Below, in pieces: positions 1-58,852 of a stretch of DNA of 58,852 nucleotides. Under the pieces are notes generated by a model, which saw only the letters and a program-made list of their open reading frames with translations, did no database searches and was not told the origin of the DNA. Numbering within the stretch: the first letter of the stretch is position 1; every line of letters starts with the position of its first letter. The position numbers were made by a program, and so were the translations under genes. The stretch comes from Bifidobacteriaceae bacterium (lineage in GTDB: Bacteria > Actinomycetota > Actinomycetes > Actinomycetales > WQXJ01), in NCBI GenBank assembly GCA_031265345.1, contig JAISCU010000371.1:1-58852 (forward strand). The letters run 5' to 3'.

Positions 1-198
1 TATCAGGCCCTGAGACTCGAGCCATCTGAGATCGCGGCGAATCGTCTCGGTCGAGACTCGTAGGATGTCGGACAGATCTCTCACCGCGAACCGCCCATTC
101 GCGCGGACAGCGGCCAGGATCGCTCGCAGGCGCACCGCGACCTGTGGGTTGACGTTCCAGCTGGAATCCCGTGAATTGCTGACTGTTGATTCAGCCAT
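1..198 (-). CDS. DeoR-family transcriptional regulator, N-terminal part (cut by window edge)
   Basis: The reverse strand opens with ATG and reads 66 codons without a stop to the window edge. Residues about 20-66 form a DeoR-type winged helix-turn-helix. The diagnostic stretch is VSTETIRRDLRWLESQGLI, matching the family pattern (S-x-x-T-I-R-R-D-L, then L-E-x-x-G-L-I). The first 18 residues are polar and Ser/Asn-rich. The effector domain lies outside the window, so the ligand is unknown; DeoR proteins usually sense a sugar phosphate. It is divergent from the small FMN-barrel gene that follows. Family assignment is good. Its target genes cannot be seen. Confidence 0.85.
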   Translation of the reverse strand, partial: MAESTVSNSRDSSWNVNPQVAVRLRAILAAVRANGRFAVRDLSDILRVSTETIRRDLRWLESQGLI

Positions 199-330
199 GA
201 GTGGCCTTTCGAGACGTCGGTCGCACGGGCGTCGCGCCCGCCATCGGTCCCAAAGCTACCAGCCCGGTACTAACATGAGGCCCGAACCCAATCGGGGCTC
301 GGCCAGCCAACGCAGAACATGAGGTGTCCC

Positions 331-759
331 ATGTCGATTCAAGTTCCGCCGGTGTTCAGGTCGCTGATCAATTCCGCGGCGGTGGTCTTTCTGGGTTGGA
401 CCGACACGGGAGGATTCCCAGAGGTCAGAGCCATGCTGGCGCCTCGGGCGAGAGACGGGTCACAAGTGTTCTACTTGACGACGAACACCGCCACTCGGCA
501 TGTCGCGAGCCTGCGAACCGCCCCTAGAGCCTGCCTGTACTTCTGCGACCAGGCCCGTTTTCGCGCCATCGCGTTCAGGGGAACCGTGACGCTCCTGCAG
601 GATCCGGAGTCGCGCGTGCTCGTGTGGCGTCCCGGCGACGAGATCCTCTATCCGCTCGGTATCCACGATCCCGACTTCACCGTCATTCGCTTCAAGGCTG
701 AGTCGGCTCGCGTCTACGCCGATTCGGCTTCCTTCGACCTCGCCGTCGCGCCTTCCTAG
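331..759 (+). CDS. Pyridoxamine 5'-phosphate oxidase-like (FMN-binding split barrel) protein
   Basis: This 142-residue protein has the split-barrel pattern of small PNPOx-like proteins: an N-terminal strand VVFLGWTDTGGFPEVRAML, then FYLTTNTATRHVASLR, then a strand with CLYFCDQARFRAIAFRGTV. Members bind FMN, F420 or heme and act as small oxidoreductases or general-stress proteins; the true cofactor is not deducible here. The start is ATG 331 because GAGG lies six bases upstream. An in-frame ATG four codons earlier lacks such a site. It stands alone, followed by almost 600 bases without a convincing gene. Confidence 0.75.
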   Translation: MSIQVPPVFRSLINSAAVVFLGWTDTGGFPEVRAMLAPRARDGSQVFYLTTNTATRHVASLRTAPRACLYFCDQARFRAIAFRGTVTLLQDPESRVLVWRPGDEILYPLGIHDPDFTVIRFKAESARVYADSASFDLAVAPS

Positions 760-891
760 ACCGATGGCGTCCGAACAGGTTTGCCTGTTGGCGCCCTCCG
801 CGAACACCGGGTCGAAGCGGCGGCATCGCGGTGAGCCCTGTCGCGCCCGGCCCGCAGGCGCTTAGGACATCGTTCAGCTCAGGGTCCCTCA

Positions 892-925
892 GCGCACGCG
901 ACACCTCGGCGCACGCGACACCTCG
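892..925. repeat. 17 bp perfect tandem duplication
   Basis: GCGCACGCGACACCTCG occurs twice with no gap, then a third partial start (GCGC). It is non-coding. Function unknown; it may simply be replication slippage. Confidence 0.85.
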
Positions 926-1101
926 GCGCTGAGCGCGGCCTGCCGCGTCGGGACTCCCCGTCGAGGCCCGCGACCGGATGTGACTTGCCGACGCGCCGAT
1001 GACGAGGCTTGGGAGGCCAAGTCCCACCGGCCCATTGGAAACCCCGCGACGCCCCATCGCACCGCGCAGCCACAGGTCGGCAGCAACCTCTCGCAATCCA
1101 A

Positions 1102-1117
1102 TATTCTATAGGATATG
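1102..1117. promoter_or_regulatory. AT-rich near-palindrome, candidate GntR operator
   Basis: ATATTCTATAGGATAT is symmetric except for one mismatched pair and stands out in GC-rich surroundings. It lies about 230 bp before the first gene of a sugar operon that ends with its own GntR/FCD regulator. FCD regulators commonly bind short AT-centred palindromes. Assignment to that regulator is inference. Confidence 0.4.
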
Positions 1118-1343
1118 GTTTCCGGACATGGAGCCAGGCATTGAGGCCTCCGCCGCTATTCCCTGAACCCCGAGGGGGGATGAAGTTGCTACCACGGTTT
1201 CCCGCGCTGCTGCGCGACGCAGGTCATTGGGTTCGGCCATGGGTCCGGTCGCCATGGATGAGCCCTTCAGGGCCGAGCGACAGTTTCGAAGTGCTCGCCT
1301 CGCTGGCTGCTGTCGATCCGACCGGTCGTCAGGCGCCAAGACC

Positions 1344-2402
1344 GTGAACCTGACCGCTTCCACTTGGCCGATCGCCGGGGCGACCCTCTGTTTCAACGCG
1401 ATCGATCCGGTCACGGGCGCCGACGCGCAAGACGCCGGACCAGACGAATGGTTGGCCCGCCTGTCGGAGATGCGACACCTCGGCTTCGACCACGCCGACT
1501 TGACCGACTCGTGGCTGCGTCCAGGCGACATGCCCGCTCGCGACCTTGTAGCTCTGAGCCAAGCCGCCAGCATGGCGGGCGTCCGTTTGTGCTCGATCAG
1601 CGCGATCCGACGGCCGGTCATCGGGTCGGTGGAATGGGCTGACAACTTGGCGTACTCCCATCGGACCATCGACGCCGCGGCCGCGTTGGACATCGGAGTG
1701 GTTTCGTTCGGCTTGCACCAAGCACTGACTGAGGACCAAGCCAACAGCCTTTGGTTCTGGACTGTGGCGGGCCGCCGAGACCCGGCCGATCCAGCGGATC
1801 GAAAAGCCGCCGTCGCCCGCTTCCAGGAGTTGGGCCGGCACGCCGCGCAAGTCGGCGTCGTGGTGTCGCTGGAGATGTACGAGGACACCTTTCTTGGAAC
1901 CGCCAGTTCGGCCGTCGGTTTGATCGAAGAGATAGGCCTCCCCAATGTGGGCTTGAATCCGGACATCGGGAACCTGATCAGGGCGCACCGCCCAGTCGAG
2001 GATTGGCGGGCCGTCCATGCGGCGGTGTTGCCCTACGCCAACTATTGGCACGTCAAGAATTACCTCCGGCACGAAGACCCGGATCGCGGGGTCTACGTGA
2101 CGCTGCCGACCCGGCTCGAGGCAGGCCTGATCGACTACCGGGCCGCCTTCCGTCTGGCTCTGGCGGCCGGATTCCAGGGAATCGTCACAACTGAAACCTA
2201 TGGCGGCGATTCGCTGGCCATGTCCGCGGCCTCCCGCGACTACCTGCGGGACACCGTCCTGCCCGAAGCGGCCGATTATTCCCTCGGGCCGTCGAAAGTG
2301 ATCCAGCAAGTGCGGCGAACGGATGCCGCCAGAAAGGACAAACCGTGTCCGACGAACCAGTCCTCGAAGCAAAGGGGCTGTCCAAGCACTACGGCGCTGT
2401 AG
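1344..2402 (+). CDS. Xylose-isomerase-like TIM-barrel protein (sugar phosphate isomerase/epimerase family)
   Basis: This 352-residue protein has the AP-endonuclease-2/xylose-isomerase-like barrel. The expected metal ligands are present: E177 (SLEMYED), D207 (NPDIGN), H236 (YWHVKNY) and E284 (TTETYGGD). Members isomerise or epimerise keto- and aldo-sugars, or act as hydrolase-like enzymes. I chose GTG 1344, where homology begins (WPIAGATLCFNA); an upstream ATG at 1227 would add 39 atypical residues. It heads a co-directional sugar operon and overlaps the next gene by 58 bases, unusually long, so its C-terminal tail is poorly constrained. The substrate is unknown. Confidence 0.8.
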   Translation: MNLTASTWPIAGATLCFNAIDPVTGADAQDAGPDEWLARLSEMRHLGFDHADLTDSWLRPGDMPARDLVALSQAASMAGVRLCSISAIRRPVIGSVEWADNLAYSHRTIDAAAALDIGVVSFGLHQALTEDQANSLWFWTVAGRRDPADPADRKAAVARFQELGRHAAQVGVVVSLEMYEDTFLGTASSAVGLIEEIGLPNVGLNPDIGNLIRAHRPVEDWRAVHAAVLPYANYWHVKNYLRHEDPDRGVYVTLPTRLEAGLIDYRAAFRLALAAGFQGIVTTETYGGDSLAMSAASRDYLRDTVLPEAADYSLGPSKVIQQVRRTDAARKDKPCPTNQSSKQRGCPSTTAL

Positions 2403-3106
2403 TGGCTTTGGCTCATGGGGACTTCCAGCTACTCCCGGGCGAGGTCCACGCCATGGTCGGAGACAATGGGGCGGGCAAAACGACCCTCCTCAAAGTCGTG
2501 GCCGGAGCCACCAAACCGACCGCCGGCCAACTACTGGTCGCCGGCAAGCCGACCAGCTTCGCCAGCCCCAGAGACGCCCAGCGCCAAGGAATCGCCACTG
2601 TCTTTCAGAATCTGGGCATGATCGACCACCTCGATGCGACCGCCAACCTATTCTTGGGCCGAGAGATCTTCCTGCCCGCACCGCTCGGCTGGCTGGGCGT
2701 GGTCGACAAACGCAAAATGCGGGCCCAGGCCGTCGCCGCAGTCGAACGCCTCCGTATCAACGTCCGGTCGGTCGACGCCCTGCTCGGCGGAATGTCAGGC
2801 GGCCAGCGCCAAGCGGTGGCCGTCGCGCGGGCGGCATCGTTCGGATCCCGCGCAGTCATCATGGACGAACCGACGGCGGCCCTGGGCGTGCGTGAGACCG
2901 CGGCCGTGCTCGACGTGATACGGCGGCTGCGGGAGCAGGGAATCGCCGTGATCCTGATCTCCCACCGCCTCGACGAAGTCTTCGCGGTGACAGATCGAAT
3001 CACGGTGCTGCGCCGCGGTCGCACCATCGCCACTCGCTCAACCGCCGATGTCACGCGGGAAGACGTTGTCGGCATGATGACCGGCGCCTTCGTGCCGAGC
3101 ATTTAG
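2345..3106 (+). CDS. Sugar ABC transporter ATP-binding protein, single-domain (RbsA/FrcA-like)
   Basis: The ATPase of a sugar importer, 253 residues with one nucleotide-binding domain. Walker A is GDNGAGKT (39-46), Q-loop Q88, signature MSGGQ (150-154), Walker B ending D174-E175 and switch His207. RbsA proteins normally carry two tandem domains of about 500 residues; this half-size form resembles FrcA-type subunits that work as homodimers. The GTG start has AAAGGA six bases upstream inside the preceding gene. Permease and binding-protein genes follow directly, so the three make one importer. Confidence 0.92.
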   Translation: MSDEPVLEAKGLSKHYGAVVALAHGDFQLLPGEVHAMVGDNGAGKTTLLKVVAGATKPTAGQLLVAGKPTSFASPRDAQRQGIATVFQNLGMIDHLDATANLFLGREIFLPAPLGWLGVVDKRKMRAQAVAAVERLRINVRSVDALLGGMSGGQRQAVAVARAASFGSRAVIMDEPTAALGVRETAAVLDVIRRLREQGIAVILISHRLDEVFAVTDRITVLRRGRTIATRSTADVTREDVVGMMTGAFVPSI

Positions 3107-3117
3107 GAGAAACCGCT

Positions 3118-4245
3118 ATGACGCAAACCCTGTCAGAAGCCGCCGCGGGCAAACGGCGCGGCAATCAACCGGGCGCTCTCAACGTCCGACTGGCCCTTTG
3201 GGTCCACAACCGCGCGGTCGTGAGGCCGTTGGTCAATCTATCCGCCGCACTGGTGGTCGGCATCATTGTGCAGATCGCCACGGACACCTTCTTCGTCCAG
3301 CGCAACCTCATGGGCCTGTTCGTCCAGATGGCAGTGGTGGCGACCATCGCTTGCCCAATGGCCCTGGTCATGGTCACTGGATCGATCGATGTCTCGGTCG
3401 GCGGCATCGTGGTACTGTCCGGCGTGGTCGCGGGCCTGCTTTCCCACGCTGGAGCGCCCCTATGGGTGGCCTTCGGCGTGGCGACGTTGGTCGGGGTACT
3501 GGTGGGCTACATCAACTCGGTGCTGGTGATATATCTCGAAATAACGTCGATGATCGCCACGATCGGAACGATGTATGTCTGTCAGGGAGCCGCCAACATT
3601 CTGACCAACGGCCTGCCGGTCCCTGGCGTGGCCAAGAACTACTCGGCTCTCGGCTCCGGACGCTTGTGGGACCTGATTCCGTATCAGGCGCCCATCACCA
3701 TCGGCGTGGTGGTCCTGTTCGTCCTGATTCAGCGATACACGGTCCTCGGACGCCATGCCATAGCCACCGGCTCCAACCTTGAAGGCGCTTTCCTCAACGG
3801 CGTCAACGTCCGGCGCACTCTGACTCTGTGCTTCCTATTGTCCGGACTTGTGTCGGGGTTCGGCGGTGTCCTCTATTCGTCCCGCATCGGCAATCCCATG
3901 CCGGTGATGGACCAAGACTTGCTGTTCCAAGTCATCGTCTCATGCGTGGTCGGCGGGATTGTCTTGACGGGCGGAGAGGGCACCGTATTCGGCGCCTTCA
4001 CCGGCGCAATCCTCATCGTGGTGCTCAACAACGCCCTCAATCTGCTGGGCGTGTCGACTTTCTGGCAATACGTTTCCCTCGGCCTGCTCCTCGTGATCGC
4101 TGTCGGTCTGGACAAAGTCCGCCTGGGCGATCACCTCAAGTTCAAGAACTCCATTTTCCGGGTCAGCGCCCACGCGGAAGACGCGCCTGCGGCGCCTGCG
4201 GTCCCAAACCCCATTGAAGAACCAACTGAAGAACCAGAAAGGTGA
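3118..4245 (+). CDS. Sugar ABC transporter permease (RbsC type)
   Basis: A 375-residue polytopic inner-membrane protein of the BPD_transp_2/RbsC family. It has about nine to ten hydrophobic segments and the family loop GSNLEGAFLNGVNVRR followed by a membrane segment ending GFGGVLYSSRIGNP. The last 40 residues are an acidic Pro/Glu/Ala tail in the cytoplasm. It lies 11 bp after the ATPase with GGAGAAA as ribosome site, and its stop overlaps the first possible start of the binding-protein gene. It forms the membrane channel of the importer. Confidence 0.93.
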   Translation: MTQTLSEAAAGKRRGNQPGALNVRLALWVHNRAVVRPLVNLSAALVVGIIVQIATDTFFVQRNLMGLFVQMAVVATIACPMALVMVTGSIDVSVGGIVVLSGVVAGLLSHAGAPLWVAFGVATLVGVLVGYINSVLVIYLEITSMIATIGTMYVCQGAANILTNGLPVPGVAKNYSALGSGRLWDLIPYQAPITIGVVVLFVLIQRYTVLGRHAIATGSNLEGAFLNGVNVRRTLTLCFLLSGLVSGFGGVLYSSRIGNPMPVMDQDLLFQVIVSCVVGGIVLTGGEGTVFGAFTGAILIVVLNNALNLLGVSTFWQYVSLGLLLVIAVGLDKVRLGDHLKFKNSIFRVSAHAEDAPAAPAVPNPIEEPTEEPER

Positions 4246-4253
4246 TAACGAAA

Positions 4254-5375
4254 ATGACGATTCACTCTCGGCCGCGCGGCATGCTCCGCCGGGGCCTGGC
4301 CGCGACCGCTGCTCTAGCCGTCGGCGTCCTCGGCATGGCGGCCTGCGGCAATGACGAAGAACCGGGGGCGTCCAGCGCTTCTGAGACCGGCGGGGTCGAC
4401 TCGCTTGAGGGCAAGAGGATTCTCATGGTGCCCTACTGGCTGGACAACTTCGACACCGCTTGGGCGAACTGGACCACTCGCTTGTTCGACGAGGTCGGCG
4501 TCGAAGTGACCGTGATCAACGCCAACGCCAACTCGACGCGGCAATTGGACGCGATCGACACTGCCATCAATGGCGGTCAGTACGACGGAATAATCTGGGG
4601 CCCGATCGATATGGATTCAGCTGCCAACACAGTCGACCGAATCCAGAAGGCGGGCATTCCACAGCTCGTGTTCGGCGCCTCCCTCGAAGGCATCAATGTT
4701 CCTCAATTGAATCTGGACGTGGACAATGCCCTGACCGAGGATGGCCGGATCGCCGCCACCTACGTGCTGGGCCATCCCGAACTCGGCGATTCGATCAAGG
4801 CCGCGTTCATCTCCACGTACCCCGTGACAACTGACTGCGACCGCCGGCGCAAGTCCTTCATCAAGGGGATCGAAGAAACCGATCCCAGTGCTGAGATGGT
4901 CTTCGAGGGGCAAGCGTCCAACAGCGCCGACGCCGCCGACAAGCTGACCGACTTCATAAACCAAGGCATCGATTTCAACATCTTCGCAGCCTGTGGCGCG
5001 GACATGGGTTTGGGCGGTCTGTCAGCCCTCAAGTCGGCCGGTTTGGCCAAGGCGGACAACAAGAAGCCTGCGAACGTCTTCATCATGACCCAGGACGCGA
5101 CACCACCCGAGCTGCAGGAACTCTGGGACAAGGACTCCGCCTTACGGATATCCAGCCTGCTGCCGCCGAAGGACGGCGCCGAGTCCACTTTCGAAATCAT
5201 GTCGAAACTGCTCAAAGGTGAGATCGGCCTCGATTCCACCGAGTCCGCCATGCTCGGTTGGACACCGGTCACACCGGACTGCGAGAAGAACCGGGCCATG
5301 ATCCTGGACCAGTTTGAGGGCGTGGACGGCTTCGACGTGCCGGAATGCTCTTTCACTTGGACAGGAGATGAGTGA
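4254..5375 (+). CDS. Sugar ABC transporter substrate-binding lipoprotein (RbsB/Peripla_BP_4 type)
   Basis: Type I periplasmic-binding-protein fold, 373 residues. The N-terminus has arginines, a hydrophobic core and lipobox GMAAC followed by an acidic/Ser spacer, so it is a diacylglycerol-anchored lipoprotein. The mature part begins GKRILMVPYWLDNFDTAWAN, typical of RbsB-like proteins. ATG 4254 is preferred over GTG 4242 because AAAGGTG lies nine bases before it. It is the ligand-binding subunit of the importer. The same class serves tetritol uptake in mycobacteria (TetP), so it might feed the neighbouring tetritol genes as well as its own operon; that is inference. Confidence 0.92.
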   Translation: MTIHSRPRGMLRRGLAATAALAVGVLGMAACGNDEEPGASSASETGGVDSLEGKRILMVPYWLDNFDTAWANWTTRLFDEVGVEVTVINANANSTRQLDAIDTAINGGQYDGIIWGPIDMDSAANTVDRIQKAGIPQLVFGASLEGINVPQLNLDVDNALTEDGRIAATYVLGHPELGDSIKAAFISTYPVTTDCDRRRKSFIKGIEETDPSAEMVFEGQASNSADAADKLTDFINQGIDFNIFAACGADMGLGGLSALKSAGLAKADNKKPANVFIMTQDATPPELQELWDKDSALRISSLLPPKDGAESTFEIMSKLLKGEIGLDSTESAMLGWTPVTPDCEKNRAMILDQFEGVDGFDVPECSFTWTGDE

Positions 5376-6343
5376 TCGTGGCCAGGACAACCCGCCTAAT
5401 CTCCGGCCTGGCGCTGCCAGACAATGTGAAACGCCAGATCAGCGAACTCGGCGCCGAACTGATCCTCGATGACGCGGCCAGCGACGAAGCCACGGCTGTT
5501 GCACTGGCCCCGCAGGCGGATGTGTGGTTCGGGCCGGGCCTGACTCCTGAGGTGTTTGCCCAGGCGGCCAAGCTGGTTTGGTTCCAGACCGCTTCGGTCG
5601 GTATCGAATACTTCATGTTCCCTGAACTCCGCGATTCCAATGTGACGGTGACAAACATGCGCGGTCGCCACACAGCGGTCTCGGAGCACGCCTTCGCATT
5701 CATACTGGCGCTGGCACGGGTCATCCCCAAACAAGTGCGCCAACAAAACGACGGCGTCTGGCAGATCCCCGATCCGTCGGAGATGGTCCCGTTGTACGGC
5801 AGCGAAATGGTGGTGTTCGGCACCGGGCAGATAGGCAAGCAGATCGCCGACCGCGCGAACGCTTTCCGGATCCGCGTTGAAGGCGTGAACCATTTCGGCA
5901 TTGAGACCGAAGGATTCGAGCGAGTGTACCGAGCCGACCAATTGGCTCAGTCAGTCCAAGGCAAGGACTGGGTGGTCAACGCCATGCCGTTGACCGACGA
6001 CACGCGTGGAGCGATCTCCGCCGAAGTCATCGGAGCGATGAAGCCGGGAGCCTATTTCATCAACATCGGGCGGGGCAAGTCCGTCGATCAGGATGCGCTG
6101 TTGGACGCGCTTCAGTCCAAGCGCCTGCGCGGAGCGGGGCTCGACGTGTTCCAGGCCGAGCCGTTGCCAGCCAATCATCCGTTCTGGAGCATGGACAATG
6201 TTCTCATCACGCCGCATTCCGCCGGCGTGATCCCCGGTTACAGCGTGCTCGAATTGGGCACTGCCTGCCTGCTGCGCAACTTGGCCCTGTTCCAGGCCGG
6301 TCAGCCGTTATTCGAACCGGTCGACAAGAAGCGGGGTTACTGA
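5372..6343 (+). CDS. D-isomer-specific 2-hydroxyacid dehydrogenase
   Basis: An NAD(P)-dependent oxidoreductase of 323 residues. The Rossmann motif GTGQIG (150-155) sits in the central nucleotide domain. The catalytic triad positions are filled: R234 in NIGRG, E263 in QAEPLP and H282 in TPHSAG. Such enzymes interconvert 2-keto acids and D-2-hydroxy acids, here presumably an intermediate of sugar-acid breakdown. The GTG start overlaps the preceding stop (GTGA); a second GTG two codons later is equally well placed relative to AGGAG. It lies between transporter and lactonase-like genes. Confidence 0.9.
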   Translation: MIVARTTRLISGLALPDNVKRQISELGAELILDDAASDEATAVALAPQADVWFGPGLTPEVFAQAAKLVWFQTASVGIEYFMFPELRDSNVTVTNMRGRHTAVSEHAFAFILALARVIPKQVRQQNDGVWQIPDPSEMVPLYGSEMVVFGTGQIGKQIADRANAFRIRVEGVNHFGIETEGFERVYRADQLAQSVQGKDWVVNAMPLTDDTRGAISAEVIGAMKPGAYFINIGRGKSVDQDALLDALQSKRLRGAGLDVFQAEPLPANHPFWSMDNVLITPHSAGVIPGYSVLELGTACLLRNLALFQAGQPLFEPVDKKRGY

Positions 6344-6345
6344 CC

Positions 6346-7242
6346 ATGCCGGTTGCGCCCGTTGAGCTGATCCCCTTTGTGGACAGTCATGTCCACTTTT
6401 GGGACTTGGATTCCGCCGTGCTCGATTACGACATCCTGACGACCCGCGCCCCACATCCGATCATGGGGGACATCAACGGACTCCGGGTCGTGCGCTTTGG
6501 GCCCGAGGAGTTCCGCGCCCAAAGCCGGTTTCAGAATGTGGTCGGGTTGATTCATGTCCAAGTGGCCTTCGGGCGCACCGAGCCTGTCGCCGAGACGATG
6601 TGGCTGCAAGACCTGGCTGAGCGGACTGGCCTGCCCCATGCCATAGTCGGCACCCACGATCTGAGTTCGCCAGACGTCGAGTCGACTCTGGCTTCCCACG
6701 CCAGTCACAGTTTGTTGCGGGGACTTCGTGGATTCGGGAACGCGAACCAACTGGCGTCATCGTCGTTTCGTCACGGCTACCGTCTCCTCGAAGAGCACGA
6801 TTTGGTCTATCACCACTGCTTCGGAGTCGGCATGTTCGACTCGGCCCGGCGACTGGCCGAGGATTTTCCCCGCATCACCCTGTGCGTGGACCAAGCCGGA
6901 ATGCCGCTAGAGCGGGATCCGGAGTACTTCGGCGAGTGGGCGCGCGGCATCCGGCTCGCCGCTGGCGCCCCGAACGTGGTGTGCAAGATCTCAAGCCTCG
7001 GAATGGTCGACAGGCGGTGGTCGATCGCGTCATTGCGGCCTTGGGTGTCTGAGATCATTGAAGCGTTCGGCCCTGCCCGCGTGTTTTTCGGCTCCAATTT
7101 CCCTATGGACGCCATAGCGTCTTCCTACCCGGATCTCCTGAACGCGTTTCGCGTCCTGACCGCCGAGTATTCGTTGACCGAGCGTCGGCAATTGCTCCGA
7201 GACAATGCCACGCGCATCTATCGGCTGGAGGTGAGCGAGTGA
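6346..7242 (+). CDS. Amidohydrolase-2 / fuconolactonase-like metal-dependent hydrolase
   Basis: A 298-residue TIM-barrel hydrolase of the COG3618 lineage, which includes sugar lactonases. The opening H15-x-H17 metal motif (DSHVHFWD) is intact. The later motif usually read as N/D-H-x-G-x-P is VDQAGMP here, so histidine is replaced by glutamine, and the usual GSDWP is GSNFP (a recognised subgroup variant). It lies two bases after the dehydrogenase gene and overlaps the next start. Ring opening of a sugar lactone is the likely role, but the Gln substitution makes activity less certain. Confidence 0.82.
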   Translation: MPVAPVELIPFVDSHVHFWDLDSAVLDYDILTTRAPHPIMGDINGLRVVRFGPEEFRAQSRFQNVVGLIHVQVAFGRTEPVAETMWLQDLAERTGLPHAIVGTHDLSSPDVESTLASHASHSLLRGLRGFGNANQLASSSFRHGYRLLEEHDLVYHHCFGVGMFDSARRLAEDFPRITLCVDQAGMPLERDPEYFGEWARGIRLAAGAPNVVCKISSLGMVDRRWSIASLRPWVSEIIEAFGPARVFFGSNFPMDAIASSYPDLLNAFRVLTAEYSLTERRQLLRDNATRIYRLEVSE

Positions 7243-7835
7243 CCTACGACCCTTATGATGACAGGCTCTTCGTCGATAGGGAACTACGCTGGCGGAAGAC
7301 CTCGTTGACGGGCCTGATCGCGCTCGAATTGCCGGTGGTGAAAGATGGTCGGGGATGGTCTAAGGAGACCTACAACGGTGACCTCGAGGCGGGCTTGCCC
7401 CGGGGCTTCTCACCAGTGCGCTGGGCCTCGAACGCCAGCCGCCGTCTGGGGACGACCCGAGGCATTCACGCTGAATTGGCCAACAAGCTGGTCAGCCTCG
7501 AGCGCGGCGAGTTGTTGGCGGTCATAGTCGATTTCCGCGCCGGCCGCGACTTCGGGCGCTATGAAATGATTCGCCTGACCGTCGGAACAGCCCTTCTGAT
7601 TCCGGCGGGTTGCGGCAATTCGTACCAGACCTTGACCGACGACGTCCATTACGCCTATTTGACGGATCGCAATATCGCGCCGCGGCGACCGGTCACCACA
7701 GTCTCGTTGGCGGATCCTGCGCTGGCCATTCCCTGGCCGATTCCGCTGGACCGTGCGATTGTGCTGGAAGAGGATCAGGGCCTGCCCAATTTGGACCAAA
7801 TCGAACCTCTCGATCTGGATCGGCTGAAAGGATAA
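7239..7835 (+). CDS. RmlC-like (dTDP-4-dehydrorhamnose 3,5-epimerase family) cupin
   Basis: A 198-residue cupin with RmlC hallmarks: RGIHAELANKLVSLERGELL, which holds the catalytic His, and a later DPALAIPWP, which holds the partner Asp. The Tyr that acts as general acid in RmlC sits in a Y-x-P motif near the end of the barrel; here that place reads DRNIAP, so it appears absent. No nucleotide-sugar genes are nearby, so it more likely acts on a free sugar or sugar acid of this operon than in rhamnose synthesis. The GTG start overlaps the upstream stop and has GGAGG seven bases before it. Confidence 0.78.
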   Translation: MTYDPYDDRLFVDRELRWRKTSLTGLIALELPVVKDGRGWSKETYNGDLEAGLPRGFSPVRWASNASRRLGTTRGIHAELANKLVSLERGELLAVIVDFRAGRDFGRYEMIRLTVGTALLIPAGCGNSYQTLTDDVHYAYLTDRNIAPRRPVTTVSLADPALAIPWPIPLDRAIVLEEDQGLPNLDQIEPLDLDRLKG

Positions 7836-7837
7836 CA

Positions 7838-8872
7838 GTGGAATACAGGACTCTGGGAAGGAGCGGATTGCGCGTTTCGGCGCTTTCGCTAGGCACCATG
7901 ACATTCGGCGGAGACCCAGCCGCGCGAGGCGTCACAATCGATGGCGCACGAGAGATTCTAGATGTCTGCCTCGACGCTGGAGTCAACCTCGTCGACACCG
8001 CTGACATCTATTCGGACACGGTTTCGGAGAGCATCTTGGGCAAGGCCATCGCCGGACGGCGTGATCGGTTGCTGATCGCGACGAAGGCCCGGTTCCCGAC
8101 CAGTGGCGACCCCAACGACCAGGGCCTTAGCAAGGCCCACCTGATCGACGCCTGCGAGGCCGCCCTGAAGCGACTGAAAACGGATCGCATCGACCTCTAC
8201 CAGGTGCACGCCTGGGATGGTTGGACCGCTTTGGAAGACACTTTCGAGGCGCTCGACCTTCTGACGAGACAAGGCAAGATCCGTTACACAGGCTGTTCGA
8301 ATTTCTCCGCCTGGCACTTGTACAAGGCCAAGGAGGCGGCCGCGACGGCGCGCTGCGCGTACTTCGCCTCCCAACAGATCTACTACTCGCCGGTCGGGCG
8401 CGACGCCGAACGCGAACTCTTGCCGGCGTCGATTGACTTGGGGTTGGGCAACCTCGTCTGGTCGCCCCTAGCCGGTGGCCTGATGACCGGGAAGTACCGC
8501 CGGGACCAGCCCTGGCCGGCCGGGGCCCGGCACTCGTCTGATTGGGACGAGCCCCCCATCGACGATTGGAACTACGTCTACGACGTGATCGACGCGATAG
8601 TCACGGAGGCCGATGCGGCGGGGATGACCCCCGCGCAGACCGCGCTGGCCTACCTGTTGGCCAAGCCGCAAATCACCTCGCTAATAGTTGGAGCGCGCTC
8701 GCGCGGTCAGATTGAGGACAGCCTCAATGCCTCTGAGTCCGTCTTGGATCCTGAGGCCGTGGACCGTCTGGACCGAGTCAGCGCCCGCCCATTGCAGTAT
8801 CCCTACTGGCATCAGGCACGCACGCTTGGCGGTCGGCTCGGCCCAGCCGACCGCGTGGCGCTGCGTCTTTAG
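7838..8872 (+). CDS. Aldo/keto reductase
   Basis: An NAD(P)H-dependent (alpha/beta)8 oxidoreductase of 344 residues. The full catalytic tetrad is visible: D53 and Y58 (VDTADIYS), K83 (IATKARF) and H124 (YQVHAWDG). The opening TLGRSGLRVSALSLGTMTFGG is typical of AKRs related to sugar and aldose dehydrogenases. GTG 7838 is chosen because AAAGGA lies five bases upstream and homology starts there; a longer in-frame reading runs back into the RmlC-like gene. Likely oxidises or reduces a sugar carbonyl in this operon. Confidence 0.92.
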   Translation: MEYRTLGRSGLRVSALSLGTMTFGGDPAARGVTIDGAREILDVCLDAGVNLVDTADIYSDTVSESILGKAIAGRRDRLLIATKARFPTSGDPNDQGLSKAHLIDACEAALKRLKTDRIDLYQVHAWDGWTALEDTFEALDLLTRQGKIRYTGCSNFSAWHLYKAKEAAATARCAYFASQQIYYSPVGRDAERELLPASIDLGLGNLVWSPLAGGLMTGKYRRDQPWPAGARHSSDWDEPPIDDWNYVYDVIDAIVTEADAAGMTPAQTALAYLLAKPQITSLIVGARSRGQIEDSLNASESVLDPEAVDRLDRVSARPLQYPYWHQARTLGGRLGPADRVALRL

Positions 8873-8884
8873 GAAAGGACACCC

Positions 8885-9631
8885 ATGAACGCGATTGTTA
8901 TCACCGGCGTCAGCTCTGGCATAGGCCTAGCCGCCGCGCGCCACTACATCGAGGCGGGGCGAAGCGTTGTCGGCCTGGCCCGGTCCGCCACTTCCAAGGC
9001 CGACGCGCTGGCCGGCGCGCACGGGCCGGCTCCTCTCCTGATCGACGTCGACGTCCAGGATCCTGAAGCGTTGGACGATGCCGCCGCCCGAGTCGCGGCC
9101 GCAGGCGTCAGTCCACGCTCGGTCCTCGCCGCAGCTGGCGTCAACTTCCGCTCGAAAGCGCTCGATATCCCTTCGGAATCAGTGGACGGCATGATGCGCA
9201 CCAACGTTCGGGGAGTGTTCGACGCCTTCCGCGCCTTCGCGCCCACCGTTCTTGCCACGCCAGCGCCCCGGTTCATCGCGATCGGTTCCGTGGCGGGCGG
9301 CTTCGGGATGCAGCTGCGCGTCATGTACTCGGCCACCAAGGCGGCTTTGGAAGGCATGGCGCGCGGCTTGGCGATCGAATGGGCGCCCCAGGGCGCGACA
9401 GTCAACGTGGTGGCGCCGGGCATAGTGGACACTCCTTTGACTCGCGGCTATCTGAACAAGAACCCCGGCCTTGAGGAACAGGTCGTCGCAGCCACGCTGG
9501 CGTCGAGGTTGGGAACCCCCGAAGACGTGATCGCCGCCGTCGACTACTTCGACTCCCCGGCCGCCAGTTTTGTCACCGGCCAGACGCTGGTCGTGGATGG
9601 AGGCTTCTCGGTTGGAAACACCTGGTGGTGA
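8885..9631 (+). CDS. Short-chain dehydrogenase/reductase
   Basis: A classical SDR of 248 residues. Cofactor motif T7-G8-x-x-x-G12-I13-G14 and catalytic S135, Y148 and K152 (MYSATKAAL), with the C-terminal GQTLVVDGG seen in sugar and polyol dehydrogenases. Strong GGAAAGGA ribosome site. Placed after the aldo/keto reductase and before the regulator, it probably oxidises the substrate sugar or polyol. Exact substrate unknown. Confidence 0.92.
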   Translation: MNAIVITGVSSGIGLAAARHYIEAGRSVVGLARSATSKADALAGAHGPAPLLIDVDVQDPEALDDAAARVAAAGVSPRSVLAAAGVNFRSKALDIPSESVDGMMRTNVRGVFDAFRAFAPTVLATPAPRFIAIGSVAGGFGMQLRVMYSATKAALEGMARGLAIEWAPQGATVNVVAPGIVDTPLTRGYLNKNPGLEEQVVAATLASRLGTPEDVIAAVDYFDSPAASFVTGQTLVVDGGFSVGNTWW

Positions 9632-9686
9632 AGTGGTCGCTAAGCTGGCCCGAAGAGGTCGGCCCACAAGTTTCGGGAGTGCAGCG

Positions 9687-10394
9687 ATGACGGCACAAGT
9701 CAAGCGTCAAGTGCTCGGTGACGGCGTGTTCGATGCCATCACCGAGATGCTGTTCTCCCAAGCCTTCGCCTCCGGCGACCGGATCAGGGTCGACGCCCTC
9801 GCGCGCGAATTGGGGGTGTCGCCGACGCCAGTGCGCGAGGCCTTGGCGAGAATCGAAGGAACAGGACTCGTGATCCGCGAGCCGATGCGCGGCTACCTTG
9901 TCGCGCCACGGATGAGCCCAGATGAAATAGCTGCTCTCATGGATGCTCGCATACTGATCGAGCCGCATAACGCGCAAGCGGCCTGCGCTCTCGGCGAAGC
10001 CGGTCTGCTCGAAGGACTGGTCGAGGCCTTGGAGCGGATGAGTCAGGCGCCGTTGGGTCCTGGACTGGCGGAATACCGACCCTTCTTGATGGCGGACGCC
10101 GATTTCCATGCCGTGATCGGCCGTCACTGCGGGAATTCCTTTCTGGCTGGCGCGGTCGAGAGCTTCTCGAGCCACCTGCGACGGTTCTCCCTGTTCGGCG
10201 AACGCCGGGTGCCCGATGCCGAGAAGGCGATCGAGGAACACCGCGCGGTCCTACAGGCCTTTCAGGAGCGCGACCCGGCCGCCGCCGCCCGAGGCATGGC
10301 CGCACACCTGGAAGGCGTGCGGTCCAGAGCTTTGGCCGAGTGCGCCGAATCAGATCCTGCCCGGCCTGACAACTCTCGTGCTGGTCTGGCTTGA
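9687..10394 (+). CDS. GntR-family regulator with FCD domain
   Basis: 235 residues: an N-terminal winged helix (about 10-72, with VSPTPVREALARIEGTGLV) and an all-helical FCD effector domain. Metal/ligand residues of FCD proteins are visible: D86 or D139, H141, H185 and H207. FCD regulators sense carboxylated sugars or acids, which suits an operon with lactonase and 2-hydroxyacid dehydrogenase. ATG 9687 has GGGAG six bases upstream. It is the last gene of the first sugar operon and likely its repressor; the near-palindrome at 1102-1117 is a candidate site. Confidence 0.9.
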   Translation: MTAQVKRQVLGDGVFDAITEMLFSQAFASGDRIRVDALARELGVSPTPVREALARIEGTGLVIREPMRGYLVAPRMSPDEIAALMDARILIEPHNAQAACALGEAGLLEGLVEALERMSQAPLGPGLAEYRPFLMADADFHAVIGRHCGNSFLAGAVESFSSHLRRFSLFGERRVPDAEKAIEEHRAVLQAFQERDPAAAARGMAAHLEGVRSRALAECAESDPARPDNSRAGLA

Positions 10395-10466
10395 CGCCGG
10401 TTGACCTGCATCTGACACCTGCGCCCAGCTGGTCCCTTGACGTTGGACTGGCGCACTTCTAGAGTT

Positions 10467-10506
10467 ATATTTCACACGACAGATCGATATTTTCACAGTG
10501 TCACTG
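10467..10506. promoter_or_regulatory. Paired TTTCACA direct repeats and an 11 bp palindrome, candidate DeoR operator
   Basis: ATATTTCACA and ATATTTTCACA occur with their TTTCACA cores 21 bp apart, two helical turns. The second runs into the palindrome CAGTGTCACTG (10496-10506). TTTCA-type repeats are typical DeoR-family sites, and the operon that follows ends in its own DeoR gene. The stretch is the most AT-rich part of the 267 bp gap. Assignment is inference. Confidence 0.5.
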
Positions 10507-10661
10507 CGATATTGGGCCGCGAGCGTCGGACTGCCCCGGCGCTGCCGGGCCCGGATCTGAGACCTGAATAGTGCACGTCTTTCCAGGTCACAGGACACGC
10601 CTGGCGCTGACACAACCCATGATCCATCAACTGAAATCAAAGAAGGGAAGCGTCGAAGACG

Positions 10662-11684
10662 ATGCGCGCTGTGGTATTTCAAGAACAGGGTGACCTACGC
10701 ATAATCGAACGGGACGAACCAGCCGTCGGCCCGAGGGATGTGTTGATCGAAACCGCCGCTGTCGGTATGTGCGGCACCGACATCCACGTCTTCGACGGTG
10801 AGTTCGAGGGTACGGTCTTCCCGCTCGTGCCAGGCCACGAAGCCACCGGCACCGTGGTGCGGGTCGGCGATCAGGTGACCACCTTGGCGCCCGGCGATCA
10901 CGTGGCCATCGACCCTGCCACCACTTGCGGCGAGTGCGAACACTGCCTCGTCGGCCGCGCCAACCTCTGCCGGGCCTGGAACGGCCTGGGCGTGGTCGCT
11001 TCGGATGGCGCGTGCCAGGAACGCTTCGTCGCGCCAGTGGCCAATGTCTACAAGCTCCGTGGGGACACGGATCTCTACCAGTCCGCCCTGATCGAGCCGC
11101 TGGCCTGCGCCATCCGGGGCTACGACCTGCTCCCCAGACGAATAGGCGACCATTACCTGGTCTACGGCTCTGGCACCATGGGCCTGCTGATGGCCCAGTT
11201 GGCCCCACGCGCCGGGGCGGCCAGCGTCACGATCGTCGACCTCAACCCCGCCCGGCTGCAGGCCGCCCAAGAACTCGGCTTCGACCACGTCCACACGGAT
11301 GCCGACCAAGCTGACCGAGACGAGTGGGACGTGGTCATCGATTGCACCGGTGCAATCGCCGCTATCGAAGACGGCCTGAAACGAGTCAAGGCCGGCGGTT
11401 CGTTCCAGAACTTCGGAGTCGCCCCCGCCAATTCTTTCGCCAGCTACTCGCCCTTCCGCGTGTACCGAGACGAGATCACCATCACTGGCACCATGGCGGT
11501 GCTCAACTCTTTTGGCCGCGCGGTCGAAATGTTCGAGGCTGGGGCCATCGATCCCGGCCCAATGATCTCGCATTCATTCGCGCTCGACGATTACGCTCAG
11601 GCGCTCGCCATGTTCCGCGACGGCAAAGGACGCAAACTCCAGATCCGCCCGAACGACTCTGTCTCACGAGTCTTCGTTGATTGA
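10662..11684 (+). CDS. Zinc-dependent medium-chain alcohol dehydrogenase, probable tetritol dehydrogenase (EltD-like)
   Basis: A 340-residue polyol dehydrogenase. Catalytic zinc ligands C37, H59 and E60; structural zinc cysteines C89, C92, C95 and C103; Rossmann motif in VYGSGTMGLL. It heads an operon whose other enzymes are a DhaK-type kinase, an RpiB-like and a TIM-like isomerase. In mycobacteria the erythritol/L-threitol dehydrogenase EltD is also a zinc MDR acting just before such a kinase. Predicted step: tetritol to erythrulose with NAD+. Family is certain; substrate is inferred from neighbours. Confidence 0.9.
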   Translation: MRAVVFQEQGDLRIIERDEPAVGPRDVLIETAAVGMCGTDIHVFDGEFEGTVFPLVPGHEATGTVVRVGDQVTTLAPGDHVAIDPATTCGECEHCLVGRANLCRAWNGLGVVASDGACQERFVAPVANVYKLRGDTDLYQSALIEPLACAIRGYDLLPRRIGDHYLVYGSGTMGLLMAQLAPRAGAASVTIVDLNPARLQAAQELGFDHVHTDADQADRDEWDVVIDCTGAIAAIEDGLKRVKAGGSFQNFGVAPANSFASYSPFRVYRDEITITGTMAVLNSFGRAVEMFEAGAIDPGPMISHSFALDDYAQALAMFRDGKGRKLQIRPNDSVSRVFVD

Positions 11685-11750
11685 CACTTCATCGGCCTCC
11701 CGGAGGAACGCTCCAGGGAGTCTCGCCCGATCCTCAGAAGGGAACACATC

Positions 11751-13520
11751 ATGACCTACCTAGTCAACGACCCGACGGCCTTCACCGAAGAACTGACCGA
11801 CGGATTCACGGCCGTCTATCCTGACCGGGTCAGGGCCGTGCCCGGAGGCGTGGTCCGGGCGGCGCAAGTCCCAGTGGGCCAGGTCGCGGTGGTGATCGGC
11901 GGAGGCTCCGGACACTACCCCGCCTTCGCCGGATTGGTCGGGCCCGGACTCGCGCACGGCGCGGCCATGGGCAACGTCTTCGCCTCCCCCTCGGCTCAGC
12001 AGATCTACTCGGTGGCCAAGGCAGCGCAGGTCGGCGCCGGGGTGCTGTTGTCGTATGGCAACTATGCCGGCGACGTGTTGAATTTCGATGCCGCCCAAGA
12101 GCGGCTGAGAGCCGAGGGCATTGATTGCCGAACCGTCGTCGTGACGGACGATATTTCCTCCGCGCGGGCAGACGAGGCGTCGCGTCGCCGGGGCATCGCC
12201 GGAGACCTGTGCATCTTCAAGGCGGCCGCGTACGCCGCCGAGAAGGGCTGGCCGTTGGAGCGCGTGTGGGAGTTCGCGAACCACGCCAACCAGCTCACCC
12301 GCTCCTTCGGGATCGCTTTCACGGGCTGCACTCTGCCGGGCGCCACAGCCCCGTTGTTCACCGTGCCAGCGGGACGCATGGGGATCGGAATCGGCATTCA
12401 CGGCGAGCCCGGGCTGCGCGAAGACGATCGCGGCAGCGCGCATGAGGTCGCGCGGCTGCTGGTTGACGGGCTCTTGGCGGACAGGCCTGAGAACGCTGGC
12501 ACCCGCGTCGCCGTCCTCACCAACGGGCTGGGCTCGGTCAAGTACGAAGAGCTGTTCGTCCTGCACCGCTCAGTCGACCGCTTCCTGCGCGAGGCGGGCC
12601 TGACGATAGTGCAGCCGGACGTCGGCGAACTATGCACTAGTTTCGAGATGGCGGGGGTTTCTCTGACCCTGTTCTGGCTGGCCGATGGGCTTGAGGCGGC
12701 TTGGCTCGCGCCAGCGGACGCGCCCGGCTACCGCAAGGGCGCGGTCTGGCCGCAGGCGGCCGGGACCGGCCCCGGAACGGTGATCGCGAGTTCCAGGCCC
12801 ACGGTTTCCACGCCCGCCAATGCGACCAGTCCGCCAGCGGCCTCACCAGCCAGCCGCGAGTCTCGTGCCACCGGCCGGGTTATCGCCCGAGCCATCGACG
12901 CCGCCGCGGGGGCCATCGAGGCCGTGGCGGACCACCTGGGCGAACTCGACGCCGTCGCGGGCGACGGCGACCACGGCATCGGAATGCGACGCGGCGTCAA
13001 CGCCGCCCGCCAGGCGGCCGCGACTGCGTCCGGCGATGGAGCGGGTGCCGGGTCCGTTCTGATCGCGGCCGCCGACGCCTGGTCGGATCGCGCGGGTGGC
13101 ACGTCCGGTGCGCTGTGGGGACTGATCTTGAGGACCCTGGGAACCGAGCTAGGTGATGAAACCGCTCCTGATCCGACCCGGCTCGCCGCAGCGGTGCACG
13201 CTGCGACCTTGGCGGTCCAACGCTTCGGCAAAGCCCGGGTGGGCGACAAGACCCTGGTCGACGCCTTGGCGCCATTCGCCTCCGCCCTTGCCCGGTCCGC
13301 CACGACTTGCCAGACGATCGCCCAGGCCTGGTCCGCGGCCGCTCCTGAAGCGACCAGGGCGGCCTCCGCCACAGCCGACCTCATGCCCAAGATCGGTCGC
13401 GCCCGACCGCACGCCTCGAAGTCTCTCGGCACGCCTGACCCAGGAGCGGTCTCGATGGCGACCGTCGTGGCCGCCGTGGCCACTTCGCTGGCCGGGGAAC
13501 GATCCAGGAACGACGAATGA
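11751..13520 (+). CDS. Fused DhaK-DhaL kinase, probable erythrulose kinase
   Basis: An ATP-dependent ketose kinase of 589 residues. The DhaK domain (about 1-335) has the substrate loop GGGSGHYP (50-57) and the covalent substrate-binding H217 in [10 protein letters not shown] Ser/Thr/Pro/Ala linker (about 345-370) joins it to a DhaL ATP domain (about 375-589) with metal-binding AVAGDGDHG. DhaK-DhaL fusions phosphorylate dihydroxyacetone or, in the tetritol pathway, L- or D-erythrulose; the adjacent isomerases favour erythrulose. AAGGGA precedes ATG at good spacing. The stop overlaps the next start (ATGA). Confidence 0.9.
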
Positions 13521-13981
13521 CCCAAGGACTGAGGATCGTGATCGGCTGCGACGACGCCGGATACGACTACAAGGAGATCCTCAAAGCCGACCTCGCGGCA
13601 TCGGACAAAGTGGCCCAGGTGACCGATGTCGGAGTCGACGCGCATGGGCACACCGCCTACCCCGAAGTCGCGATCGCTGCCGCGACCATAGTCGCTCAGG
13701 GCCGGGCCGACCGCGCCTTGCTGATCTGTGGAACGGGTATGGGCATGGCGATCGCGGCCAACAAGGTTCGGAGTATCCGGGCCGCCAGCGCCCACGACTC
13801 GTTCTCGGTCGAACGCCTGGTCATGTCCAATAACGCCCAGGTGCTGAGTCTGGGCCAACGAGTGATCGGACTCGAACTGGCGCGCCGATTGGTGCGTGAG
13901 TGGCTGAATTATCGCTTCGATCTGACAAGCGGGTCGGCCGTGAAGGTCGCGCTGATCGACGCCTACGAGGGCCAGGTCTGA
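13517..13981 (+). CDS. rpiB: RpiB-family isomerase, probable erythrulose 4-phosphate isomerase (DerI-like)
   Basis: 154 residues of the RpiB/LacAB family. Active-site C71 lies in [15 protein letters not shown]. The usual phosphate-side motif HNDAN is replaced by SNNAQ, and the N-terminal motif is CDDAG, so it is not a textbook ribose 5-phosphate isomerase. RpiB paralogues in tetritol operons (EryI/DerI) convert erythrulose 4-phosphate to erythrose 4-phosphate, which matches the company it keeps. Translationally coupled to the kinase by a 4 bp overlap. Confidence 0.87.
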
Positions 13982-13986
13982 CCGAT

Positions 13987-14802
13987 ATGGCCCTTCCTGG
14001 CAACGTACGTTCGGTCGCATCGTGTGCGGCAGAGGAGCGCCCGAACCGCCTCTTCCTCGGCGTCAGTCTCAAGATGTACTTCGACCACGAGGCCACCTTG
14101 GCCTGGACCCGGCTTATCGCCAAGGCCATCCGCCGGGCCGGCCAGAGCCCTGCCGAAGTGGTCGTCATGCCGTCCTTTCCGTCGTTGACCGCGGTGGCTG
14201 ACGCGCTCGCCGGCACGGGAGCGCGTTTAGGGGCTCAGGACCTGTCCGAGCACGACTCGGGGCCCTACACCGGCGAAGTTGGCGGCGCCAGTCTCCGCCA
14301 GGTCGGTTGCCGCTACGTCGAGATTGGGCACGCCGAGCGCCGCAGGCTCCACGGGGAGACCAACGCTGTGATCGGCCTCAAAGCGACCGCCGCGTGGCGA
14401 GCCGGACTGACACCGCTGCTCTGCTTGGGCGAAACCCAGCGAGAAGAACCGGCCGGGGAGCGCTGCCTCCAACAGTTGGACGAGTCTTTGACGCAAGTGC
14501 CAGCCACGTACGACCGCGGGCCGATGGTCATCGCCTACGAACCGGTCTGGGCCATCGGCTCCCGCGATCCCGCTCCGGCCGAGCGCGTCCGATCAGTCTG
14601 CCTCGAACTCCGTGAGCATACGGCCACGCGCTATCCGCACCGCTCCGTGCGGTTGGTCTATGGTGGCGCGGCGGGTCCAGGGACTCTGACCAGGCTCGGA
14701 AGCGCGGTGGACGGGCTGTTCCTGGGGCGATTCGCGCACCAGCCGGAATCCTTCACGGCCATCATGCGTGAAGCCTGGGCGTTGGCCGGACGGCATACTT
14801 AG
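13987..14802 (+). CDS. Triosephosphate-isomerase-like protein, probable erythrulose 1-phosphate isomerase (LerI/EryH-like)
   Basis: A TIM paralogue of 271 residues. Catalytic K29 (GVSLKMY), H115 (EIGHAERR) and E185 (AYEPVWAIG) are present, as is the phosphate loop YGGAAG. The conserved Asn of the usual G-N-W-K-M motif is Ser27, and loop 6 reads GSRDPA instead of GTGKTA, so it is a divergent paralogue rather than the glycolytic enzyme. LerI/EryH proteins epimerise or isomerise L-erythrulose 1-phosphate to D-erythrulose 4-phosphate. Start ATG 13987 lies five bases after the RpiB-like stop; ribosome site is weak, so coupling is likely. Confidence 0.87.
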   Translation: MALPGNVRSVASCAAEERPNRLFLGVSLKMYFDHEATLAWTRLIAKAIRRAGQSPAEVVVMPSFPSLTAVADALAGTGARLGAQDLSEHDSGPYTGEVGGASLRQVGCRYVEIGHAERRRLHGETNAVIGLKATAAWRAGLTPLLCLGETQREEPAGERCLQQLDESLTQVPATYDRGPMVIAYEPVWAIGSRDPAPAERVRSVCLELREHTATRYPHRSVRLVYGGAAGPGTLTRLGSAVDGLFLGRFAHQPESFTAIMREAWALAGRHT

Positions 14803-14837
14803 AGGGTCCAGCCCGCGGGAAAGGAGACAGGGCCATC

Positions 14838-15671
14838 ATGAACCCGGACTCTGCCAAGTCCGCATCGCAGCAGTCGCGGCAGTCGCGGCAGGCCGACCGG
14901 CGCCACGCCATCGCCGCAGCGGTGTTGTCAGAAGGGTCGATCAGGATCGAAAGCCTGGCCGACCGCTTCGAGATATCGCTCATGACCGCGCACCGCGACC
15001 TGGACGAATTGGAAACCCAGGGCATATTGCGTAAGGCGAGAGGCGTGGCGACGGCCTCGTCGACTAGCTCCGTGGAGTCTTCCTACGCTTACCGTCTGGG
15101 GCGCAGCCGAGCCGAGAAGGAGGCCGTGGCCCGTGTCTGCATGGAATACATCGAAGCCGGGCAATCATTGTTTCTGGACGACTCGACAACTGTGTGGGGA
15201 CTCAGCCGAAGACTCGCCTCGAAAGCTCCGCTCACTGTCATCACGAATGCTCTGACGCTGATCAACGAGCTCAAGGCGGCCCGCGAGGTGTCAATCGTCG
15301 GTCTTGGCGGCGCGTACTACAACTGGTGCTCAGCATTCATGGGCCGGATCACCACCGAGGCAATCGGTCGCCTGCGAGCCGACCAACTCATCATGTCGAC
15401 GGCGGCGATAGTCGATGACGCCTGCTTCTACCAGCGCCAAGAAATCATTGACACCAAGCAAGCCATGTTCGATTCGTCGGCCCGTCGCATACTGTTGGCC
15501 GACCACACGAAGTTCGACCAGCGCGCCCTTCACGGCCAAATCCCTTTGGCCGCCTTCGATGTTGTGATAGTCGATTCGGGCACTCCCGCCGAGCATGTCA
15601 CGCGGTTGCGTGGTCGGGGAGTGAACGTCGTGGTCGCTCCGCTGTTCGCTGGGCCTGGAGGCGAGCCCTAG
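14838..15671 (+). CDS. DeoR-family transcriptional regulator of the tetritol-type operon
   Basis: 277 residues. The N-terminal HTH (about 20-75; FEISLMTAHRDLDELETQGIL) is followed by a DeoR C-terminal sugar-phosphate sensor domain with the expected GQSLFLDDSTTVWGLSRRL and VITNA segments. It is preceded by GGAAAGGAG and closes the operon. DeoR repressors respond to phosphorylated intermediates, here probably erythrulose phosphate. The TTTCACA repeats ahead of the dehydrogenase gene are the likely target. The stop codon lies inside a terminator-like inverted repeat. Confidence 0.92.
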   Translation: MNPDSAKSASQQSRQSRQADRRHAIAAAVLSEGSIRIESLADRFEISLMTAHRDLDELETQGILRKARGVATASSTSSVESSYAYRLGRSRAEKEAVARVCMEYIEAGQSLFLDDSTTVWGLSRRLASKAPLTVITNALTLINELKAAREVSIVGLGGAYYNWCSAFMGRITTEAIGRLRADQLIMSTAAIVDDACFYQRQEIIDTKQAMFDSSARRILLADHTKFDQRALHGQIPLAAFDVVIVDSGTPAEHVTRLRGRGVNVVVAPLFAGPGGEP

Positions 15672-15684
15672 ACGCCTCGCCTCC
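15657..15684. terminator. 9 bp perfect inverted repeat over the deoR stop codon
   Basis: GGAGGCGAG pairs perfectly with CTCGCCTCC across a 10-base loop that contains the stop. It lies between two convergent genes, so it could end transcription from both sides, although no T-run follows. Confidence 0.55.
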
Positions 15685-15726
15685 GACTCCAACTCCTCGC
15701 TAAACCCGCCCCGTTGACAGCCACCG

Positions 15727-16386
15727 TCACCAGCCGCGGGCCCACCACTCCTCCAGCGACGGCCGTTCCGCGCCCAGAGTGGTGGGCGCGCCGTGGCCCG
15801 GATGCACAATGGTCGCGTCATCGAAGTTCGCGAAGACGCGCCGGACCACGTCGGTCATCAATCGGCGGAAGCGCTCCGGATCGTGGTCGGTGTTGCCTAC
15901 ACCCCCGGGGAACAGCGAATCACCGGTGAACAGATGCGTCGGTTGACCGGTCTCCCGGTAGGCCAGCGCGATCGATCCGGGCGTGTGACCACGTAGAGCG
16001 ATCACGCTCAGCTCGAGCCCCGGCACGCCGACTTGATCGCCATGCTTGAGCCCCCGAGCGATCCGCACCCCGGTTCGATCCTGAATCGCGAGCGCGTCCT
16101 CGGCGCCGGCCAGCGTGGAGACACCGGTCGCTTGAACCAGCGGAGCCAGCGCCCTGACATGGTCGAAATGGCTGTGCGTGGTGATGATCAGGCTCAGTTT
16201 CGGTTCCGGCGCGTCGCCGTCCGCCGATCCCAGCAGACGCCCGATCGCCACCGGATCATCAGCCGCGTCAATCAGCACCTGATGGCCGGACTGGCTCGCT
16301 GTCAGCAGGTACACGTTGTTGTCCAGGTCGGACACAGAGACCGAGCGTATGGTCACGGCCGGGGTGGCGGCGAGCAGCGATTCCAT
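15727..16386 (-). CDS. Metallo-beta-lactamase-fold hydrolase (glyoxalase-II-like)
   Basis: 219 residues with all two-metal ligands: H71-x-H73-x-D75-H76 (THSHFDH), H134 (LRGHTPGS), D156 (TGDSLF) and H198 (HPGHG). The length and spacing fit the small hydroxyacylglutathione-hydrolase-like group, which cleaves thioesters such as mycothiol adducts in actinobacteria. It ends in the gap facing the DeoR gene and starts just beside a decayed TIM fragment, so its promoter must lie in that debris. Substrate unknown. Confidence 0.88.
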   Translation of the reverse strand: MESLLAATPAVTIRSVSVSDLDNNVYLLTASQSGHQVLIDAADDPVAIGRLLGSADGDAPEPKLSLIITTHSHFDHVRALAPLVQATGVSTLAGAEDALAIQDRTGVRIARGLKHGDQVGVPGLELSVIALRGHTPGSIALAYRETGQPTHLFTGDSLFPGGVGNTDHDPERFRRLMTDVVRRVFANFDDATIVHPGHGAPTTLGAERPSLEEWWARGW

Positions 16387-16403
16387 ACGACAGTCTTATC
16401 ACC

Positions 16404-16508
16404 TGCGCGGGCACCCTGTCGGCGCTGCGCCCGGTGGTCGACGGGCTGTTCCTGGGACGGTTCGCCCACGATCCGTCAGCCTTCGGGGCGATCAGGGCCG
16501 AAGCGGGC
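16404..16508 (+). pseudogene. C-terminal fragment of a second TIM-like (LerI/EryH-like) gene
   Basis: In one frame this reads A-G-T-L, then VDGLFLGRFAHDPSAF, G-A-I and E-A. It matches the end of the complete TIM-like protein 1.7 kb upstream (G-T-L, VDGLFLGRFAHQPESF, T-A-I, E-A) at most positions. Nothing of the first four fifths of the gene remains. The fragment lies between a hydrolase gene and the repeat bounding the restriction island, so it is probably a remnant left by rearrangement or island insertion. Confidence 0.75.
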
Positions 16509-16549
16509 TCGCTGCCCGACGCCTCAGAGGCTCCCATCGCCCGGCGCCA
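16501..16549. repeat. Left flanking direct repeat of the restriction-modification island
   Basis: It matches 20081-20129; the inner 42 bases differ at only two positions. On the reverse strand it encodes the same last residues and stop (A-P-G-D-G-S-L) as the response-regulator gene beyond the island. Such duplication of a gene's 3' end is what site-specific integration produces. Confidence 0.8.
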
Positions 16550-16698
16550 ACTCGATCAATGCCCTGCGGCTAACGCTGTCGGCTGCCCGAACGCCTGGTC
16601 CGAGGCATCGACTGAGCGTCTCCGCAAGAATGTCAGTGGCCGCCGGTAGCCTGATTCCAAGAGATCAAACTGGCTCAAGGAGAGGAAGGAGGGCCTCC

Positions 16699-18696
16699 AT
16701 GGCGACATCACAAGTTCCGCCTGTGGTCCCCGCCCAATCGGTGCCCGAAGGGATGGTCGCAGACTTCCTGACGGGCAAGATCGTCCGCAACACGCCCGAG
16801 GAGTACGTCCGCCAGAACATCGAGCGAGCCTTGGTGGTGCAGTACGGGTATGCGAGACGGGACGCCGAACCTGAGTTCACTATCCGTGTCGGCTCATCCC
16901 GCAAGCGAGTGGACGTCTCCGTGTTCAGGGCAGGTCACGCCCACACTCAGGACAACCTCGCGATCATCGTCGAGACGAAGCGCCCGGGAGTCAAGACCAC
17001 GTCTGACACCGAAGGCGTCGGACAACTCAAGTCATACCTTGCGAGCTGCGTCAACGCCCAGTACGGCATGTGGACCAACGGTGCCGAGGCCCGCATTTGC
17101 ATGGCGAAGCGGCAAACGGACGTGGGATTCGAATTCGACGACCGCCTGGTCGACATTCCAGCGTTCGGCCAGCGGGAACTCGACGCTCAACGACCCAAGA
17201 AGCGTGACCTCAAGCCCGCCACGGCAGACAATCTGCTCTTCGCCTTCCGGCGATGCCACAACTACATCGCGGCAAACGAGGGCAAGCAGAAACCAGAGGC
17301 GTTCTGGGAACTGCTCAAGATCATCTTCGGCAAAATCGAGGACGAGCGCTCTGCTGAACTGTCGTTCTTCACCACCCCGCAAGAGCGAGGCGACGCCACC
17401 TCGGCAGGCGCCGCCAAAGCTCGGCTCCAGGACTTGTTCATCTCCAAGGTCATCGGCAAGTACCCGACGATTTTCGGCGACAACGACCACGCCATCGACC
17501 TGCGGCCTGGCGTGGCAGCGTTCGTCGTGAGCCAACTCCAGGGGTTTTCGCTCCTGGGGTCCCCTGTGGACGTCAAAGGGGTCGCCTACGAGGAGATCGT
17601 GGGCGCCAATCTACGCGGAGACCGAGGCGAGTTCTTCACTCCTCGGAACGCCTGCCAGGCTGCCGTCACCATGCTCGACCCCCGCCCGGGCCTTAGGATT
17701 CTCGATCCAGCATGCGGAACCGGGGGTTTCCTCATCACAGCCATGAACCACGCCTTGGCTCACATCGAAACCGAACACCGACGGGACTGGACCGACCCGT
17801 CGGCCGGGACCCCCGAAGAATCGCTGGAACTCTACCGCGCGAGGGACAGCTATCTGAGCGACTGCGTGTTCGGCATTGACCTGAACCCCGGCCTGGCGCG
17901 AGCCGCGAAGATGAACATGGTCATGAACAATGACGGATCAGGGGGCCTATGGCAGGCGAACAGCCTGGACAACCCCATGAACTGGGACCCCGAACTGCAC
18001 ACTTCGGTGCCCCTGGGATCGGTGGACATCGTTGTGACCAACCCGCCCTTCGGCGCGAACATAATCATCGACGACCACGAGATCCTGCGGCAATACGACT
18101 TGGCGGCAAGGTGGGACCAGGACGACAACGGAAAATGGAGGATCCGCCCGAAAGGGACGGACGGGCAACGTCCGCTCCAGCGGTCGCAACCGCCCGAAAT
18201 CCTGTTCATCGAAAGGTGCGTCCAGTTCCTAAAGCCAGGGACGGGCAGGATGATCATGGTCATCCCCAACGGCATCCTCAATAACCCGAGCACTGGCTAC
18301 GTTCGTCAGTGGCTCCTCGAGAACACGCAGATCATCGCCGTAGTTGACATGAACCGCGACCTCTTCCAGCCGAAGAACGACACTCAGACTTCCCTCCTGG
18401 CCCTTCGGAGACTGTCGAAGCAGGAGAAGAGGCTTGCCCGCGACCAGGGCTTGGACTACCCGATCTTCATGGCCGTGGCCGAGACGATTGGCCACGACAA
18501 GCGAGGCAACGTGGTTTACAAGCGCGCGAGTGGTGGCGGCGATCTGCTTGTCGACCGGGAAGAGATCGTGACGGACTTCGATGACGCAGGCACGCAGACC
18601 CAGCGGGTCGTTGTCTCTCAGGAGCGCCAGGTCGATGACGAACTGCCCGTCGTGGCCGCAGCTTTTCGGCGACGGCTGGGGGCGCAGGTCGGATGA
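16699..18696 (+). CDS. Nuclease-methyltransferase fusion (HsdR_N-type domain plus N6-adenine methylase, HsdM-like)
   Basis: 665 residues. Residues about 30-140 resemble the type I restriction R-protein N-terminal nuclease: E58, D72 (RVDVSVF) and E92-x-K94 (IIVETKRPG), a PD-(D/E)xK arrangement. A helical HsdM N-domain (about 180-295) and methylase follow, with RGEFFTPR, SAM motif DPACGTGGF (337-345) and catalytic NPPF (448-451). ATG 16699 has GGAAGGAGG upstream; a much longer in-frame reading back to 16033 crosses the hydrolase gene and is spurious. No helicase/translocase gene is present. Fused R-M plus separate S resembles type IIB enzymes such as BcgI. Its stop overlaps the S-subunit start. 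Confidence 0.88.
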   Translation: MATSQVPPVVPAQSVPEGMVADFLTGKIVRNTPEEYVRQNIERALVVQYGYARRDAEPEFTIRVGSSRKRVDVSVFRAGHAHTQDNLAIIVETKRPGVKTTSDTEGVGQLKSYLASCVNAQYGMWTNGAEARICMAKRQTDVGFEFDDRLVDIPAFGQRELDAQRPKKRDLKPATADNLLFAFRRCHNYIAANEGKQKPEAFWELLKIIFGKIEDERSAELSFFTTPQERGDATSAGAAKARLQDLFISKVIGKYPTIFGDNDHAIDLRPGVAAFVVSQLQGFSLLGSPVDVKGVAYEEIVGANLRGDRGEFFTPRNACQAAVTMLDPRPGLRILDPACGTGGFLITAMNHALAHIETEHRRDWTDPSAGTPEESLELYRARDSYLSDCVFGIDLNPGLARAAKMNMVMNNDGSGGLWQANSLDNPMNWDPELHTSVPLGSVDIVVTNPPFGANIIIDDHEILRQYDLAARWDQDDNGKWRIRPKGTDGQRPLQRSQPPEILFIERCVQFLKPGTGRMIMVIPNGILNNPSTGYVRQWLLENTQIIAVVDMNRDLFQPKNDTQTSLLALRRLSKQEKRLARDQGLDYPIFMAVAETIGHDKRGNVVYKRASGGGDLLVDREEIVTDFDDAGTQTQRVVVSQERQVDDELPVVAAAFRRRLGAQVG

Positions 18697-20045
18697 AGCA
18701 GGCAACGGTCACAACCGCCGCGCTGCGCGAGGCGAAGCGCTTTGATGCAAAGTACTTCACCTCGGACGGCTGGTCTCTGCGGTCATTTCTCCGAACAGCC
18801 GGCACAACGCTTCGCGCCATCGCAGGAAAGGGAGGAATCGGCGCCGTCGAAGCCCCGCCCCGCTTCAAACGTGTGTACGCCGCGCCGACTGAGGCCTCGG
18901 TGCCCTATCTCCGCTCCTACGACGTGTTCGAGTACCTGCCGCCTGCGGCGGATCATCTTGCCGCCCAGTCTCAGACGTCGATCAAGCCCTACCGCATCGA
19001 GGAGGGACTTATCCTCCAGACATGTTCCGGAAGAAATCTTGGTCCGTTGACAATAGCCGACGAGTACCTGTCGGGCTTCGTCCTGTCGCATGACATGTTG
19101 AGGATCGCCATCGACGACGAGGCGCTGCGCTACTACGTTCTCGGATTTCTCCGGAGTGCCAGCGGCCAACGCCTGCTACGCGGCGACGACAGCGGCTCAG
19201 TCGTCAATCATCTCACCCCAACTCATGTTTCCGAGTTGACTCTCCCGATCTTCGACTGCGCCGTGGATCAGGTGGCCGGCCTCGTCAAGGATGCCTTCAC
19301 TACGCGCGCCGCCGCTCGCCGGACGCTCGCCGACACGATCGCCAGTGTCGATCAGGCGTTCCCGGTGCCCCGTCTCAAGAGTCGAAGCCTGGGCTGGGGA
19401 GTCACGGCTTCTGCTCTCAACGGCCGTCTGGACGCGGCATACCACGATCCAGTGGTCGCGGAAGCCCGATCATTGCTGTCCGGCGCTGGAGGAGTCGCCA
19501 TCGGCGATGCGGCCACGGTTCGCAAACCCGCCGGCCGCTACAAGACGGCGTATGTCCGCCGACATGAGGGCTTGCCGTTGCTGTCCGGGCGACAGCTCCT
19601 TCAAGCAGATGTCGTCGCCTTGAAGTACCTCTCGCGGGGGGCAATCGCCAATCCCGGCGACTACGCCCTGGGCCTTCATGACGTCTGCTTCCAGGCGGAC
19701 GGGCGAGCCGAGGAGAACCTTGGGACCCCGGTGTGCATCAACTCCGCCAGGCAGGGTTGGCTCGCCAGCGGGCATGTCGCACGGGTGCGCGCACTCGATC
19801 CGGCCGAAGCTGGCTGGCTGTGGGCAGCCATCGCCAGTCCAATCGTCCAATACCAGATCGCAGCCCTGGCCGCTGGCAGCGTGGTGGATGCCCTCTATGA
19901 AGATGATGTCGCCGGTGTGCTGTTGCCTCCGCCCGACCGAATCGACAGCGCTGCCGTGGTCGCAGCATGGGAAGCCTTCGCGAGGGCTGAGGAGCTCGAA
20001 GCCCAAGCACGCGTCCTGATCGAGGACCTCATCCCGGCAAAGTAG
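18693..20045 (+). CDS. hsdS: Restriction-modification specificity (S) subunit
   Basis: 450 residues with two diverged halves (about 1-220 and 230-450), as expected for two target-recognition domains separated by helical spacers. The first carries V-S-x-L-T-L-P-I-F-type dimer strand ends and the second begins after VDQAFPVPRLKSR. It starts inside the methylase stop (ATGA), so the two are made together. It would set the bipartite DNA site recognised by the complex. Sequence identity of the target cannot be predicted. Confidence 0.82.
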   Translation: MKQATVTTAALREAKRFDAKYFTSDGWSLRSFLRTAGTTLRAIAGKGGIGAVEAPPRFKRVYAAPTEASVPYLRSYDVFEYLPPAADHLAAQSQTSIKPYRIEEGLILQTCSGRNLGPLTIADEYLSGFVLSHDMLRIAIDDEALRYYVLGFLRSASGQRLLRGDDSGSVVNHLTPTHVSELTLPIFDCAVDQVAGLVKDAFTTRAAARRTLADTIASVDQAFPVPRLKSRSLGWGVTASALNGRLDAAYHDPVVAEARSLLSGAGGVAIGDAATVRKPAGRYKTAYVRRHEGLPLLSGRQLLQADVVALKYLSRGAIANPGDYALGLHDVCFQADGRAEENLGTPVCINSARQGWLASGHVARVRALDPAEAGWLWAAIASPIVQYQIAALAAGSVVDALYEDDVAGVLLPPPDRIDSAAVVAAWEAFARAEELEAQARVLIEDLIPAK

Positions 20046-20080
20046 CTCGTGGATCCACTGTCCACAATGCAGGTCGACGC

Positions 20081-20129
20081 AGGCGGCCTCGCTGCCCGAC
20101 GCCTCATAGGCTCCCATCACCCGGCGCCA
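20081..20129. repeat. Right flanking direct repeat of the island, overlapping the response-regulator 3' end
   Basis: The partner of 16501-16549. It contains the true last codons and stop of the response-regulator gene, so this side is the likely original site and the far copy the duplicate. Confidence 0.8.
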
Positions 20130-21009
20130 GCAGCCCCGTCTCGTAGGCGTAGACCACCACATGCACGCGGTCCCGCAGACCCAGCTTCTTCAGCACCGCC
20201 CCGACGTGCGTCTTCACGGTGGCCTCGGAGACGTAGAGCTTGGCCGCGATCTCGGCGTTGGTCAGGCCGAGCGCCATCTGGTCGAACACGTCCCGCTCCT
20301 TCGGCGTCAGAGTCGCCAGCTCCTCCCCGACGACCCCCTCAAGATCCTGCGAAAACGCTGGGCCTGGCGGAGCGGTCTCGGGATGCCCGATGCCGCTGAG
20401 TCCGCTCGCAGCGTCACCCCGGCCCCCGATTCGCCGGTCGCCCGCCATGCCACTGCCGGCCCGAGCCCCACCGGGCAAGCCAGGCCCACCCGCGTGCCCG
20501 GCCGAAGGAGCGCCAGGCAACTCAGGCGCGAACAGCTCCAACATGCGGCGCGTGACGCGGGGCGAGACGGCGGCATCGCCCGCTGCGACGGCCCGGACGG
20601 CGGCCACCAACTCTGCCGGGCGCACGTCCTTCAACAAGAAGCCGCTGGCACCGGCCTTGAGCCCGGCGAAGGCGTACTCGTCGAGGTCGAACGTGGTCAG
20701 GAGGATGACCTTGGTCTCAGGGTAGGTGGCGACGATCCGGCGGGTCGCCTCGATCCCGTCCATGGCCGGCATCCGCACGTCCATCAGGACCACATCCGGA
20801 GCCAGAGCCGCGACCTGCTGGACGGCGACACGGCCATCGGCGGCCTCCCCCACCAGCTCGATTCCCTCTTCGGCGCCCAGCACCATGGCGAAACCCATGC
20901 GCATCAGCGCCTGATCGTCCACCAGGAGCACCTTCACGGTGGCTCGCGCGCCCGCGCCCGCCCCTGCGCCAAAGCCTCCATCCGTCCCGTCTGCCGGACC
21001 CGCGGTCAT
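20104..21009 (-). CDS. NarL/LuxR-family response regulator
   Basis: 301 residues. Receiver domain 25-145 with acidic pair D31-D32, phospho-acceptor D77 (VVLMDVRMP) and K127; LuxR-type HTH about 232-290 (LTPKERDVFDQMALGLTNAEI). Between them lies an unusually long Gly/Ala/Pro/Arg-rich linker (about 162-226), and the first 24 residues are also Gly/Ala-rich. The gene is coupled to the sensor kinase by a 4 bp overlap. Its 3' end forms part of the island's direct repeat. Target genes probably include the nearby ABC exporter, by analogy with drug-responsive systems. Confidence 0.92.
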   Translation of the reverse strand: MTAGPADGTDGGFGAGAGAGARATVKVLLVDDQALMRMGFAMVLGAEEGIELVGEAADGRVAVQQVAALAPDVVLMDVRMPAMDGIEATRRIVATYPETKVILLTTFDLDEYAFAGLKAGASGFLLKDVRPAELVAAVRAVAAGDAAVSPRVTRRMLELFAPELPGAPSAGHAGGPGLPGGARAGSGMAGDRRIGGRGDAASGLSGIGHPETAPPGPAFSQDLEGVVGEELATLTPKERDVFDQMALGLTNAEIAAKLYVSEATVKTHVGAVLKKLGLRDRVHVVVYAYETGLLAPGDGSL

Positions 21010-22343
21010 TCCGACCCTCCTTCTCTCAAAGTGGCTTCGACCCGCCAGCCGCCTTCAGAGGTCGGACCGGCGGACAGCTCTCCCCCGAACACGCCCACCC
21101 GCTGGCGCATTCCGATCAGGCCCTGGCCGGACCCTTCCCAATCCCCATTTCTGAGTGAGTCCGAGCCCGGAGGCCCATTCTCCACCACCACCTGGAAGAC
21201 TCGCGGCGCCGGTTCGGTGATGCCCACCCGGACCCACTGCGCCCCGGCTGCGTGGCGCAGCACGTTGGTGAGCGATTCCTGGACTATCCGGTAGATCGCC
21301 AGGCCCAGCGCCTGGTGGTCCGGGATCGACGCCGCCAGGTACGCCATCACCGGCAATCCCGAGGCCTTGAACGATTCGATCAGCGGCACCAGCTGATCCG
21401 CGCCGGGCTGCGGCGCCAGTTCCTGGGTCGGCCCCGCCTCGCTGTGAAGCACCGACAACAGCCCCCGCATGTCCGTCACGGTCTGCCTCCCGGTCTCCGA
21501 AACCACGGCCATGGCCTGGCGTGCCCGCTCCGGGTCGCGGTCGATGGCCGCCTGCGCGCCATCGGACAGCGTCACCATCACCGCCACGGAGTGCGCCACC
21601 ACATCGTGCATCTCGCGGGCTATCCGCGAACGCTCAGCGGCCACCGCGATGACCGCCCGCTGGTCGCGCTCCAGCGCCAAGTGCCGGGCCAGTTCCACCA
21701 AGGCGGCGACGTAGCGGCGCCGGTTGCCCAGGTGGATGAAGACGGAGACCACGGCCGCGTCCAGGACCACGGACATGATCAGTTCGGCGTCGAACGCCCC
21801 GCCACCGCCGTAGAGCGACCCGAACAGCATCAACTCGACACAGGTGGCGGTCAGCCCGATCCAGGCCGCCCGCGCGCTGGCTCTCTGCGCCACCGCGAAC
21901 AGCGCGAACAGGACCAGCCAGTTGTCCGGCACGCCGGTCATGACCAGGCCGGACGCGTCCATCACCACCACGGCCGCCAGCAGACAGACCGGATGCCGCC
22001 GCCGCCAAGCCACCAGCAATACGCATCCCACCAGCGTGAACGCCGCGAAGAACCAGCTCGTGGCCGCTGCCGGCGAATTCGCCAGCACGGGTTTCGGTCC
22101 GACCCATTCGCCGAATTCGGCCCAGGTCCCGTACACGGTGACCATGGCCAGGGCCGGCAATAGGTAGATCCCCGCCACCGCGAGGTCCATCGCCACCGGG
22201 TGCCGCTCCGCGAAGCGCCGGAACCGGCCGGGCTCGGGTATGACGGGGTCGCCCGCGACTGGCGTGGGCGCTGCCGCGTCGCTCGCCGCGCCCTCCCGCG
22301 TCGGGGCTTCCACGCCGCCTGGTGACGCTTCGATTCCTACCAC
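21006..22343 (-). CDS. NarL-type sensor histidine kinase (HisKA_3)
   Basis: A membrane sensor of about 445 residues. There are five or six hydrophobic segments in the first half, the dimerisation/phosphorylation helix with EMHDVVAHSVAVM (the first His is the phosphate site), and a C-terminal HATPase_c domain ending with SGQGLIGMRQRV. GTG 22343 is chosen because a strong AGGAGG lies about eight bases upstream; an in-frame ATG at 22421 has no such site. It signals to the overlapping response regulator. The short extracytoplasmic loops suggest it senses something in or near the membrane. Confidence 0.87.
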   Translation of the reverse strand: MVGIEASPGGVEAPTREGAASDAAAPTPVAGDPVIPEPGRFRRFAERHPVAMDLAVAGIYLLPALAMVTVYGTWAEFGEWVGPKPVLANSPAAATSWFFAAFTLVGCVLLVAWRRRHPVCLLAAVVVMDASGLVMTGVPDNWLVLFALFAVAQRASARAAWIGLTATCVELMLFGSLYGGGGAFDAELIMSVVLDAAVVSVFIHLGNRRRYVAALVELARHLALERDQRAVIAVAAERSRIAREMHDVVAHSVAVMVTLSDGAQAAIDRDPERARQAMAVVSETGRQTVTDMRGLLSVLHSEAGPTQELAPQPGADQLVPLIESFKASGLPVMAYLAASIPDHQALGLAIYRIVQESLTNVLRHAAGAQWVRVGITEPAPRVFQVVVENGPPGSDSLRNGDWEGSGQGLIGMRQRVGVFGGELSAGPTSEGGWRVEATLREGGSE

Positions 22344-22674
22344 GAGTCCCCTCCTCCCACTTATGCCCGATGCCGTCCGCCTCCCCGGCGCCGACCGACG
22401 TCCTTCACCCGTCCCCGTCATCCCGCCCGCGATACTGCGGCGGCTTCGGTTCTACCAACCCCAACGTACCCACCGGATTCTGGCGCGTGCGCATCGGCTC
22501 CTGGCGGCCTCGATCCCATCAGCCTCGATCTGGGCACCGGGATCGTCCCGAAAGTGTAACTGCCCCGTGCGCAGCGAGTCGCTCGGGCTGATTGGTCCAT
22601 AAAACCGGCCTCCGCAATCAAGCGCTCCACTCTGCCGGCTCGTGGTCGGTGGCCGCCACGAGAGCCCCGCCCGC

Positions 22675-23016
22675 GCCGAGTCCGCCGATTCGCACCCCAT
22701 TTGTTCATCGACTCCGCTGTTCTGGTCCCCCAACCCCGTCGAGTCCGCTGTTTTGGTCCCCCAACCCCGTCGAGTCCGCTGTTCTGGGCCCTCGACTCCG
22801 TCGAGTCCGGGATTCTGCGCGCCCATAAGCGTCGAGTCCGCTAGTTTGCGTGCCATCGTTCATCGAGTCCGCTCTTCTGCATGCCCGATTCCATCGACTC
22901 CGGGGTTTTGCGCGCGCGTCCGCCACACGCGACACGCTGACCAGGGCAGACGCGAAAGGGCCGGAGCCAAAACAGCGGACTCGACGAACAACCGCATGGG
23001 AAACAGCGGACTCGAC
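22675..23016. repeat. 31 bp-period array of the motif RTCGAGTCCGCTGTTYTG
   Basis: Eight direct units start at 22675, 22707, 22738, 22769, 22800, 22831, 22862 and 22893. The first interval is 32 and the rest exactly 31. Two further units lie in inverted orientation, ending at 22985 and 23016, again 31 apart. About 15 to 23 bases of each unit are conserved; the rest varies. The repeats are too degenerate and spacers too short (about 8-12 bases) for CRISPR. Thirty-one bases is close to three helical turns, so all motifs would face the same side of the DNA. Confidence 0.9.
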
Positions 23017-23112
23017 GAGTCCCAGGCCCCAAAACATCTCCCCAGCCTGCGGATTGCCACTCGCAGACCAGCCCATCCGGGCCGGGGTCCTCTACCGTTC
23101 CCATCATCCCGC

Positions 23113-23149
23113 CCGGCAGAACGGGGGGCCTGTCCCCCGTTCTGACCGG
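23113..23149. repeat. 11 bp perfect inverted repeat with GC-rich stem
   Basis: CAGAACGGGGG and CCCCCGTTCTG flank a six-base loop, and the stem extends by CCGG/CCGG past a one-base bulge. No T-run is adjacent. It could be a terminator for either neighbour or a protein site. Confidence 0.6.
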
Positions 23150-23256
23150 CGCCGTGAGACGTCAGGCCGCAGTCTGGGGGCTGCCAGAACCGGGGCGAGC
23201 GATCCGGCCTGGTGGGCCCAGGGCGACCAAGCGGCATCGTGCATCAAAACAGATGC

Positions 23257-23295
23257 GCCGGGACGCGCCCGTCCCTCCTACGGGCGCGCCCCGGC
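23257..23295 (-). terminator. Strong hairpin after the ABC exporter operon
   Basis: A stem of 15-16 pairs, with one mismatch, around CCCTCCT starts 18 bases past the exporter permease stop. On the transcript strand it is followed by GCATCTGTTTTGATGC, which contains a T-run and is itself a small hairpin. A good factor-independent terminator. Confidence 0.75.
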
Positions 23296-23312
23296 AAGAA
23301 AGCCTGGGTCAC

Positions 23313-24176
23313 TCAGGCGTCGCGCCTCTTGAAGACCACGTAACCGCAGATCAGCGCGGCGGCGGCCCAGGCGGCCTGGCAGGCCATGCCGCCCCAGTAA
23401 CCGCCGAGCAGCGGTTGGCCGTCGGAACTGACGACACTTGACGCGAGCGTGACCGTCAGTTCGGCGGCCTGGCTGGGGAGGAGTTGGAGGACCGTGGCCA
23501 TCCACTCCTTGGCGGCGGCGATCATCATGATCATCGGGATGATCAGGTACAGGCCCAGACCGCTGGCGATCGCGCCCGCGCTGGAGCGGATGACGAAGCC
23601 CAGGCCCAGGCCCACCATGGCGGTGGCGACCAGCGCGAAGACCGTGCCCACGGCCATCTTCACCGCGTCGGAGCCGAACGTGGCGTCATAGCCTGCGGCG
23701 CTCATGACGGCCACCGCGGCGACAGTCCCGGCCAGCAGGGTCACAGCGCCTATGACCGCCGTGAACGCTCCCACGACCAGGGCTTTCGCCGCCAGCACGG
23801 GACCGCGCCGGGGAGCCACCGCCAGCGTCGACCGGATCGAGCCGGAACTGTACTCGCTGGTCACCGTCAGGGCGCCGAGGACAATCGCGATGACCTCCCC
23901 GACCATGAACAACGCCCGGCCGGTCGCGCCGACGGCGTAACCGTCAGCGTTCAACGCCTCGGCGGTCGAACTGAGTTCCGCCTGGCTCACCAGGCTGGAG
24001 ACCAGCATGAAGACGAAACCGATGGTCAGAACGAACAGCAAGACCGCGCACCACCAGGTGGAACGCAGCGAGCGGAGCTTGATCCACTCCGACTTGACGA
24101 TCCCGCCGAAGCTCAGGTTATGGCCCAACGCGGACCGGTACGGTTGGCCGGTGAACGGTGCGGCGATGGCGGTCAT
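23313..24176 (-). CDS. ABC-2 type transporter permease
   Basis: 287 residues with six hydrophobic segments and the ABC-2 membrane pattern (KSEWIKLRSLRSTWWC at the start, then GALTVTSEYSSGSIRSTLAVAPRR after the second segment). ATG 24176 is used because AAGGAG lies about eight bases before it; a longer frame would add 39 residues from inside the ATPase gene. It overlaps the ATPase stop by four bases. With the ATPase it forms an exporter, likely for a drug, lipid or peptide, placed beside a two-component system. Confidence 0.9.
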   Translation of the reverse strand: MTAIAAPFTGQPYRSALGHNLSFGGIVKSEWIKLRSLRSTWWCAVLLFVLTIGFVFMLVSSLVSQAELSSTAEALNADGYAVGATGRALFMVGEVIAIVLGALTVTSEYSSGSIRSTLAVAPRRGPVLAAKALVVGAFTAVIGAVTLLAGTVAAVAVMSAAGYDATFGSDAVKMAVGTVFALVATAMVGLGLGFVIRSSAGAIASGLGLYLIIPMIMMIAAAKEWMATVLQLLPSQAAELTVTLASSVVSSDGQPLLGGYWGGMACQAAWAAAALICGYVVFKRRDA

Positions 24177-25102
24177 CTGGGGGCTCCTTGCAAGACTGGG
24201 GCGGCCGAGCGGTACTCGACGGCCGTGTCGGTCAGTTTCATGTAGGCCTCCTCGAGCGAGGCGGTGATCGGGCTGAGCTCGTAGATGACCCAACCGCGCT
24301 GGGCGGCGGCCTGGCCTATCGCCTCCACCGACAGCCCCTGGACCACGATGGTCTCGGGGCCCTCCGCGGTGACCGTGACATCGGGCGAGGACAGGGCGGC
24401 AGCGATCTGACCGGCCTGCGGCGAACGCACCCTCGTGGCCACGCTGCTCGACGCGGCCACCAACTCCGCGACCGTCGATTCCGCGATCAGCCGACCCCTT
24501 CCAACCACGATCAGGCGGTCGGCGGTCAGCGCCATCTCCGCCATCAGGTGCGACGAGATGAAGACCGTCCTCCCCTCCGCCGCCAGCGACCGGGCCAGAT
24601 GGCGGACCCAGGCGACGCCCTCCGGGTCCAGGCCGTTGACGGGCTCGTCCAGGATGACGTTCGCCGGGTCGCCCAGCAGCGCGGCCGCGATCCCGAGCCG
24701 CTGGTTCATGCCCAGCGAATAGGTCTTGACCCGCTTCGAGACCACTGTTTCCAGACCGGTCATAGCGATGACCTGGTCGATCCGCTGTTTGCCGATCCCG
24801 TGGGTGGCGGCCAACTGCTGCAGGTGCGCCCGTCCGGACCGGGCCGGGTTGGCGGCCTTGGCGTCCAGCAGCGCGCCGACTTCCCTGAGCGGCGCCTTGG
24901 CTTGGGTGAATGGCTTGCCGTCAACGCTCGCCCGTCCCGCTGTGGGACGGTCCAGCCCCACGATCATCCGCATGGTGGTGGACTTGCCGGCGCCGTTCGG
25001 CCCCAGAAATCCAGTCACCTGGCCCGGTTCGATCGTGAAGCTCAGGTGATCGACGGCCAATTTCTGGCCGAACCGTTTGGTCAGACCTTCGACCTGAATC
25101 AT
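24173..25102 (-). CDS. ABC exporter ATP-binding protein (CcmA/DrrA-like)
   Basis: 309 residues. Walker A GPNGAGKS (34-41), signature SLGMNQ in place of LSGGQ, Walker B VILDEP and switch His in ISSHLM. The C-terminal 80 residues form the extra domain common in DrrA-like ATPases. AAAGGAA ribosome site. It pairs with the downstream permease. The direction and the neighbouring kinase/regulator pair fit an inducible efflux system, though the substrate is unknown. Confidence 0.93.
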   Translation of the reverse strand: MIQVEGLTKRFGQKLAVDHLSFTIEPGQVTGFLGPNGAGKSTTMRMIVGLDRPTAGRASVDGKPFTQAKAPLREVGALLDAKAANPARSGRAHLQQLAATHGIGKQRIDQVIAMTGLETVVSKRVKTYSLGMNQRLGIAAALLGDPANVILDEPVNGLDPEGVAWVRHLARSLAAEGRTVFISSHLMAEMALTADRLIVVGRGRLIAESTVAELVAASSSVATRVRSPQAGQIAAALSSPDVTVTAEGPETIVVQGLSVEAIGQAAAQRGWVIYELSPITASLEEAYMKLTDTAVEYRSAAPVLQGAPR

Positions 25103-25382
25103 CGTGTTCCTTTCGCTAGCTCGTTGCTTGGCTCGCTATCCACATTACGTTTAGCGAGGTCAGCGCGGTGCCCACCGAATGGATGAATCTCACCGGTCGC
25201 CCCCATGGGCAGGTCGGATGAGGCCGTCATCCTGCAGGATGACTCCCAGGGACCCTTGCGCAGCGCTTGCCCGATGCCGCGAGGGCGGCCTGCCGCCGAA
25301 CGTCCAGTTTGCCGCGCCCGGGGTCGAGACCCGGATTCGTGTGGGACAGCGGCGCGGGCGAGCGATCCCCGTGGCTCGGAGA

Positions 25383-26297
25383 TCAGACCGGAGACAACCG
25401 CCCGGCGATGGCCCGGCAGACCTTGTCGATCCCGCCGGCGGCTAGTTCCGGGAACAGCGACGGCTCGGTCAATTCGAGTTCGAGGAGCACCGGCGCGTCA
25501 TGGTCGCCCTGGACCAGATCGGCTCGCGCGTACAGGAATGGCCGCAGCGGATTGTCCAGGCAGGCCATGGCTCCGGCGATGGCGTCCTGGGCCACCGCGC
25601 GTTCGTCCGGGGTCGGCTCGTACCCGCCTTGGAGGGTCTCCGCCTGGTAGAGCCGTTCGCCGGAGACCGGCCCGCGCAGCATGGCGTCCTTGCGGACGGC
25701 GTAGGCGTACTGGCCGTCCAGGAACACCATCGACGTCTCGCCCTTGGTGTCCACGGACGGGAGATAACGCTGCAGCATGACCGACTGGCCGGCCTCGAGC
25801 AGCTTCAACGCGTGAGCGATAGCTTGACCCCGACCATACGAATCGTTGGCGGTGTAGCGCCCCGCGCCAATCGAACCGGCGGCGACTGCCGGTTTTAACA
25901 CAAAATCTCCTAAAGCGGGCATCCGGGTGTGTAAACCGCGCGCCCGCAGCCCCCGTTCCGGCTCCAGCCAAGTGGTCGGAACCACCGGCACGCCCCGGCT
26001 CTCGAGGTCCCTCAGATAGTGCTTGTCGGTGTTCCACTCCAACACCGGCGCCGGGTTGGCCAAGCGTGGCACGGACCGCGCCCACTGAAGAAACTCGTCC
26101 CTGCGCCCAGCGTAATCCCAGGTGGAACGCACAACCGAGAGATCGAACCGATCCCAGTCGATGGTGCGGTCGTCCCAGACGACCCCCTCGGCGCAGATAC
26201 CCATCGAGTTCAGACGGGGCACCAACACGGCATCGTAGGCGTCCAATTCGGGAAATTCACGACACGTGACCAGGGCGACTTTGGCCTGTTCGGGCAC
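25383..26297 (-). CDS. ATP-grasp domain protein (RimK-like)
   Basis: 304 residues. The N-terminal part (1-100) is a pre-ATP-grasp fold with DLSVVRSTWDYAGRRDEFL. The ATP-grasp core has VLKPAVAAGSIGAGR (nucleotide Lys and Gly-rich loop), VMLQRYLPSVDTKGETSMVFLDG and a final LELELTEPSLF that supplies metal-binding Glu residues. Such proteins ligate a carboxylate to an amine, for example adding amino acids or making small peptides. GTG start with AAGGAG seven bases upstream. It stands alone, so the substrate cannot be inferred. Confidence 0.85.
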   Translation of the reverse strand: MPEQAKVALVTCREFPELDAYDAVLVPRLNSMGICAEGVVWDDRTIDWDRFDLSVVRSTWDYAGRRDEFLQWARSVPRLANPAPVLEWNTDKHYLRDLESRGVPVVPTTWLEPERGLRARGLHTRMPALGDFVLKPAVAAGSIGAGRYTANDSYGRGQAIAHALKLLEAGQSVMLQRYLPSVDTKGETSMVFLDGQYAYAVRKDAMLRGPVSGERLYQAETLQGGYEPTPDERAVAQDAIAGAMACLDNPLRPFLYARADLVQGDHDAPVLLELELTEPSLFPELAAGGIDKVCRAIAGRLSPV

Positions 26298-26558
26298 TTG
26301 GGCTCCTTATGTTCTTCGGGGTCTTCAGGTGGACCAATGGATGGACTAACAGCCAGCATACGCATTGACACCGGCCGAATTGCGACATACTGTCGAACTG
26401 GAGCCAGCCTCGCTCCAACCGGCCGGATGTCTTAGCCGTCGCCTCCCCAGGGCTACGCTCGTTGACCGCCACGTGGTACGGAAGACCGCCGGGCCAGCCA
26501 AGTCCATTGGCTGTGGCCCCTGCACAGCTCCTAAACCACACGAAGGCGGTGAGCCCAG

Positions 26559-27959
26559 GTGTACAAATCCACCCCTAACCGGCGCATCTACCTCGGCTCG
26601 GAACTGGTCGGATCAGTCGACCGGTTTCCTAGTCCGATCGAGTTCGACGACGACGATGACGACCGTTCGCCCTACGTCCCCGACCTGGGACTGACAGCGC
26701 GACTGGCCCGCACCGCTCAGCGCGGCGTGCTCGACTACGTCTGCATTGACGACACTTTGGCGGGCAATCCGCCATTCTCCGGCCGCCGTCGCGGCGGACT
26801 CGACTCGATCCGGCTGGCCACCCGGCTGGCCACCGCCACCGAGGGCGTCTGCCTGGTGCCGGTGGTCCGCTCCAGCTGGGTCGAGCCATCATCGTTGCTT
26901 GAAGCCCTGGTCGGCCTGGAGATCGCCTCCGAGGGCCGCCACGGCTGGGAGCTCCAATTGCTCGACCATCCCTCGCCCATGACCCATTCGGGCGAACTGC
27001 TGACCGCGATAGTCCAGGACACCTGGTCCGGTGGCGAGCCGCTGACCAAGCTCGCGGCTTCGGCTCGCGCTATGCGCCGCCAGCGCCTCGGCTCGACCAG
27101 CGACCACGGGCCGGGCTCCGAGGGGTCGGGTTCCGGGTCTCCCGGCCGTTCCGCTCGTTCCGGTGCGACCGGTCGTTCCGGGGGTGCTGGCCGTCCTGGC
27201 ACGGCCGGCCGTCCTGGTGCGGCAGCCCGATCTGGTGCGGCAGGCCGATCTGGTGCGGCCGCCCGTCCCGGCGCGGCCGGCGGTCCTGGCGCGGCCGGCG
27301 GCTCCGAAGGGCCGGGCCGTTCTGGGACGCCTGGCCGTTCGCCGGGTTCTGGCGGGACCGCCCCTGCCAAGAAGTCCGGGACATCCGCCCGGTCCGGCAA
27401 GTCGGGCGGCACGGGCGGGTCCGTCGCCGCGCCGTGGCGCCACCCGACCACGGTCATGCGCGCCGACACGCCCCGGTCCGCCGCTCTGGCGGCCGCGAAG
27501 GCGGACGTCGCCCGGATCAACGCCGTCTCCTTGGACGATGCCGCCGACAAGCGTGAGCGCATCCGGGCGGCTTCCGTGGAAGCGGGTCGGGAGCCCGGCC
27601 AGATCAAGGTCTTGGTGGACCTGAGCGTGACGCTGGCGAAGGACCAGTCCCACGCCGAGGCCCGCAAGGATCTGGCGGAGGAGATAATCGGCCAGCGTCT
27701 GGGCGGCGACCATGTGCGTTACGTGGGGACGCCAGCCGGCCTGGCCGAACGCTGCGTCGAGTGGGCCGACCAGGGCGCCTGCGACGGTTTCACCTTCCTG
27801 CCCACATCGTTGCCGATGGACTTGATGATGGTGGTCGATGGCGTAACTCCGGCCCTGGCGGCGGCCAACCAGTTCCCGTCCGCCTACGGCCGCCCCACCC
27901 GCCACGCCACGTCGCCGCGCTCGATCCCGGTCCCCCGCCGCCCCACCCCAGTCCCCTAA
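26559..27959 (+). CDS. Luciferase-like (LLM) flavin oxidoreductase with a long low-complexity insert
   Basis: 466 residues. The first 175 match FMN/F420-dependent luciferase-like monooxygenases of the NtaA group (LDYVCIDDTLAGNPP, then LATRLATATEGVCLVPVV and LVGLEIASEGRHGWELQ). The last 170 continue the barrel (INAVSLDDAADKRERIRAA, then LAERCVEWADQGACDGFTFLP). Between them about 110 residues are almost only Gly, Ala, Arg, Ser and Pro in imperfect repeats (183-290). The flanks read in one frame, so the gene may be functional with a disordered loop. It starts with GTG; an Asp-rich run sits at 30-36. Substrate unknown. Confidence 0.78.
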   Translation: MYKSTPNRRIYLGSELVGSVDRFPSPIEFDDDDDDRSPYVPDLGLTARLARTAQRGVLDYVCIDDTLAGNPPFSGRRRGGLDSIRLATRLATATEGVCLVPVVRSSWVEPSSLLEALVGLEIASEGRHGWELQLLDHPSPMTHSGELLTAIVQDTWSGGEPLTKLAASARAMRRQRLGSTSDHGPGSEGSGSGSPGRSARSGATGRSGGAGRPGTAGRPGAAARSGAAGRSGAAARPGAAGGPGAAGGSEGPGRSGTPGRSPGSGGTAPAKKSGTSARSGKSGGTGGSVAAPWRHPTTVMRADTPRSAALAAAKADVARINAVSLDDAADKRERIRAASVEAGREPGQIKVLVDLSVTLAKDQSHAEARKDLAEEIIGQRLGGDHVRYVGTPAGLAERCVEWADQGACDGFTFLPTSLPMDLMMVVDGVTPALAAANQFPSAYGRPTRHATSPRSIPVPRRPTPVP

Positions 27960-28975
27960 TCGGGGGACGATTCCTCGCCCAGTCAGGGAACCGTCCCTCG
28001 ACCAGTCAGGGGACGGTCCTGTGGCCCTTGAGCACGGCGTGGAGGTGGACTCGGTATCCACATGGCCTGACCTGCGGTTTCGCGCCCGCCGACCCCGGCG
28101 TCGGCACGAACAGAGACGGTGCCTTCATCGATGGACGCCGACCTGCCGAGACGAGCGTTTGGGCAGGTCGCCGTCGACCCAAAAATGCTGCCGTCTCCGC
28201 TCGGTGTCCCCAAGTCACCGCCGCGCACGGCCCGACCCTTGCCGCGGTGAGTTGGGTCACCGGGCGCACGATGCCGTCCCGTCGGCTAGAAGCGTCCGCG
28301 CAGGTCAAATCGTTCGCGGCCCCGGTGTCCCCTCCCGGCCGTGTCCTAAACCACCGTGGGAACGCCACGGATGGCTGCGGCGGTGGCTTAGGTCACACCC
28401 CGCCCGACGCCGCCCGGCCGACAACCAGCGTTCGCGCAGGTCAACTGATCGGGAGCATCGCAGACCCCTCCCGACCGCGTCCCTAAACCACCGTGGGAAC
28501 GCCACGGATCGCTGCGGCGGTGGCTTAGGTCACACCCCGCCCGATGCCGCGCGGTCGGCAATCAGCGTGCGCGCAGGTCAAGCCCGTCCACTGCTTTGGC
28601 GTCGTTCGGCGCGTGTGTCCCTCGGCCACCGCCGCGCGGCGTCCGACCCTCACCGCGGTGAATTGGGTCACCTCGCCCATCGATCAAACGGACGTGGGGA
28701 CGGAGATTCGTCGCGCACGCGAGCGCAGGCATCGCCCCTGCCGCAGTCCATCAACCGCCGACGGCCGGGGACGCACACTTCGGCCGCCACAGCCGACGCT
28801 CGCGCGGCCCGAGGGCGCCGCACGGGCCGGGCCCGCGGCATCGTCCAGGGCAATAAGCCCGGGGACGGAGACTCGTCTCAAACTCGCGGACACACGTGGC
28901 CCCCACGGCTTACACGACCAGGCCCCAACGCCACCCGAGGGTGCCGCACGGGCCGGACGGACGGCATCGGCCAAA
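27960..28975. other. Repeat-filled non-coding kilobase downstream of the LLM gene
   Basis: No gene found. It opens with two near-identical 23-base elements built on CAGTCAGGG and GGACGGT (27988-28030), has a stretch shared with 55008-55030, then a tandem array with a 136-138 bp period. Frames open on both strands carry no family signal. Confidence 0.7.
28209..28675. repeat. Tandem array of about 137 bp units containing a CCACCG/CGGTGG hairpin
   Basis: Unit starts lie near 28209, 28345, 28482 and 28619. Conserved parts in order: CCTAAACCACCGTGGGAACG, a CGGTGGCTTAGGTCAC arm closing the hairpin, then GATGCCG with G-G-T-C-G-G-C, and finally CAGCGTTCGCGCAGGTCA. The middle two units are nearly identical; the outer two are diverged. 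Two more full units occur at 37422-37656 and partial ones at 39855 and 54864. Confidence 0.88.
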
Positions 28976-30613
28976 TCAGCGCGGGGCCACTCCCGCCGCC
29001 AACAGCCCATAGGTGAAGGCGTCGGTCAAGGCCTCCCAGGACGATTCGATGATGTTGGCGCCGACACCGACGGTCCGCCACACGGCCGAGCCGTCGGTCG
29101 ACTCGATCATGACCCGCGTGACCGCGTCGGTGCCGCGCGCGGAGTCCAGGATGCGGACCTTGTAGTCGACCAGCTCGATCCGGGCCAACTCGGGGTAGAC
29201 CGAGGCCAGCGCCAGGCGCAACGCGGCGTCGAGCGCGTTGACCGGGCCATTGCCCTCGCCCGTGGCGACCAGGCGGTCGGAACCGGCCCAGAGCTTGACC
29301 GTGCCCTCGGAGGCGGTCGGCGCGTCCGGGGCGCCGGACCCGCCAGCACGAGGCCCGCCAGCGCCGGACGCCCCGCCGCCGGAAAGGGTCTCGGAGATGG
29401 TCCGCCACGACTCGATCCGGAAATACTCGGGACGGCCGCCCGGCAGTTCGGAGCGGAGCAATAGCTCGAACGAGGCGTCGGCGGCGTCGAACGTGTAGCC
29501 CTCCGCCTCCAGCGCCTTGACCTTGTCGGTGACCCGCGCCAGGAGGTCGTTCTGCCCGGCCAGGTCGAAACCCAACTCCTTGCCCTTGAGTTCGACAGAG
29601 GCCCGGCCCGCCATCTCCGAGACCAGCATGCGCATGTCGTTGCCGACCTCGACCGGGTCGATGTGCTGGTACAAGTCGGGGTCCACCCGGATGGCGCTGG
29701 CGTGCAGCCCCGCCTTGTGCGCGAACGCCGAGGTCCCAACGTACGGCTGACGGGCGAACGGCGCGATGTTGGTGACCTCGCTGATGGCGTGCGCCACGCC
29801 GGTCAGATCCGCCAACTGGGCTTTCGGCATGGCGGGCTGGCCCAGCTTCAGGACCAGATTGGGGATGATCGCTGTCAGGTCGGCGTTGCCGGTCCGCTCC
29901 CCGTAGCCGTTGATGGTGCCCTGGACATGCATGGCGCCCGCCTCGATGGCGGCCAACGAGTTCGCGACGGCGCACCCGGAGTCGTTGTGGCAATGGACGC
30001 CCAGGTTCGCCCCGGCGTGGGCCGCGGTCTGCCCCACCACCTCGCGGATCCGCTCCGGCAACATGCCGCCATTGGTGTCGCACAGGACCACCACCTCGGC
30101 ACCGGCGCCGACCGCCGTCTTGACGCAGTTCAGCGCGTACGTCGAGTCGAAGCCGTAGCCGTCGAAGTAGTGTTCGGCGTCGAGGAACACCCGCCGACCC
30201 TCCGAGGCCAGGAACCCGACCGTGTCTTCGATCATGGCCAGGTTCTCCGCCGCCGTGGTCTTCAGCGCCCGCTCCACATGCCGGATGTCCGACTTGGCCA
30301 CCAGGGTCACCACCGGGGCTCCGGCGTCCAGCAGCGCGCGCACCTGCGGGTCGCTCGAAGCCTGTCCTCCGGCCCTGCGGGTAGCCCCGAATGCGGCCAA
30401 GGTGGCGTTCTTGAGGGTGACTTCTTTGGCGAGGCGCGCGAAGAACTCTGTGTCCTTGGGCACGGCTCCCGGCCAGCCGCCTTCGATGAAGTCCACTCCG
30501 AGCCGATCGAGCAGGCCAGCGATCTGGATCTTGTCCGCCACCGACAGGTTCATGCCCTCCTGCTGCGCGCCATCCCGCAGGGTGGTGTCGTAAACGTGCA
30601 ATTGCTTGGCCAT
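28976..30613 (-). CDS. cimA: (R)-citramalate synthase
   Basis: 545 residues. It joins pyruvate and acetyl-CoA to make citramalate, the threonine-independent entry to isoleucine. The HMGL barrel carries YDTTLRDGAQQEGMNLSV, the metal motif GVHCHNDSGCAVANS and VQGTINGYGERTGNA. The C-terminal LeuA-type regulatory domain follows, interrupted by a Gly/Ala/Pro linker (about 411-430). These features separate CimA from isopropylmalate synthase, whose second part differs. The start ATG lies about 120 bp downstream of a leader peptide and terminator, so expression is probably attenuated by branched-chain amino acids. Confidence 0.93.
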   Translation of the reverse strand: MAKQLHVYDTTLRDGAQQEGMNLSVADKIQIAGLLDRLGVDFIEGGWPGAVPKDTEFFARLAKEVTLKNATLAAFGATRRAGGQASSDPQVRALLDAGAPVVTLVAKSDIRHVERALKTTAAENLAMIEDTVGFLASEGRRVFLDAEHYFDGYGFDSTYALNCVKTAVGAGAEVVVLCDTNGGMLPERIREVVGQTAAHAGANLGVHCHNDSGCAVANSLAAIEAGAMHVQGTINGYGERTGNADLTAIIPNLVLKLGQPAMPKAQLADLTGVAHAISEVTNIAPFARQPYVGTSAFAHKAGLHASAIRVDPDLYQHIDPVEVGNDMRMLVSEMAGRASVELKGKELGFDLAGQNDLLARVTDKVKALEAEGYTFDAADASFELLLRSELPGGRPEYFRIESWRTISETLSGGGASGAGGPRAGGSGAPDAPTASEGTVKLWAGSDRLVATGEGNGPVNALDAALRLALASVYPELARIELVDYKVRILDSARGTDAVTRVMIESTDGSAVWRTVGVGANIIESSWEALTDAFTYGLLAAGVAPR

Positions 30614-30673
30614 CTCGGTTCCTTCGCTTGCTGGCTGATCTCTTCAAGTTGTCGCTTGTCGGGTTTTCGGGCA

Positions 30674-30706
30674 ATAAAAAACCTCCCGCCGAACGGACAG
30701 GAGGTT
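30674..30706 (-). terminator. Attenuator terminator of cimA
   Basis: On the transcript, AACCTCC pairs with GGAGGTT around a small C-C-G/C-G-G core and is followed at once by TTTTTATT. It lies about 60 bp before the cimA start. Just 5' of it, GCGCAC and GTGCGC can pair and may form the alternative structure. Confidence 0.8.
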
Positions 30707-30736
30707 GCGCACCAGACGGCTTGGTCGCCCAGTGCG

Positions 30737-30766
30737 CTAAGTAATGATGATGACCTGGAAAGCCAC
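30737..30766 (-). CDS. Leader peptide MAFQVIIIT upstream of cimA
   Basis: Nine codons: GTG, GCT, TTC, CAG, GTC, ATC, ATC, ATT, ACT, then TAG. Val, three consecutive Ile codons and Thr are exactly the amino acids whose supply cimA affects. A G-run precedes the GTG. A pairing segment and a U-tailed terminator follow. This is the classical layout for ribosome-mediated attenuation: stalling at scarce Ile-tRNA would let transcription reach cimA. Confidence 0.68.
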   Translation of the reverse strand: MAFQVIIIT

Positions 30767-30785
30767 GCCCCCAATGGTGCCACAT

Positions 30786-31510
30786 CTCGCGCCACGCGTG
30801 AAATCCGGCCTGGGGTCGGTCTCAAGCGGCCAGCCGCCGTTCGACGAGCAGGCGCTTCGGCGCACGCCCGCATCACTCTCGTTTCAGACTTCGGAATTGC
30901 ACGATGCCGCCAGGTCGGCTGACGGGGTCAAGCGCGGCACCGCCTCGTCGTCCCCAACCGCGTCGATTCAACGGTGCTACATCATGTCCGCCAGATGGTG
31001 GGGTGCCAGCAACACTCGACCACGTCCGGCTCGGCCGGTGATGGGTTTCACGGCCGCATCGACCTGCCGGGACGGGATCAAGGGACGAGGCAAGGCGTCG
31101 GAGAGGCGGGGAGCCGACCGGGCGGCATCGGGCAACGGAGGATGACGGTGGAAAGAGGGCTCTGCTGCGACGGATGGCCAAGTCAGCCGCGACAGTGTCC
31201 GTATCGCGGGACAACCGCCTGCATTTGGGCGGTCTCACGGCCGCGACCATCGGTTTGCGGGTTCTCGACCCGCGAGACCATCCATTGGCAGGGTTTCGGC
31301 CCGGTCGGCCACGACGTTCTCCCTCGGCCGAGCTCACCCGCACCTCACGACCGCCGATGCCGCCGAGTCGGGTTCGCGCCGCCCACAAGAGTCCCACGCC
31401 ACGGGCCAGCCTCCCAGACGGGTCCTCGGACGCTGTGATGGGGGAAGCCGACTCGCCGCACTTGGCACTCGAGCCCGCGCCCTGATCAGGGGCGATGCGG
31501 CGCTCTCAGG
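30786..31510. other. Intergenic region upstream of the cimA leader
   Basis: No convincing gene on either strand. The cimA promoter must lie near its left end. One copy of the 12-mer TGCCCGATGCCG occurs inverted at 31123-31134. Otherwise I see no structure. Confidence 0.55.
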
Positions 31511-32140
31511 CTAGAAACGCAGGGCCAGGGCGGGCCAGGCGACCGCGCCGAACCGGATCAGGCGTCCCACCAGGGTGACCGCGACGAAATCGAAGCGGTT
31601 CATCTTAACCGCCCCGGCGGCCACGGTGGTGAGCAGCAGCGGCGGGAAGCCGACGGTGGCGGAGACCGACAGGACGGCGAGGCACCGGCCGCGAGTGTTC
31701 ATCAACGCCAGGCCGCGATCCGACCAGCGTTTGAGCCAGGCCTTGAATGCGTCCCAGCGGGGATGAGAGCGCCCCGGCCTGCGAACCCCGCGCCTGAACG
31801 GGCTGGTCAAACGACCGATGAACCGGCCACCGGATCGGTCGGCGCGCGCGACTGGATCGGCCAGGCTCGAAGCGCCTAAAACCCCGGCCGCAGTCTGATC
31901 CAAGCGGCGCTGGGCCAGGTCGCGACCCGCCCGCGTGGCCTCGTAGACGATGATCTTGCCGATGGTCTGGCCGACGGTCACGGACACCACCGTGGCCACG
32001 GCACCCCTCAGAGTGGTCGTGGTCGCCGCCACCGCCGCGAGGGTCAGCAATTCGGCGTTGACGGGCGGGAAGAAGGCAGAGGCGAACCCCACGCCCAGGC
32101 TGGCGACCGCCAAGATCAGTTCCGCAATCAACCCGGCCAT
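31511..32140 (-). CDS. Small membrane protein, VTT/DedA-like
   Basis: 209 residues. N-terminal hydrophobic segments (about 1-70) contain FASAFFPPVNAELLTLAAV, resembling the E/N-x-x-x-P pattern of VTT-domain proteins; the C-terminal half has GFPPLLLTTVAAGAVKMN and a final hydrophobic stretch. The middle is basic and Arg-rich, probably cytoplasmic. ATG 32140 begins at the first membrane segment; a longer frame would add 42 hydrophilic residues and cannot be excluded. VTT proteins move lipids or maintain membrane potential. It is isolated. Confidence 0.65.
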   Translation of the reverse strand: MAGLIAELILAVASLGVGFASAFFPPVNAELLTLAAVAATTTTLRGAVATVVSVTVGQTIGKIIVYEATRAGRDLAQRRLDQTAAGVLGASSLADPVARADRSGGRFIGRLTSPFRRGVRRPGRSHPRWDAFKAWLKRWSDRGLALMNTRGRCLAVLSVSATVGFPPLLLTTVAAGAVKMNRFDFVAVTLVGRLIRFGAVAWPALALRF

Positions 32141-32742
32141 ACTATGAGACGGCGCCCGGTCAGGAGTCCCACCGGGGTCCTCCAAGCGGCGCCCAAGCTC
32201 GAAGCCAACCAACTGGTCCAAGGCGGCAAACAGTTCGAGTCCAATCCGAAAGAGCCCAGCGGGCAACCCCCCAGCGTGCCGTCCCCGAACATGGCAGAGT
32301 ACAGCCGGGCGACACAGGGGATTGTGGCGGGTGCCGCCCGGCCTTGCGCCGGCCCGACATCAGTGCCTTACGGCGTGGACCCCCCAAACCGCGCCGAAGC
32401 GCTGCTGCGGACCGCTGGCCGACCCGGCGTCAGCGACCCACCGTCGCTGGCCAGCCTGCTTCCCCTGTGGCAAGGTCATAGTCCGATGGTAACCGCAACC
32501 GGCGCCCAGCCCGTGCCGCCGCCCAGCTACAGCCCACAATGTGGTCACAGCGGTCGGCGCGGGCACACGAATCCCGCCAGCCCGCGGCCGCCGTTCCACG
32601 GTCGCCCTCCCCAATGGCTTTGTCCTAATGTCAATCCCCTGGGAACACGGGTTTGCGTCAGACGCAAACCCGTGTTCCGGGGACGCGATTCCCAGGAAAC
32701 TCACAGTTTGTTTGGATGCGGTTCACAGTTCGCCCGGCCAGC
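32141..32742. other. Intergenic region upstream of the MacAB-like operon
   Basis: No credible gene. Its right end holds an 18 bp perfect inverted repeat. The frame open from 32653 runs through that repeat and is not a plausible protein start. Confidence 0.6.
32636..32682. repeat. Long perfect hairpin: 18 bp arms, one-base centre
   Basis: GGAACACGGGTTTGCGTC (32642-32659) is followed after one A by its exact reverse complement (32661-32678). CCCC and GGGG flank the arms and can pair after a two-base bulge. It lies 60 bp before the adaptor gene, with no T-run. Candidate terminator for upstream read-through, RNA structure or cruciform. Confidence 0.9.
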
Positions 32743-34386
32743 ATGGTCGCTATGCGCAGACTCCCCCGCTGGCTGAACGCGATCCTCGTCGCGGCTGTGA
32801 TCGCCGCCGTCTTCGCCGTCTACTGGGTCTTCTTCCGCCCCAGCGCCGGCGCCGACCCGGACGCGTCCACCCGCCGCACCACCCAGGTCGCGACCGGCAC
32901 CGTGGCCCGCGCCATCTCCGCGACCGGCCAGATCGCCCCGGCCATCAGCCAGGACCTGGCCTTCTCCACTTCCGGCGAGCTCGCCACCCTGGCCGTCAAG
33001 GTTGGCGACCAGGTCACGGCAGGTCTGGTTGTGGCCACTATCACGTCCGATGCCGCCGACCAGGCCGTCGAAGACGCCCAGGACGCGCTCGACCGGGCAG
33101 CCGCCACCGCCGATGCCGCCGATCAACAAGTCGACGCCGCCAGCCAGTCCCTCACCTCGGCCAGCAAGAACGTCGATGCGGCCGAGATCTCCCTGTCCGA
33201 GGCCCAGTCGAACCTGACCGCGGTCAAAGCCGGACGGACGGTCATGAGCAGCGGGACCACCTCGGCGGTCTCCAGCGGGACGGGCTCCGGGAACTCGGGC
33301 GCCGGCCCCGGAGGGACCGGTACGGGGGCGACCGACACAGCGGGCAGCGATTCCGGCGATTCCGGCGATTCCGGCGGCGGCACGGTCCTGACTTTGAGCG
33401 CCGCCCAGGCCGCCGTCGCGCGGGCCGAGGCGCAAGTGGCCAGCGCGCAGTCCAGCGCCACCAACGCGTCCGCCCAGGTCACCTCGGCCCAGGCCGAGCG
33501 GGCCAGCGCCGACAAGAGCTACAGCGCCGCCGAGGACGCCCTGGCCGAAGCTCGGGCGGCGGCCGCCAACCTGAGCCTGACCTCGCCCATCGACGGGGTC
33601 GTCACCCAGGTGAGCGCGACCGTCGGGGACTCGGTGACCGGCAGCGGACAGACCACCTCGAGCACCACGGCCACTTCCACCCCGGCCAGCTCCGGCGCCA
33701 GCGGAGGCGCGAGCGCCAATGGCGGCTCAGACGGGACGGGGGGAACCGGCGGTGGCAGCGGGAGTTCGGGAACGGCATCGGGCAACGCCACCACGATCAT
33801 GACCGTGGTGTCCTCCGGCGAGCTGACCGTGGCCGGAGCCTTCGCCGAGGCCGACGCGGCCGACCTGGAGGCCGGGCAAGCCGCCACCGTCACGTTCCCG
33901 GCCCTCACCGGGGTCACGGCGACAGGCGAGGTCAGCGCGATCTCGCCGACCGCCAGCACCAGCAATTCGGTGGTCACCTACACCGCCACGATCACGCTGA
34001 CCGAAGTTCCCCAGAGCGTGCGGCTGGGCCAGACGGCGACCATCCTGGTGACCACGGCCGAGGCGACCGACGTGCTCTATCTCCCCGCCAACGCCGTCTC
34101 AGTCGATTCGCTCGACGCCTCCACCGGCACCGTCACCGTGATCGGCGACGACGGCGCCGAGACCAGCCAAACGGTGGGCGTCGGCCTGCAAGGCGATTCG
34201 ACCGTCGAGATCACCAGCGGGCTGGCCGAGGGCCAATCCGTGCTCGTCTCGATGGACAGCGCCACCGGGTCCTCGGGCACCTCCACGAACCAGATGGGCG
34301 GCTTCGGCGGCGGCTTCGGGGGCGGCGGCGGCCTGACCGGCGGCGGCTTCGGGGGCGGCATGGGCGGCCCGCCGGGGATGGGATGA
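32743..34386 (+). CDS. HlyD/MacA-like efflux adaptor protein
   Basis: About 547 residues. One membrane anchor near the N-terminus (LNAILVAAVIAAVFAVYWVFF), a split lipoyl-type domain (GTVARAISATGQIAPAISQD, then LTSPIDGVVTQVSATVGDSV), a long Ala-rich coiled-coil hairpin between the halves, then beta-barrel and membrane-proximal domains. Gly/Ser/Thr-rich loops interrupt the hairpin and the barrel, and the tail is Gly/Met-rich. It works with the following ATPase and permease to export a substrate. Start is ATG 32743 or 32752; no clear ribosome site decides. Confidence 0.87.
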   Translation: MVAMRRLPRWLNAILVAAVIAAVFAVYWVFFRPSAGADPDASTRRTTQVATGTVARAISATGQIAPAISQDLAFSTSGELATLAVKVGDQVTAGLVVATITSDAADQAVEDAQDALDRAAATADAADQQVDAASQSLTSASKNVDAAEISLSEAQSNLTAVKAGRTVMSSGTTSAVSSGTGSGNSGAGPGGTGTGATDTAGSDSGDSGDSGGGTVLTLSAAQAAVARAEAQVASAQSSATNASAQVTSAQAERASADKSYSAAEDALAEARAAAANLSLTSPIDGVVTQVSATVGDSVTGSGQTTSSTTATSTPASSGASGGASANGGSDGTGGTGGGSGSSGTASGNATTIMTVVSSGELTVAGAFAEADAADLEAGQAATVTFPALTGVTATGEVSAISPTASTSNSVVTYTATITLTEVPQSVRLGQTATILVTTAEATDVLYLPANAVSVDSLDASTGTVTVIGDDGAETSQTVGVGLQGDSTVEITSGLAEGQSVLVSMDSATGSSGTSTNQMGGFGGGFGGGGGLTGGGFGGGMGGPPGMG

Positions 34387-34389
34387 CCC

Positions 34390-35207
<818 letters not shown>

Positions 35208-35211
<4 letters not shown>

Positions 35212-36398
35212 ACCTGGCGGAAATCCTGGCCTCGGCGCTGCGCTCGATCCGCGCCAACCTGACGCGCGCGGCCCTGACCTTGTTGGGGGTGTTGATCGGC
35301 GTCGGCTCGGTGATCCTGCTACTGGGGGTCGGCTCGGGAGCGTCCGCCGAAGTGGCCAGCCAGCTGGCTGGGCTCGGCACCAACACGGTGACCGTCTCGG
35401 CGGGCATGACACGCGGCGCCACCACCTTCCAGACGCTGACCGTCGAAGTCGCCAATGCCATCACCGAGGACAATTCCCCGGACATCGAGGCCGTGGTGCC
35501 CGAGGTCTCGACCTCCGCCACGGTCGTCTACGGCACCACCTCGACCTCCGCCACCGTGATCGGCACCACGCCGCAGTACTTCGCCGTGACGAACTCGCCG
35601 GTCGCCCAGGGGACGGCTTTCGGGACCGCCGATTCCGAAGCGGCGCGCCAGGTGTGCGTCCTCGGCGCCGATCTGGCTTACGACTTGTTCGGCATGGACG
35701 ATGCCGTGGGTCGGCAGGTCATGGTTGGCGGCGTGCCCTTCACGGTCTATGGCGTCATGAAGATCAAGGACACGACCGGGGGCAGTTCCGGGAATTCGTC
35801 GGTCGTGGCCCCGTTGGCCAGGGTGCAACGCTCACTGACGGGTTATGGGGCGCTGACTTCGATCACGCTGCAGGCCGCCTCGACGGAAGTGGTCGACGCG
35901 GCGGCATCGGAAGCGACCGCGGCGATCGCCGAGGCGCTGCGGATATCGCCCGCCGACGCGACTTTCCGGGTGACCACGCAGGAGCAATTACTCGAGGCCT
36001 CGACGGAGGCGACCTCCTCGCTGTCCGCGATGCTGGCCGCCATCGCCGCGATCTCGCTGGTGGTGGGCGGGATCGGGGTCACCAACATCATGCTCGTGAC
36101 GGTGTCCGAGCGGACCCGCGAGATCGGCATCCGCAAAGCCTTGGGCGCGCCGTGGGCGGCCATCGCCGGGCAGTTCGTGGCCGAGGCCTCGCTGTTGTCG
36201 CTGACCGGAGGCCTGATCGGGGTCGCGACAGCTTGGGGGCTCAGCCACATGGCGATCCTGGGCACGCGGCCGGTCATCTCGCTGGGCTCGGTCTGGCTGG
36301 CGTTGGGGGTCTCGGTGGCCATCGGGGTGGTCTTCGGCGGCTATCCGGCGCTGCGGGCCGCCGCCATGAAACCGGTCGACGCGTTGAGGCACGAATGA
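35208..36398 (+). CDS. MacB-type ABC permease (FtsX family)
   Basis: 396 residues. First membrane segment at about 20-40, a large extracytoplasmic MacB_PCD domain (about 45-250), then three C-terminal FtsX segments with GIGVTNIMLVTVSERTREIG and R-K-A-L-G-A, the conserved coupling helix. With the adaptor and ATPase it forms a mechanotransmission-type exporter. Gram-positive versions commonly export peptides or act in envelope stress. Confidence 0.95.
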
Positions 36399-36426
36399 GG
36401 AACACTCGAATCAAGGAGATGCACAA

Positions 36427-37380
36427 ATGACCTCTGGAGACGGATCGTTGGACAGATCGGACCGCCCGGCTGATGGGGCTGGCGCGAGCCGTGCGGGCGC
36501 GGGCCGTGCGGGCTCGGGTCCGGCAGACGCGGGTGCCGCAGGTGACCTTGGGCCGGCACCTGGCGCGGGAGCGCCGAATGGCGCGGGGGCGCCGAATGGC
36601 GCGGGGGCGCCGAACGGCGTGGGCGGACATGGGGTACCGCCTGGACCCGGAACACCCGCGGCCCCGGGCGGTGCGGCCGATATCCTGGCCGCACCGCCCA
36701 CCACCGCTTCGACGCTCGCCTCCCGGCCGCCGCGCGCGAAGCGCCCCGTGTTGACCATGATCCTGGGCGGCGCGCTGGTAGCGATCCTGGCCTTCGGAGG
36801 TGGGGTGCTGACCGGGCGGGCGACGGTTGACAATGATGCTGGCGGTTTTGGCGGCAACGGCGGCGATGGCCGCATCAGGGCCGGTGGCGGATGGCCCTCC
36901 GGGGCGCCGGGCGATTTCCCCTCCGGCGCGCCCGGCAGCGAGGACGGCGGCCAGGGCGGCATGGGGCCGGGCTTCGGCGGCGAGGGCGGCGAAGGCGGCG
37001 GCTCGGGCAGCGGCGGCGGCGGTCTGGGCGGTGGCCTGGCCAGGGGCACGATCACCAAGATCGACGGAGACACCATCACCATCGAGACCGAGGACGGCCA
37101 GACCTACGAGGTCACGGCGGGCTCGGACACGTCCATCACCCTGTCCGGCGAGGTTTCGGATCTGGCCGAGGGCGACTCCATCACCGTGATCGGCCAGGCG
37201 GACGAGGATGGCACCATTTCCGATCCCTTCTCCATCGCCGAGGGCGACTCGGCGGGGTTCGGTTTCGGCGGCATGGGCGGCGGGTTTGGCGGCTCCGGCG
37301 GCTTCGGCGGCTCCGGAGGCGAGCGTCCGGGCCAGGGCGATTCGGGCGCGGGGGATGGAGACAGCGGCTCGGGCGCGTGA
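36427..37380 (+). CDS. Gly-rich membrane-anchored protein with a DUF5666-like domain
   Basis: 317 residues. Cytoplasmic Gly/Ala/Pro/Asn-rich region (1-100) that includes three tandem copies of G-A-G-A-P-N, one membrane helix (about 108-128), Gly-rich spacer, a small beta domain (ARGTITKIDGDTITIETEDG, then YEVTAGSDTSITLSGEVSDL) of the DUF5666/OB-like type, and a Gly/Ser-rich tail. GGAG before ATG. It follows the MacAB-like genes closely, and the adaptor has a similar tail, so it may be an accessory surface part of that exporter. Function unknown. Confidence 0.7.
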   Translation: MTSGDGSLDRSDRPADGAGASRAGAGRAGSGPADAGAAGDLGPAPGAGAPNGAGAPNGAGAPNGVGGHGVPPGPGTPAAPGGAADILAAPPTTASTLASRPPRAKRPVLTMILGGALVAILAFGGGVLTGRATVDNDAGGFGGNGGDGRIRAGGGWPSGAPGDFPSGAPGSEDGGQGGMGPGFGGEGGEGGGSGSGGGGLGGGLARGTITKIDGDTITIETEDGQTYEVTAGSDTSITLSGEVSDLAEGDSITVIGQADEDGTISDPFSIAEGDSAGFGFGGMGGGFGGSGGFGGSGGERPGQGDSGAGDGDSGSGA

Positions 37381-37421
37381 CGCGGAGCAGCTGGCCCTTC
37401 CCAGCCTTTCCCGGCCCTGGC

Positions 37422-37656
37422 CCTAAACCACCGTGGGAACGCTCCGGATGGCTCCGGCGGTGGTTTAGGTCACCCTTGCCCGATGCCGCGCGGTCGGCGA
37501 CCAGCGTTCGCGCAGGTCAGCCGGTTGGCGGCATCGGCGGCCCTTCCCCTCCTGGTTCCCAAACCACCGTGGGAAGCTCGGGGGCCGCTCCGACGGTGGC
37601 TTGGGTCACATCCCGCCCGATGCGGCGCGGCCGGCTACCGGCATTCGCGCATGTCA
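37422..37656. repeat. Two further units of the 137 bp repeat family
   Basis: Starts near 37422 and 37558, 136 bp apart. Each has the CCACCGTGGGAA hairpin arm, GGTTTAGGTCAC or GGCTTGGGTCAC, then GATGCCG or GATGCGG with the C-G-C-G-C-A-G/T-G-T-C-A end. They fill most of the 486 bp gap after the DUF5666-like gene, which otherwise holds nothing recognisable. Confidence 0.88.
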
Positions 37657-37866
37657 GTCGGCCGCGCCGGAAAGGGCACGAAATTGAACGGTATTGGGAC
37701 AGGCCCTTGTCCAGTCGAGGTCGCAGACGCGCCGCGACGCAGGAGGGCCGGCCAGAAATGAAGCTGGCACCTTTTCCAGCCGAGGCTCCCGACTCCCGGC
37801 CGGTCCCGGCGCTGAGACGACCGGCGCGGCCGAGGCGACCGGACGGCATCGTCCCGCCGCCTGAGG

Positions 37867-39297
37867 TCAAGGCCTCGGGTCGTGTTCGAACAGGTCGTTC
37901 ATCGTGACCTCAGAGCTCACGCTTCCCCGATGGGCGTTGCGCGCCAAGCCGTAAGTGGTTATGAACGTCCAGGCCAGGCTCTTCGTGGTGCGGGTCTCTT
38001 CGGAGAAGGCGGCCCGTTTGGCGCGCAGCCGACGGTCGTAGTCCGCGGTGATCGCGTACTCGTGATCCGAGTACTTGATCTCGCAGAGGTTGATTACGCG
38101 ATCCGCTCGGTCGATCACAAGATCGATCTGGGCGCCCGGATCGGCGAAGCGGCTGCGCCAAGCGGACGCTGAGGACAATACTCCAGCGATCCCCAACGCA
38201 CGCTTGATTTGCGGGATGTGGCCGAGGCACACCTCCTCGAACGCGTGCCCTTTCCATGCGTTGCGGCCGCCACTCAACAGGCCGTTCGTCCAGAAATGCT
38301 CGTCGTTGGCCAGTCGGTTGCCGCCGAAACGCAGGGCGAACAAGGAGAACGGGTCTGCTAGCCGGTAGGCCAAGTCGCGCTCACGTTTGCCGAAGGCAGG
38401 GTGGGACCGTACGAAACCGCTCAGTTCCAGCTGTTCCAGAATGGCGCTCAATGTTCCGCCAGCGGCGATATGAGCGGCTCTTGAGATCTCATCGCGCCCC
38501 AGGCCTGAGGCTTTTCCGGCCAGCGCCTTCACCACGGCGACGTGCCGAGCCGGCTCTGCGAAAAGCGAAGCGTACAACTCGTCGAACTCGCGTCCGAGCG
38601 GGGGGTTGGGGCCGAAGCATAGGCGGTCGACGTTTTGGGCCAAGCTCAAGCCTCGGTCGAGTTGATCCAGATAATGCGGGATGCCGCCGAAGATCATGTA
38701 GCTCTCGACCTGCTGTTGACGGTCGAACCCGACGCGCCGGTCCTCGAAGAAGGCCTCACATTCCGCGAGCGTGAAAGGCTGCAACCACAGACGCCGGGTG
38801 ACCCGGTTGTAGAGTCCGCCGGTGTTGCGGAAGAGCTTGCGGGCTATCCATGACGCGGACGACCCGGCGACTATGAGGAGAACGTCGCGGCGACCCGACG
38901 CCCAGCCATTCCAGAACGACTCCAGCGCGGGCAGGAAACCCGACTTGGGCGTGTCCATCCATGGCAGTTCGTCCAGGAAGACGACCTTCTTGCCGGAAGT
39001 TGGATCGTGCTCGATCAATTGGCGCAGTTGCTGGAAGGATTCGAACCAATCGGGCGCCTGGGCATAGGCGATCCCTCCGTGGATGGAGAGCGAGCGGTTG
39101 AATTCGCGCAATTGCCGGCCCTTCGGCTGCTTGGCCACGCCGGTCGCCGTGAAGCAGAACCGTCCGTTGAAGAACTCCCTGACCAGGAACGTCTTGCCGA
39201 CTCGCCGCCGACCGCACACGACTACGAAATCGGCCCCGTCGTGGTCGAACCGGTCCCGCAAGACCCGTTGTTCCTCGATCCTTCCAACCAGTGCCAT
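37867..39297 (-). CDS. AAA ATPase with C-terminal nuclease-like domain (DUF234 / archaeal ATPase family)
   Basis: 476 residues. Walker A GRRRVGKT (29-36), Walker B VVFLDELPWM (105-114), sensor region IVAGSSASWI, a winged-helix part in the middle, and a C-terminal PD-(D/E)xK-like domain (IDLVIDRADRVINLCEIKYS). Proteins of this design are common, often horizontally mobile, and of unproven role; defence or toxin-like roles have been proposed. The promoter side carries paired inverted-repeat elements. It stands alone among repeats. Confidence 0.85.
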   Translation of the reverse strand: MALVGRIEEQRVLRDRFDHDGADFVVVCGRRRVGKTFLVREFFNGRFCFTATGVAKQPKGRQLREFNRSLSIHGGIAYAQAPDWFESFQQLRQLIEHDPTSGKKVVFLDELPWMDTPKSGFLPALESFWNGWASGRRDVLLIVAGSSASWIARKLFRNTGGLYNRVTRRLWLQPFTLAECEAFFEDRRVGFDRQQQVESYMIFGGIPHYLDQLDRGLSLAQNVDRLCFGPNPPLGREFDELYASLFAEPARHVAVVKALAGKASGLGRDEISRAAHIAAGGTLSAILEQLELSGFVRSHPAFGKRERDLAYRLADPFSLFALRFGGNRLANDEHFWTNGLLSGGRNAWKGHAFEEVCLGHIPQIKRALGIAGVLSSASAWRSRFADPGAQIDLVIDRADRVINLCEIKYSDHEYAITADYDRRLRAKRAAFSEETRTTKSLAWTFITTYGLARNAHRGSVSSEVTMNDLFEHDPRP

Positions 39298-39306
39298 ATC
39301 CGCTCC

Positions 39307-39422
39307 AATAGTCAGCCGTAACTAGGTATAGCAAGTATCTTATGGCTGCTTATATGAGCCGCGTAAGCACAACTGGAAGATAATAGTGAGCCGTAACGTG
39401 GTACTGGGACCGCGTTATGGCT
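39307..39422. promoter_or_regulatory. Two 42 bp inverted-repeat elements 75 bp apart
   Basis: Each begins AATAGT then AGCCGTAAC and ends TTATGGCTG; these ends pair as a stem with one G-U. Start-to-start spacing is 75 bases. The interior differs between the copies while the arms are kept. They lie just upstream of the AAA ATPase start in a locally AT-rich tract, so they may be its operators. Confidence 0.6.
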
Positions 39423-39640
39423 GGCTATCGAGTTTCCAGACGAGCCCTTCGGGCCACCTCGGTCCGCGAGACTTGGGCATGCCGTTCGGTGGCCGGTGAG
39501 CGGGAGCCAGATTCTGGTGGCGCTGAGCCCGTGATCGCCCGACCGGCAGTGCGGAATGCGTTTCGATTGGCACGGGACCTGGCTCTCCCCCAAGCTACGC
39601 CTGGAGGACCCGCACGTCTGCCGCGCGCAAGCGCCCCCGG

Positions 39641-39742
39641 GCTGGGATTGGGGGCGCCGGTCGACTCCCGGATCACCAGCGACGGTTCGATCACAACGGG
39701 CCAGGTCGGTTTCAGGCCGTCGATGAGGTCCGCGAAGATGCC
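39641..39742 (-). pseudogene. C-terminal fragment of a LacI-family regulator
   Basis: The reverse strand reads ADLIDGLKPTWPVVIEP then S-L-V-I-R-E-S-T-G-A-P, the typical last residues of LacI-family repressors. The frame continues into unrelated sequence and nothing upstream matches the family, so only a remnant is left. Confidence 0.6.
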
Positions 39743-39854
39743 TTTCCCTCTCTGGGGTCCTGGAACTACTTGCAACAACCATTTTCCCAGGTCAGAAAGG
39801 CATTTTCGTGCTCATCCAGGGCCGTGTCGCACCCCACTCATCGGTGGATTGGGG

Positions 39855-39905
39855 CTAACCCACCGCCGGAACGCCGGGGGCGCTCCGGCGGCGGCCTGGG
39901 TCACC
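39855..39905. repeat. Partial, diverged unit of the 137 bp repeat family
   Basis: C-T-A-A-C-C-CACCGCCGGAACG, then GGCGGCCTGGGTCAC. The hairpin arms are kept with compensating changes (CACCGCC with GGCGG). It is followed by CAGGGGACGGTCCCTG, a palindromic motif found beside other repeats here. Confidence 0.65.
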
Positions 39906-40133
39906 GCCGCCCCAAACAGGGGACGGTCCCTGGTCCGGCCGAGGTCGCGGACTCGCCGGTCTCGCTGAGCGATGACGCGCGAATCGACGGACCCGGCGCG
40001 GGCGCGCCTCTGGCGGCGGGCTCCCGGCCACAAGCCCGGCAGCGACATGGGCAGGCCTTGTCGAGCTTGGCCGCGATCACTGGTTGTTACCATGATGTCG
40101 GAGTGTCTGACCGTTGAGAGGTACGAATGAGGC

Positions 40134-40491
40134 ATGAGCAGCAAAATGGCCTACGACTCTCTGCTGCTGTCGATGCTGGCCAACTCGCTCGAATCGGCGG
40201 CCGAGCGGGCCGACGACGCCGGAGCTTCTATGCCGGAGATTCCACCCGGTGACGAGGGGTCCGAAGTGGCGGCCGACCAGATGGCATATGTGGCGGCCAA
40301 CGCCGCCAACCTGTGCGACCTGATTGAGGCCGTCGGTCTGGGTTCTACGCGACTATCTCAGATCGGCCCAGCAACTCCAGATCTTCCAAATCTCCCAGAT
40401 TCAACAGCTATTCGAGCCCGAGCCGACTAATCCGGGTGGATTGACCGACCAGCAACTCGAACACCTGGGATCGATCGCGCCCGGCCACTGA
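40134..40491 (+). pseudogene. Small type VII secretion-like protein, apparently frameshifted
   Basis: The first 69 codons read an Ala-rich helical protein (MAYDSLLLSMLANSLESAA, then MAYVAANAANLCDLIEAVGL). Beyond about 40340 this frame turns implausible and stops at 40430. The +1 frame continues well (V-L-R-D-Y-L, SAQQLQIFQISQIQQLFEPE, G-G-L-T-D-Q-Q-L-E-H-L) to a stop at 40491, just before the next gene's GAGGAGGAG. Removing one G from a GGG run near 40340 restores a protein of about 118 residues. Either a real mutation, a sequencing error or programmed shifting. Similar in size and helicity to ESX-associated proteins, not a canonical WXG100. Confidence 0.6.
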
Positions 40492-40502
40492 GGAGGAGAT
40501 CA

Positions 40503-41636
40503 ATGGTTGACACTCACATTGACGGTGACGTCGGCGCTCGGCGGGATGCTGCCGCATGGCTACGATCAACGCTTACCGAAGCCCTGGACCCAGCGGTCAA
40601 GACGATCAGAGCATGCATCGACTCCGAAGACTTCTTCGAGGGGCAGACGGCCGACGCCTTCCGGAAACGATGCCGGGAGATTCAACAGCAACTCAAAGCG
40701 ACCCTGGCCGCTTGCGAAGACACCGGCACGAGGATCTCTCTGTACGCGGACGCACTCGAAGACGCCCAGGCCGAGGCCGCCCGCGTCCGTCAGCGAGCCG
40801 TCTGGGCAGGACTCACCCTGGTCGAGTGCGACATCCGGCCACCGCCTGCCGTCAAAGCATGCCCTCCGTCCGAGTGGCGCCAGACCAATCCGGACCACTA
40901 CCGGTTCCACATGGACGCCTACAACGCCAATGCCGCCCTTTGGGATGCCTACCGCAGGGCGGTCAGCGAATGGGAATCGCTGGTGGACGAACTGGCCGGC
41001 GAATCTCAGCTTGTGGCCCGGCACGGGATTGAGCTGGAGGCTTTGGCGGTGCCAGCTCTGGAGCAGGCGCTCGGGGGCGGCTCCCGACTGGTCGAGCTTC
41101 ATGCTTCGAGACGCCGCGGCGGTCAGATCGGGCGGCTTCGCGCCGCCGCGGCGAAACGGGACATTGATGCCATCAGCCACGGCCGCGCTTGGCTGCCGAA
41201 CTCCCGCCTGATGGACCGGGCGGCGAAGCTGACGGCTGAGCCGTCGGCCGGCGAGGTCGGCGGACGTGTCGCTGGCCGGGTCATCGGCCCGGCGTTTACC
41301 ACCTATGGCGTCCACTCGGATATCGAGGCCGGAGAAAGCGCCGCCCAGGCGGCGGTGTCGCAAGGGCTGGGCATGGCTGGGGCAGCTGCCGGAGCGATGG
41401 CCGGGGCCAAGACCGGCGCTGTCGCTGGCTCTATTCTCGCGCCCGGGGTTGGTTCAGCGGTGGGTGGCGCCATCGGCGGTGTGCTGGGAGGCATCGTTGG
41501 CGGCGTCGAGGCCAACGACGCGATTGACCAAGCCTGGGTGGCCGCGGCAAAGAACCAAGAGGACATTCAGAAGTATCGCCGGGAGCCCACCGCGCTGCCA
41601 GCACCAGCACCGATCCCGCCACCGCCGGACGATTGA
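40503..41636 (+). CDS. Helical protein with Gly-zipper C-terminus, type VII secretion substrate-like
   Basis: 377 residues. The N-terminal 120 residues are helical and Ala/Arg/Gln-rich (AAAWLRSTLTEALDPAVKTI, then F-E-G-Q-T-A-D-A-F and an E-I-Q-Q-Q-L-K helix), reminiscent of LXG/WXG-type effectors. A long Gly/Ala stretch (about 285-340; GAAAGAMAGAKTGAVAGS, then VGGAIGGVLGGIVGGV) is a glycine zipper able to insert in membranes. It ends in Pro-rich sequence. Strong ribosome site. Flanked by the frameshifted small gene and a membrane protein. Exact role unknown. Confidence 0.7.
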   Translation: MVDTHIDGDVGARRDAAAWLRSTLTEALDPAVKTIRACIDSEDFFEGQTADAFRKRCREIQQQLKATLAACEDTGTRISLYADALEDAQAEAARVRQRAVWAGLTLVECDIRPPPAVKACPPSEWRQTNPDHYRFHMDAYNANAALWDAYRRAVSEWESLVDELAGESQLVARHGIELEALAVPALEQALGGGSRLVELHASRRRGGQIGRLRAAAAKRDIDAISHGRAWLPNSRLMDRAAKLTAEPSAGEVGGRVAGRVIGPAFTTYGVHSDIEAGESAAQAAVSQGLGMAGAAAGAMAGAKTGAVAGSILAPGVGSAVGGAIGGVLGGIVGGVEANDAIDQAWVAAAKNQEDIQKYRREPTALPAPAPIPPPPDD

Positions 41637-42667
41637 TGCGCGGAAACGACAGGCCTGGCGCGATCCCGGGCTATCTGAACAAGGCCGAACTGCGCGGGCA
41701 TCCGCTCGACCGCACGCCCGCAGCCCGGCTCCGCTTCGCTTGGATCCAAGCTTTGGGAGCGCTCATGTTCGGATGGGCGTGTTGGCGGACAATTGCCGAG
41801 CCGGAGTTCTGGACGGACATCAACCAACGGTGGCGGCTACCGTTCGAGCTCCTCGCCCGGTGGACCGGTGACGCGGCCGGCCCGCTGTTTTCCGTTCTCA
41901 CCGGCGCGTTCGCTGTCGCTGGGGCCTGGCTGGCCCTCAACGGGCTGGCGCCGGTTCGAGGCCCGGTCGGACTGCGCGCCCAGCGCGGCGTCGCCCGTCT
42001 AGTGCTGAGCCGGCCCTGGCCTTGGGTTCTGCCGGGCGCGTTCGCGGGCCTCGCGGTCGCGGCGTTCTTCGGGGGAGCGGCCGTGGCGGCGGGGCTCAGA
42101 GGCTATTGGTTTGTGACTCTCGGCGGGGCGGCCCTAGCCGTTTGCATCACGGTCCCGGTCGCAACGGTCCTACTCGACCCGAAAGCTTCGTATTCGATCT
42201 GGCTAGGACCCGAGGGAATAGAGGTCCGCATCGGACTCGAGCGCCTAGCCCTACGATGGGAGGCCGTCGGCGCCATAGAAGCGATCCCCGACAAGGAAAT
42301 CGTGGTCGTCTGGCCCAAGGCCGCCGAAGACCTGGTCCGCATGTTCTACTGGACCGCTCGGTTCGCCCGCCCCCGGCCGGTCGATCCAAGACCATTGGGC
42401 GTCATGACCAGCCAGCTACCGCTCGACGCCGAACGACTAGCTCGTTTCCTGGACCAATGCTGCCAGGAGCCCGCAGTCTGCGCCTCGCTGGGCTCCGCCG
42501 ATTCGTTGGCAACAGCCCAATGCCTGCGCGAAGCCACCCGTGCCGACGAGCGCACGCTTCCGCGCCGCTACCGCCGTCCGGCCGCATCCGCGCTGTGGGC
42601 CCGACCCCATGAGCTGCCAGTCGAGAGGAATCTCGGACGGCCCAGACGCAGACGCAGCACCGGCTAG
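41636..42667 (+). CDS. Membrane protein with four helices and a C-terminal soluble domain
   Basis: 343 residues. Two hydrophobic pairs (about 25-100 and 120-175), then a hydrophilic domain starting Y-S-I-W-L-G-P-E-G-I-E-V-R and containing LRWEAVGAIEAIPDKEIVVV, which resembles a PH-like strand pattern. The ATG overlaps the preceding stop by one base (TGATG), so the two genes are coupled. No known family recognised. It could be an immunity or anchoring protein for the preceding Gly-zipper protein; that is only a guess from position. Confidence 0.68.
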   Translation: MRGNDRPGAIPGYLNKAELRGHPLDRTPAARLRFAWIQALGALMFGWACWRTIAEPEFWTDINQRWRLPFELLARWTGDAAGPLFSVLTGAFAVAGAWLALNGLAPVRGPVGLRAQRGVARLVLSRPWPWVLPGAFAGLAVAAFFGGAAVAAGLRGYWFVTLGGAALAVCITVPVATVLLDPKASYSIWLGPEGIEVRIGLERLALRWEAVGAIEAIPDKEIVVVWPKAAEDLVRMFYWTARFARPRPVDPRPLGVMTSQLPLDAERLARFLDQCCQEPAVCASLGSADSLATAQCLREATRADERTLPRRYRRPAASALWARPHELPVERNLGRPRRRRSTG

Positions 42668-42724
42668 CGCCATTGAGGGGGCAAGGCCGTGAGATTAGGG
42701 GGCTTGGCGGTGCGTCAACGACCT

Positions 42725-42742
42725 CTCGCGGCGTATCGCGAG
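42725..42742. terminator. Small hairpin between convergent genes
   Basis: CTCGCG and CGCGAG around GCGTAT lie between two converging gene ends. No T-run. A weak terminator candidate only. Confidence 0.3.
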
Positions 42743-42831
42743 GCGAAGGCGAGGGGGCCCCGCGCTCCAGGCCGCCGGGTCCTCAGGGCCGAGCGGAACC
42801 GGCAGCCGGGAACCGGCGGGCGGACCCGCCC

Positions 42832-44937
42832 TCACAACGCGATTCGGGCGTCGTCCAAGCGGAATTGCCCGGCCAAGACGCCTGCGGCGGTCCACGGCAG
42901 CCAATGACGATTCAGTCCGAACCCCCGGCGAGGGCCGAAGCACCAGTGCTCCTGTTGCCATCCCGGCCCCGCCAAATCGAAAGGACGGTCCGGCGTGGCG
43001 AGCATCGCCACTGAGCCGTGGTGCACCAGCCGGGCCAGCTCCATCCAGTACTCGTCGCCGCAGATGCGGGCCAACTCGGCGAAGGCCGCCGCCGAGGCGA
43101 CAGCGAAGCCGTCGGACATGGTCACGCCGGTGGTGATCAGCTGCATGCCCACGGTCGAGCAACCGCTCTTCCAATGCAGATCCTCTTCGCTCATGCCCTC
43201 GGGCGGAGGGACGTCCCACAGATGCACCCAGGTCTGCGCCACCATCGCCGCTTGCAGCGCGCGCCGCGCCCAGAGCGGGTCGCCAGTCAGGCGATGCAGA
43301 CACAAGTACGCTTCGAGCGCTCCGAGCGCCGCCTCTTTGTCAACGACATCGGGATTGTCGAGGGTCGCTCCCGCATAGTCGCCGTTGACCCCATGCCGTC
43401 GCCAGACATGGTTCCCGGCGCCCAGCGCCGCTTCTCCCCAGGGCTCGGGCCCTTCGATCGAGGCAAGGCGGCTCAGCAGGGGCACGGCCAACGCGGTGGC
43501 CGTGCCCGACTCTTCCAACACGACGCCAGACCCCGCCTCCCAGGCCCGCGGCAACGATCCGTCGGAGCGCTGCTCCGAGACGATCCACTGGCCGATGGCT
43601 CGCGCCCATCCACGCCAGGCAGGCCTCGACGTTCCCTGCGCCTCCTCGAAGATGGCCGCCTCGAGCGCGGCCAACGCGCCGTCCGCCAGAGATCGCAGGA
43701 ACACCGCCGGACGGCCAGCGACCAACCGGTAGGTCGAGGGGCTTCCCGTCGCAAGGTCGAATCCCTCGCAACTCGGCGGCTCCATCGGCAGGGAGGAGAA
43801 CGAGTCGAGGATGCGGACACCGGCGTCGCGGAGGCCGGAGCCTGCCCCAGGCCCGCGCCGCGCCGCTTCCCTCAGGAGCACATAAGCGGCTTGGGTGTTG
43901 GCGCCGACAAAGCCCATGAGGGCGGCGTTCGCATCCGCGACGGGTCTGCCCGTCGTCGCGTCGGACTCGAGGCCCACCCCGGTGAGCTCGCCGCGAGCCG
44001 CCGTGTTCACGGAACGCACTTGCGACGCCAACACCTCGGCGCAGGCGTACCTTGGGCCCGGCCCCGTCTCACGCGGAACTGACGGATCCAGCACCTCCCA
44101 GGCCCAGCGCCACGCGGCGTCGAACAACGAAGCTCCCGGACCGGCGTGGCCGCCCCGCAACCGGATGGATTGGCTGGCCGAGAAACCGTCTTCCGCTGGG
44201 AACAGGCGCACCCGCCATCCCGGATACTGGGTCAGCGGCAAGCCGCCGTTGGAATAGGTGGTCTCGCCTTCGGTGCCGGGCAGTGAGGCCACGAGCGACA
44301 CCTGGCCAGTTCCATGGTCGACCAGTCCCAACGAGGCGAATCGAAAACGCGGGCTTGTCAACGGCACTCCGAATTCGTCTTCGACGTCCGCCCGCACAGT
44401 GGCGCCGTCAGGCGCGGAATCGAGGATCCCGATCCAACGGCCGTCCGCCCACCGCGCCGCCACCAGCGGCGCCGCCATCCGGTCCTCCCTGGCCAGAACC
44501 GTCGCCGCTCCCATCCGACGCGAGGGCACCCCGCCTATCGCGCACGGGGCCACCGACTCAGCGGCCCCGTAGACCAGGCCAGGCGCGAACAGGTCCAGCG
44601 CGGACAGGCTCGAGCAGGGCAGCCCGACTTCGACGAGCGCGGCGAAGCCGAGGCCGGGCGAGCCCTTGACGGTGATGGTTCGCCGCAATGCCAGGTCGTC
44701 GTTGCCGCAGTTCCAGACGTCACGGATGAGGACCCGGCAGTCCGCTCCGACGGGAATGGCGCAGGACGCCACCGCCCCAGTGCCGTCTTGCCTCGCCGAC
44801 AGCTCGATCGAAGCCAGCTCGGCTTGAATCCGAGCCCGCCGGTGCCCCACCAACAGCGAGGGCACCTCGAGCGACACCGCGCACGGGCCGAGCACGGCTT
44901 CAAGGCTCCCGTCGCGGCGACGGCGGATGGTGCTCAT
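42832..44937 (-). CDS. Large uncharacterised six-hairpin-glycosidase-like protein
   Basis: 701 residues, no signal peptide. The first 290 residues are beta-rich; the remainder is an alternating helical array (for example FVGANTQAAYVLLREAA, DKEAALGALEAYLCLHRLTG, WARRALQAAMVAQTWVHLWD) of the (alpha/alpha)6-barrel type. Conserved-looking acidic/aromatic clusters include LHWKSGCSTVGM and WQQEHWCFGP. It is the last gene of an operon with an arabinofuranosidase and sugar importer and overlaps the permease start by four bases, so a cytoplasmic glycan-degrading enzyme is likely. No named GH family recognised. Confidence 0.72.
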   Translation of the reverse strand: MSTIRRRRDGSLEAVLGPCAVSLEVPSLLVGHRRARIQAELASIELSARQDGTGAVASCAIPVGADCRVLIRDVWNCGNDDLALRRTITVKGSPGLGFAALVEVGLPCSSLSALDLFAPGLVYGAAESVAPCAIGGVPSRRMGAATVLAREDRMAAPLVAARWADGRWIGILDSAPDGATVRADVEDEFGVPLTSPRFRFASLGLVDHGTGQVSLVASLPGTEGETTYSNGGLPLTQYPGWRVRLFPAEDGFSASQSIRLRGGHAGPGASLFDAAWRWAWEVLDPSVPRETGPGPRYACAEVLASQVRSVNTAARGELTGVGLESDATTGRPVADANAALMGFVGANTQAAYVLLREAARRGPGAGSGLRDAGVRILDSFSSLPMEPPSCEGFDLATGSPSTYRLVAGRPAVFLRSLADGALAALEAAIFEEAQGTSRPAWRGWARAIGQWIVSEQRSDGSLPRAWEAGSGVVLEESGTATALAVPLLSRLASIEGPEPWGEAALGAGNHVWRRHGVNGDYAGATLDNPDVVDKEAALGALEAYLCLHRLTGDPLWARRALQAAMVAQTWVHLWDVPPPEGMSEEDLHWKSGCSTVGMQLITTGVTMSDGFAVASAAAFAELARICGDEYWMELARLVHHGSVAMLATPDRPFDLAGPGWQQEHWCFGPRRGFGLNRHWLPWTAAGVLAGQFRLDDARIAL

Positions 44938-45761
44938 GCCTTGATGCCCGTGGACGCGATCGAAGGGACTATGTAGCGCTGGAATGCGATGAACATGACT
45001 ACGACGGGAACGGTCAGGAGCACGACCCCCGCCATTTGCACCGTTGGCAGCGTGTAATGCTGGGATTGCAGAGAGTTCAGCCCGACGGTCAACACGAACA
45101 ACTCAGGCTTGTTCGTCATGGTGACCGGGACCATGAAACTGTTCCACATCCAGGTCGCGGACAGAATCGCCTGGGTGGCGATCCCCGTGATCGTCAAAGG
45201 CACGCCGATTCGCAGAAAGGTCCGCAACCTCCCGGCGCCGTCAATCGCGGCGGCGTCCGCGAGCTCGGCGGGCAGCGCCGAAAAGGACTGCCTCATCAGG
45301 AAGATCAGCAGCGGATTGACAATGAACGGGACGATCAGCGCGGTCAGCGTGTTGAGCCAGCCGAGCTCAGTGATTTGCAGATACAGCGGGATCAGGTAGG
45401 CCTGCAACGGCACCATCAGAATGGCGATGATCCCCAAGAAGACGGCTTGGCGACCACGGAAACGAAACCGCGCCAGCGCGTACCCCGCAAGCGTGTTCAC
45501 CACCACGGCGCCAGCGACGACGCATGCCGTGACGACCAGAGTGTTGAGGTACCAGCGTCCGATCGGCGCGTTGCTCATCACGAAAGCGTAGTTGCCGAGC
45601 GTGAACCTGACAGGGCCGCCTTTGAACGGATACGCGGTCGGGTCGAGAAGAGAGACGAAGAGCGCGAAGAGGAGCGGCGTGGACATGACCAGGCCGAAGC
45701 CGATCAGCACAGTGTGGTGCGCCACCCGCGTCATCCGGCGTCCGCCGCGCGCGGCGCTCAT
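44934..45761 (-). CDS. Carbohydrate ABC transporter permease (MalG type)
   Basis: 275 residues, six membrane segments. The coupling loop is ELADAAAIDGAGRLRTFLRI with the E-A-A pattern (here D-A-A) and conserved D-G. It overlaps both neighbours by four bases. With the MalF-type permease and binding protein it imports oligosaccharides; no ATPase gene is in the locus, so a shared MsiK-like ATPase elsewhere is probably used. Confidence 0.93.
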   Translation of the reverse strand: MSAARGGRRMTRVAHHTVLIGFGLVMSTPLLFALFVSLLDPTAYPFKGGPVRFTLGNYAFVMSNAPIGRWYLNTLVVTACVVAGAVVVNTLAGYALARFRFRGRQAVFLGIIAILMVPLQAYLIPLYLQITELGWLNTLTALIVPFIVNPLLIFLMRQSFSALPAELADAAAIDGAGRLRTFLRIGVPLTITGIATQAILSATWMWNSFMVPVTMTNKPELFVLTVGLNSLQSQHYTLPTVQMAGVVLLTVPVVVMFIAFQRYIVPSIASTGIKA

Positions 45762-46705
45762 CGATCGGCCTTGGCCCGGGCGGCCAGCCGATTGGAGACC
45801 AAGCCTGCGATGACGACCGTGACCAACAGGACCACCGTCGCAGCGCTTCCGTAGCCGACAGCGTTGAGCCGGAAGGCCTGTTGGTAGATGAAGATGACCA
45901 GCGTGGAAGTGGCTCCAGCCGGGCTGCCCAGGACTGTGCCCCCGCAGATGACATAGGCCTGGTCGAACACCTGCACGGCTTGAATCACACCTGCGACCAA
46001 CACGAACGCGGTGAATGGCCGCAGTCCCGGCAAGGTGACGTGCCAGAAGCGCCGGAGCACCGACGCCCCGTCGACCTCAGCGGCCTCGTAGAGCACCTGC
46101 GGTATGGATTCCATCCCGCCCACGAAGATGACGATGTACAGACCGACGAACATGTAGACATAGACGATGACCAGAAAGGGCAGAGCGAGCGAGGTGTCCG
46201 CGTACCAGGTCGAGTCCGGCAGCCCGAACACGGCCAAGAGCCCAGTCAGCGGACCCGACTTGACGAAGAGTTGCATGAAGATGGTCGTGACGGCCACGGT
46301 CGAGGTCATATACGGAACGAAGAAGGCCGTCCTCAACGCCGTTCGGCCGCGAGTCGCGCTCTGCAGCAGCGCGGCCATGCCGACAGCCAACATGGTCTGC
46401 GCGGGAACCACGAACGCCACGAACGTGCCCGTGATCGCCATGGAGCGCCCGAAGGCCGGGTCCGCGAAGAGCGCCTGAAAGTTCTCCAATCCAACGAACT
46501 GTCGTTGGGAGAAGTGGAACTTGTTGACCTCCTGGAATGACAGGACGACCGACTGGAGGATCGGCACCACGTACCACCAGACCAGCAGCACCGACGCCGG
46601 CGCCAGCATTATCCAAGCGGCGGCGTTGTCCCGGAAAGCCGGACCGCGCCAGCGCGAGCGCCAACGCGCCGACCTCGCGCGGGGGCTGTTCCGGGACCAG
46701 GCCAT
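45758..46705 (-). CDS. Carbohydrate ABC transporter permease (MalF type)
   Basis: 315 residues, six membrane segments, coupling loop VLYEAAEVDGASVLRRFWHV. ATG 46705 is taken because GAGG lies six bases upstream; an in-frame GTG four codons earlier is within that site. The first 25 residues are Arg/Ser-rich. An octamer tandem repeat lies just upstream, between it and the binding-protein gene. Confidence 0.92.
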   Translation of the reverse strand: MAWSRNSPRARSARWRSRWRGPAFRDNAAAWIMLAPASVLLVWWYVVPILQSVVLSFQEVNKFHFSQRQFVGLENFQALFADPAFGRSMAITGTFVAFVVPAQTMLAVGMAALLQSATRGRTALRTAFFVPYMTSTVAVTTIFMQLFVKSGPLTGLLAVFGLPDSTWYADTSLALPFLVIVYVYMFVGLYIVIFVGGMESIPQVLYEAAEVDGASVLRRFWHVTLPGLRPFTAFVLVAGVIQAVQVFDQAYVICGGTVLGSPAGATSTLVIFIYQQAFRLNAVGYGSAATVVLLVTVVIAGLVSNRLAARAKADR

Positions 46706-46724
46706 ACCTTTCCTCACTACTCAC

Positions 46725-46764
46725 GCCCGGACGCCCGGACGCCCGGACGCCGGGACGCCCGGAC
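46725..46764. repeat. Octamer GCCCGGAC repeated five times
   Basis: Five adjacent copies, the fourth with one transposed base (GCCGGGAC). The array fills much of the 91 bp gap between the binding-protein and permease genes and lies about 20 bp before the permease start. It could vary by slippage and so tune the ratio of binding protein to permease. Confidence 0.88.
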
Positions 46765-46796
46765 CAGCCAGGGCTCCGCGCCGTCCGCCGTCCCTT

Positions 46797-48074
46797 CTAT
46801 TCTCGTCCGTACTTGTCTTGCAGTTCGCTCAGCAATGGTTGCGGCGAGGCGTTGTCAGGGTCGGCCACCATTTGCTGGAAACCGGCCACCAGGTCGTTGC
46901 CGAACTCGATCGTCTCAAGGGGATAGTCCAATGTGTGGCCTTGTGCCAGGACCGCCTCGGTGAAGGACGCGTATTCGGGCGTCGAGTCGCGGTAGGTGTC
47001 AGCCACAACTGTCATCGCGGGCACGAATCCCAAGCCGGTCGTGATGATCGCCTCCTGCGAGAAGGAATCCGTCAGCAGCCCCAGCACTCTCGCGGCCAAG
47101 GCGGTGTCCTGGGCCGCGGAAGTGATCGAGAATCCGCCTCCGTAGGTCGCCACCATGGCCTGGTCGGCTTTGACCGTTGGAATGGCTTCCAGCCGGTAGT
47201 TGACATCTGGGCCGGTCGTGGCCATGAAACCGATGTACCACGGACCAGCGTCAGACATCGCGGCGGTTCCACTCGCGATCGCTTCGCCGTCCCAGGTCGC
47301 GCCGAGTTGTTGGGCGGTGGCCGCGGAGCCGTCTGCGAACAGGCCCACCAAGAACTCGAGGCCTGCCACGTTCTCGGGCGAATCGATGGTCCGGCCATAG
47401 TCGTAGCCGCCGCCGAAAGCGTAGAGATATTGCGTGATGTGGAAGAGATTGTCCAGAATGACCAATCCGGCGGCATCGGGATTCGCTGCGTGGACTTGCT
47501 TGGCCACTTCTCCTAGCTCCGCTATGGTCGCGGGCAATTCAGTGACGCCCGCAGCCGACAGCACGTCCATGTTGTAGACCATGCCCGAGTTCTGCAGGTA
47601 CGCCGGAATTCCGAATTGCTCGCCTTCGATGTTCCAACCCCGCACCAGGGCGTCGGGATAGAGGGCGGCATCGAAATCGACCTGGTCCAACAACTCGTCG
47701 AGCGGCACGATCGCGCCCTCGACCGCGTATTGGGCCACCGGAGCCGCGTTGTCCCACATGATGATGTCGGGGGCGGTGCCCGCCGCGAATTCGGTCGGCA
47801 TCTGGTTGAGTTGGTCGTCGTAGGTGGGATAGACCACCGGCGTGATGGTGACGCCGTCGAGGTTCTCTTCCGCGTGCGCGATTATCTCCTCCATATATGT
47901 GTCCGTCGCGCCGCCGCCGGCGTAACCCACGGTGATCTCGGCGGAGCCGCTCGCCGGTGATTTCTCATCGCTTGGGCCCTGGGACGGCTGATCGCTGGAG
48001 CACCCCGCGCCCATGGCGACCGTCAGCGCTGATACCAGGACTGATCCAATGATCCGTGCTCGAATATGTGTCAT
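46797..48074 (-). CDS. Carbohydrate ABC transporter substrate-binding lipoprotein (extracellular binding protein family 1)
   Basis: 425 residues. Signal peptide with lipobox MGAGC followed by a Ser/Asp/Gln spacer. The mature protein begins AEITVGYAGGGATDTYMEEI and includes FAAGTAPDIIMWDN and GIPAYLQNSGMVYNMDVL, the typical family 1 pattern for oligosaccharide binding. GAGGAG seven bases before ATG. It lies just after the arabinofuranosidase gene and likely binds an arabinose-containing oligosaccharide. Confidence 0.93.
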   Translation of the reverse strand: MTHIRARIIGSVLVSALTVAMGAGCSSDQPSQGPSDEKSPASGSAEITVGYAGGGATDTYMEEIIAHAEENLDGVTITPVVYPTYDDQLNQMPTEFAAGTAPDIIMWDNAAPVAQYAVEGAIVPLDELLDQVDFDAALYPDALVRGWNIEGEQFGIPAYLQNSGMVYNMDVLSAAGVTELPATIAELGEVAKQVHAANPDAAGLVILDNLFHITQYLYAFGGGYDYGRTIDSPENVAGLEFLVGLFADGSAATAQQLGATWDGEAIASGTAAMSDAGPWYIGFMATTGPDVNYRLEAIPTVKADQAMVATYGGGFSITSAAQDTALAARVLGLLTDSFSQEAIITTGLGFVPAMTVVADTYRDSTPEYASFTEAVLAQGHTLDYPLETIEFGNDLVAGFQQMVADPDNASPQPLLSELQDKYGRE

Positions 48075-48089
48075 CCTTGACTCCTCGTC

Positions 48090-50036
48090 TTAGTTGTCTT
48101 TCGACGCTGGCGCGCCGATGGTGCTCTCGGCATTGATTGTCTCGACCGACGGACTGTCCTCGGGCAACCACACCCGGAAAGCTGGGCCCGATGCCTCGGC
48201 GTGGGCGTTGTACGGGACCAGCGCGAGTTCTACGGGCCGCCCCGCCTCTCCTGCCCCGACTCGACCCGCCGCTCGCAGCTTCCCGTCGGGTCGTCGGCTG
48301 GGCGGCGAGTCTGTGTCGACGGACAGAGCCCCAAGGTCCTCGGCCGAAAGGGATGGGCCGGATTCGACGCACCAGACCAACGGGCCGGATCGAACGGCGA
48401 TTCGGTCGCGCACAGACTCGATTCGGTGGTCGGGCCGGACCCATTGGGGCGCCGCGGGCAGTTCCAAGTTGATCTGGTCGCCCCTCTTGAACGCTCGATA
48501 CACGCTGACGCTCGGATGCACGCACTCCATCCGCTGGCCGTCCATCTCCAGCCAGGCCCCGCGGCGCGCCCAACCGGGGATCCGCAGCGTCAGCGTCCAG
48601 GGCGTCCCTCCCGTCTCTTCCACCCGGATCCGGACCCGCCCGTCCCAGGGGTAGTCCGTGTCCACCCTCAACCGCACCGGGGAGCCGCAGGGCGAGGCCG
48701 CCAACTCCATCGAAGCGTATTGATGTATTTGGACCGCGCCCGCCGAAGTCGTCACCATCAGGCCGGGCAGCAGCGCCAGGGTGCGCGCGACGTTGGTCGG
48801 GCAGCATGACACCTGGAACCAGCTCTGGCGCGTGTCCGTCCGCGGGCTAGGACTCGGGCGGTCGGGATCGCCGCCGCCACGGGGTGCGCCCGGCGAGGCG
48901 CCCGGCGAGCGCAACACCTCCACCGGATTGGCGTAGAAGAAGGACTTTCCATCCTTGGAGACTCCGGCGCAGACGATGTTGTACAGCACATGCTCGATCG
49001 CGTCCGCGAACCGTGATTCGCCGGTCGCGAGCAACAAGCGCCAGGCCAGCATGGCCGCCGCCACGCCGCCGCATGTCTCGCAATAGGCCTGCTCCAGCGG
49101 CAGTTCGAAGGGCCTGCCGAAGCTCTCGGTGGCAGGCCGGGCGCCCATACCGCCGGTGACATAGGCCTGGCTCGCCGACGCCAGGTCGAACTGTCTGATG
49201 ACGGCCTCCAGAAGCTCCTGGTCCCCCGTCTCGGTGGCGATGTCGCAGGCGCCCGCGGCGAGGTAGAGAGCCCTCACCACGTGACCCGCGAAGGCCGGGG
49301 CTCTCCGGAAAGCCACTTCGTCCTGAAAATAGTCGAAACCGAATTCGGCGTCAGACATCGAACGACGTCCACGATTCCCCAAGAAGTTCGATGCCGTGTC
49401 GAGGTAGCGCGGATTGCCCGTCTGCCGCCAGAGTTCCACCAGCGCCATCTCCACTCCAGGGTGACCGCAAAAGCGCGCATCGCCCGGACGGCCGAATTCG
49501 GAGCACAGCTGGTCGGCGCAGGCGACGGCGGAGTCGATCAGCTCCGAGTCGCGACCGGTCCGGCAGTGTGCGATCCCGGCCTGGATGAAATGCCCGGCAC
49601 AGTACAACTCATGGCCCCAGACCAGATCGGAGTAACGTCCCCGGCGGCCTGGGACACCGAACATCGTGTTCAGGTATCCGTCTTGAGACTGGGCCCTTAA
49701 GACGCGTCTCACCAGGCTGTCTAGCTCGCGCCCGCGACGCTCGGCTGGATGTGCCAGGCGGTCCCACGCCAGAGCTTCGATGATCTTGTAGACCTCGGAA
49801 TCCGCGAACTCCTTGCCGGAACGCGCCGGGCCGGCTCCCTCGCCAGTGGCGTCGAAGTTGTCGATCCATCCCGCGGCCTGCAACTGTCGCAGCACATGGT
49901 CGAATGTGACCGAAGAGTTGGTGCCACAACGCTCGGCCCAATAGCCCGTTCCGAGCCCGACCGCGTCCAGCGGCAGGGGCGCGAGTTTGCCACGACTCGG
50001 CACCACGGGCATCGCGCCCAACACAGCCTCAGACAT
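48090..50036 (-). CDS. GH127-family beta-L-arabinofuranosidase
   Basis: 648 residues, cytoplasmic. Zinc-thiolate site of GH127 is intact: E320 and C322 (YCETCGG) with C411 and C412 (SCCPTNVAR), the last being the likely nucleophile; E304 (TGGMGARPATESFG) is the acid/base. Unusual is a Pro/Gly/Arg/Ser-rich insert (about 378-404) just before the CC motif. ATG 50036 has AAGGAA upstream; a longer frame crosses the promoter and is rejected. It would release beta-L-arabinofuranose from imported oligosaccharides such as those of plant hydroxyproline-rich proteins. Confidence 0.93.
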   Translation of the reverse strand: MSEAVLGAMPVVPSRGKLAPLPLDAVGLGTGYWAERCGTNSSVTFDHVLRQLQAAGWIDNFDATGEGAGPARSGKEFADSEVYKIIEALAWDRLAHPAERRGRELDSLVRRVLRAQSQDGYLNTMFGVPGRRGRYSDLVWGHELYCAGHFIQAGIAHCRTGRDSELIDSAVACADQLCSEFGRPGDARFCGHPGVEMALVELWRQTGNPRYLDTASNFLGNRGRRSMSDAEFGFDYFQDEVAFRRAPAFAGHVVRALYLAAGACDIATETGDQELLEAVIRQFDLASASQAYVTGGMGARPATESFGRPFELPLEQAYCETCGGVAAAMLAWRLLLATGESRFADAIEHVLYNIVCAGVSKDGKSFFYANPVEVLRSPGASPGAPRGGGDPDRPSPSPRTDTRQSWFQVSCCPTNVARTLALLPGLMVTTSAGAVQIHQYASMELAASPCGSPVRLRVDTDYPWDGRVRIRVEETGGTPWTLTLRIPGWARRGAWLEMDGQRMECVHPSVSVYRAFKRGDQINLELPAAPQWVRPDHRIESVRDRIAVRSGPLVWCVESGPSLSAEDLGALSVDTDSPPSRRPDGKLRAAGRVGAGEAGRPVELALVPYNAHAEASGPAFRVWLPEDSPSVETINAESTIGAPASKDN

Positions 50037-50066
50037 TGGGGGTTCCTTGCGCGTCTTGAAACTAGC

Positions 50067-50078
50067 GAAAACGGTTTC
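50067..50078. promoter_or_regulatory. LacI-type operator at the arabinofuranosidase promoter
   Basis: GAAAACGGTTTC is a palindrome with one mismatched pair and the central CG typical of LacI-family sites. It lies immediately downstream of the -10 element, so a bound repressor would block transcription start. The divergent LacI-family gene begins 88 bp away. Confidence 0.8.
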
Positions 50079-50082
50079 TATC

Positions 50083-50111
50083 ATGCTAGGGTGTAACCGA
50101 TGTTCCGTCAA
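50083..50111 (-). promoter_or_regulatory. Sigma-70-type promoter of the GH127/importer operon
   Basis: On the reverse strand TTGACG and TAGCAT are separated by exactly 17 bases. The -10 end lies about 47 bases before the arabinofuranosidase start codon, with the LacI-type operator between. A good housekeeping promoter. Confidence 0.7.
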
Positions 50112-50165
50112 CCCCGACGGCGCGACTGACAGACCTGGACTCGACGCGGAAAGTGGTGAGCGCAA

Positions 50166-51194
50166 GTGGTTTCCGCGAACGGCCGAAGCAGCGTTCCCGT
50201 CATGCTGGCCGACGTCGCCCAAGCGGCGGGGGTGTCGAAGGCCACCGCGTCGAAGGCCCTGAACGGCCGCCCTGAAGTGAACGCCGCGACCAGACGCCGC
50301 GTCGAATCAGTGGCGCGAGAACTCGGCTTCACACCGAATCTGGCGGCGCAGTCCTTGGCCGTGGGGCGCACAGGCATAGTCGGCCTGTTGACATCCGATC
50401 TGGATGGACGGTTTGTGCTGCCGATCCTGGCCGGGGCGCAGGACACGCTCGGCGCCAACGAATTGTCGGTGCTGCTATCGGACGCCCATGGCGACTCGAT
50501 ACGGGAGCTGCATCAACTGCGGGTCCTGCGCGGGCGGCGAGTCGACGGCCTGATCGTGGTTGGCCGAAGCACCGACCCCAGGCCGAGCCTCGGCCAGAGC
50601 CTCGGCGTCCCCGTGGTCTACTGCTACGCGCCGTCGGATGACCAGGGCGACCTTTCTCTGGTCCCGGACAACGTGGGCGCGGGCCGCACAGCCGCGGACC
50701 ACCTGGTGTCGATTGGCCGGAACCGGATCGTCCACATCACTGGGGACCCGGACTACGCCGCGGCGCGCGACCGGGCGAAGGGAGCCGATGCGCGGCTCGA
50801 CGGGGAGGGGATCACCCGATTGGGCGACGTCCTGTATGGCGACTGGACACAGAAATGGGGCCGTAAAGGCACGGCCGCTCTGCTCGACCGACACCCTGGG
50901 GTCGATGCCATCATCGCGGGCTCCGATCTGATCGCGGTGGGAGCGCTTGAAGTCTTGCGTGATCGGGGCGCGAGAGTGCCCGAGGATGTGGCGGTCATCG
51001 GATTCGACAACTGGACGGTGCTGGCCACCAACTCCCGCCCCGAGTTGACGACCATAGACATGAATCTGGAACAGCTGGGGCGCGAAGCCGCCCAGCGGCT
51101 ATTCCGCGCGATAGACGGCTCGCCTGGACCAGCAGGCGTTCACGCCTTACCGTGTCGATTGGTGATACGCGGATCGACCATGGCGGAGACGTAA
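50166..51194 (+). CDS. LacI-family transcriptional regulator
   Basis: 342 residues. HTH and hinge (MLADVAQAAGVSKATASKAL, then LGFTPNLAAQSLAVGRTGIV) followed by a periplasmic-binding-like effector domain ending R-P-E-L-T-T-I-D and LVIRGSTMAET. It is divergent from the GH127 operon and one base upstream of the second large hydrolase-like gene, so it probably controls both directions through the operator at 50067. Effector likely arabinose or an arabino-oligosaccharide. GTG start, modest ribosome site. Confidence 0.93.
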   Translation: MVSANGRSSVPVMLADVAQAAGVSKATASKALNGRPEVNAATRRRVESVARELGFTPNLAAQSLAVGRTGIVGLLTSDLDGRFVLPILAGAQDTLGANELSVLLSDAHGDSIRELHQLRVLRGRRVDGLIVVGRSTDPRPSLGQSLGVPVVYCYAPSDDQGDLSLVPDNVGAGRTAADHLVSIGRNRIVHITGDPDYAAARDRAKGADARLDGEGITRLGDVLYGDWTQKWGRKGTAALLDRHPGVDAIIAGSDLIAVGALEVLRDRGARVPEDVAVIGFDNWTVLATNSRPELTTIDMNLEQLGREAAQRLFRAIDGSPGPAGVHALPCRLVIRGSTMAET

Positions 51195-51195
51195 C

Positions 51196-53541
51196 ATGCC
51201 CGCGCCAGACCCGAAGGCCATGCGGCTGGCGGAAGTCAGGCCTGACGGCCACGTGGTCGTCGAAGCGGGACCAGACCCAAGGACGCTGGTGCTCGAACGT
51301 CATGTCCCGCTCGAGGGTTGGATTCTTCTGGCCACACTTGACCCCGAGTCGCCCGACCCAGTGGCGGTGCTCGAGCGTTTCGGGCCGAGCGGCGAGCTCC
51401 GCTACGTGGCCGCGAATGGAGTCAGGCTCTCGTTACCCACGACCCTGGAGCCGACCGCCCGCTCCTCGACCACTAGCGCCGCCCTCGCCTTCACCGGCCC
51501 TGACCTTCTGCGCGGCGCCGCGCTGGCCTGGGCTGACGATCCCACCCTGGAAGGCGTTTCCGCCCAGGCGGCGCCCATCCGTCGGCTCAAGGATGGACCC
51601 GGAGAGCGGCCGCACACCTTCGTGGGCACCCCCCATTCCGATGACGTGGTCCCGGTCTACTACGACGCTTCGCGAGCCACGAACCGAGTCAACCCTTTGG
51701 TGGTCGCCCCCGAAGCGGCATCGTCGATGCGTTCCCAGACGCTGGTCGAGGGACTGATCGGCGGATGGCTCCCGATAGTCAAAATCGGCTACCCGCTCGA
51801 AGACGGCGACTCCCTGGGCGGCTGGATGGGCGGCTCCTGGGAAACCGTCGTCTTCGCCGACATGACTCGCGGCACCGACCAATCCCAGCCCGCTTGGTAC
51901 AGGTTCCTTCGCCTTGGCCCCCTGGGAGTGACGGCCGCCCGGTACGTTGACACCTATCTTCCATATCCAGTCGGTGTCGAGCCGTCCGCCGAGGACTTCT
52001 ACCGCGCGCTGGCCGCGACCTGCGCCGCCTGGGAGCGATTCGAGGAGAGAGGGGCAAGAGCGAGACTCCCCGACCCGTGGGTCCACGATTTCGTCCGCCA
52101 CAGTTTCGCCCTCGATTCGATCACACGCCACCAGGGACGGCCCCGCTACGGTGTGGTGGACCGGGTCTACGGAGCGCGGGAGCACGATGGTTTCCAAGAC
52201 ACCCTCAATCTTTCCGTCGCCGCCCTGCTCGCGTGGGGTCGCACGGCCACCGCCCGCGGCCACCTGGACGAGTACTTCGAGGACTTTGTGCGCGAGGACG
52301 GCAGCCTCGACTATCGCGGGCCGGAGATCGGGCAGTACGCGCACACGCTCGAACTGATCGCCCAGTACGAGAGCTACACCGGCGACCGCTCGCTGGTGGA
52401 CCAGCACCGAAGCAAGATCCGAGCGATCGTGGAGTTGCTCTTGGACCGACGCGCCAGCGCCCGCGCTTTGCCGGAAGACCATCCCGCCCATGGACTGATC
52501 CGGGGGCGCCATGAAGCGGACATCTCCTTCGACACCCCGACTCTCGCCGTCCACGACTACGAGCAGCCCTATTTCTCAAACTCGGCCCGGGCGTGGCGCG
52601 GCCTCCGTGACCTTGGCCAGGCCCTTGGACGCGGGCATGGCCCAGCACTCGCGGCCTTGGGCGAGCGGATGGAGGATGCCTGCGTCGAGTTGCGCGCCGA
52701 CCTGCGCCGGGCGGTGGACCGCTCGTGGATCGATGTCCCCAAGCCCGGCGGAGGAACCGTCCAGGCACTTCCCCTCTACCCGGGCGCCTCCGTGTTCTAT
52801 CGCGACGCCCCGTATCGGTCCCGGCCGGAATCGTATGACGAGAACCGCGTCTGGGGCGAGACCCTCGGGTCGGGCGCGTTGGACGGGCGGTCGGCTCTCC
52901 GGATCATCGACTTCGGCGCCGCGCTCGGGGACACGGCCTGGGGCATCTGGGGCAACCGGAAACTGGCTGTCGCCTTCACGGCCGCCGGCTCCGCTTTCGC
53001 CTTGATCAGACACGGTCGCGTTCGAGAGTTCTTGGCCTGGTATTTCGCGCACGTCGCGCATTGCCACACCCGCGGCACCTGGACGGCGGTCGAGTGCTCC
53101 GATCTTGATCGCGACCGCGCGGAGCATCTGCCCTATTGCCTTCCCGCCCAGATGGTCGTGCCGCTTGCGACCCGCTGGATGACGGTCTTCGAGGACTGCG
53201 ACGATCCGACCTTGCGCCTTCTGCCCGCGACTCCGCGCCGTTGGCTGTCCCACGGCCAGCGGATCAGGCTGACGCGACTGCCCACTCGGTACGGGCCCAT
53301 CAGTTTGCGAGTGGACTCCCACCTGGCCCAGGATCGGATCGACGCTTGGATCGATGTCCCGCCAGGGGCTCCGGCCCGCCTTGAGCTCCGCCTCCCGCTC
53401 GGCCACCGAGTCATTGCGGCGACGACCGTCGACTCGGCACCCGGGCGCGCCGCGATCGAGGTCCACGACCAAGAGATCCGGTTGCCCGCGGCGCCGTTCC
53501 GTAGCGAGGTGCGTGTCGCGATCCGGACGGGACGCCAATAG
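51196..53541 (+). CDS. Large uncharacterised glycoside-hydrolase-like protein
   Basis: 781 residues, no signal peptide. Beta-rich N-terminal part (1-280), an (alpha/alpha)-type middle with helices (TLNLSVAALLAWGRTATA, HTLELIAQYESYTG, NSARAWRGLRDLGQALG), and a beta C-terminal domain (PTRYGPISLRVDSHLA). Candidate acidic residues lie in EHDGFQDTL and DENRVWGETLGSG. It follows the LacI gene by one base. It probably attacks a further linkage in the glycan imported by the locus. I do not recognise a GH family. Confidence 0.72.
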   Translation: MPAPDPKAMRLAEVRPDGHVVVEAGPDPRTLVLERHVPLEGWILLATLDPESPDPVAVLERFGPSGELRYVAANGVRLSLPTTLEPTARSSTTSAALAFTGPDLLRGAALAWADDPTLEGVSAQAAPIRRLKDGPGERPHTFVGTPHSDDVVPVYYDASRATNRVNPLVVAPEAASSMRSQTLVEGLIGGWLPIVKIGYPLEDGDSLGGWMGGSWETVVFADMTRGTDQSQPAWYRFLRLGPLGVTAARYVDTYLPYPVGVEPSAEDFYRALAATCAAWERFEERGARARLPDPWVHDFVRHSFALDSITRHQGRPRYGVVDRVYGAREHDGFQDTLNLSVAALLAWGRTATARGHLDEYFEDFVREDGSLDYRGPEIGQYAHTLELIAQYESYTGDRSLVDQHRSKIRAIVELLLDRRASARALPEDHPAHGLIRGRHEADISFDTPTLAVHDYEQPYFSNSARAWRGLRDLGQALGRGHGPALAALGERMEDACVELRADLRRAVDRSWIDVPKPGGGTVQALPLYPGASVFYRDAPYRSRPESYDENRVWGETLGSGALDGRSALRIIDFGAALGDTAWGIWGNRKLAVAFTAAGSAFALIRHGRVREFLAWYFAHVAHCHTRGTWTAVECSDLDRDRAEHLPYCLPAQMVVPLATRWMTVFEDCDDPTLRLLPATPRRWLSHGQRIRLTRLPTRYGPISLRVDSHLAQDRIDAWIDVPPGAPARLELRLPLGHRVIAATTVDSAPGRAAIEVHDQEIRLPAAPFRSEVRVAIRTGRQ

Positions 53542-54060
53542 GGACCCGGCTCCAGCCCCGAACGCGCGTTCGCGACGCGCGAGCCGTCCTCACTTTTCGC
53601 CCGCGGCGCCGCTCATGATCCGCTCCCCCTCGAGTGGGCGCCGGACCTTCCCACAGCCGTCGCGGTCCGTCCGCCGCCCAGTCAACAACCGTTGGACGAT
53701 GCCGCCGCCCCGGTCCGCCAGTTCGGCTCGGCTTGACTGTCGACGGTCGTCGGGCCGCCCCTACAGACGTCCGCCAGGCGTTTTGCCGCGACCGGGCGGT
53801 TTGACCTGGGTCCGGCCCGGCTGCGAGCCTCTTGGGCTATGCGTTGTCATGGGCCCACGTGCTGTCACGGGCACGGTCTTCCGGCCGGGCGCTCGGGCGC
53901 GCACCCGACCTGTCGAATGTGACCGAAGGGCGTGCCGTCCGCCCGTCACAGGGCGAAAGCCGGCTTGACAACCCAAGCCCCGGAACGGCATCGGGCAATT
54001 TCCCAGCGCGAAATGGCGAACTGAAATCCTATTCGTCGCCGACCCGAATCGGTCCCGGCA
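53542..54060. other. Intergenic region after the hydrolase gene
   Basis: No gene recognised. One inverted copy of the 12-mer TGCCCGATGCCG lies at 53986-53997 next to GGCTTGACA. Short CG-rich palindromes follow the hydrolase stop. Otherwise I see nothing. Confidence 0.5.
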
Positions 54061-54672
54061 TTGAGCAATATCGCTACCGAGACCTTCATCGTCCCCGAGC
54101 ACATCTACGGCGAGATCGACGCCTCCTGCATCGTCCCGGCTCAGATCGAGGACCTCGCGGCGGCGCCCGTCTCAGTCCGCCCTTACGCCGAGGGCCGCGC
54201 CGCCTACCTGGGAGGCATTGAGCCGAAAGTCCCGGATGTCAGATTGCGCCAAGCCCTGTTCTTCGCGCTCGACCGCGGGCAGATCGCCAAGGCCGCCTGG
54301 CTGGACGAGTCCAACTACGACCTGGCCTACTCGATTCTGCCGCCCTCCAATCCGTTCGCCACGACCGACCTGGAGAAATACGACCAGAACCTGGACCAGG
54401 CGAAAGCGTTGGTCGAAGAAGCCGACGCGACCATCGACCTGTGGCTGGGCGGGTACATCATGGGGATCGACCCCGACGCCTATTCGCTGCTCTTCCGGTC
54501 CGACGCCTCGTCGAACTACTTCTCCTATTCGAACCCGCAGGTCGACACGCTGTTCGACCAAGGGGTGGCCGCCCGGGACCCGGCCGAGCGCGAGGCCGTC
54601 TACGACCAGGTCCAGGCCAAACTGGTCTCGATCTACACCTTCGCGGACTTCGGGCTGATGACCGAGAAGTGA
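54061..54672 (+). pseudogene. Truncated peptide/nickel ABC transporter substrate-binding protein
   Basis: The 203-residue frame matches only the second half of a family 5 binding protein: DVRLRQALFFALDRGQIAKA (the hallmark), then LDESNYDLAYSILPPSNPF, Q-A-K-A-L-V-E-E-A-D and DPDAYSLLFRSDASSNYF. The signal peptide and first two thirds are missing and no ATG is present (it opens with TTG). After the stop, another frame reads L-H-R-W-R-F-D-P-L-T-P-A-E-D-P to 54790, possibly debris of another gene. No transporter genes adjoin. Confidence 0.75.
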
Positions 54673-54863
54673 TCGGCGAGTCGCGGCCCGACGTCGGTGG
54701 GGCGGTCGGAGGACTTCGACCGGGCCGCTGCACCGCTGGCGGTTCGACCCCCTCACGCCCGCCGAGGACCCCGACCGGGAGCAGGACTGACAAGCCGCCG
54801 CCGATGCCGCGCGCCTGGGCTCGGGCGCGTGACGCCGAGCGCCCGTCCCTTCCGGGCACCCTC

Positions 54864-54913
54864 CCTAAACCACCGTGGGAACGGTCCGGCGGCTTGCGAC
54901 GGTGGGTTAGGGA
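54864..54913. repeat. Partial unit of the 137 bp repeat family
   Basis: CCTAAACCACCGTGGGAACG is identical to the other copies, then GACGGTGGGTTAGG closes the hairpin; the right half is missing. A 23 bp segment just before it (54818-54840) also matches the sequence around the stop codon of the DUF5666-like gene. Confidence 0.8.
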
Positions 54914-55006
54914 CGCCAGCGGCATTGGGGCCTCGAAAATGACACCGAAACACGTGCATCCGCAGCGCGATTTCTGGCCTTTGGGCATTGAATGGGGACG
55001 GACCCG

Positions 55007-55046
55007 TTATCCACAGGGCCTGACCTGCGGAGACGCCTGTGGAAAA
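55007..55046. promoter_or_regulatory. Inverted pair of DnaA-box-like sequences
   Basis: TTATCCACA (exact classical DnaA box) and, inverted 22 bp further, TGTGGAAAA (one mismatch). The arms extend to TTATCCACAGG and CCTGTGGAAAA. The stretch 55008-55030 recurs with one mismatch at 28055-28077. Two boxes are far too few for an origin. They could titrate or recruit DnaA. Confidence 0.45.
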
Positions 55047-55050
55047 CCGC

Positions 55051-55116
55051 CGGGTGAGCATGGAATGGTACCGTCCCCGGTTACGGGTGAGCATGGAATG
55101 GTACCGTCCCCGGTTA
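55051..55116. repeat. 33 bp perfect tandem duplication at the ramB 3' end
   Basis: Two identical adjacent 33-base units, each containing GGAATGGTACCGTCCCCGG. The second ends on the ramB stop codon. The palindromic core GGGGACGGTACC resembles elements near 27990, 39911 and 54993. Confidence 0.92.
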
Positions 55117-56850
55117 TTGGCGTTCGAGGAACTCGTAGACGTCGGTCAGGTCGACGCCGGGGAACGCTCCCGTGGGCATGGCGGCCAGCACCGAGGAATG
55201 CGGGCGCGCGGCGGGCCAGGCCGAGCCGGACCATTCCTCGGCCAGGTCGGCGGGCGGGACCTGGCAGCAGGACGGGTCGGGGCAGTCGGAGCGCATGCGG
55301 ACGCGCGTGTCGGAGCCGACGAAGAAGCGGGCGTTGTCCTGGCGACAGCCGACCGAGACCGAGAACACCCCGTCGCGGGTCTGCTTGAGGTGCGAGGTTG
55401 CCCAGAAGGTCCCGTTCGGAGTGTCCGTGTACTGCGCGTAAGAGTCCTGCGGGCGGGCCGCCTCGAAGACTGTGCGCCCAGCCCAGTAGCGGCACATGAA
55501 CTGACCCTCGATGGCGCCCAGCGGATCGGTCGGGAAGAGGACGCCGTCGTTCTCGTACGACTTGTGGATCACGCCGGAGGAGTGCACCTTGGCGAAATGC
55601 ACCCTGATGCCGAGGTGCCTGGTCGCGAGGTTGACGAAGCGGTGGGCCGCCATCTCGTAGGAGACGGTGAAGGCGTCGCGGAACTCCTCGATCGACAAGG
55701 CACGCCGGGCCTTGGCGCCGCCCAGCATCAAGACCGCAGCGCCCTGCGGCATCAGCACCGCGCCGGCCAGATAGTTGGCCTCGACCCGCTGGCGCAGGAA
55801 GGCCATGTAATCCTCCGGCTCGCCGTGCCCCAGCACATGGGACGCGAGGGCTTGCAGCACAGTGGAACGGTGGTCGCCGGTCACCGCCTCGGCCTGGCGC
55901 GGCAGGTACAGCCGGTTCCGTTTGGTGTCCAGCACCGAACGTGTGGTCTGTGGCAGGTCGGCGACGAAGCACAGTTCGAAGCCGAGCTTCCCGGCCAGGG
56001 CGGACAGGTCGGACTGGTTCATCGGCTCGCCCGGCTCGTGACCGGCCAGGTCGAGCAGTTCGAGGGCGGAGCGCTCCAGGTCCGGGAAGAAGTCGTCCTG
56101 GTCGCGCATCTCCAGTCGCAGGGCGGCGTTGGCACGGCGGGCCTCCTCCGGCGTGGCCACCCGTTCCTCGCGCACCCGGTAGAGCTCACGGGCCAGGCCG
56201 ACCAGCGCTTCGAGGACTTCCAGCGGGGTGGTGCGCGTCACTTTGAGCGGGGGCAGGCCCCTGGCTTTGTACGCGGGGTCGCGCTGGACCCGCTCCCATT
56301 CGATCTCCAGGGCGTCGCGCTCGGTCGGCGGGTTCGGGTCGAACAGGTTTCGCGGAGCCACGCCCAAGGCGCTGGCGATGGCGCCGAGTTGGGCCAACGT
56401 GGGGCTGCGGCGCCCGTTCTCGATTGCCGATATGCCCGATGCCGCGCGCCCGGCCGCCCCCGCCAACTCGTCTAGTTTCAACCCTCGTTGGAGCCTGAAG
56501 AATCGGATGCGCCGCCCCATCACCAGCGGGTCGAAGCCGTCTTTGGGCAGCTTGAGCGGTCCGGCGGGCGGCCGAGCCGCGGGCGTGGCCGGGGGGCGGC
56601 CTGTCGGCGGGGTAGCCGGGCGGCCTGACGGCGCGGCCGGTTGGGCCGCAGGCTTGGTCGCCGCTGCGGCGGGCTGGGTTTGTGGCCGGCGTGGCCGCTG
56701 GGCCGACGGCCAGGCCTGCGGGTGCGCCACCGGGCGGGCGGGTGACTGGGCTGGCGGCGCGGCCGAGCGGGCCGGCGGGTGGGCAGGCGGGCGGCCGACC
56801 CGAGACGGGGCCGGGCTGAAGGAGGGGGCTGAGCGAGCGGCATCGGACAT
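55114..56850 (-). CDS. ramB: RamB-type regulator of acetate metabolism (ScfR / XRE family)
   Basis: 578 residues. A Pro/Ala/Arg-rich extension (1-100) precedes an XRE helix-turn-helix (about 110-170; MGRRIRFFRLQRGLKLDELA) and the long C-terminal ScfR region with an IrrE-like ASHVLGHGE, whose usual Glu is missing (H-V-L-G-H), and a Cys-bearing end (DCPDPSCCQVPP). RamB proteins repress or activate glyoxylate-shunt genes and often lie beside isocitrate lyase, as here, divergently. The extension makes it about 100 residues longer than usual; an internal start at the HTH cannot be excluded but lacks a ribosome site. Confidence 0.88.
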   Translation of the reverse strand: MSDAARSAPSFSPAPSRVGRPPAHPPARSAAPPAQSPARPVAHPQAWPSAQRPRRPQTQPAAAATKPAAQPAAPSGRPATPPTGRPPATPAARPPAGPLKLPKDGFDPLVMGRRIRFFRLQRGLKLDELAGAAGRAASGISAIENGRRSPTLAQLGAIASALGVAPRNLFDPNPPTERDALEIEWERVQRDPAYKARGLPPLKVTRTTPLEVLEALVGLARELYRVREERVATPEEARRANAALRLEMRDQDDFFPDLERSALELLDLAGHEPGEPMNQSDLSALAGKLGFELCFVADLPQTTRSVLDTKRNRLYLPRQAEAVTGDHRSTVLQALASHVLGHGEPEDYMAFLRQRVEANYLAGAVLMPQGAAVLMLGGAKARRALSIEEFRDAFTVSYEMAAHRFVNLATRHLGIRVHFAKVHSSGVIHKSYENDGVLFPTDPLGAIEGQFMCRYWAGRTVFEAARPQDSYAQYTDTPNGTFWATSHLKQTRDGVFSVSVGCRQDNARFFVGSDTRVRMRSDCPDPSCCQVPPADLAEEWSGSAWPAARPHSSVLAAMPTGAFPGVDLTDVYEFLERQ

Positions 56851-56887
56851 CTTCTAATGGTAATACGGCCAGATTTCCACGGGCTGG

Positions 56888-56895
56888 AAATTTGC
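56888..56895. promoter_or_regulatory. RamB-box-like AAATTTGC in the ramB-aceA divergent region
   Basis: AAATTTGC matches the core of known RamB sites (AAA-x-TTTGC). It sits inside an inverted repeat with arms ACGGGC and GCCCGT, 38 bases from the ramB start and 120 bases from aceA. Good position for autoregulation and aceA control. Confidence 0.55.
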
Positions 56896-57016
56896 CCGTA
56901 ATTTCACACGAACGGGTTCGCTACCGCTCTGAAAATATCTTAAGGTCGAATAAAGGCGATGCCGAAAGCACAGATGGCACCGCACCACAACATCTTCAAT
57001 GGAGAGGTAAGACCAC

Positions 57017-58306
57017 ATGACTGTCCGCCCTGGAGAGCAAACCCAAACCGCCGCTGAACTCGCCCGCTCGTGGCAGACCGACCCGCGCTGGGCCAACGTC
57101 CAGCGCACCTACAACGCCGAAGACGTGATCGCGCTGCGAGGCTCGTTCCAAGAGGAGCGCACCCTGGCCCTGCGCGGCGCGGAGAAGCTCTGGGAGCTGA
57201 TCCACGAGGACGGCTACGTCAACGCCCTCGGCGCGCTGACCGGCAACCAGGCCGTCCAGCAAGTCAAAGCCGGGCTCAAAGCCATCTACCTGTCCGGCTG
57301 GCAGGTCGCGGCAGACGCCAACCTGGCCTCCCAGACCTATCCCGACCAGTCGCTCTACCCGGCCAACTCGGTGCCCGCCATAGTGCGGCGCATCAACAAC
57401 GCGCTCGAGCGGGCCGACCAAGTCGAATTCGTGGAGAAGGGCCAGGCCGTCCGTGACTGGTTCGCTCCCATCGTGGCGGACGCCGAGGCCGGATTCGGCG
57501 GCGAGCTGAACGCCTACGAACTGATGAAGGGCATGATCGAGGCGGGCGCGGCCGGCGTGCACTGGGAGGACCAGCTGGCCTCGGCCAAGAAATGCGGCCA
57601 CATGGGCGGCAAGGTGCTGATCCCGACCCAGCAGCACATCCGCACCCTCAACGCCGCGCGCCTCGCGGCCGACGTGGCCGGCGTGCCGACCGTGGTGGTG
57701 GCCCGCACCGACTCGCTCGGCGCCGACCTCATCACCTCGGACATCGACGAGCGCGACCAGCCGTTCCTGACCGGCGAGCGCACCTCGGAGGGCTTCTACC
57801 GGACCACGCCGGGGCTCGACGTGATCATCGCGCGCGGCAAGGCCTACGCGCCCTATTCGGACATGATCTGGGTGGAGACCGCCACTCCCGATCTGGAACT
57901 GGCCCGCCAGTTCGCCGAAGCCATGCACGCCGACTTCCCGGACCAGCTTCTGGCCTACAACTGCTCGCCGTCCTTCAACTGGCGCGCCCACCTGGACGAT
58001 GCCACCATCGCCAAGTTCCAGCGCGAACTGGGCGCCATGGGCTACAAGTTCCAATTCATCACCCTGGCCGGCTTCCACGCCCTGAACTACACCATGTTCG
58101 ACCTGGCGGACGGCTACCGCGACCGCGGCATGAGCGCCTACGTCGAGCTCCAGACCAAGGAGTTCGAGGCCGAGTCCCGCGGCTACACCGCCACGCGCCA
58201 CCAGCGCGAGGTCGGCACCGGCTATTTCGACAAGATCGCCACCACCCTGAACCCGCAGGCCGCTACCACGGCTCTGAAGGGTTCGACCGAGGCCGCTCAG
58301 TTCTGA
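57017..58306 (+). CDS. aceA: Isocitrate lyase
   Basis: 429 residues, the usual length for the short actinobacterial type. Active-site motif KKCGH (191-195, catalytic Cys193), metal region [10 protein letters not shown] (153-162) and [13 protein letters not shown] YNCSPSFNW. It cleaves isocitrate to glyoxylate and succinate in the first step of the glyoxylate shunt. Good GGAGAGG ribosome site. Divergent from ramB and followed by malate synthase, so the two shunt enzymes adjoin. Confidence 0.98.
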
Positions 58307-58329
58307 CCCGATCACTGACCGGCCGTGTA

Positions 58330-58379
58330 GGGGCCCGTGTCCTGGGCTTGGTAAAATCCAAGTACGAGACACGGGCCCC
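58330..58379. repeat. Nested inverted repeat between aceA and aceB
   Basis: Outer arms GGGGCCCGTGTC and GACACGGGCCCC are perfect (12 bp); inside, CTTGG and CCAAG form a second perfect stem around TAAAAT. It begins 23 bases after aceA. No T-run follows, so it may be a processing or protein-binding structure rather than a simple terminator. Confidence 0.88.
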
Positions 58380-58512
58380 GAAGGGCACCTAAGCACTTGT
58401 CCGATGCCGTGCATTCGGGTTCACCGGAGCACCCCCAGGCGGCGCTGGCTGGGCGACGGCGCTCCGCGATGACCCGTCCCAAAACGCACTTTCCGAAGGA
58501 GAAAACCCCGCA

Positions 58513-58852
58513 ATGACAAACGAGATCAACACCACGCCGCGCGGCCACATCGAAGTCAAAGGCGCGCTCGGCGAACGGTACGGCGAGATCATGAGCCCCG
58601 AGGCCATGGACTTCCTGACGGTGCTCCACGAGAACTTCGCCTACCGTCGCCTGGAGTTGCTGGAGCGCCGCCAGGCCTTCCAGGACGCGATCGACGGCGG
58701 CGCGATGCCCAAGTTCCTCAAAGAATCCGAAGCCATCCGCGGCGACCAGACCTGGCGGGTCGCGCCGCTCGCGCCCGGCCTGGAGGACCGCCGCGTCGAG
58801 ATCACCGGCCCAACCGACCCGAAGATGACCATCAACGCACTGAACTCCGGCG
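58513..58852 (+). CDS. aceB: Malate synthase A, N-terminal part (cut by window edge)
   Basis: 113 codons to the window edge. MSPEAMDFLTVLHENFAYRR is followed by L-E-L-L-E-R-R-Q, FLKESEAIRGDQTWRVAPLA and P-G-L-E-D-R-R-V-E-I-T-G-P-T, the signature opening of malate synthase A. It condenses glyoxylate with acetyl-CoA. AAGGAG lies 12 bases before ATG. About three quarters of the gene lies outside. Confidence 0.93.
   Translation, partial: MTNEINTTPRGHIEVKGALGERYGEIMSPEAMDFLTVLHENFAYRRLELLERRQAFQDAIDGGAMPKFLKESEAIRGDQTWRVAPLAPGLEDRRVEITGPTDPKMTINALNSG

Follow-up and report, generated by a model that had tools for sequence, protein, structure and literature searches.

Ends of transposons of the Tn7 and Tn5053 type carry arrays of transposase sites, REP/BIME elements are interspersed repeats in which oriented short units, variable in number, occupy intergenic DNA, and sopC of F is reportedly a centromere array. 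Direct repeats are also reported upstream of parAB in Deinococcus radiodurans (PMC7671480), and in SGI1 the 31-bp direct repeats DR1 and DR2 hold parS sites, the two copies being set apart from each other and both containing an inverted repeat of 22 bp (PMC10954446). The locus described here lies in a window of 58,852 nucleotides, i.e., the whole stretch of DNA that was analyzed. Its array resembles the centromere and iteron arrays found on plasmids and secondary chromosomes in that several short sites are placed in a non-coding region, but it differs from them in the lack of a par or rep match in the window, in carrying sites of two orientations about a centre, and in its ordinary chromosomal gene context. 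As in Tn7 and Tn5053 ends, both of the facing arms hold several oriented sites; the differences are that just 57 bp separate the arms here, that no transposase family was found in the window, and that clear ends were not recognised. Oriented short intergenic repeats and a variable unit number are shared with REP/BIME, whereas the units here are not palindromic and form one array in 58.9 kb. The 31-bp length in common with DR1/DR2 of SGI1 is probably a coincidence, and the sites here differ in being tandem, with a unit that showed no dyad beyond TCGA.

The array contains seven direct copies of CRTCGASTCCGNNNKTYTG on the plus strand (positions 22708 to 22910; starts at 22708, 22739, 22770, 22801, 22832, 22863, and 22894), and the intervals between their starts are exactly 31 bp in six of six cases. 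A centre of 57 bp (22911 to 22967), to which no strand is assigned, separates the direct from the inverted copies. On the minus strand, the first inverted copy (22968 to 22984) matches TCGAGTCCGCTGTTTTG exactly, while the second (22999 to 23015) has two mismatches and starts 31 bp after the first. The first-pass annotation had described eight direct copies at intervals of 32 and then 31 bp, closed by two inverted copies 31 bases apart; the inverted pair was found, the constant spacing holds for the six direct intervals and the one inverted interval, and seven direct copies are firm, but the outermost one (22676 to 22692, plus strand) is doubtful, with four mismatches against the degenerate consensus TCGASTCCGCTGTTYTG and a position 32 bp before the 22708 copy. 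A possible third inverted copy (23030 to 23046, minus strand) is in phase but decayed, with the TGTTTTG half alone kept. In the four direct copies starting at 22801, 22832, 22863, and 22894, the middle of the motif deviates from the consensus.

When the window was searched for TCGAGTCCGCTGTTYTG at up to three mismatches, 10 matches were obtained, nine of them inside the array, as opposed to a mean of 0.46 and a maximum of 2 in the same search on 100 shuffles. Self-similarity was scanned across the whole window in 250-bp blocks with a step of 50 and periods of 20 to 59; the top value, 0.644, was that of block 22701 at period 31, followed by 0.598 for block 27151 at period 36, over a background of 0.281 (standard deviation, 0.041). 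Tandem Repeats Finder called 22708 to 22809 at period 31 and 22708 to 22842 at period 62. The 31-base array with inverted copies is a real feature, and one such array is present in the window. A CRISPR array is ruled out by the 17- to 19-bp motif, the 14-bp linkers, and the inverted copies.

The genes around the array are all on the minus strand, in the order ABC ATPase (24173 to 25102), ABC-2 permease (23313 to 24293; the stretch scanned was 23313 to 24185), terminator-like hairpin, array, HisKA_3 histidine kinase (21006 to 22421, also matching DUF7134), and LuxR-type (GerE) response regulator (20104 to 21009), with domains assigned by Pfam; the placement between a two-component system and an ABC exporter, as first annotated, is borne out by these flanking pairs. 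The hairpin after the permease gene resembles an intrinsic terminator (23256 to 23296, minus strand, 17 pairs). A database copy of the kinase (P0001, 435 aa) puts its start near 22313, so that the array sits in the approximately 0.94 kb separating the ABC-operon terminator from the kinase start, which lies about 0.36 kb beyond the array. An 18-base inverted repeat with 89% complementarity and 6 bases between its arms (23110 to 23151) separates the array from the permease terminator. Among the homologues of the kinase, five of the seven next after the window's own protein are named Bifidobacteriaceae bacterium, with 58 to 61% identity over those seven. The GC content is 66.7% for the window and 0.64 to 0.72 in 250-bp blocks across 22250 to 23374, and no sigma-70-like promoter was found in 22300 to 23330, a negative of little weight for an actinobacterium of high GC. 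For termite Bifidobacteriaceae, a GC content of 33 to 49% is reported (PMC11707648); given its much higher GC, the window is unlikely to come from those genera.

From the window, 41 open reading frames (ORFs) were chosen by length and codon-position GC, and all 41 were scanned against Pfam. No replication, partition, or transposition family was found among them, and six were without any match (9576 to 10241, 18693 to 20042, 25383 to 26297, 41633 to 42664, 42835 to 44937, and 51196 to 53538). The suggestion of a partition-like site is thus not upheld, no par or rep family being present in the 41 ORFs; a par locus is not supported, neither a partition ATPase nor a centromere-binding family being matched among them, and nor is a plasmid iteron origin, given the lack of a Rep family in those ORFs and of an A+T-rich stretch, the local GC being 0.64 to 0.72 as given above. 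Besides the response regulator, DNA-binding domains occur in a DeoR-type ORF (14838), a LacI-type ORF (50166), and a helix-turn-helix ORF (55117 to 56850). The remaining genes serve transport and carbohydrate and amino acid metabolism or belong to an exporter set and to a restriction locus. In the latter (16033 to 20045), an 887-aa ORF matches HSDR_N_2 and N-6 DNA methylase; the ORF after it, of 450 aa, has no Pfam match and is a candidate specificity subunit.

The array is non-coding. Codon-position GC over it is flat in the longest plus-strand frame (0.64, 0.67, and 0.67), while the four neighbouring genes have a GC of 0.84 to 0.87 at codon position 3, and adjacent copies fall in different frames because the period of 31 is not divisible by 3. 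A translated repeat protein, which the first-pass annotation had named as evidence against its own reading, could be proposed from the open frames that span the array on both strands, but the change of frame from copy to copy and the flat GC next to such strongly biased neighbours make it extremely improbable; a coding tandem repeat is ruled out on the same two grounds, the period of 31 and the missing codon-position bias, and the description of the region as gene-free is sustained.

We then compared the motif with the linkers. In the 31-bp register, pairwise identity among seven units, with the two most recent duplicates left out, was 0.80 over the 17 motif columns and 0.45 over the other 14; with all nine units the values were 0.83 and 0.45, and about 0.29 is expected for random bases of the array's composition. 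Column permutation gave 0.0005 for this contrast, an optimistic figure since the motif limits were set after the data had been inspected, and in a rotation scan the best contrast started two columns upstream of the motif, with the motif itself second best. The core motif reads C[AG]TCGA[GC]TCCG, three free bases, and [TG]T[TC]TG. The one consensus unit tested showed no internal dyad apart from TCGA, which was noted by eye, and the orientation of the sites is therefore meaningful.

Three of the units, 22708, 22739, and 22770, have linkers that are alike, with 0 and 4 differences in 14 positions, and look like recent tandem duplicates; part of the regularity of the array would accordingly be due to tandem duplication, and the duplicates indicate that whole 31-bp units are probably gained and lost. 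The seven 14-bp linkers, i.e., those after the six direct copies from 22708 to 22863 and the one between the two inverted copies, carry at least 21 substitutions and no indels, a count that omits the centre and the 32-bp interval to 22676, itself an indel if that copy is real. The chance of zero indels is 0.055 to 0.35 at assumed indel-to-substitution ratios of 0.05 to 0.1 and 0.003 to 0.015 at a ratio of 0.2, so that the missing indels appear only mildly surprising, suggestive of selection on spacing but not proof of it. The proposal that spacing rather than exact sequence is kept is accordingly supported as to the constant spacing, whereas selection is not set apart from duplication of the 31-bp unit. 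The statement that the copies lie three helical turns apart is an approximation, as by simple arithmetic 31/10.5 is 2.95, with a drift of about 17 degrees per copy.

To look beyond the window, translations of the array were searched, with E ≤10 as the limit; the plus strand retrieved one of 196 scored candidates (E 1.5e-11), and the minus strand none of 129. The protein retrieved, hereafter P0121, is a 243-aa hypothetical protein from a 4538-base metagenome contig and is itself a chance ORF over an array. Because adjacent copies fall in successive frames, the spacing can be read from the protein; the comparison was made via translation, with motif fit expressed as the number of attainable bases of 17. 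Direct copies were located at nucleotides 420, 451, and 482, with 16 of 17 bases attainable in each (0.07 placements at 16 or better are expected by chance in this ORF), and inverted copies at 557, 588, and 619, with 15 of 17 attainable in each (0.87 placements at 15 or better expected by chance; one further 15 occurs at 259). Four of four within-arm intervals are 31, and the distance from the last direct to the first inverted copy is 75, compared to 74 in the window. Relatives with unequal spacing had been named in advance as contrary evidence; in P0121, the one readable relative, the spacing is equal and 31 throughout. A fourth inverted copy (13 of 17 attainable, about 25 such being expected by chance) and the inverted-copy placements in the upstream flank (0.692 versus a mean of 0.481, several of them 31 apart) were not relied on.

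The stretch common to the window and P0121 corresponds to 22795 to 23017 on the plus strand, with one extra 31-bp unit in the window. The left part of P0121 (81 nucleotides) fits best at 22795 (0.901), and its next placement (0.852) falls in a different register of the array; for the near right part (54 nucleotides), the best fit is at 22966 (0.889; next, 0.759). In the centre (66 nucleotides), the fit of 0.742 at 22906 is barely above an unrelated placement at 0.727, and the right half alone is visibly common (translated ADQ and RERAGAK). For a longer right part of 111 nucleotides, the expected place ranks only sixth, at 0.685 versus 0.721, because the window lost likeness past the second inverted copy. 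The linkers of P0121 were also compared with their counterparts: the first and second direct linkers match at 13 and 14 of 14 positions (next, 11 for both), and the first inverted linker matches at 11 of 14 (next, 10). The fourth, i.e., the second inverted linker, matches its counterpart at 5 of 14; its best fit is to the linker after 22832 when that is reversed, with 12 of 14 positions matching. Within the window, the linker at 22985 to 22998 is likewise nearest to the reversed linker after 22832, with 5 of 14 positions different. The inverted arm thus seems to carry reversed direct-arm linkers, as would be expected if an inverted duplication took place or a hairpin is maintained.

From the shared layout and the linker fits, it follows that the two elements probably had a mirror-arranged ancestor covering at least units 22801 to 23015, and a directional element with this arrangement appears to have been inherited as a unit over at least that range. 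The mirror layout, little stressed in the first-pass annotation, is on the translated comparison the feature common to P0121. The flanks of P0121 (414 and 78 nucleotides) have no counterpart beside the window array and are too short to separate an orthologous from a dispersed element.

Further copies were sought in several collections. No relative was found among plasmid DNA at E 1e-5 or among phage DNA at E 1, and a translated search of plasmids gave one chance-like match to a Cupriavidus plasmid (E 0.05). In the genome collection, an exact tandem pattern with start-to-start distances of 18 to 48 bp was met in one stretch, from an uncultured Prevotella; it is unrelated, its two copies lie 36 bp apart, and by eye it resembles a repeat located where a coding frame ends. 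This pattern would overlook diverged arrays, as it demands that neighbouring copies match exactly; its occurrence in that unrelated stretch alone suggests that the element is rare, lineage restricted, or has a drifting motif. Viral contigs gave no match to the tandem pattern or to the centre pattern; a single exact motif was found in seven stretches, none of which had another copy within three mismatches in the DNA examined, and a relaxed 31-bp pair in five, none an array on inspection, one of which (L011) has a three-mismatch motif at the pair. With the protein alignment, 16 pattern matches were obtained in viral contigs, and none was confirmed. A literature search for three motif strings of the array found none of them in the papers covered.

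We favor, at a probability of roughly 0.45, the reading that the array is a non-coding cis-element and acts as a platform with multiple sites for protein binding. One candidate DNA-binding protein would recognise each of these sites and load onto them cooperatively, keeping nearly to a single helix face, at seven (perhaps eight) sites in one orientation and, across the 57-bp centre, two (perhaps three) in the other, so as to form a mirror-symmetric complex that may bridge the two arms; the controlled target, for example the histidine kinase gene, is a guess. This reading is supported by the motif/linker contrast, the exact 31-bp steps, the element in P0121, its three linker fits, and the lack of a coding signature; counted against it are the single relative, read from protein, the misfit of the fourth linker, the poor rank of the longer right part at its expected place, the three recent duplicate units, and the rarity of the exact tandem pattern in the genome collection. 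Its main rival, which we regard as unlikely although deserving serious attention, is a lineage-specific interspersed intergenic repeat, REP/BIME-like or a MITE-like remnant, mobilised by a transposase that acts in trans and lengthened as the 31-bp unit was duplicated, with a spacing that reflects duplication and no function here. The matched core of P0121 between flanks without a counterpart is what such a repeat would give, yet the intergenic flanks of a true orthologue could diverge equally; the whole-unit difference between the two elements, the recent unit duplications, and the resemblance of inverted-arm linkers to reversed direct-arm linkers also fit it. Opposed to it are the presence of a single array in 58.9 kb, the yield of one relative from 196 plus-strand candidates and none from 129 minus-strand candidates, and the motif/linker contrast, which plain duplication does not predict. 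Nor were clear ends recognised: 56 boundary pairs reach 11 or more complementary bases of 14, the 12 listed among them lie in array motifs, the longest flanking duplication is 5 bp, and a REP/BIME-type palindromic unit was not found in the one consensus unit tested.

The location in the approximately 0.94 kb between terminator and kinase start would also suit a local operator array, through which the LuxR-type response regulator or another regulator controls the kinase genes or the ABC operon. We consider this improbable: LuxR-type and similar regulators usually need fewer directional sites than the roughly nine present, while little weight attaches, at high GC, to the lack of a sigma-70-like promoter in 22300 to 23330. 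The P0121 contig was also unmatched among the 120 listed of 6203 kinase homologues, a weak argument as a cut or clustered kinase would be missed and the 414-nucleotide flank is too short to include a kinase gene at the distance seen here. Still less probable is a long hairpin transcribed from the facing arms as a leader or small RNA. The predicted fold lies 6.6 standard deviations below 100 shuffles on the minus strand and 3.9 on the plus strand, and there is partial complementarity between the linkers of one arm and those of the other; however, any inverted repeat folds in this way, and these energies, arising because the arms face each other, are by themselves no argument for RNA. Judged by eye, P0121 does not seem compatible with the small hairpin at the centre of the window's array, on which we did not rely, and there were no Rfam matches at gathering score in the window, so that no known structured RNA family was recognised. 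At E ≤10, four Rfam matches, all far below their cut-offs, were obtained in 22300 to 23330: one to P37 at the terminator, two situated rightward of the array, and one to mir-1949 at 22994 to 23028, which overlaps the array with 16 bits versus 100.

The binding-platform reading can be taken further, as a speculation to which we give a low probability: high-GC actinobacterial chromosomes would carry mirror-symmetric platforms of a family not described before, their two facing arms, on either side of a centre, being filled by a directional 17-bp site with a pitch of three turns. On these, one protein would build a defined filament or loop, bridged between the arms, that serves to organise the chromosome or to silence genes at long range. 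If the layout is maintained through recognition by a protein, the array would offer a compact natural case, on an actinobacterial chromosome, of how a fixed helical pitch and the orientation of sites shape a multi-protein DNA complex; if it is merely an interspersed repeat, it would be a lineage marker of modest interest.

Other repeats were observed in the window. About 5 kb from the array, a 137-bp unit is present in 1.9 copies with 91% matches (28329 to 28581) and contains, by eye, the dyad-like stretches CCTAAACCACCG and CGGTGGCTTAGG. An 18/36-bp tandem repeat (27189 to 27325) lies inside ORF 26559 to 27959, which has a partial luciferase-like monooxygenase match (profile positions 159 to 240 of 314), and a perfect 33-bp tandem duplication (55051 to 55116) is located just past the 3' end of the helix-turn-helix ORF at 55114 to 56850.
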